From Cyclobacterium xiamenense (lineage in GTDB: Bacteria > Bacteroidota > Bacteroidia > Cytophagales > Cyclobacteriaceae), in contig NZ_WIOK01000012.1 in the NCBI RefSeq assembly GCF_009467825.1, positions 107,531-171,530 on the forward strand: a DNA stretch of 64,000 nt. The letters are read 5' to 3'. Position numbers and translations under genes: made by a program. Below are positions 1 through 64,000 of the stretch, one piece after another; within the stretch, counting starts at the first letter, position 1; each line of letters begins with the position of its first letter. Below the pieces are notes generated by a model. The model searched no databases. It saw only the letters and a program-made list of their open reading frames with translations, and was not told where the DNA came from.

Positions 1-1
1 T

Positions 2-307
2 ACCCTGTATACGGAGCGAGAGCCAGATGCTCTGGATGTACGCCCTTTTGACATTGACAGGACCGTTGGATGGAAGGAGGGGCAACTGGTACTTGACAGA
101 AAGCCCCTAAAGGCATTATTGGCTGACCTGAGCTCCTGGTACGACGTGGATATGAAAATCGACCCGCGTCTGGACCTGAATGCCCGGGTGATCGGGACCT
201 TTCGAAACAAAAACCTAGCCGATGTACTCACAGGACTGGGTTTTTCCATGGGATTTGATTTTGAGATAAATGAAAAAATGGTTGTCATTAAAAAAGAAAG
301 CCTATGA
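2..307 (+). CDS. FecR-family anti-sigma factor, C-terminal end (partial)
   Basis: The reading frame is open from the first bases of the window to the TGA at 305-307, so this is the 3' end of a gene that begins upstream. The translation has the FecR C-terminal pattern: a GWKEGQLVL strand, a KPLKALLADLSSWYDV helix, then a short STN-like (DUF4974) fold ending in VVIKK. FecR proteins sit in the inner membrane, hold an ECF sigma factor on the cytoplasmic side and contact the STN domain of an outer-membrane transducer on the periplasmic side. The next gene is an STN-bearing SusC, as expected for a sigma/FecR/SusC signalling unit. The sigma factor should lie just left of the window. Family assignment is firm for the C-terminal domain; the rest of the protein is not visible. 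Confidence 0.85.
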   Translation, partial: TLYTEREPDALDVRPFDIDRTVGWKEGQLVLDRKPLKALLADLSSWYDVDMKIDPRLDLNARVIGTFRNKNLADVLTGLGFSMGFDFEINEKMVVIKKESL

Positions 308-400
308 ACTAAACAAAAATGCAGGGCAAAACTCCCATCGCCAAATGAAATGCTTTACCCTGCAGATTTCAATCAGTAACAATTAAAATCCTTTAAAATT

Positions 401-3400
401 ATGAAAAGAAAACTACTGTACCTAATCAAAATGGTATCGAAGAACCTATTGTACGGATTGGTACTTCAATGTTTGTTCCTGACAACATTGATGGCGCACG
501 AGATGCACGCCCAGATCATACCCATCGATGAATCCTATATTCGGCTGAAAAAAGCCGAATGGGATCTCGGAGAAGTTTTCCGCGAAGTGGAAAAAGAGAC
601 GGATTACCAGTTCGTCTTTCCGGAAGAAATTTTGACTACTTCTACCCTACTGACCCTCAATAGCAAACGACAAACGGTCAATGCGTTGTTGGTAGACATC
701 GCTCTTGGCGCCAACCTGCGATTTAAACAGGTGGATAACTCCATCTATGTAGCAAAGGGGAACCGCTCTCTTTCTGAATCGGCCGTAGAAATACGCATCG
801 AAGCCCGCCCGATCACTGGAAAGATCGTTGACGCCAACGGAGAAGGAATTCCCGGGGCAACAGTTCTGGTGGAGGGAACTGCTACTGGCACGGCTTCAGA
901 CATTGATGGGAACTTCAGCCTGGAAGTACCAGACAATGCCGTTCTGGTCATTTCTTACATCGGGTACGAATCCCAGCGTGTAGAAGTAGGCAATCAAAAT
1001 GAACTCACGATTACCCTGTCCGAAGACCTTTCCTCCCTGGATGAAATCGTGGTGGTCGGCTACGGTACGCAGAAAAAAGTAAACCTTACCGGAGCCGTGA
1101 GCACGGTCACCTCGGAGGACATCGTCAATCAACCGGTAGGCCAGACCTCCATGGCGCTTCAGGGAGTAGCGCCCGGTGTCACCATTACACAGCGAAGTGG
1201 GCAGCCCGGGCGCGACGGAGGTGCCATTCGTATCCGGGGCGTGGGAACGCTTGGAGATTCCAATCCGCTGGTCATGGTGGATGGGGTCGAGACCAGCATC
1301 AATAACGTGGATCCCAACGAAATAGAAAGCATCTCCATTTTGAAAGATGCCTCTTCCGCCGCCATTTACGGTGCACGGGCGGCCAATGGCGTGGTTTTGA
1401 TTACCACCAAACGAGGTGTGGAAGGCGTTCGGGTTAACTATAATATGTACGCGGGATTCCAGATGCCTACCCGGCTGCCGACGATCGTCGGAGCCCTGGA
1501 TCACATGGAAATGGCCAACGAAGCCTTCACCAACGTGGGCAACGACCCCCAATACTCCGAACAATTTCTCGCCGATTACCGGGCAGGCATGCCCTCCGAC
1601 CAGTATCCCGACACGGACTGGCAGGCGCTGACCATGAAAAATTCGGCCTTTATGCAAAATCACAACGTCAGCATCAATGCGGGCAGTGAGAAAGCCAAGG
1701 TATTTGGCTCCATCAGCTACCTGGACCAGGACGGAATTATTCCAAACACCGATTTCAACCGGTTTAACCTCCGGCTCAATTCGGACGTGAACGTTTCGGA
1801 AAAACTTACCCTGTCCACAGATTTATTTTTGAGCAGGTCGTTTCAGCGTGAACCATCCTCCGGTACCGGCTACGTGTTTCACTGGATGCGCCGCATTCCC
1901 GCCAACGAAGTAGGGATTCTATCCAATGGGCGATACGGAGAAGGCTGGAACGGGGACCATCCCCTGGCCCGTGCCCGGGACGGTGGCCTGCGTACCGTGG
2001 AGAGCCTCGATGCCATCCTCAACTTTCGCGTGAATTATAAATTTACCGATTGGCTATCCGCCGAATTGATGTATGCACCAAAGTTTTGGAACCCCCATAC
2101 CAAGAGTTTTTCAAACATCACCCAGACCTATGCCCGCGACGGGGAGACACCCACGCACTTCGTGCCCCAGCGGAATTCCCTCACGGAACGGTACGACCGG
2201 GAATGGTACAATAATATCCGGGCCATCGTGTCGATGGACAAAACTTTTGGCGAGCTGCATACCCTTGGAATTACGGCAGGTTACCAGCAGGAAGACCAAA
2301 CCAATCAGTGGATTTCTGCTTATCGGGAGGTATTTCCGCTTCCCCAATACCAGCAAATCAATGCCGGTAACCGGGCAAACGAGCAAACTGGCGGTGCCGC
2401 CTCTCACTGGGCCTTGCAATCGGTTTTCGGCAGGGTGACCTACAATTACGACGAACGCTACCTCCTGGAAGGAAATGTGCGTAGGGATGCATCTTCTCGT
2501 TTTGCCGAGGGAAATCGCTCCGGTGTATTTCCTTCCTTTTCTGCAGGCTGGCGGATTTCCGAAGAAAGCTTCATGCAGGGTTCCTCCGGGATCATTGACC
2601 AGTTGAAGTTACGGGCCAGTTGGGGGCAACTGGGCAACCAAAATATCGGTTTGTACCCCTTTGCTGCATTCATGTCCCTCGGGGGCGGCGGTCAGGATTA
2701 CGCCTTTAATGGAGCCAATGCACCCGGAGCCGCATTGAATAGCATGGCCAACTCCTCCATACAGTGGGAAACCACCGAAACGACAGATATCGGATTGGAG
2801 CTGAACCTGTGGGGCAAATTGGATGTCACCGCCGATTACTACATGAGAAGGACCAAGGACATCTTACTTGCCCTGAACATCCCCCAAACCATCGGTCTAA
2901 GTGCTCCTTTTCAGAATGCCGGAGAGGTGAAAAATAACGGCTTCGAATTGATGGTAAACTACCGGAACAAGATTGGGGAACTCAATTACGGCATCATGCT
3001 CAACTATTCGGACGTGCGCAACGAAATTGTCGACATGCGCGGAATTGAAAATACCGGACTTACCGTAAACAGAGAAGGGTATCCCATAGGGTCGTTCTTT
3101 GGCTACATTTCCGAAGGCTTGTTTCAAACCCAGGAGGAAGTAAACAATCATGCCGACCAATTCGGTAACGTAGCGCCGGGAGATATCAAATACCGGGATG
3201 TGGATGGAGATGGTATGATCAATGACCGCGATCTGGCGGTGATCGGAAGCCCCATTCCCCGGCATACCTTTGGGCTGCGCCTGAATGCAGACTATAAGGG
3301 GTTTGATTTTTCCCTGTTTCTGCAGGGAGTTGGCCAGGCAGATGGCTACCTCTTTGGCCAGGGGATCATGCCATTTTTCCTTGGAGGAACCGTACATGAA

Positions 3401-3727
3401 CAGCACAAAGATCGCTGGACGCCGACCAATACCGATGGATCCTTTCCCCGATTGGCCTGGAATCAAACCAATAACGAACAGAATTCAAGTTTTTGGATGC
3501 GTAATGCAGCCTATCTACGCGGACAAAACGTACAGCTAGGCTATTCCATTCCAAAGCGCGTGCTGGACCCGATGAATATCGGAAGCGTACGGGTGTACCT
3601 GAGCGGCAGAAATCTGTTTACCGTAACGGATTTTTACGAGGGGTACGATCCGGAAGCACCGGTCAGCAATGGCGGCTGGTACCCGCAGATGGCTACCTAC
3701 ACCATGGGCTTGAATGTCAACTTCTAA
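401..3727 (+). CDS. SusC/RagA-family TonB-dependent transducer with STN domain
   Basis: 1108 residues with an N-terminal signal peptide (hydrophobic stretch at about 16-32). Then come an STN domain (about 41-118), a carboxypeptidase-like regulatory domain (about 136-215), a TonB-box-like segment DEIVVVGYG, a plug domain with LVMVDGVE and the ILKDASSAAIYGARAANG motif, and a long beta-barrel ending in phenylalanine. SusC proteins import oligosaccharides across the outer membrane with TonB energy, together with a SusD lid. The STN domain marks this one as a signal transducer, and it directly follows a FecR gene. The SusD partner starts 13 bases after the stop. The ATG at 401 gives a normal basic N-terminus and signal peptide. 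The substrate is unknown; the neighbouring sulfatases suggest a sulfated glycan. Confidence 0.96.
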   Translation: MKRKLLYLIKMVSKNLLYGLVLQCLFLTTLMAHEMHAQIIPIDESYIRLKKAEWDLGEVFREVEKETDYQFVFPEEILTTSTLLTLNSKRQTVNALLVDIALGANLRFKQVDNSIYVAKGNRSLSESAVEIRIEARPITGKIVDANGEGIPGATVLVEGTATGTASDIDGNFSLEVPDNAVLVISYIGYESQRVEVGNQNELTITLSEDLSSLDEIVVVGYGTQKKVNLTGAVSTVTSEDIVNQPVGQTSMALQGVAPGVTITQRSGQPGRDGGAIRIRGVGTLGDSNPLVMVDGVETSINNVDPNEIESISILKDASSAAIYGARAANGVVLITTKRGVEGVRVNYNMYAGFQMPTRLPTIVGALDHMEMANEAFTNVGNDPQYSEQFLADYRAGMPSDQYPDTDWQALTMKNSAFMQNHNVSINAGSEKAKVFGSISYLDQDGIIPNTDFNRFNLRLNSDVNVSEKLTLSTDLFLSRSFQREPSSGTGYVFHWMRRIPANEVGILSNGRYGEGWNGDHPLARARDGGLRTVESLDAILNFRVNYKFTDWLSAELMYAPKFWNPHTKSFSNITQTYARDGETPTHFVPQRNSLTERYDREWYNNIRAIVSMDKTFGELHTLGITAGYQQEDQTNQWISAYREVFPLPQYQQINAGNRANEQTGGAASHWALQSVFGRVTYNYDERYLLEGNVRRDASSRFAEGNRSGVFPSFSAGWRISEESFMQGSSGIIDQLKLRASWGQLGNQNIGLYPFAAFMSLGGGGQDYAFNGANAPGAALNSMANSSIQWETTETTDIGLELNLWGKLDVTADYYMRRTKDILLALNIPQTIGLSAPFQNAGEVKNNGFELMVNYRNKIGELNYGIMLNYSDVRNEIVDMRGIENTGLTVNREGYPIGSFFGYISEGLFQTQEEVNNHADQFGNVAPGDIKYRDVDGDGMINDRDLAVIGSPIPRHTFGLRLNADYKGFDFSLFLQGVGQADGYLFGQGIMPFFLGGTVHEQHKDRWTPTNTDGSFPRLAWNQTNNEQNSSFWMRNAAYLRGQNVQLGYSIPKRVLDPMNIGSVRVYLSGRNLFTVTDFYEGYDPEAPVSNGGWYPQMATYTMGLNVNF

Positions 3728-3740
3728 ACAGCAGCAACCG

Positions 3741-5420
3741 ATGAAAAATATACGTAACTATCTACTATTAATACCTGTTCTGCTCCTTTCATTTTCCTGT
3801 GAAGATGCGTTTCTGGAGCGACTTCCCCTGGATTCTCCATCCAGTGAAACCTTCTTTGAGAACGAAACGGAACTGGAAATGGCCGTGACCGGGGTATACA
3901 ACCGCCTCTGGTACTGGCCGGCAGGCGTTGCCTGGTTTTTATCCTTTGATTTTGCTTCCGATGATGGGTGGGATCGAAATGGTAGCCCCCTGCAGGCATT
4001 GGGCCGAGGCGAACAAAATGCCGATAATTCCTATACCAATGGTTTTTGGGCACACTTCTACCGGGCAATCAACCGCACCAATTTTATCACCTCGCGGGCT
4101 GATCACCTACGGGACGAAATGGATCCGGCCAAATACGACCGGCTGGTAGGAGAAGCCCGATTCATACGCGCCTATTTCTATGCCTACCTCGCGGAATTGT
4201 ACGGGGATGTTCCGTTGGTAACCAGCACGCTTACCCTCGAAGAGTCGCAGACGCCACGTACCCAAAAATCAGCGGTCATTGATTTTGTTTTACAAGAACT
4301 CAATGCGATCAAACCCCACCTTCCCTTGGATGTTAGCGAAAAGGGACGAATCAGTCGGGGTACAGTACTGGCGCTTATGTCCCGCGTGGCTTTGTGGAAC
4401 GAGCGATGGGATGTGGCTGCCAGCGCAGCCAAAGAATTGATCGATTCGGGAACCTACTCCGTGGATCCCAATTACGAGGGCATGTTCACGTTTGCCGGGG
4501 ATAATTCTCCGGAGGTAATCACCCGAATTCAATACTTACGCGGTGTGCAGACCCATAACCTGCCTCGAAATTTCTGGTCGCGAATGGCCCTGGGCCACTC
4601 CAATAAAAAGCCACCGCAGGACTTTGTGGATACCTACGACTGCATCGACGGGTTGCCGATCGATGAATCACCGCTGTACGATCCGCTACGTCCCTTTGAA
4701 AACAGGGATCCCCGGTTGCATTATACCTTGGTGGTGCCTGGTACCCGATTGGTTAATTGGATCTATGAAACCCATCGGGATAGCACCATGACCTGGGAGT
4801 TTCGCGGAGAGGATAGCGTACGCGTACCGAATATCGAAGCCCAGCACGCTTTTGCTTCCTTTACGGGTTATTTGTACCGAAAGCACATTGATGTGGCAAA
4901 CTACCCTACGGATGTGGGGTCTACCGACCAAAACCTGACCATTTTCCGGTTCGGAGAGGTCTTGTTGAATTATGCCGAAGCGAAGGTGGAATTGAATCAA
5001 ATTGATGAAAGCGTATACGACGCGATCAATGCCCTGCGGCAGCGGGAGTCGGTGCAAATGCCCGCCATCGATCCCGGTAAGAGCCAGCAGGAAATGAGAA
5101 ACCTGGTGCGAAAAGAAAGGCGGCACGAATTGGGCATGGAAGGCTTTCGCTATTTCGATATCCGTCGCTGGGGAATTGCCGAAGAGGTTATCCCGGGGCC
5201 TTACCGCGGTAGGGTAAACCGGTACGGCGAAGGGGGCTGGCTAAGCGAAGCACCTAGGATCGATCCCATTGGTACGCCAAGCTACGACCACATCAGCAAT
5301 GTAGAAGACATGGTGGTGATCGAGACCCGTAATTTTAATCCTCAGCGGGATTACCTATGGCCCATTCCGCGAATTGAACTGGAAACGAATACCACCTTGA
5401 CCCAGAATCCGGGTTATTGA
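3741..5420 (+). CDS. RagB/SusD-family outer-membrane lipoprotein
   Basis: 559 residues. The ATG at 3741 was chosen because it gives [20 protein letters not shown], a lipoprotein signal peptide with the lipid-accepting cysteine near residue 20. An upstream frame extension to 3714 overlaps the SusC stop and spoils the signal. The N-terminal [19 protein letters not shown] segment, the TPR-like helices around [21 protein letters not shown], and the C-terminal [33 protein letters not shown] and YLWPIPRIE segments are classic SusD family marks. SusD proteins bind the glycan at the cell surface and cap the partner SusC barrel. It lies directly behind the STN-type SusC. Confidence 0.96.
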
Positions 5421-5430
5421 TCCTGTCCCC

Positions 5431-7233
5431 ATGCACGGAATAGTCGTTGCCCTGGAATCCTGCTGCTTATCCAAGCGGTGGGATTCCATTTCTTTCAGAA
5501 AAAAGCCAAATTCCGGGATTCCCGGAACAAAAAAGGAAGCAATTCCCCTGTTGTTTTTTCTAGGTTTGTGCCTGGTCTTTTGGCATCCGAAAACGGGTTT
5601 CACACAGGATACGTACGATTTGGTAGTATATGGCGGGACCTCTGCGGGTGTCACAGCGGCCATACAGGCGGCGCGAATGGGAAAAACGGTAGCCTTGATC
5701 GAACCTGGAAATCGGCTGGGTGGATTGACTACCGGAGGCCTGGGGCAAACCGATATCGGCAACAAGCAGGCAATCGGAGGGATTGCCCGGGAATTTTACC
5801 GCAATATTTACCTGTATTACAATCAGGCAGAAAATTGGGATTGGCAAAAAAAAGAAACGTACAAAGGAGTGGCTTATTCCCGTACAGAAGATGGAGAAGA
5901 AACCATGTGGACCTTTGAGCCTTCTGCTGCCCTTCGGGTTTTTACCCAGATGCTTGAACAGGAGTCAGGGATCGTTAGTGTTTACGGCCAAAGGTTGGAG
6001 CGCACAGCAGGCGTTATTCGGGAAAACCGGCTGATTCGTGCGATCGAAATGGAGAGTGGCAGGCGCTTTCATGGAAAAGTATTCATCGATGCCAGTTACG
6101 AAGGAGACTTGTTGGCTGCTGCTGGGGTGAGTTATACTCTTGGAAGGGAGTCTAACGACCAATACGGTGAAACGCTAAACGGTGTACAGGCCAATTCCTA
6201 TGGTGTCACGCTGCGGGGCAGGCTGGCAAAAAATGGACAAAACCATAATTTGCTGGCAGGCGTCGACCCGTTCCAAATACCCGGCAATCCCGATTCGGGC
6301 TTACTGCCCCACATCAGTTCCAATGGTCCGGGAGTAGACGGGATCGGAGACCGGAAGATTCAGGCCTATTGTTTTCGGATGACACTTACCGATCACCCGG
6401 ATAACCGCATTCCCTTTGAAAAACCGGCTTCCTACGACGAGTCCCACTACGAATTGCTTTTCCGGAATTACGAGGCGGCGAGCGATCTGGAAACCATGTA
6501 CGATTACGGAGTACCGTACCTTCCCTGGGCCAATTCGGCCATGCCCAATCGAAAAACCGATACCAACAACAAACACGGATTTTCAACCGATTTTATTGGC
6601 CAAAATTATGGTTACCCGGAGGGAAGCTATGATGAACGGGAAAAGATCAAGGAAGCACACCGAGCCTACCAAAAGGGCTTGATGTGGACCCTGGCCTACC
6701 ACCCCAGAATTCCGGAAAGGGTTCGCAAGGAGGTCTCGCGCTGGGGTACCTGTAAAGATGAATTTAGTCGGGCGGACGGCTGGCCGGAACAATTGTACAT
6801 CCGGGAAGCCCGCCGAATGCTGGCTGATGTGGTGATGACCCAACGGCATTGCGAAGGCCTTGACGTAGTGGAGGATCCCATCGGGCTGGCGGCGTATGGG
6901 ATGGATTCCCATCACGTGCAGCGGTACGTGGATGCAAATGGCTTTGTCAGGAACGAAGGGAATGTGGAGGGAGGGGTGCCCGGCCCCTATCCCATTAGCT
7001 ACCGGGCCATTGTTCCCAAAAGAGGAGAGGTGGAAAACCTGTTGGTGCCTGTTTGCCTAAGCGCCACGCACATCGCCTTTGGTTCGATTCGCATGGAACC
7101 GGTATTTATGGTCCTGGGTCAGTCTGCTGGAATGGCAGCGGCTTTGGCCATCAATCGCGACCTTGCCGTTCAGGATTTGCCCTACGCACAATTAAAATCA
7201 GCATTAATCGCTCATAAACAACGGTTGGAATAG
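5431..7233 (+). CDS. Exported FAD-dependent oxidoreductase, paralog 1 of 4
   Basis: 600 residues from the ATG at 5431. The Rossmann motif [20 protein letters not shown], the second FAD motif [20 protein letters not shown] and the C-terminal [20 protein letters not shown] place it in the FAD_oxidored (PF12831) family often found in Bacteroidota and Planctomycetota glycan loci. The substrate is not known for these proteins. The hydrophobic export signal begins only at about residue 37 ([14 protein letters not shown]). The true start may therefore be an in-frame TTG at 5551 or another non-ATG codon; ATG 5431 is the only upstream ATG. The gene begins 10 bases after susD, so the two are probably cotranscribed. 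Closest relative in the window is the next gene (shared CKDEF/AKDEF, REARRM and AAYGMDSH blocks). Confidence 0.88.
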
Positions 7234-7272
7234 GAAAAAATCCCTAAATTCAATCACATAAATTAAAGAAGC

Positions 7273-8982
7273 ATGAAAAACTATTTATTAACGATATACT
7301 TCGTTTTTTCAGTCCTGACCCTGCAACCGGCTCAGGCACAAGGCCAATCGTTTGACATTGTCATCTACGGAGGGACCTCCGCAGGTGTAGCCGCCGCCAT
7401 CCAAAGTTCCCGCATGGGCAAATCAGTCATTCTGATTGAGCCCTCTGCCCACGTCGGTGGACTCACCACAGGCGGCCTTGGGGCTACCGATATTGGAAAC
7501 AAACAGGCCATCGGCGGCATTTCCAGGGAGTTTTATCAGGGGATCAAACGGTACTACGACAACCCGGACAACTGGACCTGGCAGGAACGGTCCGACTACT
7601 TTACCCGTCCGGACCAGGGCAGGTCCAAAGAGGGAGAAGATGCCATGTGGACCTTCGAACCCTCCGCAGCCAAAGCCGTGTACGAAGAGATGATGGCCGC
7701 TGAAACCATTACCCTGGTTACCGAAAAGCGGCTTAATCGTGCTACCGGAGTGGCCCTACAAAACAACCGCATCGTAGCCATCACCATGGAAAGTGGGGAA
7801 ACCTATCGGGGAAAGGTTTTTCTCGATGCTACCTACGAAGGCGACTTGCTGGCAGCGGCAGGGGTGAGTTACATGGTTGGAAGGGAAGCCAATAGCGAAT
7901 TTGGTGAAACACTCAATGGCGTTCAAGCCAATTACTACAACCGGACCCTGAAAAATGCGGTCTCCCGCAATGCCATTCACCACAATTTTATCCCCGGTGT
8001 GGATCCCTATGTAGAAAAAGGTAATCCCTCCAGTGGCTTGCTTCCCTTCGTCATTAAAGGCGGTCCGGGTATCGACGGAACCGCAGACAATAAGCTACAG
8101 GCCTATTGCTACCGCATGACCCTTACCGATCATCCGGATAACCGGATTCCCTTTGAGAAGCCCGCCAACTACAAGGAACTGGAATACGAGTTGCTGTTCA
8201 GAAATTACGAGGCAGCCACTGGCCCGCTGGAGGAAATGTACCACTACGGAGACCCCCTCGTGCCCTGGATCAATACCCCCATGCCCAATAGAAAAACGGA
8301 TACCAATAACCAAAAAGGATTTTCTACCGATTTTGTCGGTCAAAATCACGGTTTTGCCGATGCGAGTTACGAAGAGCGGGAGGCCATCGCTCAGCGCCAC
8401 CTGGAATACCAGCAAGGGTTGATGTGGACACTGGCCTACCATCCCCGCATTCCCCAAAAAGTACGAGATGTGGTTTCCAAATGGGGGATGGCCAAAGACG
8501 AATTTGAACAACGTGAGGGCTGGACACCCCAACTGTACATCCGCGAGGCGCGAAGGATGCGCAGCGATTACGTGGTTACCCAGCGGGATTGTGAAGGCCT
8601 GGAGCCTCCCGTAAGCGATGTGGTAGGGTTGGCAGCCTACGGCATGGATTCCCACATGGTACAGCGGTACGTGGACCACAATGGGTACGTGCAGAATGAA
8701 GGCAACTTTGAGGCCCATGTGCCAGAACCCTACCCCATTCCTTACCGCGCCATTGTACCCAAAAAAGGGGAGACGGAAAATTTACTGGTACCCGTATGCG
8801 TGAGTTCCACCCATGTGGCCTTCGGGTCCATCCGTATGGAACCGGTATTCATGGTGCTGGGGCAATCCGCCGCCACCGCTGCCTCACTGGCCATCGATAG
8901 GAACGTATCCGTTCAGGAGCTGGATTATCAGGTATTGGGCGCCAAACTGAAAGCCGATGGACAAATTCTGGAACACCGGTAA
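7273..8982 (+). CDS. Exported FAD-dependent oxidoreductase, paralog 2 of 4
   Basis: 569 residues with a clean signal peptide (MKNYLLTIYFVFSVLTLQPA, probable cleavage after AQA). It has [20 protein letters not shown], the [18 protein letters not shown] motif, and the C-terminal [19 protein letters not shown] block. Long segments match the preceding gene almost word for word, including the NRKTDTNN motif, [13 protein letters not shown] and [15 protein letters not shown], so the two arose by tandem duplication. It starts 39 bases after paralog 1. The protein should act in the periplasm or at the cell surface and use bound FAD to oxidise or reduce a substrate, presumably a sugar. That last point is inferred from context only. 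Confidence 0.92.
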   Translation: MKNYLLTIYFVFSVLTLQPAQAQGQSFDIVIYGGTSAGVAAAIQSSRMGKSVILIEPSAHVGGLTTGGLGATDIGNKQAIGGISREFYQGIKRYYDNPDNWTWQERSDYFTRPDQGRSKEGEDAMWTFEPSAAKAVYEEMMAAETITLVTEKRLNRATGVALQNNRIVAITMESGETYRGKVFLDATYEGDLLAAAGVSYMVGREANSEFGETLNGVQANYYNRTLKNAVSRNAIHHNFIPGVDPYVEKGNPSSGLLPFVIKGGPGIDGTADNKLQAYCYRMTLTDHPDNRIPFEKPANYKELEYELLFRNYEAATGPLEEMYHYGDPLVPWINTPMPNRKTDTNNQKGFSTDFVGQNHGFADASYEEREAIAQRHLEYQQGLMWTLAYHPRIPQKVRDVVSKWGMAKDEFEQREGWTPQLYIREARRMRSDYVVTQRDCEGLEPPVSDVVGLAAYGMDSHMVQRYVDHNGYVQNEGNFEAHVPEPYPIPYRAIVPKKGETENLLVPVCVSSTHVAFGSIRMEPVFMVLGQSAATAASLAIDRNVSVQELDYQVLGAKLKADGQILEHR

Positions 8983-9219
8983 GCACGTTGGGGGCGCATC
9001 TTGGCCGGTGTATTGAACCTGGGTGACATGCGGCATCGCTGCTTCCCTCCAGCAAAAATGACATTCGTTGGCAGGCGAGAGTCTTGTTTACTACCTAATC
9101 AATAAAATCGAGCCCGCCTGAGGCCGAGCGGACGATGGCTGTGACCTACTAAAGAATGATCCCCTATCGGCGCATGCTCCCGTACCTATAAAAAGTCGAA
9201 AAAAATAATCGCTGAACGC

Positions 9220-10626
9220 ATGAAACCAAACAAAAACCGCAGGTCATTTCTTAAAAAAATCGGTACGTCTGCGGCGCTTGCCGCCGGAGTTCCACCGGCA
9301 ATGTCTGCCGGCCGGAACCGACCCGGTAGCCCCCAATACCTGAGTATTCCCGCTAAAAACAAATCATTCGCCCCTAATGACATCATTCGGATCGCGGTCA
9401 TTGGCAGCGGTGGTATGGGAATCGGCGATGTCAATACGGCGCTACTCGTGGACGGGGTAGAAGTGGTGGCTGCCTGCGATTTGTACGATGGCCGCCTGCT
9501 TCGGGCAAAGGAACTATGGGGCAAGGATTTGTTTACTACCAAAGATTACCGGGAAATTCTGCAGCGGCCGGATATCGATGCCGTGATCAACGCCACCACC
9601 GACCACTGGCACCAGAAAATATGCCTGGATGCGATGGAAAGCGGCAAACACGTCTATTGCGAAAAGCCCATGGTTCAAAAATCCGAAGACGGTCATGCGA
9701 TCATTGCCATGCAAAAAAAGACCGGTAAGGTTTTTCAGGTAGGCAGTCAATACGTGAGTTCCATCATTCATGCCAAGGCAAAGGAATTGATTGAGGCGGG
9801 GGAAATCGGAGCGATTAATTTTGCCGAAGCCCAAATAGACCGGCATAGCGCCCGGGGAGCCTGGCAATACACCCTTCCCCTGGATGCTTCACCGGAGACT
9901 GTGGACTGGGACACGTACCTGGGTTCGGCTCCCAAAAGGCCCTGGGATCCGCTTCGTTTTTTCCGCTGGCGAAACTACCGGGACTACGGGACCGGAGTGG
10001 CCGGAGACCTGTACGTACACATGCTATCCATGCTCCATTTTGTCACCGGCTCCAAGGGCCCCAACCGGATATTGGCCACCGGAGGACTTCGGTACTGGAA
10101 AGACGGCAGGGATGTTCCGGACCTGCATGTGGGCTTATTCGATTACCCCGAAACCCCGGAACATCCGGCCTTTAACCTGGCATTGCGAACCAATCTGGTC
10201 AGTGGGGGAGGAGATAATTTTCTGTTTCGAATCGTGGGATCGGAAGGAGACATCTCCATTGGATTTTCCGGGCTCGTGCTACGAAAAACCCCCTTTCCTG
10301 CCGACCCAGGCATGTCCCTCAACAGTTTTCCGGAGGCCATGCAGGAAGCCATTAAGGCCGATCATTACAAAAAATATCCCCAAAAAGCTTCCCTGGTTGG
10401 GCCTTCGGTCTTTGAATTCAAGGTACCTGCTGATTACAAAGGGGACCGGTACGAACACTTTGTCAACTTCTTTGACTCCATCCGAACCGGCAAACCGGTC
10501 GTGGAAGATGCGGTGTTTGGGTTGCGGGCTTCCGGGCCTACCGAAGCCGGAAATATCAGTTATTTCGAAAAGAAAATCGTTGGCTGGGATCCGGAAAAAA
10601 TGGAAATACGGCCAAATGCGTCCTAA
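9220..10626 (+). CDS. Tat-exported Gfo/Idh/MocA-family oxidoreductase
   Basis: 468 residues. The N-terminus NRRSFLKKIGTSAALAAG is a twin-arginine signal, so the protein is exported folded with its cofactor. The Rossmann segment IRIAVIGSGGMGIGDVNTA follows at about residue 59 and the family lysine motif YCEKPMVQ at about residue 147; the C-terminal half is the usual substrate-binding sheet. Gfo/Idh/MocA enzymes use NAD(P) to oxidise or reduce sugars; exported members often carry tightly bound cofactor. The gene stands among the FAD oxidoreductases but is separated from paralog 2 by 237 bases, the largest gap in the run, so it may have its own promoter. The exact sugar and position oxidised cannot be read from the sequence. 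Confidence 0.93.
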   Translation: MKPNKNRRSFLKKIGTSAALAAGVPPAMSAGRNRPGSPQYLSIPAKNKSFAPNDIIRIAVIGSGGMGIGDVNTALLVDGVEVVAACDLYDGRLLRAKELWGKDLFTTKDYREILQRPDIDAVINATTDHWHQKICLDAMESGKHVYCEKPMVQKSEDGHAIIAMQKKTGKVFQVGSQYVSSIIHAKAKELIEAGEIGAINFAEAQIDRHSARGAWQYTLPLDASPETVDWDTYLGSAPKRPWDPLRFFRWRNYRDYGTGVAGDLYVHMLSMLHFVTGSKGPNRILATGGLRYWKDGRDVPDLHVGLFDYPETPEHPAFNLALRTNLVSGGGDNFLFRIVGSEGDISIGFSGLVLRKTPFPADPGMSLNSFPEAMQEAIKADHYKKYPQKASLVGPSVFEFKVPADYKGDRYEHFVNFFDSIRTGKPVVEDAVFGLRASGPTEAGNISYFEKKIVGWDPEKMEIRPNAS

Positions 10627-10695
10627 GCAAAAAAAAACAGAGCAAGCAAGATACCATCATAACATAATCAACACGCACGTTAAATCTTATTTCGT

Positions 10696-12378
10696 ATGAT
10701 CCAGTTAAACCGAATTAAACATGCCCTGCTGGCCCTCATCCTGCTGCCCGTTTTGGTAGCTTGTGGCCCCGACCAAGAGCAGGAAGAGATCACCGATGTA
10801 ATCGTCTATGGCGGTACTTCTGGTGCCATTACAGCGGCCATTCAAGCAAAAAAAATGGGGAAATCCGTGATCGTCGTTTCCCCAGATACACACCTGGGCG
10901 GGCTGACCGCAGGGGGACTGGGATGGACGGATACCGGTAAAAAGGAAGTCATCGGTGGCCTTTCCCGAGAGTTTTACCAGCGCGTCTACGACAAGTACCA
11001 GGAAGAAGGTGCCTGGAAATGGGAGGACCGGGAGGATTTTGGAAACAAAGGCCAGGGTACGCCGGCCATAGACGGTGCGTTTCGCACGATGTGGATATTT
11101 GAACCCCATGTGGCCGAAGAAGTCTACGACGAATGGGTGGAGGAGTTGGGAATTGAGGTACTCAGAGACGAATGGCTGGACCGCGAAAACGGCGTCACCG
11201 TTGAAGAAGGGAAAATCACCGCGATCCGCACCCTGAGTGGAAAGGAATTTACCGGGAAAATGTTTATCGATGCAACCTACGAAGGGGATCTGATGGCCGC
11301 CGCTGGGGTGAGTTACCATGTCGGAAGGGAGGCCAATAGCGTATACGGTGAAGAGTGGAACGGCGTGCAAACAGGCGTCTACCACCACAAACACCATTTT
11401 AAGGTATTGGACCAGCCCATCGATCCGTATTGGATTCCCGGAGATCCTTCCTCCGGACTCTTGCCGAGGATAAGTGCCGAGGACCCGGGCGTAAAGGGCG
11501 AAGGCGATAACAAAGTGCAAGCCTATTGCTTCCGTACTTGCATGTCCAACCATCCGGATAACCGGGTACCCTTCCCCCGACCAGCGAATTACGATTCCAC
11601 CCAGTACGAATTATTGGTTCGGATTTTTGATGCCGGCTGGAGGGAGTGGTTTGGGAAATTTGATATGATTCCCAATCGGAAAACCGATACCAATAATCAC
11701 GGACCCTTTAGTTCGGACAACATCGGCATGAACTACGACTATCCCGAGGCAAGTTACGAACGCAGAAAGGAGATCATCAAGGAACACGAGGACTACCAAA
11801 AAGGACTGCTGTATTTTGTAGCAAACGATCCTCGGGTGCCGAAAGAAACGCAGGAGGAATTTCAGAAATGGGGATTAGCCAAAGATGAGTTTACCGATAA
11901 CGGCAACTGGCCGCATCAGATTTATGTTCGCGAAGCACGGCGCATGATCGGATCCTACGTCATGACCGAAAACGAATTGCTGCAGAAAAAGCCAACCCCC
12001 GAATCCGTGGGCATGGGTTCGTATACCATCGATTCCCATAACATACAGCGCTATGTGGATGAAAACGGCCACGTGCACAACGAAGGGGATATCGGCGTAC
12101 CCCTGCCGCAACCGTACGAGATCGCATACGGATCGCTCGTTCCCAAGAAAGAAGAAATTGAGAATTTGGTGGTTCCCGTAGCGGTTTCCGCCAGCCATAT
12201 CGCATTTGGCTCTATTCGCATGGAGCCCGTATTTATGATATTGGGTCAGTCAGCAGCCACCGCCGCGGTCATGGCCATGGAGCAGGGAATTCCCGTGCAG
12301 GACCTGCCCTATGCCGAGCTGCGAACGCGCCTGCTTGCCGACGGGCAGGTACTGACCCTGGAAGACCGTATACAATAA
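10696..12378 (+). CDS. Lipoprotein FAD-dependent oxidoreductase, paralog 3 of 4
   Basis: 560 residues. MIQLNRIKHALLALILLPVL followed by VAC is a lipoprotein signal with the cysteine near residue 23, so this copy is membrane-anchored, unlike paralog 2. FAD motifs are present: TDVIVYGGTSGAITAAIQAK, HLGGLTAGGLGWTDTGKK and [19 protein letters not shown]. The family blocks [14 protein letters not shown] and DSHNIQRYVD are kept, but the sequence is clearly more diverged than paralogs 1 and 2, with changed loops (CMSNHPDNRVPF and DAGWREWFGKFDMIPN). A sulfatase gene begins 12 bases downstream, which implies cotranscription and action on the same sulfated substrate. Confidence 0.92.
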   Translation: MIQLNRIKHALLALILLPVLVACGPDQEQEEITDVIVYGGTSGAITAAIQAKKMGKSVIVVSPDTHLGGLTAGGLGWTDTGKKEVIGGLSREFYQRVYDKYQEEGAWKWEDREDFGNKGQGTPAIDGAFRTMWIFEPHVAEEVYDEWVEELGIEVLRDEWLDRENGVTVEEGKITAIRTLSGKEFTGKMFIDATYEGDLMAAAGVSYHVGREANSVYGEEWNGVQTGVYHHKHHFKVLDQPIDPYWIPGDPSSGLLPRISAEDPGVKGEGDNKVQAYCFRTCMSNHPDNRVPFPRPANYDSTQYELLVRIFDAGWREWFGKFDMIPNRKTDTNNHGPFSSDNIGMNYDYPEASYERRKEIIKEHEDYQKGLLYFVANDPRVPKETQEEFQKWGLAKDEFTDNGNWPHQIYVREARRMIGSYVMTENELLQKKPTPESVGMGSYTIDSHNIQRYVDENGHVHNEGDIGVPLPQPYEIAYGSLVPKKEEIENLVVPVAVSASHIAFGSIRMEPVFMILGQSAATAAVMAMEQGIPVQDLPYAELRTRLLADGQVLTLEDRIQ

Positions 12379-12390
12379 ACCAGCTTGCGA

Positions 12391-14166
12391 ATGCATCGAT
12401 TGATAGCGTATCTTTTTTTGCTGGTTTTTGGTGGAGCGCTGCTGCCCGCTTGTCAGCAGGCAGCCCCGGAGCGCCCACCAAACCTGCTGGTAATCCTGAC
12501 CGACGATCAGGGATGGGGAGACTTGAGTTACTCCGGTAATCCCCATCTTTCTACACCAGCTATCGATGCGCTTGCCCGGCAGGGCGTAAGTTTCGATCGG
12601 TTTTACGTGTCGCCGGTGTGTTCGCCTACCCGGGCGGAAATGCTGACGGGGCGGTACCACCTGAGAGGAGGGGTAAGGGGAACCTCCGCCGGAGAGGAGC
12701 GACTGGACCTGGACGAAACCACTTTTGTGGAACTGTTTCAGCAGGCGGGATACGCCACGGCTGCCTTTGGCAAATGGCATAACGGCATGCAGCATCCCTA
12801 CCATCCCAATTCCAGAGGATTTGACACCTTTTATGGTTTCTGTTCCGGACATTGGGGGGATTACTTCAGCCCCCCATTGGAAGAAAACGGCATCCCCGTT
12901 CAAGGAAAGGGCTACCTGCCGGATGATCTGACCGATAAGGCCATGGACTTTATGCATGCGCATCGGGACGAACCCTTTTTGGTTTATTTACCGCTGAATA
13001 CGCCCCATTCTCCCATGCAGGTTCCGGATTCCTGGTGGGAACGTTTCGAAAACAAACCGCTGGATAGCCTGGTAGCCGGAGAAGATCCGGACTTTACACG
13101 GGCTGCTCTGGCCATGTGTGAAAACATCGATTGGAATGTCGGCCGTCTGCTGGAAAAGCTGGAAAACCTGGGACTTACCGAAAATACGCTGGTGGTTTAT
13201 TTTACCGATAACGGACCCAATAGCTTTCGCTGGAACGGAGGCATGAAGGGTAGAAAAGGCTCCACAGACGAGGGAGGCGTGCGGAGCCCCTTCTTTATGC
13301 AATGGAAAGGCCACATTCCGGAAGGGAAAGTGATCCCCCAAATTGCCGGAGCCATCGATTTGTTTCCCACTTTTCTGGATATGGCGGGCCTCACCCATTC
13401 CGGCGAAAAGCCGCTGGACGGCAAAAGCCTGAAGCCGCTGATTATGGAGGAAGACCCCTCCTGGACTGACCGGATGATTTTCAGCCACTGGAATGGAAAC
13501 AGCAGCTTGCGCACGCAAAAGTACCGGTTGGATAAGGACGGGAACCTGTTCGACATGGAATCCGATCCTGGTCAGCAGCAACCGGTTCAGGATCAGTACC
13601 CCGAAGTAGCCGAAAATCTCCGGGAAGCACTGGTTGAATGGGAAATGGCGATGGTGGAAGAACAGGCGAAAGATCCGGAAAACCGCCCTTTTACCCTGGG
13701 CGCACCGCAGGCGCCACTGACACAGTTGCCCGCACGAGATGGCATGGCCCACGGGTCGATCCAACGATCCAACCGTTTTCCCAACGATTCCTTTTTCACC
13801 CATTGGGTCAGTCTGGAAGACAGCATTACCTGGGAGGTCGAGGTCCTGGAAGCAGGCGACTACCGGGTGGAGGCGTACTACACCTGCCCGAAGGGAGATG
13901 TGGGTGCCGAAATTCGCCTACAGGCAGGGACAACCCACCTGGATGCTCGGGTAAAGGAAGCACACGACCCTCCCCTTGAGGGCATGGAAAACGACCGGAT
14001 CGACCGGATGGAGTCCTATGTGAAAGAATTCAAGCCCATGCACTTGGGCAGCATTTCATTGAAGAAAGGTATACAAACGATCAGCCTGAAAGCCCTGCGA
14101 ATTCCAGGAAATCAGGTGATGGACGTACAAAAATTGCTAGTCAAACCTGTTGAAATAACCCAATAA
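12391..14166 (+). CDS. Lipoprotein sulfatase (formylglycine type) with C-terminal beta-rich domain
   Basis: 591 residues from the ATG at 12391; an in-frame TTG six bases earlier is the only rival start. The signal ends in a lipobox (LLPAC). The alkaline-phosphatase-fold sulfatase domain shows metal-binding LTDDQGWGD, the formylglycine motif CSPTR at about residue 77, GKWHNGMQHPYHP, and YFTDNGPN. The cysteine must be converted to formylglycine by a sulfatase-maturing enzyme, which is not in this window. After about residue 440 comes an extra beta-rich region (WEVEVLEAGDYRVEAYYTC) that looks like a carbohydrate-binding module. It is sandwiched with 12-base gaps between FAD oxidoreductase paralogs 3 and 4. 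Role: removal of sulfate esters from a glycan; regiospecificity unknown. Confidence 0.95.
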   Translation: MHRLIAYLFLLVFGGALLPACQQAAPERPPNLLVILTDDQGWGDLSYSGNPHLSTPAIDALARQGVSFDRFYVSPVCSPTRAEMLTGRYHLRGGVRGTSAGEERLDLDETTFVELFQQAGYATAAFGKWHNGMQHPYHPNSRGFDTFYGFCSGHWGDYFSPPLEENGIPVQGKGYLPDDLTDKAMDFMHAHRDEPFLVYLPLNTPHSPMQVPDSWWERFENKPLDSLVAGEDPDFTRAALAMCENIDWNVGRLLEKLENLGLTENTLVVYFTDNGPNSFRWNGGMKGRKGSTDEGGVRSPFFMQWKGHIPEGKVIPQIAGAIDLFPTFLDMAGLTHSGEKPLDGKSLKPLIMEEDPSWTDRMIFSHWNGNSSLRTQKYRLDKDGNLFDMESDPGQQQPVQDQYPEVAENLREALVEWEMAMVEEQAKDPENRPFTLGAPQAPLTQLPARDGMAHGSIQRSNRFPNDSFFTHWVSLEDSITWEVEVLEAGDYRVEAYYTCPKGDVGAEIRLQAGTTHLDARVKEAHDPPLEGMENDRIDRMESYVKEFKPMHLGSISLKKGIQTISLKALRIPGNQVMDVQKLLVKPVEITQ

Positions 14167-14178
14167 ACGTAAACGAAT

Positions 14179-16188
14179 ATGAAACGAAACATGCTCCTTT
14201 GGGCTTGCCTGGTTGGGATGCTCCTGTCTTCCTGCAAGGAAGCAAATGAATCCAATGAAACCTACGATTTGGTCGTGTACGGGGCTACGTCCTCCGGTGT
14301 GATTGCGGCCTATACTGCCAAAACCATGGGAAAATCCGTGTTGCTGGTAGAGCCGAGCCAACACTTGGGCGGCCTAACCACCGGGGGCCTCGGGTATACG
14401 GATATCGGCAACAAATATGCCGTCACGGGACTTTCCCGGGATTTTTACCGAAGATTGGGCGATCATTATGGGAAATTCGAACAGTGGATATTTGAACCCA
14501 GCGTGGCCAAAAAGACCTTTCAGGACTACCTGGATGAGGTGGGAATTGAGGTGCAGTACGGATGGAGAATAGACGCTGCAACGAAAGAGGAGGGTTGGAT
14601 TACCGAAATTCGTTTGGAAAATGCGGCGGATCCCTCCGGGGCAAAACGGTCCGTTTCCGGAAAGATGTTTATCGATGCTACCTACGAGGGAGACCTGATG
14701 GCCCGGGCTGGTGTTTCCTACACCATCGGTAGGGAACCCAACGATCAGTACGGCGAAACGTATAACGGCGTACAATTAATGACCGGTCATCAGTTTCCCG
14801 ACGGCGTTGACCCCTACCAAACTCCCGGGGATCCTTCGAGTGGCCTGCTTTGGGGGATTAGTGAGGATGCGTTGGAACCAGATGGTACCGGCGACGATAA
14901 AATCCAGGCCTATAACTACCGCATTTGCCTGACCAATGATCCGGCAAACCGCATAGAAATCACTGAACCCGAAGGCTACGACCCTTCCATGTTCGATTTA
15001 TTGGTGCGGCTCTTTGAGGCACAACCCGATCGGCGCAGCCTTGGCAATTACTTTATCTGGAGCCGTATGCCAAATAGCAAAACGGACATCAACAACCGGG
15101 GCGGCTTTTCCACCGATATGATTGGTATGAACCACGATTACCCGGAGGCAGATTATGCAACCCGTCAGGAAATCATCGATGCGCACACCCACTACACCCA
15201 ATCCCTGCTCTATTTTTACAAAACAGATCCCCGTGTACCAACGGAGCTACAGGAGCAGATACAGGAATGGGGCTACCCCAAAGACGAGTACGTGGACAAT
15301 GGACACTGGACTCCCCAACTCTATGTGCGAGAAGTCAGGCGCATGGTCGGAGAATACGTTATGACGCAGGCCAATTGCGTGGGAGAAGCGGTAGTGGACG
15401 ATGGCGTTGGCATGGCGGCCTACACCATGGACTCCCACAATATTCAGCGGATTGTGATCGAAAAGGAGGGCAAAAAGATGGTCAAAAATGAAGGAAACGT
15501 GGAAATAGGCGGATTTGGTCCGTATCCCATTGCCTACCGTTCCCTTATTCCCAAATCGGACGATGCAAAAAACCTGCTGGTGCCCGTAGCGCTGTCCGCC
15601 AGTCATATTGCCTACGGGTCCATCCGCATGGAGCCGGTATTTATGGTGTTGGGACAGTCGGCAGCCGTAGCTGCCAGTATGGCCATTGACGGAGGACAGG
15701 CGGTTCAGGAAGTAGATGTACCGGCCCTTCAGGAAGAACTCAAGACGAATCCGCTGGCGGATGGTAGTACGGCGGATATTCTGGTGGACAACGACGATTT
15801 GGCACAGGTGAGCCTGGTAGGAAATTGGGAAAAGATGAGTAGGGGAGGGTATGGCCCCAGTTTTTTAGTTGCAGGTAGTGCCGGTAATAATTCCGTCCGG
15901 TTTCGCCCCACCATCAGGGATGAAGGAAAATATGGCGTATACGTATATTTTTCCCGGGTAGCCGAGGCCAGTTCTCAAACCCATATCGTATTGGGAGATG
16001 GATTTGAGGAACACGAAATGGTGATCAAGGAAGAGGATATCCGGGTAGAGGGGCAGACTTCCGGCGAATGGGTGCATTTGGGAGATTATGATTTTAAGCC
16101 CAATACCTCACCTTTTGTAGAAGTCTCCAACAAAAATGCCGATGGCAATGTGGTAGCCGATGCCGTTTTGTGGGTGCCGGTAAGGTGA
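14179..16188 (+). CDS. Lipoprotein FAD-dependent oxidoreductase, paralog 4, with golvesin-like C-terminal domain
   Basis: 669 residues, the longest of the four. MKRNMLLWACLVGMLLSSC is a lipoprotein signal. The FAD motifs are [38 protein letters not shown] and [20 protein letters not shown]. Relative to paralogs 1 and 2 it lacks the tryptophan-rich insert after YRRLGDHYGKF. It also gains about 150 residues at the C-terminus, beginning near ADILVDNDDLAQVSLVGNWE and ending in VVADAVLWVPVR. That extension resembles the golvesin/xanthan-lyase-associated beta-sandwich found at the end of many glycan-active enzymes. It closes the compact run that began with susC. Function beyond FAD-dependent redox chemistry is not established. 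Confidence 0.92.
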   Translation: MKRNMLLWACLVGMLLSSCKEANESNETYDLVVYGATSSGVIAAYTAKTMGKSVLLVEPSQHLGGLTTGGLGYTDIGNKYAVTGLSRDFYRRLGDHYGKFEQWIFEPSVAKKTFQDYLDEVGIEVQYGWRIDAATKEEGWITEIRLENAADPSGAKRSVSGKMFIDATYEGDLMARAGVSYTIGREPNDQYGETYNGVQLMTGHQFPDGVDPYQTPGDPSSGLLWGISEDALEPDGTGDDKIQAYNYRICLTNDPANRIEITEPEGYDPSMFDLLVRLFEAQPDRRSLGNYFIWSRMPNSKTDINNRGGFSTDMIGMNHDYPEADYATRQEIIDAHTHYTQSLLYFYKTDPRVPTELQEQIQEWGYPKDEYVDNGHWTPQLYVREVRRMVGEYVMTQANCVGEAVVDDGVGMAAYTMDSHNIQRIVIEKEGKKMVKNEGNVEIGGFGPYPIAYRSLIPKSDDAKNLLVPVALSASHIAYGSIRMEPVFMVLGQSAAVAASMAIDGGQAVQEVDVPALQEELKTNPLADGSTADILVDNDDLAQVSLVGNWEKMSRGGYGPSFLVAGSAGNNSVRFRPTIRDEGKYGVYVYFSRVAEASSQTHIVLGDGFEEHEMVIKEEDIRVEGQTSGEWVHLGDYDFKPNTSPFVEVSNKNADGNVVADAVLWVPVR

Positions 16189-16189
16189 G

Positions 16190-16275
16190 GCTTCGACAGG
16201 CTCAGCCTAAACGCTTCGACAGGCTCAACCTAAACGCTTCGACAGGCCCAGCCTAGGCGCTACGGCAGGATCAGT
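16190..16275 (+). repeat. Tandem 23-base repeat in the intergenic gap
   Basis: Three copies with a 23-base period start at 16190, 16213 and 16236, each carrying the core cttcgacaggctcagc with one or two changes. A degenerate fourth copy (ctacggcaggatcag) starts at 16259. The array begins two bases after the stop of the FAD oxidoreductase gene. The core resembles interspersed short repeats of the ttcgacaagctcag type that I recall from many bacterial assemblies; that resemblance is from memory. No coding function is seen. The rest of the gap, up to 16381, shows nothing I can name. Confidence 0.85.
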
Positions 16276-16381
16276 GGGATCACCAGCGGTGGTTCGTTTT
16301 GGGCCGGTATCTGAAGCGATTGCAATCCGTAGGTTGATTGGTATCGTGGAAAAATGAGATACCATTTAAAATGCTAACTGT

Positions 16382-17920
16382 ATGTCAAAATTGGTCTTTT
16401 TCTTCGTGTTTGTGCTTAATACGGGTTGCCTGTGCGGGCAGGCACCGGATCCGGACATGCTTACGCTAAGGGTCGACCCGCAAATCAGCTATCAGACCAT
16501 TGATCATTTTGGCGCCTCTGATGCCTGGTCCGGGCAGTTTGTGGGCAACTGGCCCGAACACAAAAAAAACGCCATTGCCGATTGGCTGTTTAGCAAAGAG
16601 GTGGACGCTGCGGGAGATCCCTTAGGTATCGGCCTTTCCATGTGGCGGATGAACCTGGGCGCAGGAAGTGCCGGGCAAGGAGCGGAAAGCGGGATAAAAG
16701 ATCCCTGGAGAAGGGCACCCTCCTTTGTGGACCAACGTGGGAATTTCGATAAAGAGGGGCAAAAAGGGCAATTGTGGCTGGCCCAGGCAGCGAAGCAACG
16801 ACACGTGGAATACCTGCTGACCTTTTTAAACAGTCCCCCTGTTTGGCTGACCCGGAATGGTAAAGCTTTTGCGGATAGTGGTACCCAGTCTAACCTGGCC
16901 CCGGGAAATTATGGTGCCTTTGCCGATTTTATGGTCGCTTCCCTCACGGGCCTCCAAGAGGAAGGGCTATCCGTGGATTTCATCAGCCCGGTGAACGAAC
17001 CTCAATGGGACTGGGACGATGGCGGGCAGGAAGGGACGCCCTATTGGAACCACGAAATCGCTGGTATTGTAAGATACCTAAATGCAGCATTGGAGGATAG
17101 CGGCCTGCCTACCAAGATCGATATTGCCGAAGCAGGCCAAATCGAGTACCTGTATGAGGAACATAATCGCCCTGGTAGGTCCAATCAGATCGTAGAATTC
17201 TTTGGTAGCAGCAGCCCTAATTTTCTAGGAGATCTGAGCCACGTGAGTCAGGCGATCTCCGGTCACAGCTATTTTACCACGTCCCCTTTCCAAAAAGCCG
17301 TCGAGCAAAGGGAAGTATTGGCAGCGGCTATTCGGCAAGTGCCGGGGCTGAACTACTGGATGTCGGAATACTGCATCCTCGGAGGGAATAACGGGGAAAT
17401 CTCCGGCAATAAGAAGGATTTGGGCATGGCCCCTGCCCTGTACATGGCCCAGGTGATTCATAACGATCTGGTCGTGGCAAACGCCTCTGCCTGGCACTGG
17501 TGGCTGGCCATTTCTCCGTACGATTACAAAGACGGATTGGTATATATTTCCAAGAAAGAAGCCGACGGGGAATTGGAAGACAGTAAGATGCTCTGGACCC
17601 TCGGAAACTACAGCCGTTTTATCCGACCCGGGTACCAGCGGGTTTCCGCCAGGCTGCATGGGGATCAATCTGGGGATGGGGATTTGCTGGCTTCGGCGTA
17701 TCGGGATCCCAAGTCGGGTAATCTGGTCATGGTGTTGGTAAACGCTACTTCTGTAGCAGCAACAATAGCCGTACGGGTACTTGGTGGAGAATCGGGTGAA
17801 AAATGGACGGCTTACCTGACGGACCCGGACCATGATTTGGCCTTCGGGGAAATTTCTTCCATTGAAGAACTGCTTGTTCCTGCCCGCTCCGTACTTACGC
17901 TTACCAATGGCTCTTACTAA
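16382..17920 (+). CDS. GH30-type glycoside hydrolase, endo-beta-1,6-galactanase-like
   Basis: 512 residues with an N-terminal signal peptide. The sequence follows the GH30/clan A pattern: IDHFGASDAWSGQF near the start of the barrel, GIGLSMWRMNLGAG, SPPVWLTRNGKA, the acid/base glutamate in SPVNEPQWDWDD (about E206) and the nucleophile glutamate in YWMSEYCILGG (about E329). A small beta-sandwich follows (LVMVLVNATSVAATIAVRV). This layout is that of the family annotated as endo-beta-1,6-galactanase (Glyco_hydr_30_2). It would cut inside a galactan or arabinogalactan side chain in the periplasm or outside the cell. It sits downstream of the oxidoreductase/sulfatase run and points to a galactose-rich substrate, though other GH30 specificities cannot be excluded. 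Confidence 0.88.
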   Translation: MSKLVFFFVFVLNTGCLCGQAPDPDMLTLRVDPQISYQTIDHFGASDAWSGQFVGNWPEHKKNAIADWLFSKEVDAAGDPLGIGLSMWRMNLGAGSAGQGAESGIKDPWRRAPSFVDQRGNFDKEGQKGQLWLAQAAKQRHVEYLLTFLNSPPVWLTRNGKAFADSGTQSNLAPGNYGAFADFMVASLTGLQEEGLSVDFISPVNEPQWDWDDGGQEGTPYWNHEIAGIVRYLNAALEDSGLPTKIDIAEAGQIEYLYEEHNRPGRSNQIVEFFGSSSPNFLGDLSHVSQAISGHSYFTTSPFQKAVEQREVLAAAIRQVPGLNYWMSEYCILGGNNGEISGNKKDLGMAPALYMAQVIHNDLVVANASAWHWWLAISPYDYKDGLVYISKKEADGELEDSKMLWTLGNYSRFIRPGYQRVSARLHGDQSGDGDLLASAYRDPKSGNLVMVLVNATSVAATIAVRVLGGESGEKWTAYLTDPDHDLAFGEISSIEELLVPARSVLTLTNGSY

Positions 17921-17944
17921 ACCTGATGGGAAACGATTTTATGA

Positions 17945-18364
17945 GGTTTAACCGCAAGGTTCGGTACCTACCAGAGAAATGGGGGGTATGAAAATCCGTA
18001 TTGCGACTTTGGTCGCCTGGTCAACCAAATCTGGCGGGCCATCTGTCTGGTGGTAGATACAGGGCTGCATGCCAAAGGGTGGACGGAAGAAGAGGCTATC
18101 CGCTATTTTTCGGAAAATTCCGTCATTTCTGAGGGGGCGATCAGAGCCGAATTGCGCCGATACATGGTGATTCCCGGGCAGGCCACCGGCTATAAAATTG
18201 GGATGCTAAAAATTCAGGAACTGCGTGCATTGGCTGAACAGGAACTGGGCGAGCAATTTGACCTTGCCGGTTTCCACGATACGATTTTGGGTGGGGGAGC
18301 CCTCCCTCTGGGGATTTTGGAAGCGGAGGTAAAGCGGTGGATTGCCAGGGTGAAAGGATCCTAG
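17945..18364 (+). pseudogene. Remnant of a DUF885 family gene, C-terminal piece only
   Basis: From about 17984 the frame ending at 18364 reads GGYENPYCDFGRLVNQIWRA and then CLVVDTGLHAKGWTEEEAI. This is the conserved C-terminal part of DUF885 proteins, a zinc-peptidase-like family usually about 550-600 residues long. Only about 125 residues remain. The frame is closed by a TGA at 17942, just after the GH30 stop, and no upstream DUF885 sequence is present, so the N-terminal three quarters have been deleted. The TGLHAKGW helix is intact, but the rest of the active site would be missing. A GTG at 18050 could start a short peptide, but I regard the locus as a decayed gene left by a deletion or rearrangement. 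Confidence 0.75.
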
Positions 18365-18554
18365 ATCCTGCCTTTTTTCCTTCAGGCGCTGAGGATTTTT
18401 CACTAGCTTTCGAGGTCTATGCTACCTTGAAAGTGTTCGTCTTGGACCTGCGATACCAGCACGTTCGGGAAACGACTACCGGAGAGTGAAAGGCCCGATA
18501 GCTTTTGCATTTCCGCACATCGGAAATTCCCCGATCTCCCCGAAAGAAAAACGC

Positions 18555-19973
18555 TTACGGTTTTTTATCCATTTCCTTTTCCCAGGCATCTCGCGCCCGG
18601 ATTAGTTCCCGGACCAACTGCGGATGGTCCGGCTTTAAATCCCTTGTTTCAGACAGGTCTCTCTCGAGGTTGTAGAGTGCGAGGGAGCCCTTTTCCCGGT
18701 CTTCCAGTAGTTTCCAGGGACCTTTTCTTACGGCAATGGCTTCTGGCGTCCGCCAAAACAGGGTTCGCTCCGGCATGACTTTTCCCGAAAGCAAAACCGA
18801 AAGAAAGCTTTGTCCATCCAAGCAGTCGACTCCCTCGGGATCCGGAAGGGGCTGATCGGTCAAGTCGAGAAAGGTTGGCAGCAGGTCGAACGAGGCTAGC
18901 GTTGCCTTAGAGCGACTACCGGCCCTAATCTTCCCGGGCCACCAGGCGATGCTGGGTACCCGGTGTCCTCCTTCGTACAAATCGGCCTTTTCTCCGCGAA
19001 GCACGCCGTTGGAACCCACAGCAGGCCAGGTATCTCCCTGGTAACTCAGGTACTGTCCGTTGTCGGCGGTGAAAAAAATCAGGGTGTTTCGGTCCAGTCC
19101 CTCGGCTTTGAGGTAGGCAAGGAGTTTGCCAACGTTGCGGTCCAGTGTTTCGATCATCGCCACCAAAGCATCTGGTATTTCAGCGGGCGCGTGGGGCCCT
19201 AATTTGCTTGCCGGGCCGGGTTGGCTGGAGGTATAATCGGTACCTTCCTTTCGCGTTTCCAAGTGCCCGTCATCCGGGGATTGCCAGGGGAAGTGCACAC
19301 CCAAATGGGCCAGGTAGAGAAAAAATGGCTGGTTTTTGTGTTTTTCGATGAATTGAATCCCGTTGTCGGTGATCACATCCGTGGTGTAGCCTTTCTGAAA
19401 GCTTAGCTCTTCGTTGTGCCACCAATCCGGATACCCGTGACGGTCCATTTTGGTGAAGTAGTCGCCGTCGCCAGAGGTTAGTCCTCTGAACTCATCAAAT
19501 CCGAAATGAAGGGGGTTGGCGCTGGGGTGGTTTCCCAAGTGCCATTTGCCAAAAAAAGCGGTCGCGTAACCGACCCGCTTCAGGTAGTCGGCCATGGTCG
19601 GCGAGGAATACAATCCGTCTCCGGCGATCCCTTTGATCGCGCCCACTCCTTTTTTCTGCCAATCTCCAGGTAGGGGATCTTCTATGCCAGCTCGTTGCTG
19701 GTACCTTCCGGTCAACAGGGCCGCCCGGGTAGGCGAACACATGGCCCCGTTGCTGTGAAAGTCGGTAAACAGCATCCCTTCGGCCGCCAGCCGATTGAGA
19801 TGGGGTGTTTGGGCTTTCCCACCAAAAAATCCACCCAAATCGCCATATCCCAGGTCATCCGCCAAAATAACGATAATATTAGGCGCAGCAGGTAGGGAAG
19901 TACGGTCTTGGGCCTGTATCCCCAAGCCAACCAGGGTAAGGCAAATCGAAGCAATTATACGGTAAATGTGCAT
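18555..19973 (-). CDS. Secreted sulfatase (formylglycine type)
   Basis: 472 residues from the ATG at 19973; a GTG six bases upstream is an alternative. The signal peptide ends near GIQAQ. Catalytic marks are APNIIVILADDLGYGDLGG (metal ligands), CSPTR with the cysteine at about residue 79, AFFGKWHLG, and FFTADNGQY. The length is typical of single-domain arylsulfatase A-like enzymes. It is the only minus-strand gene in the first 36 kb and faces the GH30 and DUF885 remnant, so it is transcribed separately from both flanking loci. It would hydrolyse sulfate esters of a glycan in the periplasm; the specific position is unknown. Confidence 0.94.
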   Translation of the reverse strand: MHIYRIIASICLTLVGLGIQAQDRTSLPAAPNIIVILADDLGYGDLGGFFGGKAQTPHLNRLAAEGMLFTDFHSNGAMCSPTRAALLTGRYQQRAGIEDPLPGDWQKKGVGAIKGIAGDGLYSSPTMADYLKRVGYATAFFGKWHLGNHPSANPLHFGFDEFRGLTSGDGDYFTKMDRHGYPDWWHNEELSFQKGYTTDVITDNGIQFIEKHKNQPFFLYLAHLGVHFPWQSPDDGHLETRKEGTDYTSSQPGPASKLGPHAPAEIPDALVAMIETLDRNVGKLLAYLKAEGLDRNTLIFFTADNGQYLSYQGDTWPAVGSNGVLRGEKADLYEGGHRVPSIAWWPGKIRAGSRSKATLASFDLLPTFLDLTDQPLPDPEGVDCLDGQSFLSVLLSGKVMPERTLFWRTPEAIAVRKGPWKLLEDREKGSLALYNLERDLSETRDLKPDHPQLVRELIRARDAWEKEMDKKP

Positions 19974-20422
19974 GTACACGAATCGATTTTTTTATACTAC
20001 GCGCGCAGGTACCCAATGGGCTATTGGCGGCGGGTATACCGCATGGTTTGCTATTCCTAACTACAGAAAATCGAATCGTCATGCGCTTGTCGAAACGACA
20101 AGTTCAGGACACGAAGCGCTTCCCGAGCGCAATAGAAATCGGTAAAAAATGGACCAGGTACGGATTTTCACTTGAATTTTAAAAAAAAGTTTGTTAACAA
20201 AATAAAAAATTTAATTAACTACTGGATTTTGTTTAAAAAAATTGTGTAATTGACACCTTAATAGATTCTACTAAACCATCGTTACACGTAAAATTAGGTA
20301 TTGCCTATGGGAAAAATGGCTTGACAATCGTTGCCGATTGTCCAATCAACAAAATTTTAGTTAAAAGTTTATCCAAATGTTCAGGCATTGCCGAGGCGTA
20401 CCTGGACCTGACCCATCAACAA
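19974..20422. promoter_or_regulatory. Divergent intergenic region between sulfatase and second susC
   Basis: 449 bases between the starts of two divergent genes, so promoters for both must lie here. It contains a hairpin (20086-20102), a perfect 10-base palindrome gaagcgcttc at 20113-20122 and a very A/T-rich stretch at about 20180-20300. I could not find a convincing TAnnTTTG box with a spaced TTG on either strand, so no specific promoter is called. Confidence 0.5.
20086..20102. repeat. Short inverted repeat (7-base stem, 3-base loop)
   Basis: cttgtcg and cgacaag form a perfect 7-base stem around an aaa loop. The right arm continues as cgacaagttcagga, which resembles the core of the 16190 tandem repeat, so the two may belong to the same dispersed repeat class. 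No T-run follows, so it is not a terminator. Confidence 0.6.
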
Positions 20423-23400
20423 ATGAAAAATGAGAAAAAACTACTAGTAAACTCCGTTGGAATAAAAAGGAACGTATTCTTTTTGTTTCAGGGAATCGTG
20501 CTGGCCTGTGTGTTAGCAACACAGGCATTGGCTGCTACCAATCCGGCAGCGCCTGCAGCATTTGAAGCGGCTGCCGATGAACTGGATATCCGGGTATCGG
20601 GTACCGTTACCGATGAAAACGATGCACCCATGCCGGGTGTAACCATTACCGTACAGGGAGCCTCCATGGGTACGGTTTCCGATATAGAAGGGAAATACAG
20701 CCTGAATGCCCCGGATAATGCCACCCTGGTGTTTTCCTTTATCGGTTTTAAAACCCAAACCATTCAGGTAGGAAACCGCAGTACCATTGATGTCACCATG
20801 CAGGAAGACGTGGGAAGCCTAGACGAGTTTGTGGTCACTTCCCTTGGGGTACCCCGGGAACAACGCGCCCTGGGCTACGCAACCACTACTATTAAATCCG
20901 ACGAACTTGTAAAGGTAGGTACACCCAACCTGGCTACGGCCTTGTATGGTAAAGCTCCGGGTGTTCGGATTCAGGCCGGCGCTGGTGGTGCCACCTCAGC
21001 GGTAAACATCACCATTCGGGGGATCAACTCCATCACCGGAAGAAACCAACCGCTAATTATTCTGGACGGGGTACCCATCCGGAACGAAGAGGTAACCAAT
21101 AATAACTATTGGGGCGACCAACGTTTGCGAGGAAATGGCCTGCTGGACATCAATCCGGAGGACATTGCCGATATATCCATCCTGAAAGGGGCATCTGCGG
21201 CCGCCCTATACGGATCCGAAGCGGTAAACGGTGTGGTGTTGATTACCACCAAAAAAGGTACCTCCAAAGGGTTTACCGTTGACTTCAACGCAAATTATGC
21301 ACAGGATCGGATTGCGTACCTACCACGGTATCAGAACGTAAGAGGCCCGGGTGCTCCCCAGCACGTACAGGCGCTAAGCTTTGCAAACAACGGCGTGAAC
21401 GAAGACGGCTTCTTTATTTACGAGGACGGTTCCCGCGGACTTGCCAACACAAATATTAACTACGGTCCGCGATTTGATGGGCAGCCGGCTAGAGCCTGGG
21501 ATGGGGAAATGAGACCCTATGTGGCGCAGGAAGACAATTACGCTGCCCTGTTCAACAACCCCATCAGTTCGCAGGTAAACGTAGCCATATCCAATTCCAC
21601 AGATGTAGCCGATTTCCGGGTTTCACTGACCCGTCAGGACAACGAGGCGCTGAGTTTGAATTCCAAAAACAGCAAAAACATCGCCAATTTGAACGCTACT
21701 TTCCGCGTGTCTAAAAAGGTGCGTACGGACGTAATGGTAAACTATATCAACCAATACACGGCCAACCGGCCCTATTCCGTAGACCGATTGATCAACAATT
21801 TTGGTGGGATGATGACCCGCTTCGATAACGGTGCCTGGTACCTGGACAAATACAAGACCAGCCTGGGATACCGCTTCGTGACAGGAAATGGACAAAGCCT
21901 GACGCCCGATGAAAACATCACCTTTAACGGGTTTCAGGGAGCCATCGGCGATTATGTCTGGCGGGTAAACGAGCACCGGGCATCGGAGTTGAGCAACCGG
22001 GTCATTGGTAGCATTACCAATTTCATTGACTTTACAGACGAACTAACACTACGCGCCAGGATTTCTACGGATTTTACGTACAGGTCTAGCGAGAATGAAA
22101 CATCAACGACCCGGCCTCTGGCTTTCGGTCCTTCCGGAGGGTTTAGCATGTCAAACGAGACGTTTAATATCTTGTACGGGGATCTATTGCTTACCTACCG
22201 CAAGCAATTGACGGATGATTTCACCTTCAGTGCCATGGCTGGCTACACCGCCAATAAGGAGAGTTTTTCCTCGATCTCCCGAGGTACCAATGGTGGCTTG
22301 AGTTCGGAAAACCTCTTTGATATTGTTGCTTCGGTAAACATTCCCAACAACGGTTCCAGAAGAACCTCACGGGTGATCGATGCCGCACTAGGTACCGTAA
22401 ACCTGGACTACAAAGGCATCTGGTTTGTCGAAGGTACCGTTCGTCGGGACCGTACCTCGACCATGAACCCGGACAATAACTCCTTTGTGTATCCTTCTGC
22501 CAACACCAGCTTTATCCTGTCGGATGCCGTGGACCTGCCAAGTTTCGTAAGTTTTGCCAAACTGCGTGGATCCTGGGGTATCGTGGGTAACTATCCGGAC
22601 GTATACCGTGCCAATATCGCCTACAACCAAAATACGCTGGGCGTACAGCAGCCGGGTGGTGCCCCTGTTCTGTTTACGAATATCCCCAGCAGTTTTGGAA
22701 ACGATGGCATTCGTCCGGAGCAAAAGCACGAATTTGAAGTTGGATTGGACAGTAGGTTCCTCGCCGGTCGGTTAAATCTGGAGTTCTCCTACTACAATGC
22801 ACAGATTCGGGACCAAATTCTGCCTCTTACTCTGCCGGCTACGTCCGGAGCCAATTCCGTTTTAGCGAACATCGGTACACTGCGGAACAAAGGAATCGAA
22901 ATTGCCTTGAACGGTACCCTGTACCAGGCACGTGGATTGACCTGGATGGCAGGCGTTAATTTTGCCCGCAACATGAACGTGGTAGAAAAACTCGCGAACA
23001 ATGCTACCGAATTGCTACACGCCGATTACGATGGCAATGCAGCACAGCTACGTTCCGTAGTCGGGCGGCCCATGGGTGATTTCTTTGCCCGTCCCGTAGA
23101 GACCAATGCGAATGGAGAAAAGATCGTACAGCCAAACGGCATGTATAAAATCGACGCCAACAACTGGATTCTTGCGGGCAATGCCATGCCAAAAGCGGTG
23201 GGTGGTGTCTTCAATAATTTGGCTTATAAAAACTTCTCCCTGGATATCATGGCGGATTTCCAGATCGGTGGACACGTGATGCCTACCGGTATCAACTGGA
23301 TGATCAGTAGGGGATTGACCGAAGAAAGTTTGAAGTACATGGATGCCGAAAGCGGTGGATTGGCCTATTACCTCAATGCAGAGGGTCAGGGTGTACAAAC

Positions 23401-23830
23401 TTCCAGCCCTCAGGGACCCAACGGAGAGACCGTATACAACGATGGTATGCTTATGGAAGGTGTGACCGCAGATGGAAACCCCAATACCAACGTGATTTCT
23501 CAAGCCATGTATTACCAGCGAACGTACAACTGGGGTGGTCCACAATACAGCCAGGCCAGATACGAACTGTATATCAAGGAAAATACTTACATGAAATTGC
23601 GGGAACTCTCCCTGGGCTATCAGGTTCCTGCTACTTTTGCTCAGAAATTGGGAGCTACCAGCATCAACGTTTCTGCCTTTGGACGAAACTTGTTTTTCTT
23701 CTACCGAAACATCAAGGATCTGGATCCGGAAGTGTTGACGGGAGGTTCTCGTTGGGCACAGACGCTGACCAGCGCGGGAACGAATCCGGCCACACGTACC
23801 GTAGGTTTAATGCTTAGGGCCAGGTTCTAA
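20423..23830 (+). CDS. SusC/RagA-family TonB-dependent transporter (second locus)
   Basis: 1135 residues from the ATG at 20423, which gives MKNEKKLLVNSVGIKRNVFF and a proper signal peptide. The open frame runs further up to 20321, but that part lacks signal character. Domains are a carboxypeptidase-like regulatory domain (about 55-140, RVSGTVTDENDAPMPGVTIT), a TonB-box-like DEFVVTSLG, a plug with PLIILDGVPI and ISILKGASAAALYGSEAVNG, and a large barrel ending in RARF. Unlike the first susC it has no STN domain, so it is not a FecR transducer. It is followed 28 bases later by its SusD-like partner. Role: TonB-driven import of an oligosaccharide. Confidence 0.96.
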   Translation: MKNEKKLLVNSVGIKRNVFFLFQGIVLACVLATQALAATNPAAPAAFEAAADELDIRVSGTVTDENDAPMPGVTITVQGASMGTVSDIEGKYSLNAPDNATLVFSFIGFKTQTIQVGNRSTIDVTMQEDVGSLDEFVVTSLGVPREQRALGYATTTIKSDELVKVGTPNLATALYGKAPGVRIQAGAGGATSAVNITIRGINSITGRNQPLIILDGVPIRNEEVTNNNYWGDQRLRGNGLLDINPEDIADISILKGASAAALYGSEAVNGVVLITTKKGTSKGFTVDFNANYAQDRIAYLPRYQNVRGPGAPQHVQALSFANNGVNEDGFFIYEDGSRGLANTNINYGPRFDGQPARAWDGEMRPYVAQEDNYAALFNNPISSQVNVAISNSTDVADFRVSLTRQDNEALSLNSKNSKNIANLNATFRVSKKVRTDVMVNYINQYTANRPYSVDRLINNFGGMMTRFDNGAWYLDKYKTSLGYRFVTGNGQSLTPDENITFNGFQGAIGDYVWRVNEHRASELSNRVIGSITNFIDFTDELTLRARISTDFTYRSSENETSTTRPLAFGPSGGFSMSNETFNILYGDLLLTYRKQLTDDFTFSAMAGYTANKESFSSISRGTNGGLSSENLFDIVASVNIPNNGSRRTSRVIDAALGTVNLDYKGIWFVEGTVRRDRTSTMNPDNNSFVYPSANTSFILSDAVDLPSFVSFAKLRGSWGIVGNYPDVYRANIAYNQNTLGVQQPGGAPVLFTNIPSSFGNDGIRPEQKHEFEVGLDSRFLAGRLNLEFSYYNAQIRDQILPLTLPATSGANSVLANIGTLRNKGIEIALNGTLYQARGLTWMAGVNFARNMNVVEKLANNATELLHADYDGNAAQLRSVVGRPMGDFFARPVETNANGEKIVQPNGMYKIDANNWILAGNAMPKAVGGVFNNLAYKNFSLDIMADFQIGGHVMPTGINWMISRGLTEESLKYMDAESGGLAYYLNAEGQGVQTSSPQGPNGETVYNDGMLMEGVTADGNPNTNVISQAMYYQRTYNWGGPQYSQARYELYIKENTYMKLRELSLGYQVPATFAQKLGATSINVSAFGRNLFFFYRNIKDLDPEVLTGGSRWAQTLTSAGTNPATRTVGLMLRARF

Positions 23831-23858
23831 GCGAATACGAATAAAAAATAAGCGCAAT

Positions 23859-25439
23859 ATGAAAAATAAACTAGTCATACTGACCCTGGCACTGCTTACC
23901 AGCCTCGCCAGCTGTCAGTATTCCGAATTTGAGGAAAACTACACCGATCCTTCCAAGGTTTCGGAGACCTCTGTAGAGAAGCAATTTACCGGTTTTATGA
24001 TTGCAAACCGGACGTACGTACTTCCCAGTTACTGGAATTATTTCGTGGTTTTGCGTATCACACTTAACCGGTATACGCAGGCCGTCGGATGGGCAAACGA
24101 GGAGAATCAATACGTACCCGGATCGGCCGCCATCAACGACCGATGGAACAACTATTACCAGTTTCTGGCCCAGTACCGGGAGTTGGAAAAGGTATATGCC
24201 GAACTGACCGATGTTCAAAAGCAGAATAACCGGGTGTACATGATTGCAGCGGCAACCTATCTGTACGACCACACCCAGAAAATCGTGGACTTGCACGGCG
24301 CCATTCCCTTCTCCGAAGCGGGGATGTTGAGTACCAACGGCGGTGACTTTGGTAAATCCTATCCGGGTTACGACGAACCCCAGGCCATCTACACCAAGAT
24401 GCTGGATGATTTGGCCGGATTTGCCGATGAGCTGCGCACCATGACCATCAACCCGGGCATTTTGACCGGTTTTCGTACTCAGGACCTGATTAACCGGGGG
24501 GATATCGACATGTGGTTGAAATACATCAACTCGCTACGCCTGCGCATGCTGACCCGGGTAAGTGGAACATCGGAATTTTCCTCCCGTGCGACCGCCGAGA
24601 TCAATGCGATTCTGTCGAATCCTACCAACTATCCCATCGTGGCTTCCAATGCGGATAACATCACCTTCCGAAAGCACGAATTGGGAACCCTCATCGGAGC
24701 CAATGATTTTCAAACTGGCTTGGAAGATTGGAACGGTAACGTAGCAGGAAAGGTAATTTTGGAGCACATGCTCACCAACGACGATCCCCGACTTACCTAT
24801 GTATTTGAGCCGGGTGAAGCAGCCGAAGGAGAATACATCGGACTGGATCCGTTTTTGAGTGCCTCCGTGCAGACCGAATTGATCGGTTCCAATACGGTGG
24901 CCATTTACAACCGCTCGACGCTAAGCCGAAACCAGTACTTTCCCGGAATGCTGATCAATTCCAGTCAGGTACATTTTATGGCGGCAGAGCATTACCTTAA
25001 GGCTGGACAGGATGCACAGGCCAGAGCCCATTACGAGACAGGCATACGCGAGTCCGTGCATTATTACGACATGCTTCGCGGCATGAGTAATAATAACATT
25101 TCTCCCGAGCCTACCGCTCCCACGGATGCCGCCATCGATGCGTACCTTGCCGATGCGGATATTAGCTGGGATGGTGCCACAGACATGACCGAAAAGATGA
25201 AGCGAATCGCACAGCAGCGATGGCTGCACTTTAACGTGGTGCAACCCAATGAGAACTGGGCCGAAATGCGACGTGTGGATGAATTTGAACTGGAATTCTG
25301 GGAAGACAGCTCCAACCAGCAACGCCTTCCTCCCAACCGATGGATTTATCCAGGATCGGAAGCCACGTATAACCTGGAGAATTACCAGCGCGTACAGGCG
25401 AACGATAACCTGACCACCCCACTTTTCTGGGATAATTAA
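23859..25439 (+). CDS. SusD-like_2 family outer-membrane lipoprotein
   Basis: 526 residues. MKNKLVILTLALLTSLASC is a lipoprotein signal with the cysteine at residue 19. The body (FEENYTDPSKVSETSVEKQF, AAATYLYDHTQKIVDLHGAI, WLKYINSLRLRMLTRVSG, FMAAEHYLKAG) is characteristic of the SusD-like_2 (PF12771) branch rather than the classic RagB/SusD branch of the first locus. It partners the preceding susC as the surface glycan-binding lid. A strong terminator lies about 30 bases after the stop, so the susCD pair forms its own transcription unit. Confidence 0.94.
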   Translation: MKNKLVILTLALLTSLASCQYSEFEENYTDPSKVSETSVEKQFTGFMIANRTYVLPSYWNYFVVLRITLNRYTQAVGWANEENQYVPGSAAINDRWNNYYQFLAQYRELEKVYAELTDVQKQNNRVYMIAAATYLYDHTQKIVDLHGAIPFSEAGMLSTNGGDFGKSYPGYDEPQAIYTKMLDDLAGFADELRTMTINPGILTGFRTQDLINRGDIDMWLKYINSLRLRMLTRVSGTSEFSSRATAEINAILSNPTNYPIVASNADNITFRKHELGTLIGANDFQTGLEDWNGNVAGKVILEHMLTNDDPRLTYVFEPGEAAEGEYIGLDPFLSASVQTELIGSNTVAIYNRSTLSRNQYFPGMLINSSQVHFMAAEHYLKAGQDAQARAHYETGIRESVHYYDMLRGMSNNNISPEPTAPTDAAIDAYLADADISWDGATDMTEKMKRIAQQRWLHFNVVQPNENWAEMRRVDEFELEFWEDSSNQQRLPPNRWIYPGSEATYNLENYQRVQANDNLTTPLFWDN

Positions 25440-25470
25440 TTGCGGATTATCGCAGGCAATGCCTGTTTGA

Positions 25471-25502
25471 AAAGGGCATCCACCGGGTGCCCTTTTTTTT
25501 TA
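25471..25502 (+). terminator. Intrinsic terminator of the second susCD pair
   Basis: A GC-rich stem (agggcatcc with gggtgccct, including one G-T pair, loop acc) is followed by an unbroken run of about 10 T. It lies about 30 bases after the SusD-like stop codon. A small palindrome, caggcaatgcctg, just upstream at 25453-25465 may assist. Confidence 0.9.
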
Positions 25503-25618
25503 CCCTGGGGCCATCAATAGCTCCGGCTGGAAAATCAGCGGAGCCTTACGGAGGGAATTGACAAAAATTCTCTATCTTGGTTTGAAAATTTTCTTCACCA
25601 ATAACCGATATTCCGTTC

Positions 25619-27175
25619 ATGGCTCGATTCCCAATTGCAGTAACCCTGATTTTCAGCTGTATTTTCACTTTTTTTTCCAGCTGTTCCTCCGAAAAGAACG
25701 AGGAGCAAACCCTCCCAAAAAAGCCCAATATCATTGTTATTTACATGGATGACCTGGGATATGGGGACATGAGTGCTTACGAGGCCGGTAGCCTGGAAAC
25801 CCCGAACATGGATTTTTTGGCAAATGGAGGGATGAAATTCACGAAGGCCTACGCTTCCTCTGCTACCTGTACGCCCAGTCGCTATGCCTTGCTTACCGGA
25901 ACCTATCCCTGGCGTAACGAAAATGCCAAAATCTTGCCAGGAACAGCTCCGCTACTTATTGGCACGGACGAGTTGACGCTCCCGAAAATGTTGAAAAAAC
26001 AGGGCTATACCACGGCCGTGGTGGGTAAATGGCACCTGGGTTTGGGTACCGGCCAGGTAAATTGGAACGAACCGATCAGCCCGGGACCAAATGAAGTGGG
26101 CTTTGATTATTCCTACATCATGGCGGCCACCCAGGATCGGGTGCCCACCGTTTACCTGGAAAACGGACTGGTTCAGGGCCTGGACCCCAACGATCCCATT
26201 GAAGTGAGCTATAGCGAAAACTTCGAAGGAGAACCTACAGGAAAGGATAACCCCGAGCTGCTAACCATGAATTGGCATCACGGGCACAATAACAGCATCG
26301 TCAACGGGATCCCCCGCATTGGTTATATGAAAGGCGGGGAGAAAGCCCGATGGGTGGACGAAGACATGGCCGATCATTTTCTGGAAAAAGCCAGTGCGTA
26401 CGTACGGGAAGATCGGGAAGAACCATTCTTTTTGTACTATGCCTTTCAGCAACCCCATGTGCCGCGTACACCTCACCCACGGTTTGTCGGCAAGTCTGGC
26501 ATGGGGCCCAGGGGAGATGTGATTTTGGAAGCCGATTGGTGTATCGGACAGTTTATGGAAACCCTGGAGGAAGCGGGATTGCTGGAGAATACCCTGGTGA
26601 TTTTTAGCAGTGACAACGGTCCGGTGTTAAACGACGGTTATTACGATGAGGCCGTGGAAAAACTAGGTGACCATACGCCTTGGGGACCGTTTCGAGGAGG
26701 AAAATACAGTTTGTTTGAAGCAGGCACACGCCTGCCCTTTATTACCTACTGGAAAGGGACCATCGCGCCGGGAGAGTCCGATGCATTGGTCAGCCAATTG
26801 GATTTGTTGAATTCTCTGGCCGCCTTGACGGGCAGTTCCGAACGCAGTGCGGATGGAAAGGACCTAATGCATACCTTTCTCGGAAAGTCAGAGCAGGGTA
26901 GGGAATCCCTGGTGCTGGAAGCAACCACGCGTACCGCTTTCCGGCAGGGAGACTGGGTGCTCATTCCCCCCTATGGTGGTCCGGCGGTAAATACCCAGGT
27001 AAACATCGAACTGGGAAACGATACTGATTTTCAATTGTATGATTTGAGTCGGGATAAGGGACAGCAAGAAAACCTGGCCGAGTCACACCCCGAAAAGTTG
27101 AAAGCCCTATTGAAGGATTTCATTGCGATCCGGGGCGAAGGCTTTGTGAATACGGAGGCCCTGGAATTGAAATAG
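25619..27175 (+). CDS. Lipoprotein sulfatase (formylglycine type)
   Basis: 518 residues. The N-terminal hydrophobic stretch ends at C22 (FFSSC), a plausible lipidation site. Catalytic marks are IIVIYMDDLGYGDM, the formylglycine motif CTPSR at about residue 84, GKWHLGLGTG, and FSSDNGPVLNDGYYDE. A long insertion after the GKWHLG motif (about residues 140-240) is typical of some arylsulfatase A-like subfamilies. The gene starts after the susCD terminator, so it probably has its own promoter. It is one of four sulfatases in the two loci, and the motif differs from the CSPTR of the first two. Role: desulfation of a glycan. Confidence 0.95.
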   Translation: MARFPIAVTLIFSCIFTFFSSCSSEKNEEQTLPKKPNIIVIYMDDLGYGDMSAYEAGSLETPNMDFLANGGMKFTKAYASSATCTPSRYALLTGTYPWRNENAKILPGTAPLLIGTDELTLPKMLKKQGYTTAVVGKWHLGLGTGQVNWNEPISPGPNEVGFDYSYIMAATQDRVPTVYLENGLVQGLDPNDPIEVSYSENFEGEPTGKDNPELLTMNWHHGHNNSIVNGIPRIGYMKGGEKARWVDEDMADHFLEKASAYVREDREEPFFLYYAFQQPHVPRTPHPRFVGKSGMGPRGDVILEADWCIGQFMETLEEAGLLENTLVIFSSDNGPVLNDGYYDEAVEKLGDHTPWGPFRGGKYSLFEAGTRLPFITYWKGTIAPGESDALVSQLDLLNSLAALTGSSERSADGKDLMHTFLGKSEQGRESLVLEATTRTAFRQGDWVLIPPYGGPAVNTQVNIELGNDTDFQLYDLSRDKGQQENLAESHPEKLKALLKDFIAIRGEGFVNTEALELK

Positions 27176-27254
27176 AACCTGCGAAGGGGCCTGATTGGCG
27201 AATGGCGCCGTTTCTTTTAAAATTCGACGTTTACCCGTAAAAGAAATAAACGAG

Positions 27255-28607
27255 ATGAAAGGATATACCGATGTACTGCTTGGATTGCTAGCCGCTTGCT
27301 TTTTGTTGCCGGGCAACGGCATGTGCCAGGAGAAACCCCAGGTAATCGTATTGACGGATATTGGAGGAGATACCGACGACGAGCAAAGCCTGACGCGTTT
27401 TTTGTATTACGCGGATCATTTTGATATCCTGGCGCTATGTGCCTCGAGTAGGATGGGACACGGGCAGGACATTCGACCTGAGATCATTCGGGCGCAGCTG
27501 GACGCCTATGGAGAAATTTATCCCAACCTGCGCTTGCATTCGGATGATTTCCCTCATCCGGACTCGCTTTTTTCCCGGGTTCGGGAAGGTCTGGGCAATT
27601 CCAAAGACCTTGGGGAGGGGTTTGATAGCGATGCCTCGGAAGCCATCATCGACCTGGTCGACCGGTCCGATGCGTTGGTTCATATCCCGATTTGGGGTGG
27701 TTCGCGGGAACTAGCGCAGGCCCTTTGGCGGGTGAAACAAAGCCGTTCGCCGGAGGCGGTGGATGCCTTCTGCCAAAAAATTCAGGTGCATGCCATCGGG
27801 GACCAGGACGGGCACCGGGAGTACCTGATCCGGGAGTTTAAGGCGCTAAACGTTATTGCTAATGGTTTTGCCTGGCAGGGTTTTACGGGTATTCGGGAAT
27901 TATCCGCTTTTCGGGGCATGTACATGACCGGCGATCAAAGCATGCAGGACGGAGACTGGGTACGGGCGAATATCCACGGAAACGGCCCGCTTAGCGAGCG
28001 CTATCAATTGCACGGGCATGGGACAAACGGGATGAAAGAAGGAGATAGCCCCTCCTTTCTGGGCTTACTTGCCAACGGGCTGAATGTACCCGACCAACCG
28101 GAATGGGGAGGCTGGGGAGGCCGGTACCGCCGATTGCGCGGTAATCTTTACATAGACGCCCCGGATTTCCTGGACGGCACCCTCAACGAACGCCACTCGG
28201 TGGCACGCTGGCGCAAGGCGTTTCAATCCGATTTTATGGCGCGCGTGCAATGGGCGCATCGTTCCTACGGAGAAGCAAATCACAACCCAGTAGTGGTAGT
28301 GAACGGGCATGCCGGTACCGAACCGGTACTTGTTTCTGCGAACGCAGGGGAGCTTATACGGCTGGAGACGGAGGGAACCTACGACCCGGACGGGCAGGAG
28401 CTGGCGTTCCACTGGTGGGTGTACGAGGAAATTTACCGTCCCGATGCAGACCTTCAAATGGTATACGAAGCAGCCGGTACGGCGGTGACACTGACCATGC
28501 CAGACCTGGCTCCGGAGCAGGCCATTCACCTGATTCTTGAAGTGCGGGATACTGGCAGCCCCTCCCTGACTGCCTATAAGCGCATACGTCTAATTTCCTC
28601 GGAATGA
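27255..28607 (+). CDS. DUF1593 (nucleoside-hydrolase-like) exported protein
   Basis: 450 residues from the ATG at 27255, which gives a signal peptide (LLGLLAACFLLPGNGMCQ). The open frame extends to 27195 but without signal features. QVIVLTDIGGDTDDEQSLTR is the nucleoside-hydrolase-like aspartate cluster. The rest (WGGSRELAQALWRVK, HAIGDQDGHREYLIREF) matches DUF1593, a family found in cellulose-binding and glycan-locus proteins. A C-terminal beta-sandwich follows (ETEGTYDPDGQELAFHWWVY). The family is thought to act on glycosidic bonds; the substrate is unproven. Its stop overlaps the start of the next gene, so the two are translationally coupled. Confidence 0.88.
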   Translation: MKGYTDVLLGLLAACFLLPGNGMCQEKPQVIVLTDIGGDTDDEQSLTRFLYYADHFDILALCASSRMGHGQDIRPEIIRAQLDAYGEIYPNLRLHSDDFPHPDSLFSRVREGLGNSKDLGEGFDSDASEAIIDLVDRSDALVHIPIWGGSRELAQALWRVKQSRSPEAVDAFCQKIQVHAIGDQDGHREYLIREFKALNVIANGFAWQGFTGIRELSAFRGMYMTGDQSMQDGDWVRANIHGNGPLSERYQLHGHGTNGMKEGDSPSFLGLLANGLNVPDQPEWGGWGGRYRRLRGNLYIDAPDFLDGTLNERHSVARWRKAFQSDFMARVQWAHRSYGEANHNPVVVVNGHAGTEPVLVSANAGELIRLETEGTYDPDGQELAFHWWVYEEIYRPDADLQMVYEAAGTAVTLTMPDLAPEQAIHLILEVRDTGSPSLTAYKRIRLISSE

Positions 28608-30010
28608 AAACAGGTTGCACAACTTTGTACGTATTTCTTGCTTTTCTGGCGGCGGCCTGCGAGTCGGTACCGGCTGAGCGATCGGAAGCCGAAGCGTCTT
28701 CCGGAATCCGGCCCTGGGCAGCGAACCCGGCCTATTGGGAATACCGGGGCGAACCGGTACTTCTACTGGGAGCGACGGATAACGATAATTTGTTTCAGAA
28801 CCTCCACCTGAAATCCCACCTGGACAGTCTGCATGCGGTGGGAGGAAACTATATCCGTAATACCATGAGCGATCGGGATCCGGGAGACCTACGCGCTTTC
28901 GCCCGAAACGGGGAGGGCAAATACGATTTGAATACCTGGAACGATGCCTATTGGCGGCAATTTGACAGCCTGCTGCGGTGGACGGCCGAACGGGATATCG
29001 TTGTACAAATTGAAATTTGGGACCGCTTTGATCACTCCCGGGATAATTGGCGAACGGATCCCTACCACCCGGCAAATAATACCAACTACACCTACGAAAG
29101 TGCCCGATTGGATAGCTTGTATCCCAATCACCCCGGCGCCAACGAACAGCCCTTTTTTTATACGGTTCCAGCCCTGGATCACAATCCGGAGTTATTGGCC
29201 TACCAGGAATCGTTTGTGCGAAAACTCCTAACGCATTCCCTGCCCTATGACCACGTGTTGTACTGCATCGACAACGAAACCAAAGGGGAAGACGCGTGGG
29301 CGCTGTATTGGGCCGCGTTTTTAAAAAAAGAAGCCGGGGAAAAGGAAATCATGGTCACCCAAATGTGGGACGATTGGGATATCACCTCTGCCATGCATCG
29401 GCGAACACTCGATCGACCGGACACCTTCTCCTACATCGACCTGTCCCAAAACAGCCACAATACCGGGCAACAAAACTGGGACAAGGCTCGGGCCATCTTT
29501 GAGTACATCGAACCCAATCCCAGGCCAGTCAACGGTACCAAAATTTATGGCAGTAGTACCAGCTCCTGGGTGAACCGGGGAATTGATGGCAGGCACGCGG
29601 TAGAAACGTTCTTTCGCAATATCCTTGGCGGATTTGCATCGAGCCGCTTTCATCGTCCGCCATCCGGTCTGGGGCTCTCGATTCCCTCCATGCGGGCCAT
29701 CGCGTCGGTAAGAAAAGTGGAGGAAAAAGTACGGTTTTGGGAAATGCAGCCACGCATGGACCTGCTTGCTGACCGGGAGGAAAACGAGGCCTACTGTGCC
29801 GCCAACGAGGGAAGGTATTACCTGATTTATTTTCCAGAAGAGGGAGAAGTGCTAGTGGATATTTCCGCCATGGGCGGAACCGGCGTACTTCATTGGCTTT
29901 CGGTACGCGACGCAAAATGGCTGTCGGCCAGCAATATTTCCGAAAATGAAACCCTCACATTAAAGAGTCCGGTACGAAATGGCAGCATTGCGCTGCTCGT
30001 AAAAAAATAA
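28604..30010 (+). CDS. Lipoprotein, putative glycoside hydrolase with C-terminal collagen-binding-like domain
   Basis: 468 residues. MKTGCTTLYVFLAFLAAAC is a lipoprotein signal. The body looks like a TIM-barrel hydrolase: GATDNDNLFQNLHLKSHLD, GGNYIRNTMSDRD, IVVQIEIWDRFDHSRDNW and YCIDNETKGED, where the glutamate is a candidate acid/base. The last part (about 385-468; YYLIYFPEEGEVLVDISAMG) resembles the small domain called putative collagen-binding (PF12904) in DUF4038-type hydrolases. Start and stop codons overlap with the DUF1593 gene in an ATGA, so the products are probably made in equal amounts and act together. The exact activity is not recognised. Confidence 0.78.
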   Translation: MKTGCTTLYVFLAFLAAACESVPAERSEAEASSGIRPWAANPAYWEYRGEPVLLLGATDNDNLFQNLHLKSHLDSLHAVGGNYIRNTMSDRDPGDLRAFARNGEGKYDLNTWNDAYWRQFDSLLRWTAERDIVVQIEIWDRFDHSRDNWRTDPYHPANNTNYTYESARLDSLYPNHPGANEQPFFYTVPALDHNPELLAYQESFVRKLLTHSLPYDHVLYCIDNETKGEDAWALYWAAFLKKEAGEKEIMVTQMWDDWDITSAMHRRTLDRPDTFSYIDLSQNSHNTGQQNWDKARAIFEYIEPNPRPVNGTKIYGSSTSSWVNRGIDGRHAVETFFRNILGGFASSRFHRPPSGLGLSIPSMRAIASVRKVEEKVRFWEMQPRMDLLADREENEAYCAANEGRYYLIYFPEEGEVLVDISAMGGTGVLHWLSVRDAKWLSASNISENETLTLKSPVRNGSIALLVKK

Positions 30011-30126
30011 CTGCGAACAAGGCAGCATCAATGTCGGCATGAACCTATCCGCGATGCTTTGGCTGGCGGTGCGGCGGATAGATTCGAAAGTTTTTGAAAA
30101 AAACGAAACGGTAAGACAGACAAAGC

Positions 30127-32046
30127 ATGAACCATACAGTCCATACAAACCGCAGGGGAGGCGGCCTTCTACCCTTGCTGCTGCTATTCTTGGGATTGGT
30201 CGCCTGTGGTGCGCCCGAAGCATCGTTGGATCGCCCCAATATTCTATGGATTTCCCACGAAGACTTGAGTCCCATATACGGCTGCTATGGAGACAGCTAT
30301 GCACGGACCCCGAATATTGATCGCCTGGCGGAGACGAGCATCCGGTTTACCCAGGCTTTTTCCAATGCGCCAATCTGTGCGCCGGCCCGATCCACGCTGA
30401 TTACCGGCAGGTATGCCGTTTCGTTGGGAACACAGCACTTGCGCTCCGAAATTCCGGTGCCCGAGGGGATGAAAATTTTACCGGAAGTGCTGCGTGAAGC
30501 GGGCTATTATACGAGTAACAATGTTAAAACCGATTACAATTTTGATCATCAGGGTCGCTGGGACGAAAGCAGCAGGGAAGCCCACTGGCGCAATAGGTCC
30601 GAAGGACAGCCTTTTTTCAGTGTTTTCAACTTTATGATGACGCATGAGGGGCCGACAAATGCGCTGCGCGACAGCGATACTGAGTCGCTGCAGGTCTTCA
30701 GTGCGCCCGATCAGGCAGTATTGCCACCGCACCTTCCCGATAGTCCAAAAATGCGAGAAATTTGGGCCCATATGTACGACTTGCTGGCAGTTTTCGATCA
30801 GGAAGTGGGTAGGCTGCTTGCCGAGTTGGAAGCCGACGGGTTGCTGGAGGAAACCATCGTGTTTGTCTTCTCGGATCACGGACATGGTTTGCCCGGGCAC
30901 AAGCGCTGGTTGGATAATGCCGGTTTACAGGTTCCTTTTATCCTGCACGTGCCGGATAAATACAAGCACCTCGTCAGCAACCTATCCGCTCCCGTAACGG
31001 ACCACAAAGTGGGTTTTGTGGATTTTGCCCCCACGGTGATCGGGCTTGCGGGAGCCGCAGTCCCGGAAGGCATGGAAGGGACCAACTTCTTGGGCGAAAC
31101 AGCGGAGGAAAAAGAATTTATATTTGGCTACCGGGACCGGGCGGACGATTGTTACGAAGTATCCCGGTCGGTGTTTGACGGCAGGTATTTGTACGTGCGT
31201 CATTTTATGCCACAGTTGCCCTATTACCAGAATGCCCTGATATTTAATAAGGGGGGGAGTTACGAAGAGATCAATCGCTTGAGGGCCCTGGGGCAGTTAT
31301 CCGAGCCGGTCCGGCAATTTTTTCTACCCAAGCCGGTAGAATTGCTGTACGATTTGGAAAACGATCCCCTGGAACAAACCAACCTGGTCGCTAATCCGGA
31401 AGTGGCGGAACGGGTTTCCCATTTGCGTGAAGCCTTGGATGCTTGGATGATTCGCCATCGGGATACCGGGTTGATTTCGGAAGGAATCATGATGGCGCAG
31501 GCCAAAGCGGCAGGAAAAAGCGTGTACGAAATCGCCCGGGAGTATTCTCCCGAGCGGTTTCGGTCCATCCTGGAGGTGGCCCAATTGGTGGGAAAGGTGG
31601 AGGACCCGGCGATACTGGAATCGTTTTTTGTAGCCACCGAACCGGCACAGCGGTTTTGGGCCCTGGTGGCATTGGATGCTTATTCTGGTGAAATCGATGC
31701 GGTAATGCCTTCGGTGCGCCGACTGCTTGAGGACAAAATGGCAGCCGTACGAACCAAGGCCGCTGAGATTTTGGCCGGACGAAAAAATGATCCGGAGGCT
31801 TTTGCCGTATTGGAAGAACTATTAAAACAGGAAGACGAGGTACAGGTATTGCAGGCCGCGATCAGCGTGCGGCAGTTGGGCGAGAACGCCCAACCCTTGC
31901 TGGCTGCCATTCAAAACGAAGTCTTTCCGAAATACAGTGGCGAAATCTGGGGCCGGTACAAAAGCTGGAGTTACCCCATGTTTATCGGAATGGCGTTGGA
32001 TCAAACCCAGATAAACTGTGGCGTGGTGGTAAACACCCGTCGATGA
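30127..32046 (+). CDS. Lipoprotein sulfatase, SGSH-like, with HEAT-like C-terminus
   Basis: 639 residues. The signal ends at C27 (LGLVAC). The sulfatase domain differs from the other three. The metal site reads ILWISHEDLSPIYGCYGD, the formylglycine motif is CAPAR (cysteine about residue 84), the GKWH motif is replaced by NNVKTDYNF, and FSDHGHGLPGHKRWLDNAG carries the second metal site. This is the pattern of heparan N-sulfatase (sulfamidase)-like enzymes of environmental bacteria. From about residue 520 there are helical repeats (AAVRTKAAEILAGRK, EVQVLQAAISVRQLG) resembling HEAT repeats. It probably removes N- or O-sulfate from a glycan, but specificity is not proven. It ends the enzyme block of the second locus. 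Confidence 0.92.
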   Translation: MNHTVHTNRRGGGLLPLLLLFLGLVACGAPEASLDRPNILWISHEDLSPIYGCYGDSYARTPNIDRLAETSIRFTQAFSNAPICAPARSTLITGRYAVSLGTQHLRSEIPVPEGMKILPEVLREAGYYTSNNVKTDYNFDHQGRWDESSREAHWRNRSEGQPFFSVFNFMMTHEGPTNALRDSDTESLQVFSAPDQAVLPPHLPDSPKMREIWAHMYDLLAVFDQEVGRLLAELEADGLLEETIVFVFSDHGHGLPGHKRWLDNAGLQVPFILHVPDKYKHLVSNLSAPVTDHKVGFVDFAPTVIGLAGAAVPEGMEGTNFLGETAEEKEFIFGYRDRADDCYEVSRSVFDGRYLYVRHFMPQLPYYQNALIFNKGGSYEEINRLRALGQLSEPVRQFFLPKPVELLYDLENDPLEQTNLVANPEVAERVSHLREALDAWMIRHRDTGLISEGIMMAQAKAAGKSVYEIAREYSPERFRSILEVAQLVGKVEDPAILESFFVATEPAQRFWALVALDAYSGEIDAVMPSVRRLLEDKMAAVRTKAAEILAGRKNDPEAFAVLEELLKQEDEVQVLQAAISVRQLGENAQPLLAAIQNEVFPKYSGEIWGRYKSWSYPMFIGMALDQTQINCGVVVNTRR

Positions 32047-32261
32047 GTTGTGATTTTTTTTGGCGAAATGAAGGGGATTTTGTCAGTGAAAGCCCTTGTT
32101 TTTTTGCAAGTCCAGCTCCTTACTCAAAACAAATTATCAGAAATCGGTAAAAGTTTCGAATTGTTTGATAGTTTAGCAGGACGAAAACAGCGGTAATTAT
32201 TTTTGGTTTTGGTAGCGTGTATACCAAAGCATATTTTTAACAGTAATTGGCAATCATTCTT

Positions 32262-33353
32262 ATGCGTTCGATTAACGAAAATGCAACTCCAATCCGTGTG
32301 GATTCTTTCCGGATGGATTTGTTTTTTGACTTGTCACTGGATCTATTGTGTATCGCAGGATTTGACGGCTATTTCAAGAAAGTCAATCCTGCCTTGAAAA
32401 AAGTGCTGGGCTATTCCGATGAGGAATTGTATACCCGCTCAATCGATACTTTTGTTCATTCCGAGGATCTGAAACGAACCTCCCATGCCCGGAACACGAT
32501 TGTGGAAGGCATGCCCCTGATGCATTTTGAAAACCGGTATTTATCCAGGGAAGGAGAAACACTTTGGTTTTCCTGGACATCGGTTCCAGACAAGGAACAG
32601 CAATTGATTTACGCGATTGCCAAAAACATCACCCACAAAAAGAAAATTGAAGAAGAGCGAAATTTGTTGATCGCCAAATTAACCCAATCCAACAAACAAT
32701 TAAAAGAATTGACCTTTACTACTTCCCATGATCTGCGTTCCCCGGTAAACAATTTACTGGCCCTATTCAGCTTGGTGAATGCCCGCACCATGGAAAAATC
32801 GGAGATGTTGGAGTTTATTGATATGATGCAGCTTTCCACCGAAGGACTAAAAAACACCCTGGACGGCTACGTCGACAATTTGAGTCAGCGGGATGTATTG
32901 GCGGTATCGCTGGAACCGGTGGAGCTGGACACAAGCTGTAAAAAGGTGATGCATTCCATTCGGTCGCTCATTGAAACGTCCAAGACCCAAGTCTTGATGG
33001 ATTTTTCCAAAGGAAACAGGGTCAACTTCAATGCCGGTTACCTGGAAAGTATTTTCCTCAACCTGTTTACCAATTCGATCAAATACGCGAGGCCGGGAAC
33101 CGTTCCCCTCATTTCCATCCATTCGCAGCTGGTCAACGAGCGTACCCAATTGGTTTTTTCGGATAATGGGATTGGATTTGATACGGATAAGATTGGAGAC
33201 AAGTTATTCGGTTTTAGAGAGACCTTTCATTCCAACGCAGACGGCAAGGGTATTGGCTTGTATTTGGTTCACAGCCATATCACCTCACTGGGAGGTAAAA
33301 TCGAGGCAGCCAGCAAACCGGGAGAAGGGGCACGGTTTACCATTACCTTTTAG
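32262..33353 (+). CDS. Soluble PAS-domain sensor histidine kinase
   Basis: 363 residues from the ATG at 32262; a TTG 15 bases earlier is in frame. There is no membrane segment, so it senses a cytoplasmic signal. Domains are PAS (about 15-125, LLCIAGFDGYFKKVNPALKK), a short coiled-coil link, HisKA with the phospho-acceptor histidine in TTSHDLRSPVNNLLAL, and a HATPase with the N box NLFTNSIKYARPG and G boxes FSDNGIGFD and GKGIGLYLVHSH. The active residues are present. No response regulator is nearby, so it is an orphan kinase. Its position between the sulfatase and the symporter hints at control of the glycan locus, but that is only inference. Confidence 0.93.
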   Translation: MRSINENATPIRVDSFRMDLFFDLSLDLLCIAGFDGYFKKVNPALKKVLGYSDEELYTRSIDTFVHSEDLKRTSHARNTIVEGMPLMHFENRYLSREGETLWFSWTSVPDKEQQLIYAIAKNITHKKKIEEERNLLIAKLTQSNKQLKELTFTTSHDLRSPVNNLLALFSLVNARTMEKSEMLEFIDMMQLSTEGLKNTLDGYVDNLSQRDVLAVSLEPVELDTSCKKVMHSIRSLIETSKTQVLMDFSKGNRVNFNAGYLESIFLNLFTNSIKYARPGTVPLISIHSQLVNERTQLVFSDNGIGFDTDKIGDKLFGFRETFHSNADGKGIGLYLVHSHITSLGGKIEAASKPGEGARFTITF

Positions 33354-33629
33354 GGCTGAAATGTGCCAGCCACTGCCACTTTCCGATTCGACTCCTGTTA
33401 GGTCCCGGAGAGGCAAATTGGTTTTCCGGCCATTCATTTCGTTCCCTGGTACAAACGCATGGGACTCCCGCCGGAGCCTTGTGAGATGGACTGCAGCCTA
33501 CATTCAGGGTATTTCTTTCTTGCGCCGCTAGCCTATTCCGACGGGTGGCGATGCAATGGCCGGGGTATTGGCCGTGTTTCCATCAATGTCGGTTGGTTTT
33601 GCGGCGTACTTGCTACTAGTTTGCAGTTT

Positions 33630-35426
33630 ATGTCTTATATTCCGGGCATGTTACTACAGGGCATTGATTGGCTGATCCTCCTTCTGTTTTTTGCATTGTC
33701 GCTGGGGATAGGCTTGTACAGTTCCAAAAAATCATCCGAAAACGTTCAGGAGTTTTTTAAAGCAGGAGGCAATTTGCCCTGGTGGGTATTGGGAATATCG
33801 ATGGTTGCCACGACCTTTTCCACCGACACCCCCAATTTGGTCACCGATATTGTTCGAAAAAATGGCGTCTCCGGGAATTGGGTTTGGTGGAGCTTTTTGC
33901 TGACCGGCATGCTGACGGTTTTTTTCTTTGCCAGGTTATGGAAGCGTTCGGGAGTACTTACCGATATTGAATTTTACGAATTGCGGTACAGTGGTCGACC
34001 GGCCTCGTTTCTTCGGGGATTTCGCGCCTTGTACCTGGGTATTTTTTTTAATGTGGTGATCATATCCGGGGTCTCGCTCGCGGCGATCAAAATCGGAGGG
34101 GTGCTATTGGGCCTCAGTCCCTTGCCCGTTTTGCTGATATCCGGGTTTGTCACGGTACTGTACAGCACGCTGGGTGGCCTGCGTGGCGTGGTGTTTACGG
34201 ATTTTCTGCAATTTGGACTTTCCCTTGCAGGGGCCATCGCCGCGGCTTGGGTGTCGGTCAATCATCCCGCTGTCGGTGGGTTGGATCAATTGATTCAGCA
34301 TCCCGATATTACCGATAAACTGAATTTTATCCCTGACATCAATCATTGGGAACTATTTTTGGCGGTATTTCTGATCCCGGTATTTGTGCAGTGGTGGTCG
34401 GTTTGGTATCCGGGTTCAGAGCCGGGCGGGGGCGGATTTATCGTACAGCGGATGCTGGCAGCCAAGAACGAAAACCATGCGCTTTCCTCCATCATGTTGT
34501 TTACAATCGTGCATTATGCCATCCGCCCTTGGCCCTGGATTTTGGTCGCCCTGTGCAGCATCCTGGTTTTTCCGGACATGGATGCATTGCGGGATGCTTT
34601 TCCAAATGCCGATGCTTCTATTGTGCAGGACGACATGGCCTATCCCGCCATGCTATCGTTCATGCCGGTAGGGATCATGGGACTGGTAGTCACCTCCTTG
34701 GTGGCCGCCTACATGTCTACCCTCTCCACCATGCTTAACCTTGGTTCTTCCTATGTGGTGAACGATTTTTACCAGCGATTTATCCGACCCGACGCTTCCC
34801 AAAAACACCTGATTGCCGTCGGGCGGCTGACCACGATAGGAATCATGGTAGTGGGGGGCTACGTGGCCCTGCACCTGGAAAATGCATTGCAGACCTTTGG
34901 TATTTTGCTTCAGATCGGGGCGGGAACGGGATTGATTTACATCTTGCGCTGGTATTGGTGGCGAATCAATGCCCTCAGCGAATTGGTGGCCATGGCCGCC
35001 TCTTTTTTGGTTGCCCTGTATTTCGCATTTTTGCACGAGCTGTATTTCGAGCCGCTCCCAAATGCCGCCGAATTGATAGCGGGTATTTTATTCACGACGG
35101 GGAGCTGGGTACTAACGGCTTATTGGACCAGGTCCACGGACAGAGAGGTCCTAGTCGCTTTTGTGCAAAAAACAAAGGCCCCCGGCCCCGGCTGGAAGCG
35201 AATCCATGCCTACCTGGAAAAAACTGGCCAAAAGGTGGACACCAGGCAGTATTTTGATTTTCAGGCTGCGTTGTTGGCTTTCGCCGCAGGGATTACCGCT
35301 GTATACGCCTTTTTGTTTGGGACCGGGTCGATCTTATTCGGCAACCCGGGTTCCGGACTGCTATTGCTGCTGCTTGCCGCTACTGCATTTGGCGTGCTAT
35401 TTTTATTAAAGAAACGATTGCTATAG
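33630..35426 (+). CDS. Sodium:solute symporter (SSS family)
   Basis: 598 residues from the ATG at 33630; an in-frame ATG at 33648 is equally possible. The open frame reaches 33459, but the extra 57 residues are not membrane-like. There are about 13-14 hydrophobic segments. The first follows GIDWLILLLFFALSLGIG, and the family motif region VATTFSTDTPNLVTDIVRKN and YSTLGGLRGVVFTDFLQFG are SSS/SGLT-type. A cytoplasmic C-terminal stretch precedes the last helices. The protein couples solute uptake to a sodium gradient across the inner membrane. Beside a glycan locus it is a likely importer for the released monosaccharide. Substrate not established. Confidence 0.92.
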   Translation: MSYIPGMLLQGIDWLILLLFFALSLGIGLYSSKKSSENVQEFFKAGGNLPWWVLGISMVATTFSTDTPNLVTDIVRKNGVSGNWVWWSFLLTGMLTVFFFARLWKRSGVLTDIEFYELRYSGRPASFLRGFRALYLGIFFNVVIISGVSLAAIKIGGVLLGLSPLPVLLISGFVTVLYSTLGGLRGVVFTDFLQFGLSLAGAIAAAWVSVNHPAVGGLDQLIQHPDITDKLNFIPDINHWELFLAVFLIPVFVQWWSVWYPGSEPGGGGFIVQRMLAAKNENHALSSIMLFTIVHYAIRPWPWILVALCSILVFPDMDALRDAFPNADASIVQDDMAYPAMLSFMPVGIMGLVVTSLVAAYMSTLSTMLNLGSSYVVNDFYQRFIRPDASQKHLIAVGRLTTIGIMVVGGYVALHLENALQTFGILLQIGAGTGLIYILRWYWWRINALSELVAMAASFLVALYFAFLHELYFEPLPNAAELIAGILFTTGSWVLTAYWTRSTDREVLVAFVQKTKAPGPGWKRIHAYLEKTGQKVDTRQYFDFQAALLAFAAGITAVYAFLFGTGSILFGNPGSGLLLLLLAATAFGVLFLLKKRLL

Positions 35427-35719
35427 GCAATACTCGCCAACAGGAACATGGCCTGTGCGCATGAAGGATTTTACTAACCCGTGCCACCTGTGAGGGCGAA
35501 GGGTCATGCCTCCCCTCCAATGGAAGTGGGTTAATCTTTAGCCTACCCCCCTGGAAGAGAAAGGCTCCGGTGTTGAAAAATTCTTCAAAATAGCTCTTTT
35601 CGGGTGTCTCACCTGCAGCACTTTATCCGTCTTGTCTTCGGAATCGTGGGTTTGCAAACCGGATGTGGTAGCATACGTCAATTCGACGTTTTTCTGTTCG
35701 GAAACCAACCCGACAGGCC

Positions 35720-35799
35720 TTGAGCTGAAAAAAGTGAAATTAAATTTGTGTTAGATTTACTAATTATTTCTGGTTGATCGAAAAATTTAAATAAATTTG
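35720..35799 (+). promoter_or_regulatory. Candidate Bacteroidota promoters before the TonB receptor gene
   Basis: Within the 419-base gap 35427-35845, two exact TAnnTTTG boxes occur: taaatttg at 35741-35748 with a TTG 18 bases upstream (35720-35722), and taaatttg at 35792-35799 with a TTG 15 bases upstream (35774-35776). Both fit the Bacteroidota sigma-ABfr layout (TTG at -33, TAnnTTTG at -7). Either could drive the receptor/DUF4249 pair. The region is A/T-rich, so chance matches are possible. The left part of the gap (35427-35700) shows nothing I recognise. Confidence 0.5.
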
Positions 35800-35845
35800 A
35801 AAAAATTTTCATACGCACCTGAGTTTGCATGACTGTGGCATTCCA

Positions 35846-38194
35846 ATGAAACACCAGATTTTAACGTTTTTTTTCCTGCTACTTGGTATTTCCGGGTTTG
35901 CGCAGCGGATTTCCATTAGCGGGACCGTGACGGAAGCGGGCACGGGTGAACACCTGATCGGTACCAATGTTTTCGATCGGGTATCCGAAAAAGGCGCGGT
36001 TGCGAATCAATTTGGCTTTTACAGCTATACTACCTCAGCCGATAGCGTGGACCTTTACTTTAGTTTTGTCGGTTTTCAGACCAAAAACTTCCGTATGAAG
36101 GTAGCGCAGGACACCGTTGTCAACGTGTCGCTGCTGCCCGATGGGAACCTGGAGGAAGTCGTGGTATCGGCGGCAGGAATGGACCAGATTCAGGAAGTCA
36201 CCAAGATGAGTTCGATCAACGTGCCCCTGAAGCAAATCAAAGAATTGCCCGCATTTATGGGCGAGGTGGATGTGTTCAAGGTATTGCAATTGCTGCCCGG
36301 CGTGCAATCGGGCACGGAGGGTGGAAGTGGCTTGTACGTACGGGGAGGGGGACCGGACCAAAACCTGATATTGCTCGACGGAGTACCCGTGTACAATGCC
36401 TCGCACCTTTTCGGTTTTTTTTCCATCTTTAACGCCGATGCCATCAACAATGTGGAATTGATCAAAGGAGGTTTTCCCTCCCGCTATGGCGGTCGTTTGT
36501 CATCGGTGATCGATATCAGCATGAAAGAGGGCAACATGCAGGAATACAAAGGCGAAGGGTCAATCGGGTTGATTGCTTCCAAAGTGACGGTAGAAGGCCC
36601 CATTGTCAAGGATCAGACCTCCTTTATTCTCTCTGCCCGGAGAACCTACCTGGATTTGCTGGCACGTCCCATTATCAAAGCCACCACGGCCGGCGAGGAA
36701 AATATCGGGTATTATTTTTACGACCTCAACGGTAAAATCAATCACATCATCAACGATAAGAACCGGCTGTACCTGAGCGTGTATTCCGGAGACGATAAAG
36801 CCTATTCCCGGTACAAGGATTTTTATGTTTTCGAAAACGAGCGAACGGATTACGAAGATGAATTTGGCCTGAGTTGGGGGAATTTCATCACCGCGCTTCG
36901 CTGGAACAATGTGATCAACAGCCGTCTCTTTAGCAACCATACCTTTACCCATAGCCGGTATAAGTTTGACTTGTTTAGCAATTACGATGAGCGGATTACG
37001 GGAGCAGGTGTGGACGAAAGGAGTTCCTATTCCGAGCGGTATTTTTCAGGGATTCGGGACTGGGCAGCCAAGTCGGACTTTGAGTACATTCCCAATCCCG
37101 ATCACTATATCCGCTTTGGCGTAAATGGAATTTTGCATCGCTTTTCTCCGGGGGTGTATGCGAGCAGAAGTAGTGCGGCCGATAACGATCTCCGGCTGGG
37201 AGCCGACGAGCTCGATTCTTTTGAATACGCCGCTTATGCCGAGGACGACATCAACTTCAGCGACCGATTGAAAGCCAACCTAGGGCTTCATTATTCCGGG
37301 TTTATCTCGGACGGGCAGCATTACCGCTCCCTGCAGCCCCGCATCGCAGCACGCTATCTGGTGAATGCTTCTACTTCGCTAAAGGCTTCCTTTGTGACCA
37401 TGGCACAATTTATCCACCTGCTGACCAATGCGGGATTGGGACTTCCCACGGATCTTTGGGTACCCGCTACGCCCAGGATTGGCCCACAGGAAGCCATGCA
37501 GGTAGCCGTAGGTGGCGTAAAAAACGTGAACGGTTTCGAAATCAGCCTGGAAGCCTATTACAAGACCATGGACGGCTTGATCGAGTACAAGGACGGGGCT
37601 ACGTACCTGAACCTGGACCAGGACTGGCAGGACAAAGTAGCTGTGGGCGAAGGCAAAAGCATTGGCGCCGAATTTCTTGTACAACGCAAGGTCGGCAGGG
37701 TTTCGGGCTGGCTGGGCTATACGCTATCGAATACCGAACGAAGGTTTGACGAAGTCAATTTTGGGGAGTGGTTTCCCTACAAATACGACCGGAGGCACGA
37801 CGTAAGTTTTGCCTTGACACACGAATGGAAGGACAACAAGGATTTTTCCCTGGCCTGGGTTTATGGAACGGGAAATGCGGTTTCTCTGCCTACCCAGCGG
37901 TACGAGGGATTGGAAATGAACCGCTTTAGTGGAGGAATCAGACCGAACGTCAATTACTACGAAAGTAGAAATAATTTCAGAAACCGGGACTACCACCGCC
38001 TGGACCTGAGTTTTAGCTGGTGGAAAACCAAACGATGGGGCGAGCGCAAATGGACACTGGGAATATACAATGTATACAGCCGAATGAATCCGTTTTTCAT
38101 GGATTTGGGCTACGACCGGCAGGGAAACCGGAAGTTGATGCAATACAGCCTTTTCCCCATCATTCCCTCGTTTGCTTACGCATTTAAATTCTAA
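35846..38194 (+). CDS. TonB-dependent outer-membrane receptor
   Basis: 782 residues from the ATG at 35846, which gives MKHQILTFFFLLLGISGFAQ, a standard signal peptide. A TTG-initiated extension starts at 35825. Next come a carboxypeptidase-like regulatory domain (about 22-105, ISISGTVTEAGTGEHLIGTN), the plug (FKVLQLLPGVQSG, LYVRGGGPDQNLILLDGVPV, IELIKGGFP-like VELIKGGFPSRYGGRLSS), and a barrel ending in FAYAFKF. It is shorter than SusC proteins and its partner is not SusD but a DUF4249 lipoprotein 6 bases downstream. This receptor/DUF4249 pairing is common in Bacteroidota and its ligand is generally unknown. Confidence 0.94.
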   Translation: MKHQILTFFFLLLGISGFAQRISISGTVTEAGTGEHLIGTNVFDRVSEKGAVANQFGFYSYTTSADSVDLYFSFVGFQTKNFRMKVAQDTVVNVSLLPDGNLEEVVVSAAGMDQIQEVTKMSSINVPLKQIKELPAFMGEVDVFKVLQLLPGVQSGTEGGSGLYVRGGGPDQNLILLDGVPVYNASHLFGFFSIFNADAINNVELIKGGFPSRYGGRLSSVIDISMKEGNMQEYKGEGSIGLIASKVTVEGPIVKDQTSFILSARRTYLDLLARPIIKATTAGEENIGYYFYDLNGKINHIINDKNRLYLSVYSGDDKAYSRYKDFYVFENERTDYEDEFGLSWGNFITALRWNNVINSRLFSNHTFTHSRYKFDLFSNYDERITGAGVDERSSYSERYFSGIRDWAAKSDFEYIPNPDHYIRFGVNGILHRFSPGVYASRSSAADNDLRLGADELDSFEYAAYAEDDINFSDRLKANLGLHYSGFISDGQHYRSLQPRIAARYLVNASTSLKASFVTMAQFIHLLTNAGLGLPTDLWVPATPRIGPQEAMQVAVGGVKNVNGFEISLEAYYKTMDGLIEYKDGATYLNLDQDWQDKVAVGEGKSIGAEFLVQRKVGRVSGWLGYTLSNTERRFDEVNFGEWFPYKYDRRHDVSFALTHEWKDNKDFSLAWVYGTGNAVSLPTQRYEGLEMNRFSGGIRPNVNYYESRNNFRNRDYHRLDLSFSWWKTKRWGERKWTLGIYNVYSRMNPFFMDLGYDRQGNRKLMQYSLFPIIPSFAYAFKF

Positions 38195-38200
38195 TAGCTG

Positions 38201-39127
38201 ATGAAAACATGCCTTCACTATATCCGGAATTTCAGCCAGCTGGGTTACCTGCTTCTCCTTGTCCCGTTTTTGTTCGCCTGTGAAACCGTGGTTGATATCG
38301 AAATTCCCTTCGACAAACCCCAGGTGACGATGAATGCCAATCTCCAAAACAACCTGTTTCCCGCAGTACGGCTGACCTACAGCAAGCACATCCTGGACAA
38401 CGAGTGGGAGTTTAGCCCCATTCCCGATGCAGCAGTCAGCCTGATCCATCAAAACGAACGCTACCCGTTGAGCTTCAATGAGGTGACCGGTGAATACACA
38501 AACTTGCAGCTGCTGCTACGGGAAGGGAATACCTATACCCTGGAAGCGGAGTTACCCGGATACGAAATCGTTCGTGCCACCGAAAGTATTCCGCTTTCGG
38601 TACCAATTAAGCAGGTAGTGTACCAGGGCCGGGTACAGGTGGACTCCTGGTCATCCAGGGAAGACGTCCGTTTGCTGTTTGACGATCCGGAAGGTGAAAA
38701 CTATTACGAAATTTCCGCCGACTATTTCGGGTATTATTCGTATGTGGACGAGCAGGGAAACACCGTCCTGTACGAAAACAACTATCCGCTCTACCTGGAG
38801 CCAAAGAATCCTACGTACGAAAGGGATTACAATACCTATGGGAAATTGCTGATAGACGATCGCTTGTTTGAGGGGCAGGAAGCCAATCTCGAGCTGTTTA
38901 TAGAAAGTTCGTTCTCTCCGGATGCCCAGGGGGGTGAAATTCGATTTACCCTGAAAACCGTCTCCAGAAATTACTTCCAATTTCATACGACGTACGGATT
39001 GCAATGGTGGAACGAGGGAGATCCCTTTGCCCAGCCGGTGCAGGTTTTTTCGAACATTTCCAATGGAATCGGGATCCTGATGGCAGAAAGCCTTTCCGTT
39101 TTCAAGGTGTCCCCACCAGCCCAGTAA
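38201..39127 (+). CDS. DUF4249 family lipoprotein
   Basis: 308 residues. The N-terminal signal ends in LLLVPFLFAC, a lipobox. The conserved opening ETVVDIEIPFDKPQVTMNAN and the beta-rich body (PDAAVSLIHQNERYPLSFNE, LREGNTYTLEAELPGYEIV) mark DUF4249. These surface lipoproteins accompany TonB receptors of the type encoded just upstream and may act as a substrate-binding partner, by analogy with SusD. The gap to the receptor gene is only 6 bases, so the pair is one operon. No activity has been shown that I can name. Confidence 0.9.
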   Translation: MKTCLHYIRNFSQLGYLLLLVPFLFACETVVDIEIPFDKPQVTMNANLQNNLFPAVRLTYSKHILDNEWEFSPIPDAAVSLIHQNERYPLSFNEVTGEYTNLQLLLREGNTYTLEAELPGYEIVRATESIPLSVPIKQVVYQGRVQVDSWSSREDVRLLFDDPEGENYYEISADYFGYYSYVDEQGNTVLYENNYPLYLEPKNPTYERDYNTYGKLLIDDRLFEGQEANLELFIESSFSPDAQGGEIRFTLKTVSRNYFQFHTTYGLQWWNEGDPFAQPVQVFSNISNGIGILMAESLSVFKVSPPAQ

Positions 39128-39258
39128 GAGCAGTAAGGCCAACCGGGCTTCCCGTCGTCGGGGTAGTTATCCCCGGAAAGAAGCGTTCCCCACCAGTTGG
39201 GTGAAGGCATGCGAAACGACGGGCAAAATCCATCCCATGTAGGAAGATCCGTGCTTTT

Positions 39259-39873
39259 TTAATAGTTGAGCCGCTCCAGTTCCTCTGGGGAAAGCGGGAT
39301 TTCTTCTTCGAAATGAAGCGTCCAGCCCATGGTTTTGGTGAGGATGTATATTTTTGATAGCTCGCTGAGCAAGCGTTCGCGGGCATCGGTCTTCAGGTCA
39401 GACTGCGCGATCTTCTTCTCCAGCAGCTGATGCACGCTTCCTTTGATTTTGTTGTAATCGTCCGCATCAAATTCGTTAAAGTAATCCTGGCTTACGTCGT
39501 AATATTCCAAATCGGGGTAAATGTTGATTTCTGGTTCCGGGAGCTGTACAATCCGTACCTGCCTGGCTTCGGTATCAATTTCTGTTTTTAGTTGGCGCAA
39601 ATCGTATCCCACGGTCACTTTTGCATTGACGATGACCAATGCTTTTTTATTGGCAGAAAAAATATCAAAGTAGTTTTTACGGGAGTTTTTGTAACTCAAC
39701 ACCTGGGAAAAGTAGCCTTCGGTTACCACCAGCTTTCCTACCTGCCGGATTTGTTGCTCCAGCAGGGCGGTATTTTGTTGGAGTTCCTGTTTTTCGTTGG
39801 TTTGACGGACGAACAACTGGATCAATCCATACAACAAAAGGGCAGTAACGATCCCAGCCAAAAACCTCATCAT
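39259..39873 (-). CDS. DUF4230 membrane-anchored protein
   Basis: 204 residues with a single N-terminal membrane segment (MMRFLAGIVTALLLYGLIQL), then a coiled stretch (EKQELQQNTALLEQQIRQVG) and the DUF4230 body (VVTEGYFSQVLSYKN, VNAKVTVGYDLRQL, YYDVSQDYFNEFDADDYNKI). DUF4230 has an SPFH/stomatin-like look, but no function is known. It is encoded alone, divergent from the acyl-CoA ligase gene, with a promoter region of about 200 bases between them. Confidence 0.87.
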   Translation of the reverse strand: MMRFLAGIVTALLLYGLIQLFVRQTNEKQELQQNTALLEQQIRQVGKLVVTEGYFSQVLSYKNSRKNYFDIFSANKKALVIVNAKVTVGYDLRQLKTEIDTEARQVRIVQLPEPEINIYPDLEYYDVSQDYFNEFDADDYNKIKGSVHQLLEKKIAQSDLKTDARERLLSELSKIYILTKTMGWTLHFEEEIPLSPEELERLNY

Positions 39874-40077
39874 ACCTTCGTGTTTTTACGCATACCTGCA
39901 AACGGTTTTGTAAAAGAAAGGAGAAAAAGGGGAGCTTGCAACTTGGGCGGCCGGGAAAGGGGTAATTTCTTCGCAAATCCCCCCTTTACAACAAAATTTT
40001 ACAAAACGTTTTAAAAGAAGCGTACATTCAATATCTTAGTGAAATTAGCCCAATTACCTAACCTTAATGTATTGGAT

Positions 40078-41760
40078 ATGGAAGATTCCCCCTGGTTTAC
40101 ATTTTACCCCAAATCGGTACCCACCTCGATAGACCCGGACGAGTTTAGCAGTGTGGTGGATTTATTGGAAGAAAGCATCGGGAAATATGGAGATGCCGTT
40201 GCCTATGAGTGCATGGGAAAAACCATTTCTTTTAATGAATTGGATGTCTTATCAAAGACCTTTGCGGCATTTCTTCAGCAGGAGCTGCAGCTGAAAAAGG
40301 GAGACCGCATCGGTATCCAAATGCCCAACTTGCTGCAATATCCGGTCGTCATGTTTGGCGCGCTCCGGGCAGGGCTGATTGTGGTAAACACCAATCCGCT
40401 GTACACGGCGTCTGAGATGAAGCATCAGTTTACCGATGCCGGTGTAAAGGCGGTGGTGATTTTGGCAAATTTTGCCCATAATCTGGAGAAAATACGGAAA
40501 GAATCCGGAATCAATCACGTGGTCGTTACCGAAATCGGAGACCTATTGGGGGGACTGAAGGGAGCGATTGTTAACCTGGTCGTGAAATACGTGAAAAAAA
40601 TGGTGCCTGCCTATTCCATTCCGGATGCCTGGTCTTTCAAAAAGGCAATGGCAGCAGGCAATCCGACGGCCTTTGAAAAGCAGGGAATGGAGGGCGCCGA
40701 TTTGGCCTTTCTTCAATACACCGGAGGTACCACCGGAGTTTCCAAGGGAGCGATGCTGAGTCACCGCAACATTGTTGCCAACATGCAGCAAATCTCTGCC
40801 TGGATGAAACCAAAGCTACGGGAACGGGAGGAGACGGTCATAACGGCCCTGCCGCTGTACCATATTTTTGCCCTTACCGTCAATTGCCTGGCCATGATGA
40901 AGATCGGTGCACATAACGTGCTGATCACCAATCCCCGGGACATGCCCGGTTTTTGCAAGGAACTAAAGAAACACCGATTTAGTGTGTTTACAGGTGTCAA
41001 TACCCTTTTTAATGGCTTGTTGAATCAGGAGGCCTTCCGATCCCTGGACTTTGGATCCCTGAAAATAGCCGTAGGCGGAGGAATGGCCGTGCAGCAGGCC
41101 GTTGCCCGCCGCTGGCAGAAAGTGACCGGTACCCCACTAGCCGAAGGGTACGGCCTTACCGAAACCTCTCCGGTGGTTTCCTGCAATCCCATCGATGGAA
41201 CGGAACGGCTCGGCACGATTGGTGTGCCTCTTCCCAATACGGAGGTTAAGGTGGTGGACGATGCCGGAAATGAGTTGCCTTTGGGCGAGCGAGGTGAGCT
41301 CTGTGTGAAAGGTCCACAGGTAATGCCGGGTTATTGGCAACGGCCAGAAGAAACCGCCGCCGCATTTTACGGGGAATGGTTCAAGACAGGGGATATCGCC
41401 GTATTGGACGAGGATGGATTTCTGTGCATCGTTGACCGGAAGAAGGAGATGATCTTGGTTTCGGGATTCAACGTGTACCCCAACGAGGTGGAAGATGCGT
41501 TGGCGGCACACGAGATGGTCAACGAAGTAGGGGTGATTGGGATACCGGACGAGAAATCGACCGAACGGGTGATTGCCTACGTGGTGAGCAATGATCCTTC
41601 GCTTAAAGCAGAGGAATTAATCGAATTTTCCCGGGAAAACCTGACCAGCTATAAGGTGCCCAAAGAAATCCATTTCGTTAGCGAACTCCCCAAATCCAAC
41701 GTTGGAAAAATACTTCGGCGGGTAATCCGCGAAAACCACGAAAAAAAGCTACAAGCGTAG
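40078..41760 (+). CDS. fadD: Long-chain fatty acid--CoA ligase
   Basis: 560 residues from the ATG at 40078; a GTG at 40039 is an alternative. The chosen start makes it almost exactly the length of E. coli FadD (561). Motifs are KKGDRIGIQMPNLLQYPV, the AMP-binding P-loop YTGGTTGVSKGAMLSHRN, ALPLYHIFALTVNCL, EGYGLTETSPVVSCNP, TGDIAVLDEDGFLCIVDRKK and the catalytic lysine region PKSNVGKILRR. From memory, whole blocks match E. coli FadD closely, including the TGVNTLFN, GELCVKGPQVM and VSGFNVYPNE segments. The enzyme activates fatty acids to acyl-CoA at the inner membrane for beta-oxidation or lipid synthesis. It is encoded alone. Confidence 0.95.
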   Translation: MEDSPWFTFYPKSVPTSIDPDEFSSVVDLLEESIGKYGDAVAYECMGKTISFNELDVLSKTFAAFLQQELQLKKGDRIGIQMPNLLQYPVVMFGALRAGLIVVNTNPLYTASEMKHQFTDAGVKAVVILANFAHNLEKIRKESGINHVVVTEIGDLLGGLKGAIVNLVVKYVKKMVPAYSIPDAWSFKKAMAAGNPTAFEKQGMEGADLAFLQYTGGTTGVSKGAMLSHRNIVANMQQISAWMKPKLREREETVITALPLYHIFALTVNCLAMMKIGAHNVLITNPRDMPGFCKELKKHRFSVFTGVNTLFNGLLNQEAFRSLDFGSLKIAVGGGMAVQQAVARRWQKVTGTPLAEGYGLTETSPVVSCNPIDGTERLGTIGVPLPNTEVKVVDDAGNELPLGERGELCVKGPQVMPGYWQRPEETAAAFYGEWFKTGDIAVLDEDGFLCIVDRKKEMILVSGFNVYPNEVEDALAAHEMVNEVGVIGIPDEKSTERVIAYVVSNDPSLKAEELIEFSRENLTSYKVPKEIHFVSELPKSNVGKILRRVIRENHEKKLQA

Positions 41761-41761
41761 G

Positions 41762-42337
41762 CTAGGCCCTCCGCTCATCGGCTTTCAAGTTTCTTAGGAC
41801 CCTGGCGGGATTGCCTCCCGCCACTACATCCGAAGGCAGGTCTTTGGTGACTACGGCTCCCGCTGCCACAATGCTGCGTGCGCCGATGTGCACCCCGGGA
41901 CAGATGATGGCCCCGCCGCCTACCCAGACATCATCCTCGATGCGGATGGGCCTCCCGTATTCCAATAAAGATCCCCGGGTGGCTGCATCAAGGGGATGCG
42001 TGGCTGCATAAATCTGCACATTCGGTCCAAACAGGCAGCGGTCGCCGATATGTACCGGTGTTACGTCCAGCACCACACAATTGAAATTGAAGAACACCTG
42101 GTCGCCCACCCGTATATTGTAGCCATAGTCGCAGAAAAAAGGAGGCTCCAATCCAACGTCTGCACCCACCGCTCCCAGTAATTGGGAAAGTACCTGCTGC
42201 CGAAGCAGCGTTTCATCCGGGGCGCTGTCGTTTAGCTTTTTTAATAAGACCCGGGCTTGAAGCCGTTCTTTGGAAAGCTCCGGGTCGGAGGCGAGGTACA
42301 ACTCGCCTGCGAGCATTTTTTCTTTTTCTGTTTTCAT
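41762..42337 (-). CDS. Sugar O-acetyltransferase (maltose/galactoside acetyltransferase type)
   Basis: 191 residues from the ATG at 42337. The N-terminal helical part (MKTEKEKMLAGELYLASDPE) is the maltose-acetyltransferase cap. It is followed by a left-handed beta-helix of hexapeptide repeats (YNIRVGDQVFFNFNCVVLDV, HIGDRCLFGPNVQIYAATHP) containing the catalytic histidine of ATHP, then VWVGGGAIICPGV and AAGAVVTKDLPSDVVAGGNP. It transfers acetyl from acetyl-CoA to a sugar hydroxyl in the cytoplasm. The start codon overlaps the stop of the DinB-like gene (ATGA at 42334-42337), so the two are translationally coupled. It ends one base from the convergent fadD. Confidence 0.93.
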   Translation of the reverse strand: MKTEKEKMLAGELYLASDPELSKERLQARVLLKKLNDSAPDETLLRQQVLSQLLGAVGADVGLEPPFFCDYGYNIRVGDQVFFNFNCVVLDVTPVHIGDRCLFGPNVQIYAATHPLDAATRGSLLEYGRPIRIEDDVWVGGGAIICPGVHIGARSIVAAGAVVTKDLPSDVVAGGNPARVLRNLKADERRA

Positions 42338-42876
42338 TTTTCCGAAGCCAATAAGGATTTCAGTTGCTTGCAATGTCTTTTTTCATGGGCAATGATGATG
42401 TCAATGGCTGTATCCAGGGGATAGACTAGCCAGCGATTGGCGGGAGAGGCGATCATCAGACCTCGATTAAAATAAGGCTCTAGCTCTTGAAGGTAGGCCG
42501 ATAGCCGATGCTGGGTGTCGACGAATGCCTGCTGCAGTTCTTTATCGTGCAGGGAATTACTTGGTTCCCAGGGGGAAAAGGTTTTGATCGGGGCAGGTTT
42601 TTGGTTAGCGGAAAGAATCAGTTCCCCCAATTTCCTGCCATAGAAAGGGATTTTTCCAAGCAGTGGCGCTTTGTAGCGTTGCTCGATAAGTTGATCAAAA
42701 ATGGGGAAGTAGGATCGGTTTACCAGGACCAGGTGGTGTACTACCTGCATGGGGCTCCATTTTTCCGGGCCGGGCTTTTGATTGAGGGTAGTCAGGTCGT
42801 ACCCATTTAGCAGCGTATCCACATCCCAGGTAATCTGGGTCAGTTCCATCTGCCAGGCATCGGCTTTTTCGTTCAT
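42334..42876 (-). CDS. DinB-like four-helix protein
   Basis: 180 residues from the ATG at 42876. An upstream ATG at 42948 would add 24 basic residues that do not look like part of the domain. The body (WDVDTLLNGYDLTTLNQKPG, KWSPMQVVHHLVLVNRSYFP, IDIIIAHEKRHCKQLKSLLA) is the DinB_2 four-helix bundle with the usual metal-ligand histidines (VVHHL and AHEKRH). Such proteins are metal-dependent and often thiol-transferase-like; the reaction here is unknown. It is coupled to the acetyltransferase by a 4-base overlap. Confidence 0.85.
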   Translation of the reverse strand: MNEKADAWQMELTQITWDVDTLLNGYDLTTLNQKPGPEKWSPMQVVHHLVLVNRSYFPIFDQLIEQRYKAPLLGKIPFYGRKLGELILSANQKPAPIKTFSPWEPSNSLHDKELQQAFVDTQHRLSAYLQELEPYFNRGLMIASPANRWLVYPLDTAIDIIIAHEKRHCKQLKSLLASEK

Positions 42877-43046
42877 TGCGTAGCGGGTTCGTTGGTTTAT
42901 CCTTTCTGATACCTGGGCGGTGAATAAAAGTCGTTTCCCAACCATCAAAACTTAATATTACGCAAATGATAAGAGGAATTCAAGAAAGAATTTAAATCAA
43001 TTCCTTTTGATTCTCCAGCCAATAGCCGTTATTTTATCTTTTGCTT

Positions 43047-44417
43047 ATGTATGCCATCGTAGATATTGAGACTACCGGCGGCTTTGCTGCCCAGCACCGC
43101 ATCATTGAGATTGCCGTTGTCTTTCACGATGGAGAAAAGATTACGGGCCATTACCAGCAGCTGCTTAACCCCCGGCGTTCGTTGCCGGCATTCATCACGG
43201 GCCTTACCGGAATTGATGCCGGTATGTTGGCGGATGCGCCCGATTTTTCTGCGATAGCCAATGATTTATGGGACTTGTTAGAGGGAAAAATTTTTGTTGC
43301 GCACAACGTGAGTTTTGATTATAACTTTGTCAAACAGGCATTTGCGCAGGAAAACAAGGATTTCAAACCCCGCCGCTTGTGTACGGTCCGGCTTGGTCGT
43401 AAGATTTTTCCCGGTCTCAGAAGCTACAGCCTGGGTCAATTGTGTGAGGCACGGGGTATTCGGGTAAAAGACCGGCACCGGGCGCTGGGAGATGCCTGGG
43501 CCACGGCTTTGCTCTTTGAGCAAATGCTTCGGGAAGACCGTACGGAAGAAATTCCCCGAGCCATCAAAGGGAAGGAAAAGGCACGCGTACTTCCGCCAAA
43601 TATCAGCCACGAACAGTACAGGCAGTTGCCCACGGCCACAGGCGTCTACTATTTTCACGATAAAAACGGTAAGGTCATTTATGTGGGCAAAGCAGTCAAT
43701 ATCAAAAGCCGATTTGAAGGCCATTTTACCGGCAAGTCGAAGGTAAGCCTAAAATCCGAAATACATGCCGTCAGCTTTGAAGTCACGGGAAGTGAACTGC
43801 TTGCGCTATTGCTGGAAGCACTGGAAATAAAGCGGTTGTGGCCGAAATACAACCGCTCCCTGAAAGTAAAAGCAGCCTCCTGGGGGATTTTTGCGTACTC
43901 GGACCAACAGGGCTTTCAGCGGTTTCAGGTCAATAAGATTTTTCCGGGCGTAAAACCGATACTCACTTTTAGCAGTCATGCTGAAGCCTGGAAAAAACTG
44001 TTGGAAAAAACCAGTGAACTCGCGCTCTGCCCAAAGTTAACCGGGATACAGAAAACACCGGGAGCCTGCTACGATTTTGCCCTTGGAAAATGTGCCGGTG
44101 CCTGCTGTGGCTTCGAGGCACCCGAGGCGTACAACCGAAAGGCTGCTGTTTTGTGGGAGGAAGGCGGTAGCCGGGTAGGGGAGCGCTTTCTGATAAAAGA
44201 CCGGGGAAGAAACCCGGAAGAGGAGGCCGTATTGCTCGTGGAGGATGGATTTTTGGCGGCATTTGGCTACATCGATCAGGCGACAGACCTGCAGCACAGT
44301 GGGGAAGTCCTTTCTTTTTTGAAGCCCGTAAAGCGTGTGGTGGAAACCCAAGCCTTGTTGCAGGCGTTTTTGCCGAAGTTACCCCAAAGCCGGATCATAC
44401 CTCTGGCAGAAGATTGA
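43047..44417 (+). CDS. DnaQ-type exonuclease fused to GIY-YIG (UvrC/Cho-like) nuclease
   Basis: 456 residues from the ATG at 43047; a TTG six bases upstream is in frame. The N-terminal 165 residues are a DEDDh exonuclease: YAIVDIETTGGFAAQHRIIE, GKIFVAHNVSFDYNF and DRHRALGDAWATALLF. The second half starts with a GIY-YIG domain (LPTATGVYYFHDKNGKVIYV, then GKAVNIKSR) followed by a Cho-like region with the cysteines GACYDFALGKCAGACC. The fusion resembles a known family in Bacteroidota and Actinomycetota, with 3'-exonuclease and UvrC-like incision activities in one chain. It probably acts in DNA repair. It is monocistronic. Confidence 0.92.
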   Translation: MYAIVDIETTGGFAAQHRIIEIAVVFHDGEKITGHYQQLLNPRRSLPAFITGLTGIDAGMLADAPDFSAIANDLWDLLEGKIFVAHNVSFDYNFVKQAFAQENKDFKPRRLCTVRLGRKIFPGLRSYSLGQLCEARGIRVKDRHRALGDAWATALLFEQMLREDRTEEIPRAIKGKEKARVLPPNISHEQYRQLPTATGVYYFHDKNGKVIYVGKAVNIKSRFEGHFTGKSKVSLKSEIHAVSFEVTGSELLALLLEALEIKRLWPKYNRSLKVKAASWGIFAYSDQQGFQRFQVNKIFPGVKPILTFSSHAEAWKKLLEKTSELALCPKLTGIQKTPGACYDFALGKCAGACCGFEAPEAYNRKAAVLWEEGGSRVGERFLIKDRGRNPEEEAVLLVEDGFLAAFGYIDQATDLQHSGEVLSFLKPVKRVVETQALLQAFLPKLPQSRIIPLAED

Positions 44418-44475
44418 TTTCGATTTTCTGGATTAAAGTGTACCTTTGGCGCTCCAACTAACCTACGATTTACCC

Positions 44476-45495
44476 ATGAAAATTAACGATTTGGATCCAC
44501 TGATGCCCTACCAACCGCAAGAAAGCCGGTACGAATCCATGAAATTCAGGAGGTGTGGCAAAAGTGGCCTCGACCTGCCCATGCTATCCCTGGGTCTCTG
44601 GCATAATTTCGGGCATAGCGATGATTTCAGGAATGCGCGAACCATTCTTCGCACGGCTTTCGACCTCGGTATCACGCATTTTGACCTGGCCAATAATTAC
44701 GGACCACCCTACGGGGCCGCGGAAGAAAATTTTGGAAGAATTTTTGAAAAAGATTTTAAGCCACTTCGGGACGAACTCCTAATCTCCTCCAAAGCCGGAT
44801 GGGACATGTGGCCAGGCCCCTACGGGAATTTCGGTTCCAAAAAATACCTGGTGGCCAGCCTGGATCAAAGTCTTCGCCGCATGGGGCTGGACTACGTGGA
44901 TATCTTTTACCACCATCGTCCCGATCCGGCCACCCCGCTGGAGGAAACCATGGCTGCGCTGGACCTGATCGTACGACAGGGGAAGGCCCTCTACGTAGGG
45001 ATTTCTCAGTACAATGCGGAAGACACCGCGCGGGCATCGAAAATCCTGAAAAAATTGGGAACGCCCTGTTTGATTCACCAGCCGCGTTACAGCATGATGG
45101 ATCGTTGGGTGGAGGATGGACTTTTGGATGTGCTGGAGACCGAAGGAATCGGAGCGATTGCCTTTTCTCCCCTGGAGCAGGGGGTGCTTACCAACAAGTA
45201 CCTGAAAGGTTTTCCGGAAGACTCCCGGGCCGTGAAGGATGGGAGGTACCTCCAGACCGACAAGATCACCCCAGCGCTTTTGTCTACCGTGGAGCAACTC
45301 AACGAATTGGCCAGGAAAAGAGGCCAAAGTCTGGCCCAAATGGCCATTGCCTGGCTACTAAAAGATCCCCGCATCACATCCGTTTTGGTAGGAGTCAGCA
45401 AAGCCGCACAACTTAACGACAACGTAAACAGCCTGCAGGCGCTTGATTTTTCGGAGGAAGAACTGACGAAAATCGAACAGCTGTTGCGCACATAG
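44476..45495 (+). CDS. Aldo/keto reductase, YghZ/Mgr-like
   Basis: 339 residues from the ATG at 44476. YESMKFRRCGKSGLDLPMLS leads into the TIM barrel. The catalytic tetrad is visible: FDLANNYGPPYGAAEENFG (Asp and Tyr), LISSKAG (Lys), and FYHHRPDPATPLEET (His). C-terminal GVSKAAQLNDN binds the NADPH phosphate. The SSKAGWDMWPGPYGNFGSKK segment is characteristic of the YghZ (L-glyceraldehyde 3-phosphate reductase) branch. It reduces aldehydes such as methylglyoxal or glyceraldehyde 3-phosphate in the cytoplasm. A strong terminator follows. Confidence 0.93.
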   Translation: MKINDLDPLMPYQPQESRYESMKFRRCGKSGLDLPMLSLGLWHNFGHSDDFRNARTILRTAFDLGITHFDLANNYGPPYGAAEENFGRIFEKDFKPLRDELLISSKAGWDMWPGPYGNFGSKKYLVASLDQSLRRMGLDYVDIFYHHRPDPATPLEETMAALDLIVRQGKALYVGISQYNAEDTARASKILKKLGTPCLIHQPRYSMMDRWVEDGLLDVLETEGIGAIAFSPLEQGVLTNKYLKGFPEDSRAVKDGRYLQTDKITPALLSTVEQLNELARKRGQSLAQMAIAWLLKDPRITSVLVGVSKAAQLNDNVNSLQALDFSEEELTKIEQLLRT

Positions 45496-45522
45496 ACCGG
45501 TTTTAGACGTCGATTTTAACAG

Positions 45523-45561
45523 GCCCTGAATGGAGTTTCAACCATTCAGGGCTTTTATTTT
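45523..45561 (+). terminator. Intrinsic terminator after the aldo/keto reductase
   Basis: A perfect 11-base stem (gccctgaatgg with ccattcagggc) encloses an 8-base loop and is followed by ttttatttt. It lies 28 bases after the stop codon. Confidence 0.93.
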
Positions 45562-45657
45562 GCAATGGAATTCGTTCGGGAGGTGAGAAAAACGGATAAT
45601 CGGTATTTTTTCTGTTTAAAAATTTGTACCTTAACTGGGAACCCAATTAACCGAGTT

Positions 45658-46455
45658 ATGAAAAAGCAGCTAATTACGGGGTTTTTGGCACTACTTGTAA
45701 GCCTAAGCCTCATTGCACAGGAACAGCAGTATTTGGTCTTTGAATTTATCAAAGTTGAACCCAACCGGGTTTTGGATTACCTGGAGTACAAAGATTTTTT
45801 GGCAGAAGTACACAAAGTTTCGAAATCGGAAGGCCACATCGAAGGTTGGGATTTCTGGTCTCTGCAGTCGGGTTCCGATTTGGAGGGAGAAAATTTTCAG
45901 TACGTTACCGTCACCTATTACCAGGATCCCGTTAAAATGATGAACGGAAACGATCCGGATCAATTGGTGGACCTCGCAATCAGTGCCTTTCCGGAGATGG
46001 ACGAAGATCAGGTGCGGAACAAAATCAGGGATGCTATGGACATGCGGGATCTGGCTGTACGAAGCTATATGGTGGAGGTGGCCCGGACCTCCGATGCGTT
46101 TGAGTTTAAACCGGGGATGCTGGCTTCCTTTGACCTGATGAAAGCCGTAGAAGGCAAATTTCAGGACTACGAACGGGCGGAGAAGGAGGTCTTTTTGCCC
46201 ATTCATCAGAAAAAGATACAGGCAGACCTGATGGAAAACTGGTGTTTCCTGCGCACCGCACTTCCCACCGGTAGTGAGGCCAAATCTACCCACCTGACCA
46301 TGAATATTTATGCCAACTACCTGCAATTCTTCAACTCCATGGAATACGAGGACATGGAAATCACGGAAGCGCAGCAGAAAGCGGTAGAAGCGGGCCTGAA
46401 TTCACGTGATCAGAAATGGGTGTATCTGGCTACGCTGGAAACGCTCGTTCGCTAA
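45658..46455 (+). CDS. Exported protein of unknown function with two ferredoxin-like repeats
   Basis: 265 residues from the ATG at 45658, which gives MKKQLITGFLALLVSLSLIA as a signal peptide. I do not recognise the family by name. The mature chain contains two similar halves. Residues about 25-90 read YLVFEFIKVEPNRVLDYLEY, with VHK, GWDFWSL and YVTVTYYQ blocks after it. Residues about 152-228 read LASFDLMKAVEGKFQDYERA, with IHQKK, NWCFLR and THLTMNIYANY blocks after it. This is the pattern of a duplicated dimeric alpha/beta-barrel (ABM/EthD-like) domain, inferred by eye. The gene is flanked by a terminator upstream and a convergent gene downstream, so it stands alone. Function unknown. Confidence 0.8.
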   Translation: MKKQLITGFLALLVSLSLIAQEQQYLVFEFIKVEPNRVLDYLEYKDFLAEVHKVSKSEGHIEGWDFWSLQSGSDLEGENFQYVTVTYYQDPVKMMNGNDPDQLVDLAISAFPEMDEDQVRNKIRDAMDMRDLAVRSYMVEVARTSDAFEFKPGMLASFDLMKAVEGKFQDYERAEKEVFLPIHQKKIQADLMENWCFLRTALPTGSEAKSTHLTMNIYANYLQFFNSMEYEDMEITEAQQKAVEAGLNSRDQKWVYLATLETLVR

Positions 46456-46456
46456 A

Positions 46457-47080
46457 TCAGGCTGGATGGAACACCTCGTTTTGCCATCCCATGCGTCGAC
46501 AAATCTGGACCATCAGGTAATTGACACCGGTATGGAACACGACCAGTAGGAAGATGGCCAATAAGGGAACGCCAAAAAACTGGTAAGGCCAGGCATAGGT
46601 CCATACGCCCATCTGTATGGTGATGATCTCTCCGTAGGTAGGGAATATCAGCGCTACCAACAAGGTAAGAATTACCTTGTCACGGGTACGTTCCAGGCGA
46701 AGGGATGCAAACAGGTCTTTTTCCAGCTGATAAACGAAAGTAAAGGCGAGGGACCAGGCAAATGGTAACCAATAGGGAAAGGCACGCCCTCCCAGATCAT
46801 GGTATTCCCAATGACCGTAGTAAATTCCCCATGCTTCGCAACAAACTCCCAACAGCCCCCCCAACAGGGAACCGGTAAGGAAAACGTATCGGTCTTCCGC
46901 ATGAATTCGGAATTTTTTGACCAGGGAATAGGCCAGGTATAGTGCCAAAATCACTCCTACCCAGGCATCCTGTGCGTGAAAACTCCCAATGAAGAAGCCG
47001 GCAATGCTGAGCTTCAGGATGTTTTTTGCGAGTAGAATACCGGTATCGGTTTTGGAATACGTGTTTATGGCTGTTTTCAA
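46457..47080 (-). CDS. Multi-pass inner-membrane protein of unknown function
   Basis: 207 residues from a TTG at 47080. The frame has no ATG between its upstream limit at 47188 and deep inside the protein, and the part above 47118 overlaps the sirtuin gene, so the TTG is my best start. There are about six hydrophobic segments (ILLAKNILKLSIAGFFIGSF, VGVILALYLAYSLV, LPFAWSLAFTFVYQ, VILTLLVALIFPTYG, FGVPLLAIFLLVVF), with a conserved-looking polar stretch EAWGIYYGHWEYHDLGG. I do not recognise the family. It is last in a minus-strand run behind the sirtuin gene and ends one base from the convergent gene. Confidence 0.7.
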   Translation of the reverse strand: MKTAINTYSKTDTGILLAKNILKLSIAGFFIGSFHAQDAWVGVILALYLAYSLVKKFRIHAEDRYVFLTGSLLGGLLGVCCEAWGIYYGHWEYHDLGGRAFPYWLPFAWSLAFTFVYQLEKDLFASLRLERTRDKVILTLLVALIFPTYGEIITIQMGVWTYAWPYQFFGVPLLAIFLLVVFHTGVNYLMVQICRRMGWQNEVFHPA

Positions 47081-47117
47081 GGGCTGCTGTTTTGGAAGCA
47101 AAAGTACGAAAAAAAGG

Positions 47118-47831
47118 TTACTGCGGAAAGAACTGTCGTTGCAGGTACGCTTCCAGGAGCAAGACCCCTTTTCCTGCCGTTTGTTCAATGGGAATCAAAT
47201 TTGCGGCTGGGTAATAGGCAGGCATTTTTGGGTCCAGGATGTACTTGGGGATTTCTGCCGCAGCAAATTCGATTAAGCCTGCTGCCGGGTACACCAATAG
47301 CGAGGTACCAATCACCGCGAAGGCGTCGGCATCCTTCACTGCAGCGATGGCGGCATCCATCTTGGGAACCGGTTCACCAAACCAGACGACAAAAGGCCGC
47401 AATTGGGAGCCCTTTTCACAGGTGTCCCCCAGGTTGATTTCCGTTCCTTCCATGGGGTAAACCAGCCTGGGGTCCAGGCTGCTCTGCGCTTTGAAAAGTT
47501 CTCCATGCAGGTGGATGACCCGGGTGGAACCCGCTCTTTCGTGCAAGTCGTCTACATTCTGCGTGACGATTGTTACGCGGTATTGCTGTTCCATTTCCGC
47601 AAGCTTCAGGTGTGCCGTGTTGGGAAGGGCATTCCGGCAGGCTTTCCGCCGCTGATTGTAAAAATCCAATACCAATTCCCGGTTTTTTTTCCAGCCCTCG
47701 GGCGTGGCCACCTCCATCACATCGTGGCCCTCCCACAAGCCATTGTCATCCCGAAACGTACGGATTCCGCTTTCCGCAGAAATCCCGGCTCCGGTCAATA
47801 CGACCAGGTGTTTTTTTTCCGGCTTGTCCAT
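47118..47831 (-). CDS. cobB: Sirtuin-type NAD-dependent protein deacylase without a visible zinc site
   Basis: 237 residues. NAD-binding GAGISAESGIRTFRDDNGLWEG, the TQNVDDLHERAGS motif, catalytic histidine in VIHLHGELF, and VVWFGEPVP and VIGTSLLVYPAAGL are all present. The FYNQRRKAC segment keeps the tyrosine and arginine that in class III sirtuins bind acidic acyl groups, so desuccinylation is possible. The two CxxC zinc pairs usual between HGELF and WFGE are absent; this stretch has only one cysteine. The enzyme removes acyl groups from lysines in the cytoplasm. It lies 18 bases after the OmpA gene in a minus-strand run. Confidence 0.92.
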   Translation of the reverse strand: MDKPEKKHLVVLTGAGISAESGIRTFRDDNGLWEGHDVMEVATPEGWKKNRELVLDFYNQRRKACRNALPNTAHLKLAEMEQQYRVTIVTQNVDDLHERAGSTRVIHLHGELFKAQSSLDPRLVYPMEGTEINLGDTCEKGSQLRPFVVWFGEPVPKMDAAIAAVKDADAFAVIGTSLLVYPAAGLIEFAAAEIPKYILDPKMPAYYPAANLIPIEQTAGKGVLLLEAYLQRQFFPQ

Positions 47832-47849
47832 CCTACCTGACAGGTTTCG

Positions 47850-49697
47850 TTATTTGATGCCTGAATTTAAAAATAAAATTTGAACTTCCACCTTTCGGTC
47901 CTCCGGTTGTGCAGCCGACACCGCACCTCGGACCAATTGTGCGCCAGGAAAAAGTTGAATTCGATCCCGGGCTATGCCAAAACGTTCCTCCAGCGCCTGG
48001 GCCACCGACCGGCTACGTTTTTCCGCCAGGGTTAGGTTGTAGGCCGTACTTCCGGTATGGTCCGCATAGCCGGTAAGCGCTACCCGGGTATCCGGAAAAC
48101 GGCGCAAGGTACCCGCAATTGCCGCCAATTTGGCCAGAGCAGGTGCGGATACCGCATGTTGATTGATTTCAAAATAGATGGCGGCGTATAAAGGCGGCAG
48201 GGTTATTTCCTCAGGTGGGATTGTGGTGGTTGTAGTGCCTATCCGGATTCCCGGCAAATCGCCCCACCACTCCGGGATCGAGCCGGACCAAAGAGGTACC
48301 TGCGGTTGCAACCGCAGCCCGGGGCTTGCAGGCATAGCGGCCGGAACTTTTGAAATGCCGCTAGACAGTTCGGGAAGGTTGTCTCGTGCGCTTGTATCGG
48401 GAGAAGAACCCATTTGTCTGCCGACGAGGGGAGGTAGCACCGGGACAAACAGTCTGTAAGAAGATCGGGCAGGGCGGTTGTCAGCGTATTGCCTGGGAGG
48501 AAAGGATCGGGCTTGCGGCAACAGCCGGAACGTCCCGCCGCTACGTTCCGATGGCGGTTCCGGATAGACCGGATAAACCGAATGGAAGGAGGGATAGGGG
48601 GCGTTTCGCTCCTGCACGTAATCCGATTCCCAGGGTAGGGTTTCGCCGGATCCCAGAAAGTACCTGCTTGCCAGTTTGTTTTCTGTAGGGGCGGTTGTAT
48701 TGGATTCCAGCGTACCTTTCGACAAATTAGGGGCGACTGGAGATTCCAGTGCGTGCTCGGGTTTCGGATCCGGAGAAATAGCGGACCTCTCCTCCGATGA
48801 AGCTGGCAGCGGCGTGCCCTCGGGTCTGCCTGCGATTGTTTCGGTACTGCTTATCTCCGGTTCGCTCTGGGTTCGAACCAACCGGCCGGAGGGGCTGACA
48901 CTACTGGCGTTAAATACAGCTCCTCGCGGTGCAAGGCTCAGCTTAATGCCCAATTGGTGCTGAAATAACCAGTCTGTAGCGGGATCGGATCGGTTCGCAT
49001 GATCCCTGAGTTCGGCGCCTGCCGGGAGCCGCCGCGGCTCCTCAAAAAGTGGGGTATTGTTTGGCTGCGCATTGGATTGAATAAACAGTTCCACTTGTCG
49101 GCTTAGTCTCAGCCGTAGTCCCAGACCCATATCCAGGTAATAGTGCGATCCGCTTTGCTCTTGCCTGAACAGGGGTCCGGATTCGTTTTCGGCAAAATCT
49201 GCTTGGGGGCTGTCGAAAAGCAGCCTACGGGTTTGCCCTTCCCAGTGACGCCAGCCAATACCCAGCAGCACGTAGGGTGCCAGAAAGGATGTTTGGCGAA
49301 GGAGCTTTCCGTTGTCCATCCGAAAAATCAGTGCCGATCCCATGGACCAAAGCTTTGCCTCGTAAAGGGTAGAAGCCTGGTCCTTGAGGGATATTTCGGA
49401 CAGGTCGGTTCCGTTGCCAGAGAGGGTCTGTCTGCCACCGTAGAAGGACAATCCCAAACCGCTAGTCAACCGTTTTTCCAAGCTTGCATTCCAATTGGAT
49501 TCCGGCCTCAGGGGAAAGGAGGGGCGGAATGCTTCTCTCAAAGTAGCGGATATTTCCGAGGAGTAGGGGCGCAGTTGACCGTAATAGTTGGTGTACCCGG
49601 TAGAAAGTCCCATTCGCCACCGATACTGCTGGGATAGCCCCGGCATCAGGTAAAGGAAAAAGACGACGACTAGCAAGATACAGTTTTTGGTTTTCAT
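47850..49697 (-). CDS. OmpA-family outer-membrane protein with long low-complexity linker
   Basis: 615 residues with a signal peptide (MKTKNCILLVVVFFLYLMPG). The first 260 residues look like a small outer-membrane barrel (RWRMGLSTGYTNYYGQLRPY, YYLDMGLGLRLRLSRQVELF). About residues 265-500 are a Pro/Ser/Glu-rich, weakly structured linker. The last 110 residues form an OmpA C-terminal peptidoglycan-binding domain (AIYFEINQHAVSAPALAKLA, TGYADHTGSTAYNLTLAEKR). It should bridge the outer membrane and the cell wall. The gene follows 6 bases after the uncharacterised outer-membrane gene, so they are one operon. Confidence 0.9.
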   Translation of the reverse strand: MKTKNCILLVVVFFLYLMPGLSQQYRWRMGLSTGYTNYYGQLRPYSSEISATLREAFRPSFPLRPESNWNASLEKRLTSGLGLSFYGGRQTLSGNGTDLSEISLKDQASTLYEAKLWSMGSALIFRMDNGKLLRQTSFLAPYVLLGIGWRHWEGQTRRLLFDSPQADFAENESGPLFRQEQSGSHYYLDMGLGLRLRLSRQVELFIQSNAQPNNTPLFEEPRRLPAGAELRDHANRSDPATDWLFQHQLGIKLSLAPRGAVFNASSVSPSGRLVRTQSEPEISSTETIAGRPEGTPLPASSEERSAISPDPKPEHALESPVAPNLSKGTLESNTTAPTENKLASRYFLGSGETLPWESDYVQERNAPYPSFHSVYPVYPEPPSERSGGTFRLLPQARSFPPRQYADNRPARSSYRLFVPVLPPLVGRQMGSSPDTSARDNLPELSSGISKVPAAMPASPGLRLQPQVPLWSGSIPEWWGDLPGIRIGTTTTTIPPEEITLPPLYAAIYFEINQHAVSAPALAKLAAIAGTLRRFPDTRVALTGYADHTGSTAYNLTLAEKRSRSVAQALEERFGIARDRIQLFPGAQLVRGAVSAAQPEDRKVEVQILFLNSGIK

Positions 49698-49703
49698 CGG
49701 CTC

Positions 49704-50867
49704 TTATTTTCGTAATCCCAACCATAGGCTGAACTCCGCACTGAAGCCAACAAAAGGGTAAATGGTAACGTCTTCAATGTTGGAATTTACATCCGTTGAC
49801 GTAAGTACGGCACCGGCATTGAAGCGCAATACCCGGAAAAAACTGTAGCCCAGGCCTACATAAACTGGCCTGCCAATCAGGGGGCCGCTGATCTCTCGCT
49901 CATTGCTATCCCGCATATTGCTGAAAAAGACGCCCGTTGAAATGGATGCATTTCCCAATACTTTGGTAAAATTTTTATTGGCCAGTGGAAGCGATATCCC
50001 GCCAAAGGCCGAGGTACCGTAATCCAGGTTATTGAAATCTCCGCGAAAATACGTACCCGCGTACCCGATACTTAGGGGCAGGTAGTAAGGCTTGTTTTCC
50101 GTGGGGTAATTGTCAATGACACGTACGTCCACCAGCATCAGCATCTGGTTTTGCAGGTATTGACTGGTTTCTGCTTTGAGGAGTTTGATTAGCTCCTGTT
50201 TTAACTGATCCGCAAAGAGCGCTTGATCCTGAATGTCTGGATCGGTTTTCTTTGCCAGTAAATTAAATCGGGCCTTTTTAAGCTTTACCCGATCGAGTTG
50301 GGCAATTTTTTGCTTCACCACATCCGAAAATCCCTCAAATTCCTGGTCCAGCGGGTGTTGGAAGTTTTTTAACCCCTGCCAGACGATCTCGTTTACGTGG
50401 TCCAACATGGCAGCGGGGCGACTCAAGGTTTCGGTGCCCCGTTTTCCCGCCAGGATTGTGGCCTGAATGTAACTTTCCAGGTTTTCGTGCAGGGCATTTT
50501 CTAGCGAGGCCGTTTCTTCCTCATCCGACGCACTGTAGAAATAAAATTTCAGTGTGTAATTTTCGCTACTGCGCAGGGGATAGGCGACAAAGAGTTCGTA
50601 ATTGGTCGGGTTACGAAGGTAGGGCGCTTTCCAATAATAAAAATCTGCCTGATTCTCGGTTTTTTTACTTTTAAAAACCTGGACCTCTACGCGTTTGATT
50701 CCTTCCGGCAGGCTTCCTTCCAGGTAGAATGGCGTTTCAGAAGGTAGCGGAAGCCCTCCGTTCAATTGATTTTTTTCGGCGGAAAATGACACCGATTCGT
50801 ATTGTGCCTGTACCAGGGCCGGCCAACATAGTAGCGCAATGATCCATAAAATTCGTTTCGTTTGCAT
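49704..50867 (-). CDS. Exported protein of unknown function, probable outer-membrane barrel
   Basis: 387 residues with a signal peptide (MQTKRILWIIALLCWPALVQ). A beta-domain with SETPFYLEGSLPEGIKRVEV follows. The middle (about 120-225) is a helical, charged region (VKQKIAQLDRVKLKKARFNL, ALFADQLKQELIKLLKAE). The last 150 residues are amphipathic strands (YYLPLSIGYAGTYFRGDFNN, VYVGLGYSFFRVLRFNAGAV) ending in SLWLGLRK, as in a small outer-membrane barrel. I do not recognise the family. It is the first gene of the minus-strand run with OmpA and the sirtuin. Confidence 0.8.
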   Translation of the reverse strand: MQTKRILWIIALLCWPALVQAQYESVSFSAEKNQLNGGLPLPSETPFYLEGSLPEGIKRVEVQVFKSKKTENQADFYYWKAPYLRNPTNYELFVAYPLRSSENYTLKFYFYSASDEEETASLENALHENLESYIQATILAGKRGTETLSRPAAMLDHVNEIVWQGLKNFQHPLDQEFEGFSDVVKQKIAQLDRVKLKKARFNLLAKKTDPDIQDQALFADQLKQELIKLLKAETSQYLQNQMLMLVDVRVIDNYPTENKPYYLPLSIGYAGTYFRGDFNNLDYGTSAFGGISLPLANKNFTKVLGNASISTGVFFSNMRDSNEREISGPLIGRPVYVGLGYSFFRVLRFNAGAVLTSTDVNSNIEDVTIYPFVGFSAEFSLWLGLRK

Positions 50868-51092
50868 GGGAAGCAGATTGGTTTTAGAGCGTTAAAAACG
50901 GCTTATCCGCAAAAAAAATAGAATAAGTCGCTATGATTTTTCAAAATAATGCAAAAACTAAGCCGAATTTTGCTGGGTAAGGTTCTTTTTGTTGCGGTGT
51001 TGCAGCGTTTTTGGGGATCTTTTTTTAGAAATCGCTCGATATCGCGTCAGCGGATTCGGGATACAAGGTAGTGTAGTGTGTGTGGAAGTGGT

Positions 51093-51128
51093 AAAAAAAA
51101 GAGGCTGCCTCCTAAAGAAACAACCTCT
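51093..51128 (-). terminator. Intrinsic terminator of the HEAT/DUF1080 gene
   Basis: Read on the minus strand, agaggttg pairs with cagcctct (8 bases, one G-U) around a 13-base loop and is followed by eight T. It lies about 24 bases after the stop of the HEAT/DUF1080 gene. The rest of 50868-51151 holds no gene I can support. Confidence 0.8.
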
Positions 51129-51151
51129 TGTTTGTGGTGATAAATGGGTAG

Positions 51152-54100
51152 TTAAAGCGCTTTCACGCGGATGTTTTTGAAGAATACCACATCTCCATGG
51201 CCCAGGAAGCCGATGTGTCCTTTGTCCCGCAAAAGTCCCGGATGCTCCCTGCCGTCAAGGGTGCCGTTTTTCTTGGCCTCGGCGATGTTTACATCCAATA
51301 TGTTCGTTCCGTTCAGAATGACCTGTATGCGGTCTCCTTGTACGATCACTTCTTGATAGTTCCATTCGCCCACCGGTTTTTGGTGGCCCTTGGTAGCGGC
51401 GGCTACACCGTAGAGGGAACCGTGGTATTGGTATTCTTTCAGTTGACTGTAGATTTCAGCCGTATCGTCCAGAATTTGCAATTCCATGCCCACGTAGGCT
51501 GCGTCTCCTTCCAGAGGCGCCCGGATTCCCAGGCCATTATTGGCACCCGGAGTGAGCTTAAATTCAAAGCGGAAGACAAAATCCCCGTATTCTTTTTCGG
51601 TCAGTAGGTTGCCACTGCCGCCCCTATCCGGATAAATCGCCAATACACCGTTATCTACCACGTAGTCGGTCTTATTACCGGTCCACTTGTCCAGATCGTT
51701 TCCGTCAAACAGTACCTCAAATCCGGCTTCTTTTTCCTCTTCACTTAGTTCGAAGGTAGGTGCTCCCGTTAGCTCCCGGATGTAGATGTCCCGGTAGGCC
51801 ACATAGGTGCCGTGTGCTTGCAATTCCAATTGCCCTTCGGGAAAAATCGCTTGCTCGCGGTCCCAGTAGTTTTCCAGAGGGACCTCATCCACCACCCGTT
51901 CGCCATTGAGAAAAACGGTTACTTTTTCCCCCTGCATGCGAATATGAAAGGTATTCCATTCGCCCACCGGATTGTCCGCCACCTGTAGGGGTTTGCTGGG
52001 GTAGGTTTGGTTGTTGTACAGGCCGCCGGAACCTACTTCTGCGCCCACGTCGGTACGGGCGGTATCCCATATTTGAACCTGAGGTGTGCCTCTCAGGTAA
52101 AGGCCCGCATCGCCGTCTTCCGTTATTTTCCAGTCCACAAACAACTCAAAATCGCCAAAGTCTTTGGTGGTGGCGATGTTTTGTCCTTCTCCGGTAAAAA
52201 TCAATAGGCCGTCCTCGGCTTTCCAACCGTTTTCCATGATTTCGTCCGCCTTCGCCTGCTCTCGCGCAAGCGTGCGCTCGTTCATTTCTGCACGCTTGAT
52301 GGGGTTGCTGAATACGCCTTTCCATCCGTCCAGGTTTTCTCCGTTGAACAGGGAATAGTAGCCTTTGCCCTCCGGCATCTCGTCCAGGTATTTCTGTAGC
52401 GAGGTTTTGTAATACTGGCTGTCCTGCCCGCTGATAACGGCAATGGTTTTCGATACGATCGCCCGCACCTTGTCTCCGTAGATTTCCTCGTTATTCAGCA
52501 CGATGTTCATCACCGCTCTGGCAGCAGATTGCTGGTAGGCGGCTTGTTCCTGGTAATCGGCGGCTACCAACAAGGCCTGAAGGGTGGGGTAGTTGCCCAA
52601 TTGTCCCAGGGCTGCGAGCACCGTTTCATCGGATTGGGCGAGGGCCAGGGCATTGCGGAGCATCAGTACCTTTTGGGTGGCTGTTGCTTCCACGGCGGGT
52701 ATCAGGCGAATGAACCCCATCAGGGCTTCTTCACGCAACGCGGCATTTTCTGCTTGCCGGGCAATGTGAAGCAGGGCCACGTTGGCGGCTGCATCGTCGG
52801 CCTGATTCAGCGCAGCTACCACGGCTGCCTGCCGGGAGGGATTTCCGGTCTCGTAAATCGATTGCAACTTATCCAGGGCTACCTTTCCGCCGGTTTTTGC
52901 CAGCACTTTGTACAGGTAGGCTTGTTTGTCTGCAGGAAGTTGCGGCAACAGGTCCATCGCCCAGCGCGTTTCCGCGGCAGGATCGTCCTTCTGTGCATTG
53001 GCTACAATGATGGCTTCCTGGATTTTTTCCAGATTGGCAGGATTTTGTTCATTCCGTAACAAGCCCACCAACGCATCCAGGTCTCCCGGGCTGGCCATAT
53101 CGGCAAGGGCCGAAAGTGCCGCTTCCTTCACACCTTGATTTGCATCCGCTGTGGCCTCAAACACGACACCTACCTGCGCTTCAGCTGCGCGTGACGCCAG
53201 CAATCCGATCAACTGAATTTTTGTCGCTGCAGATGCATCGGGAATTCGATCGGCAATCGCGGCAGGTACCTGCGCACCTTTCATGGTTTTCAATGCAGTG
53301 AGTAAGGTTTCGGTCTCCGCTTCGTTCCCGGTCGCTTCCAATCGATCGAGTAGGGGCTCCAGCGCCAGCTCGTCGCCGGCAGTTACCAGCGCAGGAATGG
53401 TGGCCATCCGCACTTCCTCGTTATCACTACTCAGGTAAGGCAGCAGGGCCTGGGCCACGGCCGGGTCTTTCACCTGCCCCATTCTTCGGATGAGTGCTGC
53501 TTTCGCTTCCGGTGTTCCTTTTTCCAGGGTGGTTTTCCAGGTATCCAGGTCGGCTACCAACGTTTCATCCGTCAACAGGCTCAATGCGGTTCCCCGGAAT
53601 CGGGGATGGGCATCCAAGGCTGCCTCGGACAACAGGTCGCTGCTTTTTTCCGGCTGTAGCTGGACCATGAGGCCCAGTGCACCGGCTTTGGTATGGAACT
53701 GATCGCTGGTGTTGGTTTTTTTATAGACTTTTTTCGCCAGTTTTAGCGCTGTTTTTGTTTCTCCAGTTTCTGCAAGCCCCGCGATGTAGCCCAGGTATTC
53801 TCCAGAGGCATTGCTGGGATCGTAGGTGAAACCCGCATTTTCCGCCGCTGCGTAGAGCACCTTTGCGCTACGAGGATCGGCGATTTGGGAAAGGGCATAC
53901 AGCGCCACTTTTTTCAATTCCGGATTGGAAGAGCTGGCATAGGGAGTGATTTCATCCAAGGCCTCGGGGCTGGAGAAACTTCCCAGCGCTTCGATGAAAT
54001 CGGCCTTTTTTGCATCCGAATCGGTGGCGCTCAAAGCCAGGACCAGGGCACGTTCAGCAGATTCCGATCCAATATTGGCCATAACCCGGGCTGCGGTGCC

Positions 54101-54562
54101 CGAGAGGCGATCGTCTTGCAAATAGGGCTCCACATAAGGGGTGGCATCCTCTTTTCCGATCCATTTAAATTGCGTCAGCAGGAAATTCTTCGCTTCCGGG
54201 TCCTCCAGTTGGTCCAGGGCTTTCCCATAGGCTTGTACGGCCATGCGGGCCAGGTTTTCCCGGGACGGGTCGCTGGCATAAAACGCAAAGCCTGCCAGCG
54301 CGTATTCCAGTTTTTCGTTGATTGAACCCGGTTTCAGTAGTAAGGCCATCTGGGAAATTCCTTCTGTACCCAGATCTTCCATCTGCTGCATGGCGTTTTG
54401 CATTTCCTGCGCATTGGCTGCAGGAAACCGATTGAGCAGGTCGGCGATTTTGGTGGCGGTGGTCCGTCCCTGGTCCAGTTGATTTTGCGCCAGGCTGAAA
54501 AATACCTGCCCGAGGACCAGGCTTACTACCAGGGCTATGTTTAGAATGGGGTGTTTTTGCAT
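51152..54562 (-). CDS. Exported HEAT-repeat protein with two DUF1080 (3-keto-disaccharide hydrolase) domains
   Basis: 1136 residues with a signal peptide (IALVVSLVLGQVFFSLAQ). Residues about 30-715 are a solenoid of HEAT-like repeats (ALVLALSATDSDAKKADFIE, EEVRMATIPALVTAGDELAL). Two DUF1080 (PF06439) domains follow. The first is at about 735-930 (YYSLFNGENLDGWKGVFSNP, GDAGLYLRGTPQVQIWDTA). The second is at about 945-1135 (FEVLFDGNDLDKWTGNKTDY, NNGLGIRAPLEGDAAYVGME). DUF1080 is a concanavalin-like fold now annotated as 3-keto-disaccharide hydrolase. An exported Gfo/Idh/MocA oxidoreductase, the kind of enzyme that could make 3-keto sugars, is encoded 32 bases upstream. The long HEAT scaffold with two catalytic-type domains is unusual. 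Confidence 0.9.
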   Translation of the reverse strand: MQKHPILNIALVVSLVLGQVFFSLAQNQLDQGRTTATKIADLLNRFPAANAQEMQNAMQQMEDLGTEGISQMALLLKPGSINEKLEYALAGFAFYASDPSRENLARMAVQAYGKALDQLEDPEAKNFLLTQFKWIGKEDATPYVEPYLQDDRLSGTAARVMANIGSESAERALVLALSATDSDAKKADFIEALGSFSSPEALDEITPYASSSNPELKKVALYALSQIADPRSAKVLYAAAENAGFTYDPSNASGEYLGYIAGLAETGETKTALKLAKKVYKKTNTSDQFHTKAGALGLMVQLQPEKSSDLLSEAALDAHPRFRGTALSLLTDETLVADLDTWKTTLEKGTPEAKAALIRRMGQVKDPAVAQALLPYLSSDNEEVRMATIPALVTAGDELALEPLLDRLEATGNEAETETLLTALKTMKGAQVPAAIADRIPDASAATKIQLIGLLASRAAEAQVGVVFEATADANQGVKEAALSALADMASPGDLDALVGLLRNEQNPANLEKIQEAIIVANAQKDDPAAETRWAMDLLPQLPADKQAYLYKVLAKTGGKVALDKLQSIYETGNPSRQAAVVAALNQADDAAANVALLHIARQAENAALREEALMGFIRLIPAVEATATQKVLMLRNALALAQSDETVLAALGQLGNYPTLQALLVAADYQEQAAYQQSAARAVMNIVLNNEEIYGDKVRAIVSKTIAVISGQDSQYYKTSLQKYLDEMPEGKGYYSLFNGENLDGWKGVFSNPIKRAEMNERTLAREQAKADEIMENGWKAEDGLLIFTGEGQNIATTKDFGDFELFVDWKITEDGDAGLYLRGTPQVQIWDTARTDVGAEVGSGGLYNNQTYPSKPLQVADNPVGEWNTFHIRMQGEKVTVFLNGERVVDEVPLENYWDREQAIFPEGQLELQAHGTYVAYRDIYIRELTGAPTFELSEEEKEAGFEVLFDGNDLDKWTGNKTDYVVDNGVLAIYPDRGGSGNLLTEKEYGDFVFRFEFKLTPGANNGLGIRAPLEGDAAYVGMELQILDDTAEIYSQLKEYQYHGSLYGVAAATKGHQKPVGEWNYQEVIVQGDRIQVILNGTNILDVNIAEAKKNGTLDGREHPGLLRDKGHIGFLGHGDVVFFKNIRVKAL

Positions 54563-54594
54563 CGTTCTGATTATTCCTTTAAGATGAGTTGCAT

Positions 54595-55860
54595 TTAGAT
54601 GGTATACGGCGCACGCATGGGTTGATCGATCAGGCGGTTGGCGCCTTCGTCGTTGATAAACTCCTGCTTTTCCGGATCAAACTCCAGACTTCTGCCCAGG
54701 CGAAGGGCGACCAGGCCCATGTTTACCAATGTACAGGAACGGTGCCCGTTCTGCTCGTTCAGTGCAAATTTCTTGCGGTTTTTCACGGCATCCACAAAGT
54801 CCGTCACCTGCGGTGCCGGATCGGGAAACTGTGCCAGCTTGCGCTCCATATTGGGGATATCCGATTTGAATCCCCGATAAAGTTTTCCTTCGGGCCCTTC
54901 GATATAGGGGGCTTCGGTGGTTCCCTCTCCGTCCAGTATAATCTGGCAACCGTCGGCATAGGTATAGGTGATTTTTCGCCAGGTGCCCACCGCATCCGGG
55001 TGCTGCTGGGGTGCATCGATTTCCACCTTCACCGGGTTGGTATCGTCCTTGCCCAGGAAATACTGAATGGGGTCCATGTAATGCTGGCCCATGTCTCCCA
55101 GACCGCCTCCGTCATAATCCCAATAGCCGCGGAAGGTGCCGTGGGTACGGTGCTCGTGGTAGGGCTTGAAGGGAGCAGGTCCCAGCCAGCGATCGTAATC
55201 CAGTTCCGTGGGGACCGGCATGGTATCCAGTCCGGTGCGTCCTACCCAATAAAACTTCCAGTCAAACCCCGTAAGTTTCCCCACGGTTACTTTCAATGGC
55301 CAGCCCAACATACCGGAATCCACCAGCTTTTTGATGTTTTTTACTTCGGTATTCATGCCGTAAAAATTGGCATCAAACCGAAACCAGGTATTCAAGCGAA
55401 AGATATTTCCGTGCTGTTTGATGGCTTCCACAACTTTTTTTCCTTCGCCGATGGTGCGGGTCATGGGTTTTTCACACCAAATGTCCTTGCCTTCGCGTGC
55501 AGCGTCCACGGCCATGATCCCGTGCCAGTGTGGGGGTGTGGCAATATGAACAATATCCACTTCGGGTAACTGAATCAGTTCCCGGTAATCCGAGAACGTT
55601 TTTACGCCCTGGCCCAAGGTTTCCTGTGCGATGCCAATGTGACGCGTATCTACGTCGCAAATGGCCACGGTCTTGGTACCTGCGTAGTTGAAATGGCCTC
55701 TTCCCATACCGCCTACCCCAATGATTCCTTTGGTCAGGTGGTCACTGGGTGCCAGGTATCCGTTGCCTAACACGTGTCGGGGGACAATGCTGATGCCTCC
55801 CAGCGCCAAAAGACTTCCTTTTAGAAAGCTTCTTCTGGATTTTTTTGAATTATCGCTCAT
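54595..55860 (-). CDS. Tat-exported Gfo/Idh/MocA-family oxidoreductase
   Basis: 421 residues from the ATG at 55860, which gives the twin-arginine signal KKSRRSFLKGSLLALGG. The open frame extends to 56079 but would bury this signal. The Rossmann segment KGIIGVGGMGRGHFNYAGTK, the family motif IWCEKPMTRTIGEG with the catalytic-site lysine, and DYDGGGLGDMGQHYMDPI in the substrate half are all present. It would oxidise or reduce a sugar in the periplasm with bound NAD(P). The next gene on the same strand encodes DUF1080 domains, so the two probably form a keto-sugar pathway step pair. It shares the Tat signal and family with the gene at 9220 but is not a close copy. Confidence 0.93.
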   Translation of the reverse strand: MSDNSKKSRRSFLKGSLLALGGISIVPRHVLGNGYLAPSDHLTKGIIGVGGMGRGHFNYAGTKTVAICDVDTRHIGIAQETLGQGVKTFSDYRELIQLPEVDIVHIATPPHWHGIMAVDAAREGKDIWCEKPMTRTIGEGKKVVEAIKQHGNIFRLNTWFRFDANFYGMNTEVKNIKKLVDSGMLGWPLKVTVGKLTGFDWKFYWVGRTGLDTMPVPTELDYDRWLGPAPFKPYHEHRTHGTFRGYWDYDGGGLGDMGQHYMDPIQYFLGKDDTNPVKVEIDAPQQHPDAVGTWRKITYTYADGCQIILDGEGTTEAPYIEGPEGKLYRGFKSDIPNMERKLAQFPDPAPQVTDFVDAVKNRKKFALNEQNGHRSCTLVNMGLVALRLGRSLEFDPEKQEFINDEGANRLIDQPMRAPYTI

Positions 55861-56029
55861 ATTTCTATAAAATTTTTTCGAACTATTGCTACGTGAATAT
55901 ATTTCCTTGGGAAAGGATAAGCAAATAAAATGGTACTTCAGGTAAAATTTTCCTGTGAAATAATCCATTGTGGTCGTTTTGGAATGGTTTTGGATTACAA
56001 AAGGGCAGAAGAAACAGAAAAATAATCCC

Positions 56030-56260
56030 ATGATGACGAAAAAGAATAAAAAAGAGCAACCCGAAAATTTCGAAGACAATAGTTTTCAACGAGCCCAGGA
56101 GGAGGCCAGGGACGGCAAGGAAGCCCCTGCCGGCAAGGCTTCCAGCGAAACCGAATCCACCGAAAAAACAAAAAAAGCAACAGACGAACTGATGCGCGCC
56201 AAGGAAGCCGATAAGGAATGGAGCAGTGAAAGCGATCGGTTCAGAAGAGACAACGCCTAA
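56030..56260 (+). CDS. Small highly charged protein of unknown function
   Basis: 76 residues from the ATG at 56030; a second ATG follows at 56033. The sequence is almost all polar (KKNKKEQPENFEDNSFQRAQ, ESTEKTKKATDELMRAKEAD) and is probably disordered. There is no signal, membrane segment or recognisable domain. It precedes the Rho-N-like gene by 12 bases on the same strand, so they are likely cotranscribed. Coding status is supported by the tidy spacing and consistent frame, not by known homology. Confidence 0.6.
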   Translation: MMTKKNKKEQPENFEDNSFQRAQEEARDGKEAPAGKASSETESTEKTKKATDELMRAKEADKEWSSESDRFRRDNA

Positions 56261-56272
56261 ACAAAAAAAGCC

Positions 56273-56527
56273 ATGTCAGCCGACAAACGCCCCCAAATCA
56301 AAAACGAAGAACAGTACGAAGCCCTGAAAGAACAGGGATATAGCAAGGAAAAGGCCGCCAGAATCGCCAATACTCCGGATCATGTAGCGGGTAAAAAAGG
56401 AGGTGCCGCTCCACCTTACGAAGAATGGACGCGCGAGGAGCTTTACGAGAAAGCCCGTGAAATCGGGTTATCTGGAATCAGCAAGCTTCGAAAAAACGAA
56501 TTGATTGAGCGGCTAAGGAACCACTGA
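56273..56527 (+). CDS. Small protein with Rho N-terminal/SAP-like motif
   Basis: 84 residues. The first half (RPQIKNEEQYEALKEQGYSK, then KEKAARIANTP) is a motif seen in small plasmid-stabilisation/stress-type proteins of many bacteria. The last 35 residues (WTREELYEKAREIGLSGISK, then LRKNELIERLRNH) form a Rho-termination-factor N-terminal/SAP-like helix-extended-loop-helix that can bind nucleic acid. A role in stress or nucleoid binding is only inference. It follows the small charged protein by 12 bases. Confidence 0.82.
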   Translation: MSADKRPQIKNEEQYEALKEQGYSKEKAARIANTPDHVAGKKGGAAPPYEEWTREELYEKAREIGLSGISKLRKNELIERLRNH

Positions 56528-56533
56528 TCGGGT

Positions 56534-56776
56534 CTATTCTTCTTGTTCCCGCTCGGCTTTTCTTTTTTTGATCGCCCTTCTCCAAAAAAAATACAGGACG
56601 ATCACCAAAGCCGGAAGGATGATAAAAATAATCAGGTTGCTGGTATCGCTTAGGTCCACTGGCCCCCGCGGCTGGGGTATGTCGGGCTGCATTTGGGCAA
56701 AGGAAGGAGCGTAGGCAAGCAGAGAAAGCAGACCGGTCAGTACTAGGGATGGTTTTAGGTGCGGTGTACGTATCAT
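56534..56776 (-). CDS. Small exported single-pass membrane protein
   Basis: 80 residues. It has a signal peptide (LVLTGLLSLLAYAPSFAQ), a short proline-rich stretch (QPDIPQPRGPVDLSDTSN), one transmembrane helix (LIIFIILPALVIVLYFF) and a basic tail WRRAIKKRKAEREQEE. The topology is therefore outside-N, cytoplasmic-C. I do not recognise a named family, though similar short proteins are common in Bacteroidota. It is convergent with the Rho-N-like gene, 6 bases apart. Confidence 0.78.
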   Translation of the reverse strand: MIRTPHLKPSLVLTGLLSLLAYAPSFAQMQPDIPQPRGPVDLSDTSNLIIFIILPALVIVLYFFWRRAIKKRKAEREQEE

Positions 56777-56831
56777 GTACTAATCGGAACAAATAACAGG
56801 CCAAAAACGGAAATCGCTACCGGATTTTCGC

Positions 56832-57335
56832 TCAGGTCAACTCCCGTAGCAAGCCATTTAGGTCTAGTTTGCTGGTATACATTTCCAGGGAGCCATCCAC
56901 TTTTTTGGGCCATTGATTTGTAGGCCGGTCCCAATACAATTCAACGCCATTTTTGTCCGGGTCGTCCAGGTACAGTGCCTCCGAAACCCCATGATCAGCC
57001 GCCCCCGTGAGTGGGTAATCCGCCTGAAGCAGGCGATGAAGGATCCTGGCAAGGTCCCTTCGGCTAGGGTAGAGAATGGCTATGTGAAACAGGCCGGAGC
57101 TGTTTTTGGGAGCAGCTGTTCCATTTTTGCTGAACCAGGTGTTTAGCCCGATGTGGTGGTGGTATCCACCGGCCGAGATAAAAGCTGCGTCTTCACCATA
57201 GGTGCTTGTCAGTTCAAAGCCCAGAAGTCCGCAGTAGAATTCTAGAGAGCGGTCCAAATCCGCTACTTTTAAGTGCACGTGTCCGATACGGGTGCCTTCG
57301 GGAACGGTGTAGGAATGGTCGGGATCGGCTTCCAA
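56832..57335 (-). CDS. VOC-family protein (glyoxalase/extradiol dioxygenase-like)
   Basis: 167 residues. IGHVHLKVADLDRSLEFYCG gives the first metal ligand (His) and the opening of the beta-alpha-beta-beta-beta fold. HHHIGLNTW and LFHIAILYPSRRDLARIL start the second repeat, and DPDKNGVELYWDRPTNQWP supplies the final glutamate ligand. The ending is typical of CatE-like catechol 2,3-dioxygenase relatives of Bacillus and Bacteroidota. The substrate is not known. It lies between the small membrane protein and surE on the same strand. Confidence 0.9.
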   Translation of the reverse strand: MEADPDHSYTVPEGTRIGHVHLKVADLDRSLEFYCGLLGFELTSTYGEDAAFISAGGYHHHIGLNTWFSKNGTAAPKNSSGLFHIAILYPSRRDLARILHRLLQADYPLTGAADHGVSEALYLDDPDKNGVELYWDRPTNQWPKKVDGSLEMYTSKLDLNGLLRELT

Positions 57336-57417
57336 TTGGTTTTCTTAATTTTTTGTTTCCGAAAATTTTCAGGACGGCACGTACATGCGGAGCGAAAGGA
57401 TTTGTTATCGATCGGAA

Positions 57418-58209
57418 TTAAATACTGGTTTTAAGTCCTTCCCAATCCCAGTCGTCGTTTATCTGCGCGATGGCATGATGGGCGGTCATATCAAACTGGC
57501 AGGGAACCACGGCGGCGAAATTATTAGCGATGGCCCATTCGTCGTTATCCTCTCCTTTGTCAAAATTGACGAAATTTCCCGCCATCCAGAAATATTTCCG
57601 GCCATTGGGGTCGTACCGTTCTTCGAAATCCTCTTGCCATTTGGCACGTGCCTGTCGGCAGATTTTGATCCCTTTGAGCGCCTCGTTTCGTTTTGGCGGA
57701 AAATTCACGTTTAGGGCCACGCCTTTGGGTATACCGAATTCGAGAACCTGCTTTGCTATCTGGTACACGTAATTCTCCACATGCGAAAAATCCGCTTGCG
57801 AACTGTAATCGCACAGACTGAAGCCAATGGAGGGGTAGCCCTCAATGGCTCCTTCAATGGCCGCCGACATGGTACCGGAATACAGCACGCTGATGGAAGT
57901 GTTGCTTCCGTGATTGATCCCGCTCACAATCAGGTCGGGTTTCTTGTCCTTCAATACATAGTGTTTGGCCAGTTTGACGCAATCTGCGGGAGTCCCGCTG
58001 GACTTATAGGCCAACACATCCTGAAAAATTTCTTCCTCCGACAGGCGGAGGGTGTTTCCAATGGTGATGGCGTGTCCCATGCCCGATTGGGGGCTGTCCG
58101 GGGCTACGACCACGACCTCACCCAACTGCTTCATTACGTCTACGAGTACCCGAATTCCCCGGGAGGTGATCCCATCGTCATTGGAAACCAAGATTAGCGG
58201 TTTTGTCAT
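57418..58209 (-). CDS. surE: 5'-nucleotidase SurE
   Basis: 263 residues, the usual length. The N-terminal ILVSNDDGITSRGIRVLVD carries the metal-binding Asp pair, followed by VVVAPDSPQSGMGHAIT and DLIVSGINHGSNTS with the remaining metal-site Ser and Asn. SurE is a metal-dependent phosphatase of nucleoside monophosphates in stationary-phase survival. The start overlaps the stop of the upstream gene by one base (TAATG), so the pair is translationally coupled. Confidence 0.97.
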   Translation of the reverse strand: MTKPLILVSNDDGITSRGIRVLVDVMKQLGEVVVVAPDSPQSGMGHAITIGNTLRLSEEEIFQDVLAYKSSGTPADCVKLAKHYVLKDKKPDLIVSGINHGSNTSISVLYSGTMSAAIEGAIEGYPSIGFSLCDYSSQADFSHVENYVYQIAKQVLEFGIPKGVALNVNFPPKRNEALKGIKICRQARAKWQEDFEERYDPNGRKYFWMAGNFVNFDKGEDNDEWAIANNFAAVVPCQFDMTAHHAIAQINDDWDWEGLKTSI

Positions 58210-58859
58210 TAAGAATTTTCTTTTATTTGATTGTAATAGGCTGTTATTCGGAGCAAATCTCCACGCTTGTCGTGCGAAAGCCTGTTTTTTCTCATGTAAA
58301 GCTTCACCTCGGCGGAGTGGTCATCCATAAAATCGTTGAACAACTCCCGCTTTTTCTGGCTATATCGGTAGATTTTTTGATCCCGAAGAAAGAAATACTC
58401 GAAGTCCAGCCGGTTGAAGCCCATTCCCATGGGCATTCCCCACATGGGATTCATGTACATGCCTCGCATGCCCATGGTATTGAAATTGCGGTTATCGACT
58501 GTGATAAATTCCCGGCAGAGTAGGGTAATATCTTCTCCCTCCGTAAGCAATTCGAAGAAAATCGGTGTTTTGTAGTCGGAGTTTAGCGCATAAGGCAGGC
58601 TGTAGAAGACCCGGATACCCCCATAGATTTCATCGAAAATCTCAAAATGACTGATGGAGGCCGAACTAAAGGTTTCTATCACATTCGACTGCACCTGCAC
58701 GATATTCGCTTCCAGGTCGTACTTTACTTTTCCCTCATGGATTCCCCCGGAGCTTAGAAATACTTTGCCGTCGTGCCAGACCTGTGAAGGAAACTCTTGC
58801 GCAAAGGCGCTAAAGGAAATCAGTACCAGTAGTAACAATGTATAGATGGCTCGTTTCAT
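58209..58859 (-). CDS. Exported protein of unknown function, coupled to surE
   Basis: 216 residues with a signal peptide (MKRAIYTLLLLVLISFSAFA). The mature part (GGIHEGKVKYDLEANIVQVQ, then SASISHFEIFDEI) looks like a short beta-fold. It contains an odd methionine-rich stretch (MGMRGMYMNPMWGMPMGMGF) that could be a metal-binding or flexible loop, and a basic helical C-terminus (EVKLYMRKNRLSHDKRGDLL). I do not recognise the family. It is encoded between ribBA and surE. Confidence 0.8.
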   Translation of the reverse strand: MKRAIYTLLLLVLISFSAFAQEFPSQVWHDGKVFLSSGGIHEGKVKYDLEANIVQVQSNVIETFSSASISHFEIFDEIYGGIRVFYSLPYALNSDYKTPIFFELLTEGEDITLLCREFITVDNRNFNTMGMRGMYMNPMWGMPMGMGFNRLDFEYFFLRDQKIYRYSQKKRELFNDFMDDHSAEVKLYMRKNRLSHDKRGDLLRITAYYNQIKENS

Positions 58860-58937
58860 GACTGTGTTGATTTTTGTTTCTACCCCTGATACGTAATTGT
58901 TGTGCGGTTTGTTGAATGGTTTCGACCAAAAGTCGGC

Positions 58938-60164
58938 TCACTCTTTCGTGTTCGAGAGAATTTGGTGCCCCATTTTATCCCGCTTGGTTCGCAGGTACCG
59001 TTCGTTATGCGGATTGGAGTTGATCTCCAGTGGCACGGTATCCACGATTTCCAGCCCGTATCCGGATAGGCCCACGCGCTTGGTGGGGTTGTTGGTAATC
59101 AGTTTGATTTTGCTCACACCCAGATCGCGAAGTATCTGCGCACCTACCCCGTAATCCCGCTTATCCATGGGGAAGCCCAGGGCCAGGTTGGCCTGCACGG
59201 TATCCATGCCTTCTTCCTGCAACTTATACGCTTTTAGCTTATTGATCAGCCCGATTCCCCGTCCCTCCTGATTCATGTACAGGACCAGGCCCTTGCCGTT
59301 TGCTTCCACCATCTTCATGGCTTGATGCAGTTGCGGACCGCAATCGCAGCGGCAGGAACCGAAAATATCCCCGGTAATGCAGGAGGAATGCACCCGGACC
59401 ATGACGGTCTCGTCGGGTTCCCATTTACCTTTGATCAGGGCCATGTGAATCTCGTCGGTATTGGTCTGTCGGAAGGCGATGAGGTCAAAATCCCCCCATT
59501 CCGTGGGCATTTCCACGCCGATTTCCCGCTTGATCAGCGATTCGTGTTTGAGTCGGTACGCAATCAGGTCCTTGATGGAGATCAGCTTTAGGTTAAATTT
59601 TTTGGCCACTTCTACCAGATCCGGCAGTCGCGCCATGCTCCCATCCTCGTTCATGATTTCCACCAGTACACCTGCTGGTTGCAGGCCTGCCATGCGTGCC
59701 AGGTCAATGGCCGCCTCCGTATGGCCGGTCCGCCGCAATACGCCGCCTCTCTTCGCTTTCAGCGGGAAAATATGGCCGGGTTTTCCCAGTTCTTCCGGCT
59801 TGATAGTCGGATCAATCAGGGCTTTGATGGTTTTGGAACGGTCGCTGGCAGAAATCCCGGTAGAGCAGCCATGTCCAATCAGGTCCACGGAAACGGTGAA
59901 CGGTGTCTCGAAGGTGGCGGTATTGGTGCCCACCATCAGATCCAGACCCAATTCTTCGCAGCGGTCCTCAATTAGCGGTGCACAAATCAGACCCCTGCCG
60001 TGGGTGGCCATGAAATTGATGATCTCCGGGGTGGCCATCTCGGCCGCACACACAAAATCTCCTTCGTTTTCCCGGTCTTCATCGTCCACGACAATGATGA
60101 TCTCTCCATTTTTTATGGCATCTATGGCGTCCTCGATCGGATCTAATTGGATGGTATCGTTCAT
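58938..60164 (-). CDS. ribBA: Bifunctional 3,4-dihydroxy-2-butanone-4-phosphate synthase / GTP cyclohydrolase II
   Basis: 408 residues from the ATG at 60164; the frame extends 11 residues further but ends there. The RibB half (about 1-210) has [19 protein letters not shown], the [11 protein letters not shown] segment and the Cys-His acid pair region [13 protein letters not shown]. The RibA half (about 215-408) has the zinc site [30 protein letters not shown] and [15 protein letters not shown]. The enzyme makes both precursors of riboflavin from ribulose 5-phosphate and GTP. There is no room for an FMN riboswitch in the 78-base gap to dnaG. Confidence 0.97.
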
Positions 60165-60194
60165 TTTATTTGTTCTATGCGATAAATCAAGTTG

Positions 60195-60202
60195 CAAAAT
60201 TA
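60195..60202 (-). promoter_or_regulatory. Candidate -7 box of ribBA
   Basis: On the minus strand the sequence reads taattttg, an exact TAnnTTTG, about 30 bases upstream of the ribBA start. No TTG sits at the standard -33 spacing, so the call is weak. Confidence 0.35.
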
Positions 60203-60242
60203 CGATTAATTATTTTCTTAACCGTTTTTACAAAATTTTAGT

Positions 60243-62174
60243 TTAGTTTTTGGAAGGAATCACGTTTCCCAGTTCCCGATCAATTTTGGTCGTTAACTGG
60301 GTGATTTCCATGTGAATTCGTAGCAATTCCTCCACATCGGAATCCCCGGCAACTTTGATTTTTTCTTGCACTTCCAGGCGCATTTTTTTTAGGTAGGCAC
60401 TCTTGAGTCGCAGGGAAGTACGGTAGGTGGTTGCCGACAAATCGTCGGTTTCCCGGTGGGTGAATATCTGATGCCGCGACTCCCAATTCGTGGATATTTC
60501 CCGGCTTTGGGCAATCATGTCCACCACGGTTTGTTTGATTTCGGCGTCCTGGATTTTCAGAAAATGGTCAAATTTGGGCAAAATGCCCTGAAGCAGGGCC
60601 TGTTTGTAATGCTGCAGTAGTTTTTGGTACACCGGGGTGGCGAATTCCAGTTCCCTGATTTCCTCCAGCAGGTACTCGCATACATGCATTTCGTCGGAAA
60701 CTTTCTCGAAGCCGTAGTTGATCAGAATGCGGATTAGTTCCCGCTCTTCCTTCTGCTGCCTGGGGACCGGTTTTTCCTCCCGTTCCGGGTCTACCGGTAA
60801 AAGTTCCTCCACCGGCGTGGTGGGGTGTTCGCGCGACTGTCCGGAAGCCTTCTGATGGGTTTTTAGCAGCTGCCGATTGAGCTCGGCCAGCAGGAGGTCC
60901 TCCTCCATGGACAGCAAGCGAGCCGATTCCCGGGCATAGACGGAGCGAGTGATGGGATCCGGTATGCGCGCGATGCTGCCCACTACCTGCCGGATGGCTT
61001 CCGCTCTTTTGATCGGATCGTTGGCGGCGTCCCGGGTAAAAAAATCGATTTTAAACTGTATAAAATCCTTGGCCTGGGTTTCGATAAATCGGCGGAAATC
61101 GGCGGAACCTTTTTTCCGGGCAAAGCTGTCCGGGTCTTCCCCGTCCGGAAATACCACCGTTTTTACGTTCAGTCCCCCCTCCAACAAGAGGTCGACTCCC
61201 CGCAGGGAGGCCTGAATACCGGCAGCGTCTCCGTCATACAGGACCGTTACGTTATCGGTAAACCGTTTGATCAGCTTGATCTGGCTTTCGGTCAGTGACG
61301 TCCCCGAGGAGGCGGCCACATTTTCGATCCCGGAGAGGTGCATGGAAATCACATCCGTGTAGCCTTCCACCAGGTAGCAATTGTCCTCCTGCCGAATGGC
61401 CTGTTTGGCCTGGAAAATCCCGTACAGCACATCGCTTTTGTGGTAGATGGCCGTTTCGGGAGAATTGATGTACTTGGGTTGTTTTTTGTCCTGGGTCAGG
61501 ATTCGGGCGCCAAAGGCGATGGGTTTGCCACTCAGGTTGTGGATGGGGAATACCACCCGCCCGCGGAATCGGTCGTAGTAGTTGCCGGGGTTGTTTTCTC
61601 TTTCCAGAATGAGGCCGGCTTTTAGCAGAATTCCGGTTTCAAACCCGGATTTTTTGGCCTGTACCAGCAGCCGATCCCAACTGTCCAGGGCATAGCCCAG
61701 TTGAAATTTCTCGATAATGGCCGGCGTAAATCCCCGCTCTTTGAAATAACTCAGACCGATGGACTGCCCTTCTTCGGTATCCAGGTTTTGCTGAAAAAAT
61801 TCACGGGCAAAGTTCAGGGCGATGAATAGGCTTTCTTTCTCGTTGTAGGCCTGTATGGCCTCCGGGTCGGCGTTGTTGCTTTCCTCCTCGATTTCTATTC
61901 CGTATTTGGTGGCCAGGTGCCGGATGGCTTCTACAAAACCGATCCCTTCGATGTCCATGATGAATTGGATGGGATCGCCGGCTTTTCCACAGCCAAAGCA
62001 CTTGTAGATTTGTTTGGCCGGAGAGACCGAAAAGGAAGGAGTTTTTTCCTGATGAAACGGGCAGCAAGCCCACAGGTTTTGCCCTTTCTTCTTTAGGGTA
62101 ACGTAATCGTTGACCACCTCTTCGATGTCAACGCGTTCCCTGACTTTTTCGGTGGTATCATTGGAAATGGCCAT
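60243..62174 (-). CDS. dnaG: DNA primase
   Basis: 643 residues. The CHC2 zinc finger is at about 36-65 (ACCPFHQEKTPSFSVSPAKQ then YKCFGCGKAGD). The core has the TOPRIM marks LVEGYTDVISMHLSG and VTVLYDGDAAGIQASLRG, with the EDPDSFAR segment. The C-terminal part (after about 440) is the helicase-binding domain, lower in similarity as usual. The enzyme lays RNA primers at the replication fork. It is upstream of ribBA with a 78-base gap and divergent from mrp. Confidence 0.97.
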   Translation of the reverse strand: MAISNDTTEKVRERVDIEEVVNDYVTLKKKGQNLWACCPFHQEKTPSFSVSPAKQIYKCFGCGKAGDPIQFIMDIEGIGFVEAIRHLATKYGIEIEEESNNADPEAIQAYNEKESLFIALNFAREFFQQNLDTEEGQSIGLSYFKERGFTPAIIEKFQLGYALDSWDRLLVQAKKSGFETGILLKAGLILERENNPGNYYDRFRGRVVFPIHNLSGKPIAFGARILTQDKKQPKYINSPETAIYHKSDVLYGIFQAKQAIRQEDNCYLVEGYTDVISMHLSGIENVAASSGTSLTESQIKLIKRFTDNVTVLYDGDAAGIQASLRGVDLLLEGGLNVKTVVFPDGEDPDSFARKKGSADFRRFIETQAKDFIQFKIDFFTRDAANDPIKRAEAIRQVVGSIARIPDPITRSVYARESARLLSMEEDLLLAELNRQLLKTHQKASGQSREHPTTPVEELLPVDPEREEKPVPRQQKEERELIRILINYGFEKVSDEMHVCEYLLEEIRELEFATPVYQKLLQHYKQALLQGILPKFDHFLKIQDAEIKQTVVDMIAQSREISTNWESRHQIFTHRETDDLSATTYRTSLRLKSAYLKKMRLEVQEKIKVAGDSDVEELLRIHMEITQLTTKIDRELGNVIPSKN

Positions 62175-62191
62175 AGGTAACGATCAATCTA

Positions 62192-62199
62192 CAAAGATA
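62192..62199 (-). promoter_or_regulatory. Candidate -7 box of dnaG
   Basis: Minus-strand tatctttg matches TAnnTTTG exactly and lies about 18 bases before the dnaG start, leaving room for a short leader. No clear TTG at -33, so confidence is moderate. Confidence 0.4.
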
Positions 62200-62357
62200 G
62201 GGTTAATCGGCGAAAGATGGTAGGAACCTATCTTTTCCCAAAAAGAAACTATTTTCTACCGGCTAAAGTTGAGGTAACGAAGGAGGTATTACCTCCGGTT
62301 TTAATTTTAATAAACGGCAGATTAACCCTAAATTGCAGCCAAATCAATAAAACAGGA

Positions 62358-63455
62358 ATGACCCTTTCTAAAGAAAACATACTAAAAGCGTTAGCAACGG
62401 TAGAAGATCCGGATTTGAAAAAGGATTTGGTTACGCTGGGAATGATTCAGGACCTGGAAATTACGGCTGATCAGACCATCCGCTTTAAGGTGGTATTGAC
62501 CACCCCAGCCTGTCCCCTGAAAGAGCTTATTCGGATGAATTGCGAAGAGGCGCTGAAAAAGGCCTTTGGAGATGCGGTGGCGACCGATATATTCATGACT
62601 TCAAATGTCACCACTGTTCGGGACAATGCCCCGCTTTTGCCCAAGGTAAGGAATATCATTGCGGTAGCCTCTGGCAAAGGGGGTGTGGGAAAGAGTACCT
62701 GCTCATCCAACCTGGCCGTTTCGCTGGCCCGATCGGGTGCCCGGGTTGGCTTGATCGACGCCGATATCTTTGGACCTTCCGTGCCCACCATGTTTAATGT
62801 AGAGGGCGAACAACCCGCGATAAAACAAGAGAACGGAAAAAACGTTATCCTACCCATAGAGCAGTATGGAGTCAAATTGATGTCCATCGGGTTTCTGACG
62901 CCGGCAGAGAGTGCCGTGGTGTGGAGAGGACCCATGGCCAGTTCGGCATTGAAGCAGTTTATTGGTGATGTGGAATGGGGAGAACTGGATTACCTGTTGA
63001 TTGATTTGCCGCCGGGTACCTCGGATATTCACCTGACCATGGTGCAGACCGTGCCGGTGACGGGTGCGGTAATCGTGACTACCCCGCAAAAAGTAGCCCT
63101 GGCGGATGCCACCAAGGCGCTGACCATGTTTCAACAGGCCCAGATCAACGTTCCGGTTTTAGGAGTTGTGGAAAATATGGCTTATTTTACACCCGCAGAG
63201 TTGCCGGACAATAAGTATTACATTTTCGGTGAAGGTGGCGGTAAACGACTGGCAGATAAATACAAGGTGCCCTATCTGGGTGAAATCCCCCTGGTACAGG
63301 GCATTCGGGAAAGTGGCGATAGCGGGTATCCTGCCGTGATGAAAGAAGGGTTGATTGGGGAGGCCTTCGGCCAATTTGCCGAAAATGTGGCCCGGCAGGT
63401 AGCGATCCGGAATGCGGAAATGAGTAAAACAGAGGTAGTACAGATAAAAGTATAG
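62358..63455 (+). CDS. Mrp/ApbC-type iron-sulfur cluster carrier ATPase
   Basis: 365 residues from the ATG at 62358. The open frame upstream to 62217 would add 47 residues that do not resemble the family. The N-terminal 90 residues are a MIP18/DUF59 domain (LSKENILKALATVEDPDLKK, VVLTTPACPLKELIR). The P-loop ATPase follows: AVASGKGGVGKSTCSSNLAV, VGLIDADIFGPSVPTMF and LIDLPPGTSDIHLTMVQ. Mrp proteins carry Fe-S clusters to apo-enzymes. A NifU-domain scaffold gene follows after 3 bases, which supports that role. Confidence 0.96.
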   Translation: MTLSKENILKALATVEDPDLKKDLVTLGMIQDLEITADQTIRFKVVLTTPACPLKELIRMNCEEALKKAFGDAVATDIFMTSNVTTVRDNAPLLPKVRNIIAVASGKGGVGKSTCSSNLAVSLARSGARVGLIDADIFGPSVPTMFNVEGEQPAIKQENGKNVILPIEQYGVKLMSIGFLTPAESAVVWRGPMASSALKQFIGDVEWGELDYLLIDLPPGTSDIHLTMVQTVPVTGAVIVTTPQKVALADATKALTMFQQAQINVPVLGVVENMAYFTPAELPDNKYYIFGEGGGKRLADKYKVPYLGEIPLVQGIRESGDSGYPAVMKEGLIGEAFGQFAENVARQVAIRNAEMSKTEVVQIKV

Positions 63456-63458
63456 ATA

Positions 63459-63707
63459 ATGCTGGAACAATATAAAGATCAAATCGAGCTTGCGTTGGAT
63501 ACGATCAGGCCCTATTTGGAAGCGGATGGAGGGAATGTCAGGGTAATCGGGCTTTCGTCCGACATGGTTTTGCAGCTCGAATTGACCGGCGCTTGCAGTT
63601 CCTGCCCCATGTCCACCATGACTCTAAAAGCGGGCGTCGAGGAGGCCATCAAGAAAGCCATACCGGAAATCACCAAAGTGGAAGCGGTTAATGTTGAAGT
63701 GGCCTGA
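63459..63707 (+). CDS. NifU C-terminal-domain Fe-S scaffold protein
   Basis: 82 residues. DTIRPYLEADGGNVRVIGLS and the cluster-binding CSSCPMSTMTLKAGVEEAI show the NifU_N-independent C-terminal (Nfu) domain with its CxxC. It holds a transient [4Fe-4S] cluster for delivery. The gene lies 3 bases after the Mrp-type carrier, so they are one operon and probably act in sequence. Confidence 0.95.
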   Translation: MLEQYKDQIELALDTIRPYLEADGGNVRVIGLSSDMVLQLELTGACSSCPMSTMTLKAGVEEAIKKAIPEITKVEAVNVEVA

Positions 63708-63720
63708 TGCGGATCCTGTA

Positions 63721-64000
63721 ATGGTAACAAAAAACATTCAAGCACTGATACGGATTGCGGTATCAGTGCTATTCTTTTTTCTGGGGTATGCAGGTCTGGT
63801 TTCCGGGCAGGGCTTCCCCTCCCCGCCGGATGCACACGTTCATTCGGAGCGTTGCGGGGCTGTTTTTATCGAAAAAAAGCAAGCCGATAAGCTGGGCTAT
63901 TTTGGCTCTAGGGTCTACTTTGAAGGCTGGCTGGATGCCAAAAAAGAGCAACTCAGCGAGCTTTCCCGGAACAGTCGCCGACAGTCCGAGGGACTCCGGC
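63721..64000 (+). CDS. Secreted protein, start only (cut by the window end)
   Basis: An ATG at 63721, 13 bases after the NifU-domain stop, opens a frame that runs to the window edge without a stop. The first 30 residues are a signal peptide (IRIAVSVLFFLGYAGLVSGQ). The mature part begins with HVHSERCGAVFIEKKQ and YFGSRVYFEGWLDAKKEQL. The ERCG start followed by a charged helix recalls the propeptides of Bacteroidota M43 (cytophagalysin-type) metalloproteases, but the catalytic domain is outside the window, so this is a suggestion only. Confidence 0.7.
   Translation, partial: MVTKNIQALIRIAVSVLFFFLGYAGLVSGQGFPSPPDAHVHSERCGAVFIEKKQADKLGYFGSRVYFEGWLDAKKEQLSELSRNSRRQSEGLR

Follow-up and report, generated by a model that had tools for sequence, protein, structure and literature searches.

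What described systems come closest to the locus considered here? In Bacteroides thetaiotaomicron, the 3-keto-glycoside pathway of BT2157-BT2159 includes BT2158, a periplasmic glycoside 3-dehydrogenase (PMC11300592, in excerpt). An Agrobacterium operon encoding GlycDH, OGE, HYD and a Gfo enzyme combines flavin oxidation, elimination, hydration and Gfo reduction, and acts on small natural-product glycosides; neither SusCD nor a sulfatase is named in the excerpts of that report (PMC10628242). For Caulobacter, with its lactose 3-dehydrogenase LacABC, excerpts describe DUF1080 (PF06439) proteins as 3-keto-glycoside hydrolases that work with a periplasmic 3-dehydrogenase (PMC9007349). The present locus shares something with each: an exported Gfo/Idh/MocA enzyme and a periplasmic setting with the Bacteroides pathway, a flavoenzyme beside a Gfo enzyme and a possible oxidise-cleave-reduce logic with the Agrobacterium operon, putative oxidation of sugars in the periplasm and, in relatives, a PF06439 hydrolase with Caulobacter, and SusCD with a sulfatase related to carrageenan sulfatases with the PULs for sulfated glycans such as carrageenan and sulfated arabinogalactan. 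It also departs from each. Unlike those PULs, it has one GH30-like enzyme only, plus four flavoenzymes. LacABC is made up of a LacA-type flavoprotein, a cytochrome c and a small subunit, and this three-component enzyme has no counterpart in the run; a LacABC-type 3-dehydrogenase was rejected, as the flavoproteins here are PF12831 proteins and none of the ten proteins scanned has a cytochrome domain. To our knowledge the BT2157-BT2159 pathway works without PF12831 flavoenzymes, and we take GlycDH and the flavoenzyme of LacABC to belong to other families.

The window, a stretch of 64,000 nucleotides of Cyclobacterium xiamenense (contig NZ_WIOK01000012.1, positions 107,531 to 171,530, forward strand), begins with the 3' end of a FecR anti-sigma gene (1..307, + strand; stop codon located by script). 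There follows, on the same strand, susC (401..3727), encoding a TonB-dependent transporter of the SusC/RagA type (TIGR04056, 1003.5 bits), the N-terminal extension of which gave no profile hit and looks like an STN signalling domain. Next come susD (3714..5420), for a glycan-binding lipoprotein (PF07980, 4.6e-46), FAD1 (5431..7233), whose true start may lie further in than 5431, FAD2 (7273..8982), a Gfo/Idh/MocA oxidoreductase (9220..10626; PF01408, 1.6e-18), FAD3 (10696..12378), the S1-type sulfatase Sulf1, a lipoprotein with a C-terminal extension (12385..14166; PF00884, 3.3e-61), and FAD4 (14179..16188). The gaps from susC to FAD4 are, in order, -14 (a susC/susD overlap of 14 bases), 10, 39, 237, 69, 6 and 12 bases, and a GH30-like glycoside hydrolase gene (16382..17920, + strand; PF14587, 1.5e-148) lies a further 193 bases on. 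Adjacent susC and susD, together with carbohydrate-active enzymes (the sulfatase and, 193 bases away, the GH30-like protein), make the run a PUL in gene content. An ECF sigma gene and the FecR gene lie directly upstream, which suggests that the locus is induced by a glycan. Beyond the window edge, before FecR, are that ECF sigma gene, a cupin gene and an 825-aa orphan (locus L148), for which the structure model was of low confidence (mean pLDDT 52.7, pTM 0.36) and was not used. A profile scan of the run and the upstream genes found no electron acceptor gene. The GH30 gene was dropped as part of a conserved cassette, having a single relative among 105 fetched loci (35%, opposite strand, L048:15434-17020). 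A second sulfatase gene, Sulf2, is on the opposite strand (18555..19979, - strand; PF00884, 3.6e-64); a relative of it, at 81%, adjoins FAD3-Sulf1 in L132, and its association with the cassette is uncertain.

The original prediction placed four exported flavoproteins in a single run, on one strand, that also holds susCD, a Gfo/Idh/MocA enzyme with a Tat signal and a sulfatase, and the open reading frames and profile matches bear this out. The four frames, all on the + strand, are free of internal stops, and each protein matches PF12831 over its full 416 positions (381.7, 387.8, 383 and 378.7 bits for FAD1 to FAD4, against a cut-off of 27). FAD2, FAD3 and FAD4 are 62%, 49% and 51% identical to FAD1, far above chance. 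Of the identical blocks said to be shared, SIRMEPVFM[V/I]LGQSA is present in all four, whereas NRKTDTNN and REARRM are exact in three only, FAD4 having NSKTDINN and REVRRM. The predicted differences in anchoring and C-terminal additions also stand: FAD1 and FAD2 are soluble, their signal peptides being of the ordinary kind (the lipobox script found no lipobox in FAD1), FAD3 (LVAC) and FAD4 (LSSC) have lipoboxes, and FAD4 carries a Golvesin_C domain at residues 534-663 (PF25275, 63.4 bits). FAD binding and redox activity are predicted for all four proteins. The AlphaFold2 model of FAD2 is of high confidence (pLDDT 93.8, pTM 0.93), and in profile and structure searches the Rossmann part of the PF12831 proteins matches solved flavoproteins. 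Beyond that flavin-binding part, no solved structure among the matches listed resembles the predicted fold: the 60 listed of 114 profile matches to solved structures fall within positions 6-182 of 548, and no query TM-score exceeds 0.29 among the best 50 by E-value of 1917 Foldseek matches with E up to 10. In the literature searched, part of it in excerpt, PF12831 (FAD_oxidored) is named only in a Brucella flavoproteome survey, and no characterised member was found, which leaves sugar oxidation by these proteins unproven.

Are the four copies recent duplicates? The original prediction spoke of one redox enzyme multiplied inside a single locus, which the evidence here does not support. In a tree of 139 rows there are three clades with high support, A with FAD1 and FAD2, B with FAD3 and C with FAD4, each with orthologues in other genera, and local gene amplification was rejected on the strength of this tree; judged from it, the copies are old, distinct relatives kept together and not fresh duplicates. 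Clades A and B extend to several further families of Bacteroidota, clade B is nested among sequences of Planctomycetota and Verrucomicrobiota, and clade C was found only in loci of the window's own family. The rows were drawn from 156 full-length ones, after exclusion by hand of short or truncated contigs (L043, L046, L052, L056, L064, L076, L106) and of four rows below 400 bits (divergent paralogues), with six identical sequences entered once; one set of loci, the best 80 of 585, leans towards the query. Clades A and B are combined in 24 of the 28 loci with at least two tree members, against 14.2 expected by shuffling, and none of 10,000 shuffles, which ignore relatedness, reached 24. The order clade B - Sulf1 - clade C is found in the window and seven other loci (L068, L072, L128, L129, L131, L133, L134; L072 and L130 are the same contig, as are L066 and L139). 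In the window and the three loci most closely related to it (L068, L128, L129), clade A is represented by two to three copies; copy numbers are lower bounds, as only three candidates were scored for each genome in the phylum search and nine in the family search. Anchoring tracks clade: the lipobox rule matches 22 of 30 clade B rows, 10 of 15 of clade C and 8 of 52 of clade A, and among rows that escape the rule 8/8 of clade B and 4/5 of clade C were judged lipoproteins by eye (14 such clade A rows were on view). Several intact, non-identical flavoenzymes, assembled together, would fit a division of labour; to that extent the earlier idea that each has its own role survives, without the idea of one multiplied enzyme.

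The company these genes keep points to sulfated glycans. In 20 loci of the window's family, 18 sulfatases lie near the flavoenzymes where 2.3 would be expected; for 34 loci from other Bacteroidota the corresponding figures are 14 and 3.5 (Poisson, relatedness ignored; both expectations use the densities of 8 family genomes). PF06439 is weakly enriched in window-family loci (5 found, 1.3 expected; P 0.011, again ignoring relatedness) and shows no enrichment in the 34 other Bacteroidota loci (2 found, 2.0 expected), and it was accordingly set aside as a general partner of the PF12831 clades. The background is abundant, this genome having 72 sulfatase, 48 Gfo and 24 PF06439 domain matches. A Gfo gene is adjacent to or one gene from the flavoenzymes in L048, L055, L059, L061, L133 and L135, and the loci of Planctomycetota and Verrucomicrobiota have few sulfatase or Gfo neighbours. 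For L078, L088, L099, L108, L113 and L122 the neighbour table lacks the flavoprotein, the gene caller having lost it. Sulf1 carries CSPTR, and its nearest solved relatives include carrageenan sulfatases (9fo1, a k-carrageenan sulfatase of S1_16, 1.1e-59). The window Gfo, with RRSFLKK as a presumed Tat-like motif, has as its best NCBIfam match the BT_2158_fam glycoside 3-dehydrogenase (NF058561) at 126.9 bits; the cut-off being 750, it falls below equivalog membership and was rejected as a BT_2158 equivalog. A profile scan found no PF06439 gene between susC and GH30, unlike in the Bacteroides pathway; in three relatives, however, such a gene, for a 3-keto-disaccharide hydrolase, directly follows the Gfo gene (L131, L134 and L136, which ends just after), and it is also within the runs of L048 and L142. 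Excerpts of other reports mention a FAD-dependent oxidoreductase adjoining a Maribacter SusCD pair and detected on glucose in 2/3 samples (PMC11345257), a GH109 of the Gfo type that in Maribacter was most abundant on arabinogalactan (PMC11036162), and, in Verrucomicrobia, sulfatases next to genes for cytochrome c of the planctomycete type, for which a role in breaking down carbohydrates is suggested (PMC5615132); as excerpted, these neither support nor refute our proposal, and the passing mentions in PMC10197871 and PMC6987092 have no bearing on it.

How might such a locus work? We tentatively favor, at somewhat less than even confidence, a PUL for a sulfated glycan whose recurring, distinct exported flavoenzymes serve an oxidise-cleave-reduce route. 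SusCD would import glycan pieces and the sulfatase would strip sulfate; the flavoenzymes, acting on different residues or linkages, would then oxidize ring hydroxyls to give keto sugars, and analogy alone makes C3 the likeliest site. The glycosidic bond, weakened by the keto group, might be cut either by elimination or by a PF06439-type 3-keto hydrolase, for which the gene lies outside the run in this genome, and the exported Gfo/Idh/MocA enzyme would reduce the keto sugars or make them. We infer the sugar as substrate, its oxidation, the position, the order of steps and the electron acceptor. The best reading of the route, by analogy, is that it resembles known 3-keto-glycoside operons but uses a different flavoenzyme family. 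As to the claim that no described pathway has this composition, the logic has some precedent, an operon with flavin oxidation, 3-keto-glycoside cleavage and a Gfo-type reductase having been described (PMC10628242, in excerpt).

Might the four enzymes instead act off the glycan backbone, on a non-sugar substituent, polyol or aglycone of a sulfated molecule imported by SusCD? The PF12831 clades have no known substrate, their other neighbours vary widely (GH2, GH3, GH32, GH78-like, CstA, DUF2961), and in five loci a CstA-type gene, presumably for a small-molecule transporter, lies downstream of clade A/B genes. The sulfatase enrichment, and the presence of SusCD and of glycoside hydrolases within these runs, speak against this idea, which we consider doubtful, though the best of the rivals. 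It is also conceivable, if rather improbable, that the flavoenzymes are glycan-directed without net oxidation, acting as flavin-dependent glycosidases or sulfate eliminases that oxidize, eliminate and reduce within one active site, in the redox-neutral cycle for which GH4 and GH109 use NAD. The lack of an electron-transfer partner in the run would be explained, although genes for electron acceptors often lie at other sites; for the substrate part of the fold, no solved counterpart is among the matches listed; and the A + B pair is also found in Proteiniphilum (L059), an anaerobe, which speaks against an O2-dependent oxidase. On the other hand, such a cycle would have no need of a separate Gfo enzyme or of the PF06439 enzyme present in relatives. 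One might also suspect that at least one copy is inactive or structural, for example a binding protein, for clade B has Ser for Glu at position 56, which we take to be the residue at the strand end that typically binds the ribose of FAD, and Ala for Gly38. This is very improbable. All 76 invariant positions, H376, H461, H514 and D459 among them, are kept in the four window copies, so that decayed duplicates, which the original prediction had named as an outcome against it, are unlikely; dN/dS is 0.03-0.07 for FAD2 and FAD4 (FAD1 and FAD3 were not measurable); and in each of the nine pairs compared, identity is higher at the amino-acid than at the nucleotide level. Least probable of all is a recent tandem amplification for dosage, giving four redundant copies of one activity, for the adjacency of same-family genes and the repeated clade A copies are outweighed by three high-support clades with orthologues in other genera, clade-linked anchoring and clade-specific residues.

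A bolder proposal, an unlikely one as we see it, is that the flavoenzymes of clades A, B and C co-operate in a hitherto undescribed system for cleaving glycans with flavin, which would replace classical glycosidases on sulfated sugars at different positions. Such a system might be oxidising or redox-neutrally eliminating; its substrate fold would be unlike the solved ones found, and it would recur in sulfatase-rich Bacteroidota loci. In the sea, sulfated glycans make up a large pool of carbon that is broken down slowly, and the bacterial finishing steps of their breakdown are only partly known. A recurring flavoenzyme set beside sulfatases is a candidate for missing glycan-degrading chemistry, and the A + B pair offers a minimal two-gene system, present in strains that are in culture, Maribacter and Arenibacter among them. 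The locus hints at an undescribed oxidative breakdown of probably sulfated polymers.

The four flavoenzyme genes of the original prediction are real and intact, and open reading frames, profile matches and pairwise comparison make each a full-length PF12831 protein. On the forward strand the order is susC, susD, FAD1 (5431-7233), FAD2 (7273-8982), Gfo (a Gfo/Idh/MocA oxidoreductase with a Tat-like signal, 9220-10626), FAD3 (10696-12378), the sulfatase Sulf1 (12385-14166) and FAD4 (14179-16188), and then, after 193 bases, the GH30-like glycoside hydrolase (16382-17920). Outside the window, close by on the same strand, lie genes for an 825-aa protein, a cupin protein, an ECF sigma factor and a FecR anti-sigma factor, the FecR gene ending at window base 307. 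Nine relatives also have a FecR-type gene ahead of susC, and four have a sigma-type gene there (clusters c0 and c3, three members scanned). Because of these upstream genes, here and in relatives, the run looks like one SusCD locus under predicted regulation. The same locus is found in C. plantarum (L068) and in two same-genus genomes (L128, L129), and three of the four flavoproteins have Cyclobacterium plantarum or a same-genus genome as nearest named relative in the tree, which makes a host within Cyclobacteriaceae probable. The 825-aa orphan (L148:5056-7530, upstream of the sigma factor) has no match over the cut-off in a Pfam search and gives weak hints of a TIM barrel; relatives adjoin the cassette in L130 and L133 (58% identity). 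It is possibly a new glycosidase family.

Is this one redox enzyme multiplied within one locus, as proposed in the original prediction, which noted identical blocks in the four copies? The blocks are present, but they are family-wide and not special to these copies: 76 positions reach at least 97% invariance in each of three clades and also in 38 relatives outside Bacteroidota, almost all of them from Planctomycetota and Verrucomicrobiota, and each of the four window proteins keeps every one of the 76. Judged from a tree of 139 relatives (quick search, midpoint root, long-branch placement unsure), the four are old, distinct copies. FAD1 and FAD2 lie in separate parts of clade A (52 Bacteroidota rows, support 98). 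FAD3 belongs to clade B (30 Bacteroidota rows, support 100), which is nested among sequences from Planctomycetota and Verrucomicrobiota. FAD4 belongs to clade C (15 rows, support 96), which was seen only in genomes of the family and in a single contig shared with these. Sixteen positions set the clades apart. Among them are two in the flavin-binding half at which clade B has Ala for Gly38 and Ser for Glu56; residue 56, in FAD2 numbering, ends the second strand and is Glu in the other clades and Ser in FAD3 and its clade. In the GxGxxG motif the usual second Gly gives way to a Thr (Thr35 in FAD2) that is near-invariant across the 74 aligned proteins. Against same-genus orthologues, dN/dS is 0.03-0.07 for FAD2 and FAD4, dS is saturated for FAD1 and FAD3 and hence yields no ratio, and amino-acid identity exceeds nucleotide identity in 9/9 pairs.

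Anchoring is linked to clade. A lipobox was found by rule in 22/30 B rows, 10/15 C rows and 8/52 A rows, and by eye in all B rows and 14/15 C rows. Soluble A enzymes and tethered B and C enzymes may act in different places. Golvesin_C occurs in 18/74 members of alignment A2, in which FAD4 was entered without its tail. The AlphaFold2 model of FAD2 is confident (mean pLDDT 93.8, pTM 0.93). Against 350,542 PDB chains Foldseek gave 1917 matches; the best 50 by E-value, with query TM-scores of at most 0.29, are flavoproteins sharing the common flavin-binding part, and profile searches of PDB sequences agree. Since these matches are to the flavin-binding part, the substrate part has no solved relative among the matches listed (best 50 of 1917, and the PDB-sequence profile searches).

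The copies travel as a set. A flavoenzyme match at E 1e-80 or better occurs in 54/148 genomes of the family sample, of which 33 carry a single gene in their largest same-strand cluster, 8 carry two, 7 three, 4 four (that of the window among them) and 2 five, all of these copy numbers being lower bounds; 14/395 genomes of a phylum-wide sample pass E 1e-180. Loci with at least four copies, in 6/148 family genomes, are thus uncommon without being unique. Both A and B are present in 24 of the 28 loci with at least two tree members, against a mean of 14.2 when labels are shuffled among loci, and 24 was reached in 0/10,000 shuffles, which ignore relatedness. The pairing recurs in Pseudozobellia, Maribacter, Arenibacter, Membranihabitans, Proteiniphilum, Sunxiuqinia and others. 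The remaining four loci are L136, with two A genes on a contig that stops shortly afterwards, and L141, L142 and L143, which have B and C but no A. B, Sulf1 and C follow one another in that order in the window and in seven further loci; in L132 and L135 B and Sulf1 are present and C is missing or very short.

A single nearby sulfatase would mean little, because the window's genome has 72 sulfatase matches. In all, 20 family loci (376 kb) hold 18 sulfatases versus 2.3 expected from genome densities, and 34 other Bacteroidota loci hold 14 versus 3.5; Planctomycetota and Verrucomicrobiota loci have few sulfatase and Gfo neighbours. PF06439 (DUF1080), the 3-keto-disaccharide hydrolase family, is found five times in family loci versus 1.3 expected but twice versus 2.0 in the other Bacteroidota loci, and so does not behave as a general partner of the flavoenzyme family. 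A PF06439 gene lies directly 3' of Gfo in L131, L134 and L136, and within the flavoenzyme runs of L048 and L142. Gfo genes also adjoin flavoenzymes, or sit one gene off, in L048, L055, L059 and L061; the least related of these, L048, combines A with PF06439 and Gfo, and its opposite strand carries the sole GH30 relative found in the 105 loci searched (35%). Another PF12831 gene, divergent (24% to FAD2) and bearing a Tat-like signal (L134:11470-13173, L136:3540-5243, L137:3916-5634), is placed after the clade A genes and ahead of Gfo or clade B.

What might such a set do? The best-supported reading is a route in which a sulfated glycan would be oxidised, cleaved and reduced. The PF12831 family membership suggests that the flavoenzymes would carry out the oxidation, and SusCD, sulfatases and glycosidases suggest that the substrate would be a sugar. 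Oxidation at C3 would be by analogy with known operons, the precedents being BT2158 (PMC11300592), the Agrobacterium GlycDH-OGE-HYD-Gfo operon (PMC10628242) and the DUF1080 hydrolases (PMC9007349). Three observations count against this route: the window's run holds no PF06439 gene, Gfo scores 126.9 bits, below the cut-off of 750 of the BT_2158 glycoside 3-dehydrogenase profile, and no electron acceptor gene was found in the run. The boldest rival, a less probable one, would replace net oxidation with a redox-neutral flavin mechanism. The nearest solved relatives of Sulf1 include carrageenan sulfatases (S1_16, 1.1e-59), which points weakly to a sulfated galactan.

Elsewhere in the window, at 51152-56079 on the reverse strand, a 1136-aa protein that combines HEAT repeats with two 3-keto-disaccharide hydrolase domains adjoins a second Gfo/Idh/MocA gene, likely a 3-keto-glycoside locus. 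At 20321-32046 (forward strand) there are a second SusCD-like pair, as read from the sequences, two sulfatases (25619, 30127), an Sde182 nucleoside-hydrolase-like protein and one whose PF12904 match is weak and below the cut-off. Contig 36 of genome G000 (L123, L124) has, in a stretch of about 30 kb, a further three PF12831 proteins, of a different kind; between two of them stands what reads as a sodium-symporter-like gene, and near the third an AP_endonuc_2 (PF01261) protein.

Five Bacteroidota loci (L044, L047, L051, L058, L060) have a CstA-like transporter gene downstream of their clade A/B genes, assigned by a domain scan of the L044 copy, the others being its cluster members. Further neighbours are GH3 and a glucoamylase-like protein in L142, a GH78-like protein in L146, GH32 in L050 and GH2 in L070. 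A search of mainly open-licence papers turned up no account of PF12831 enzymes in loci of this kind, which is weak evidence of absence. The locus is a glycan locus, probably an oxidative one, carrying an unstudied flavoenzyme set, and because the other neighbours of the flavoenzymes vary so from locus to locus (GH3, GH78-like, GH32, GH2, CstA), the flavoenzyme family may serve several glycans.
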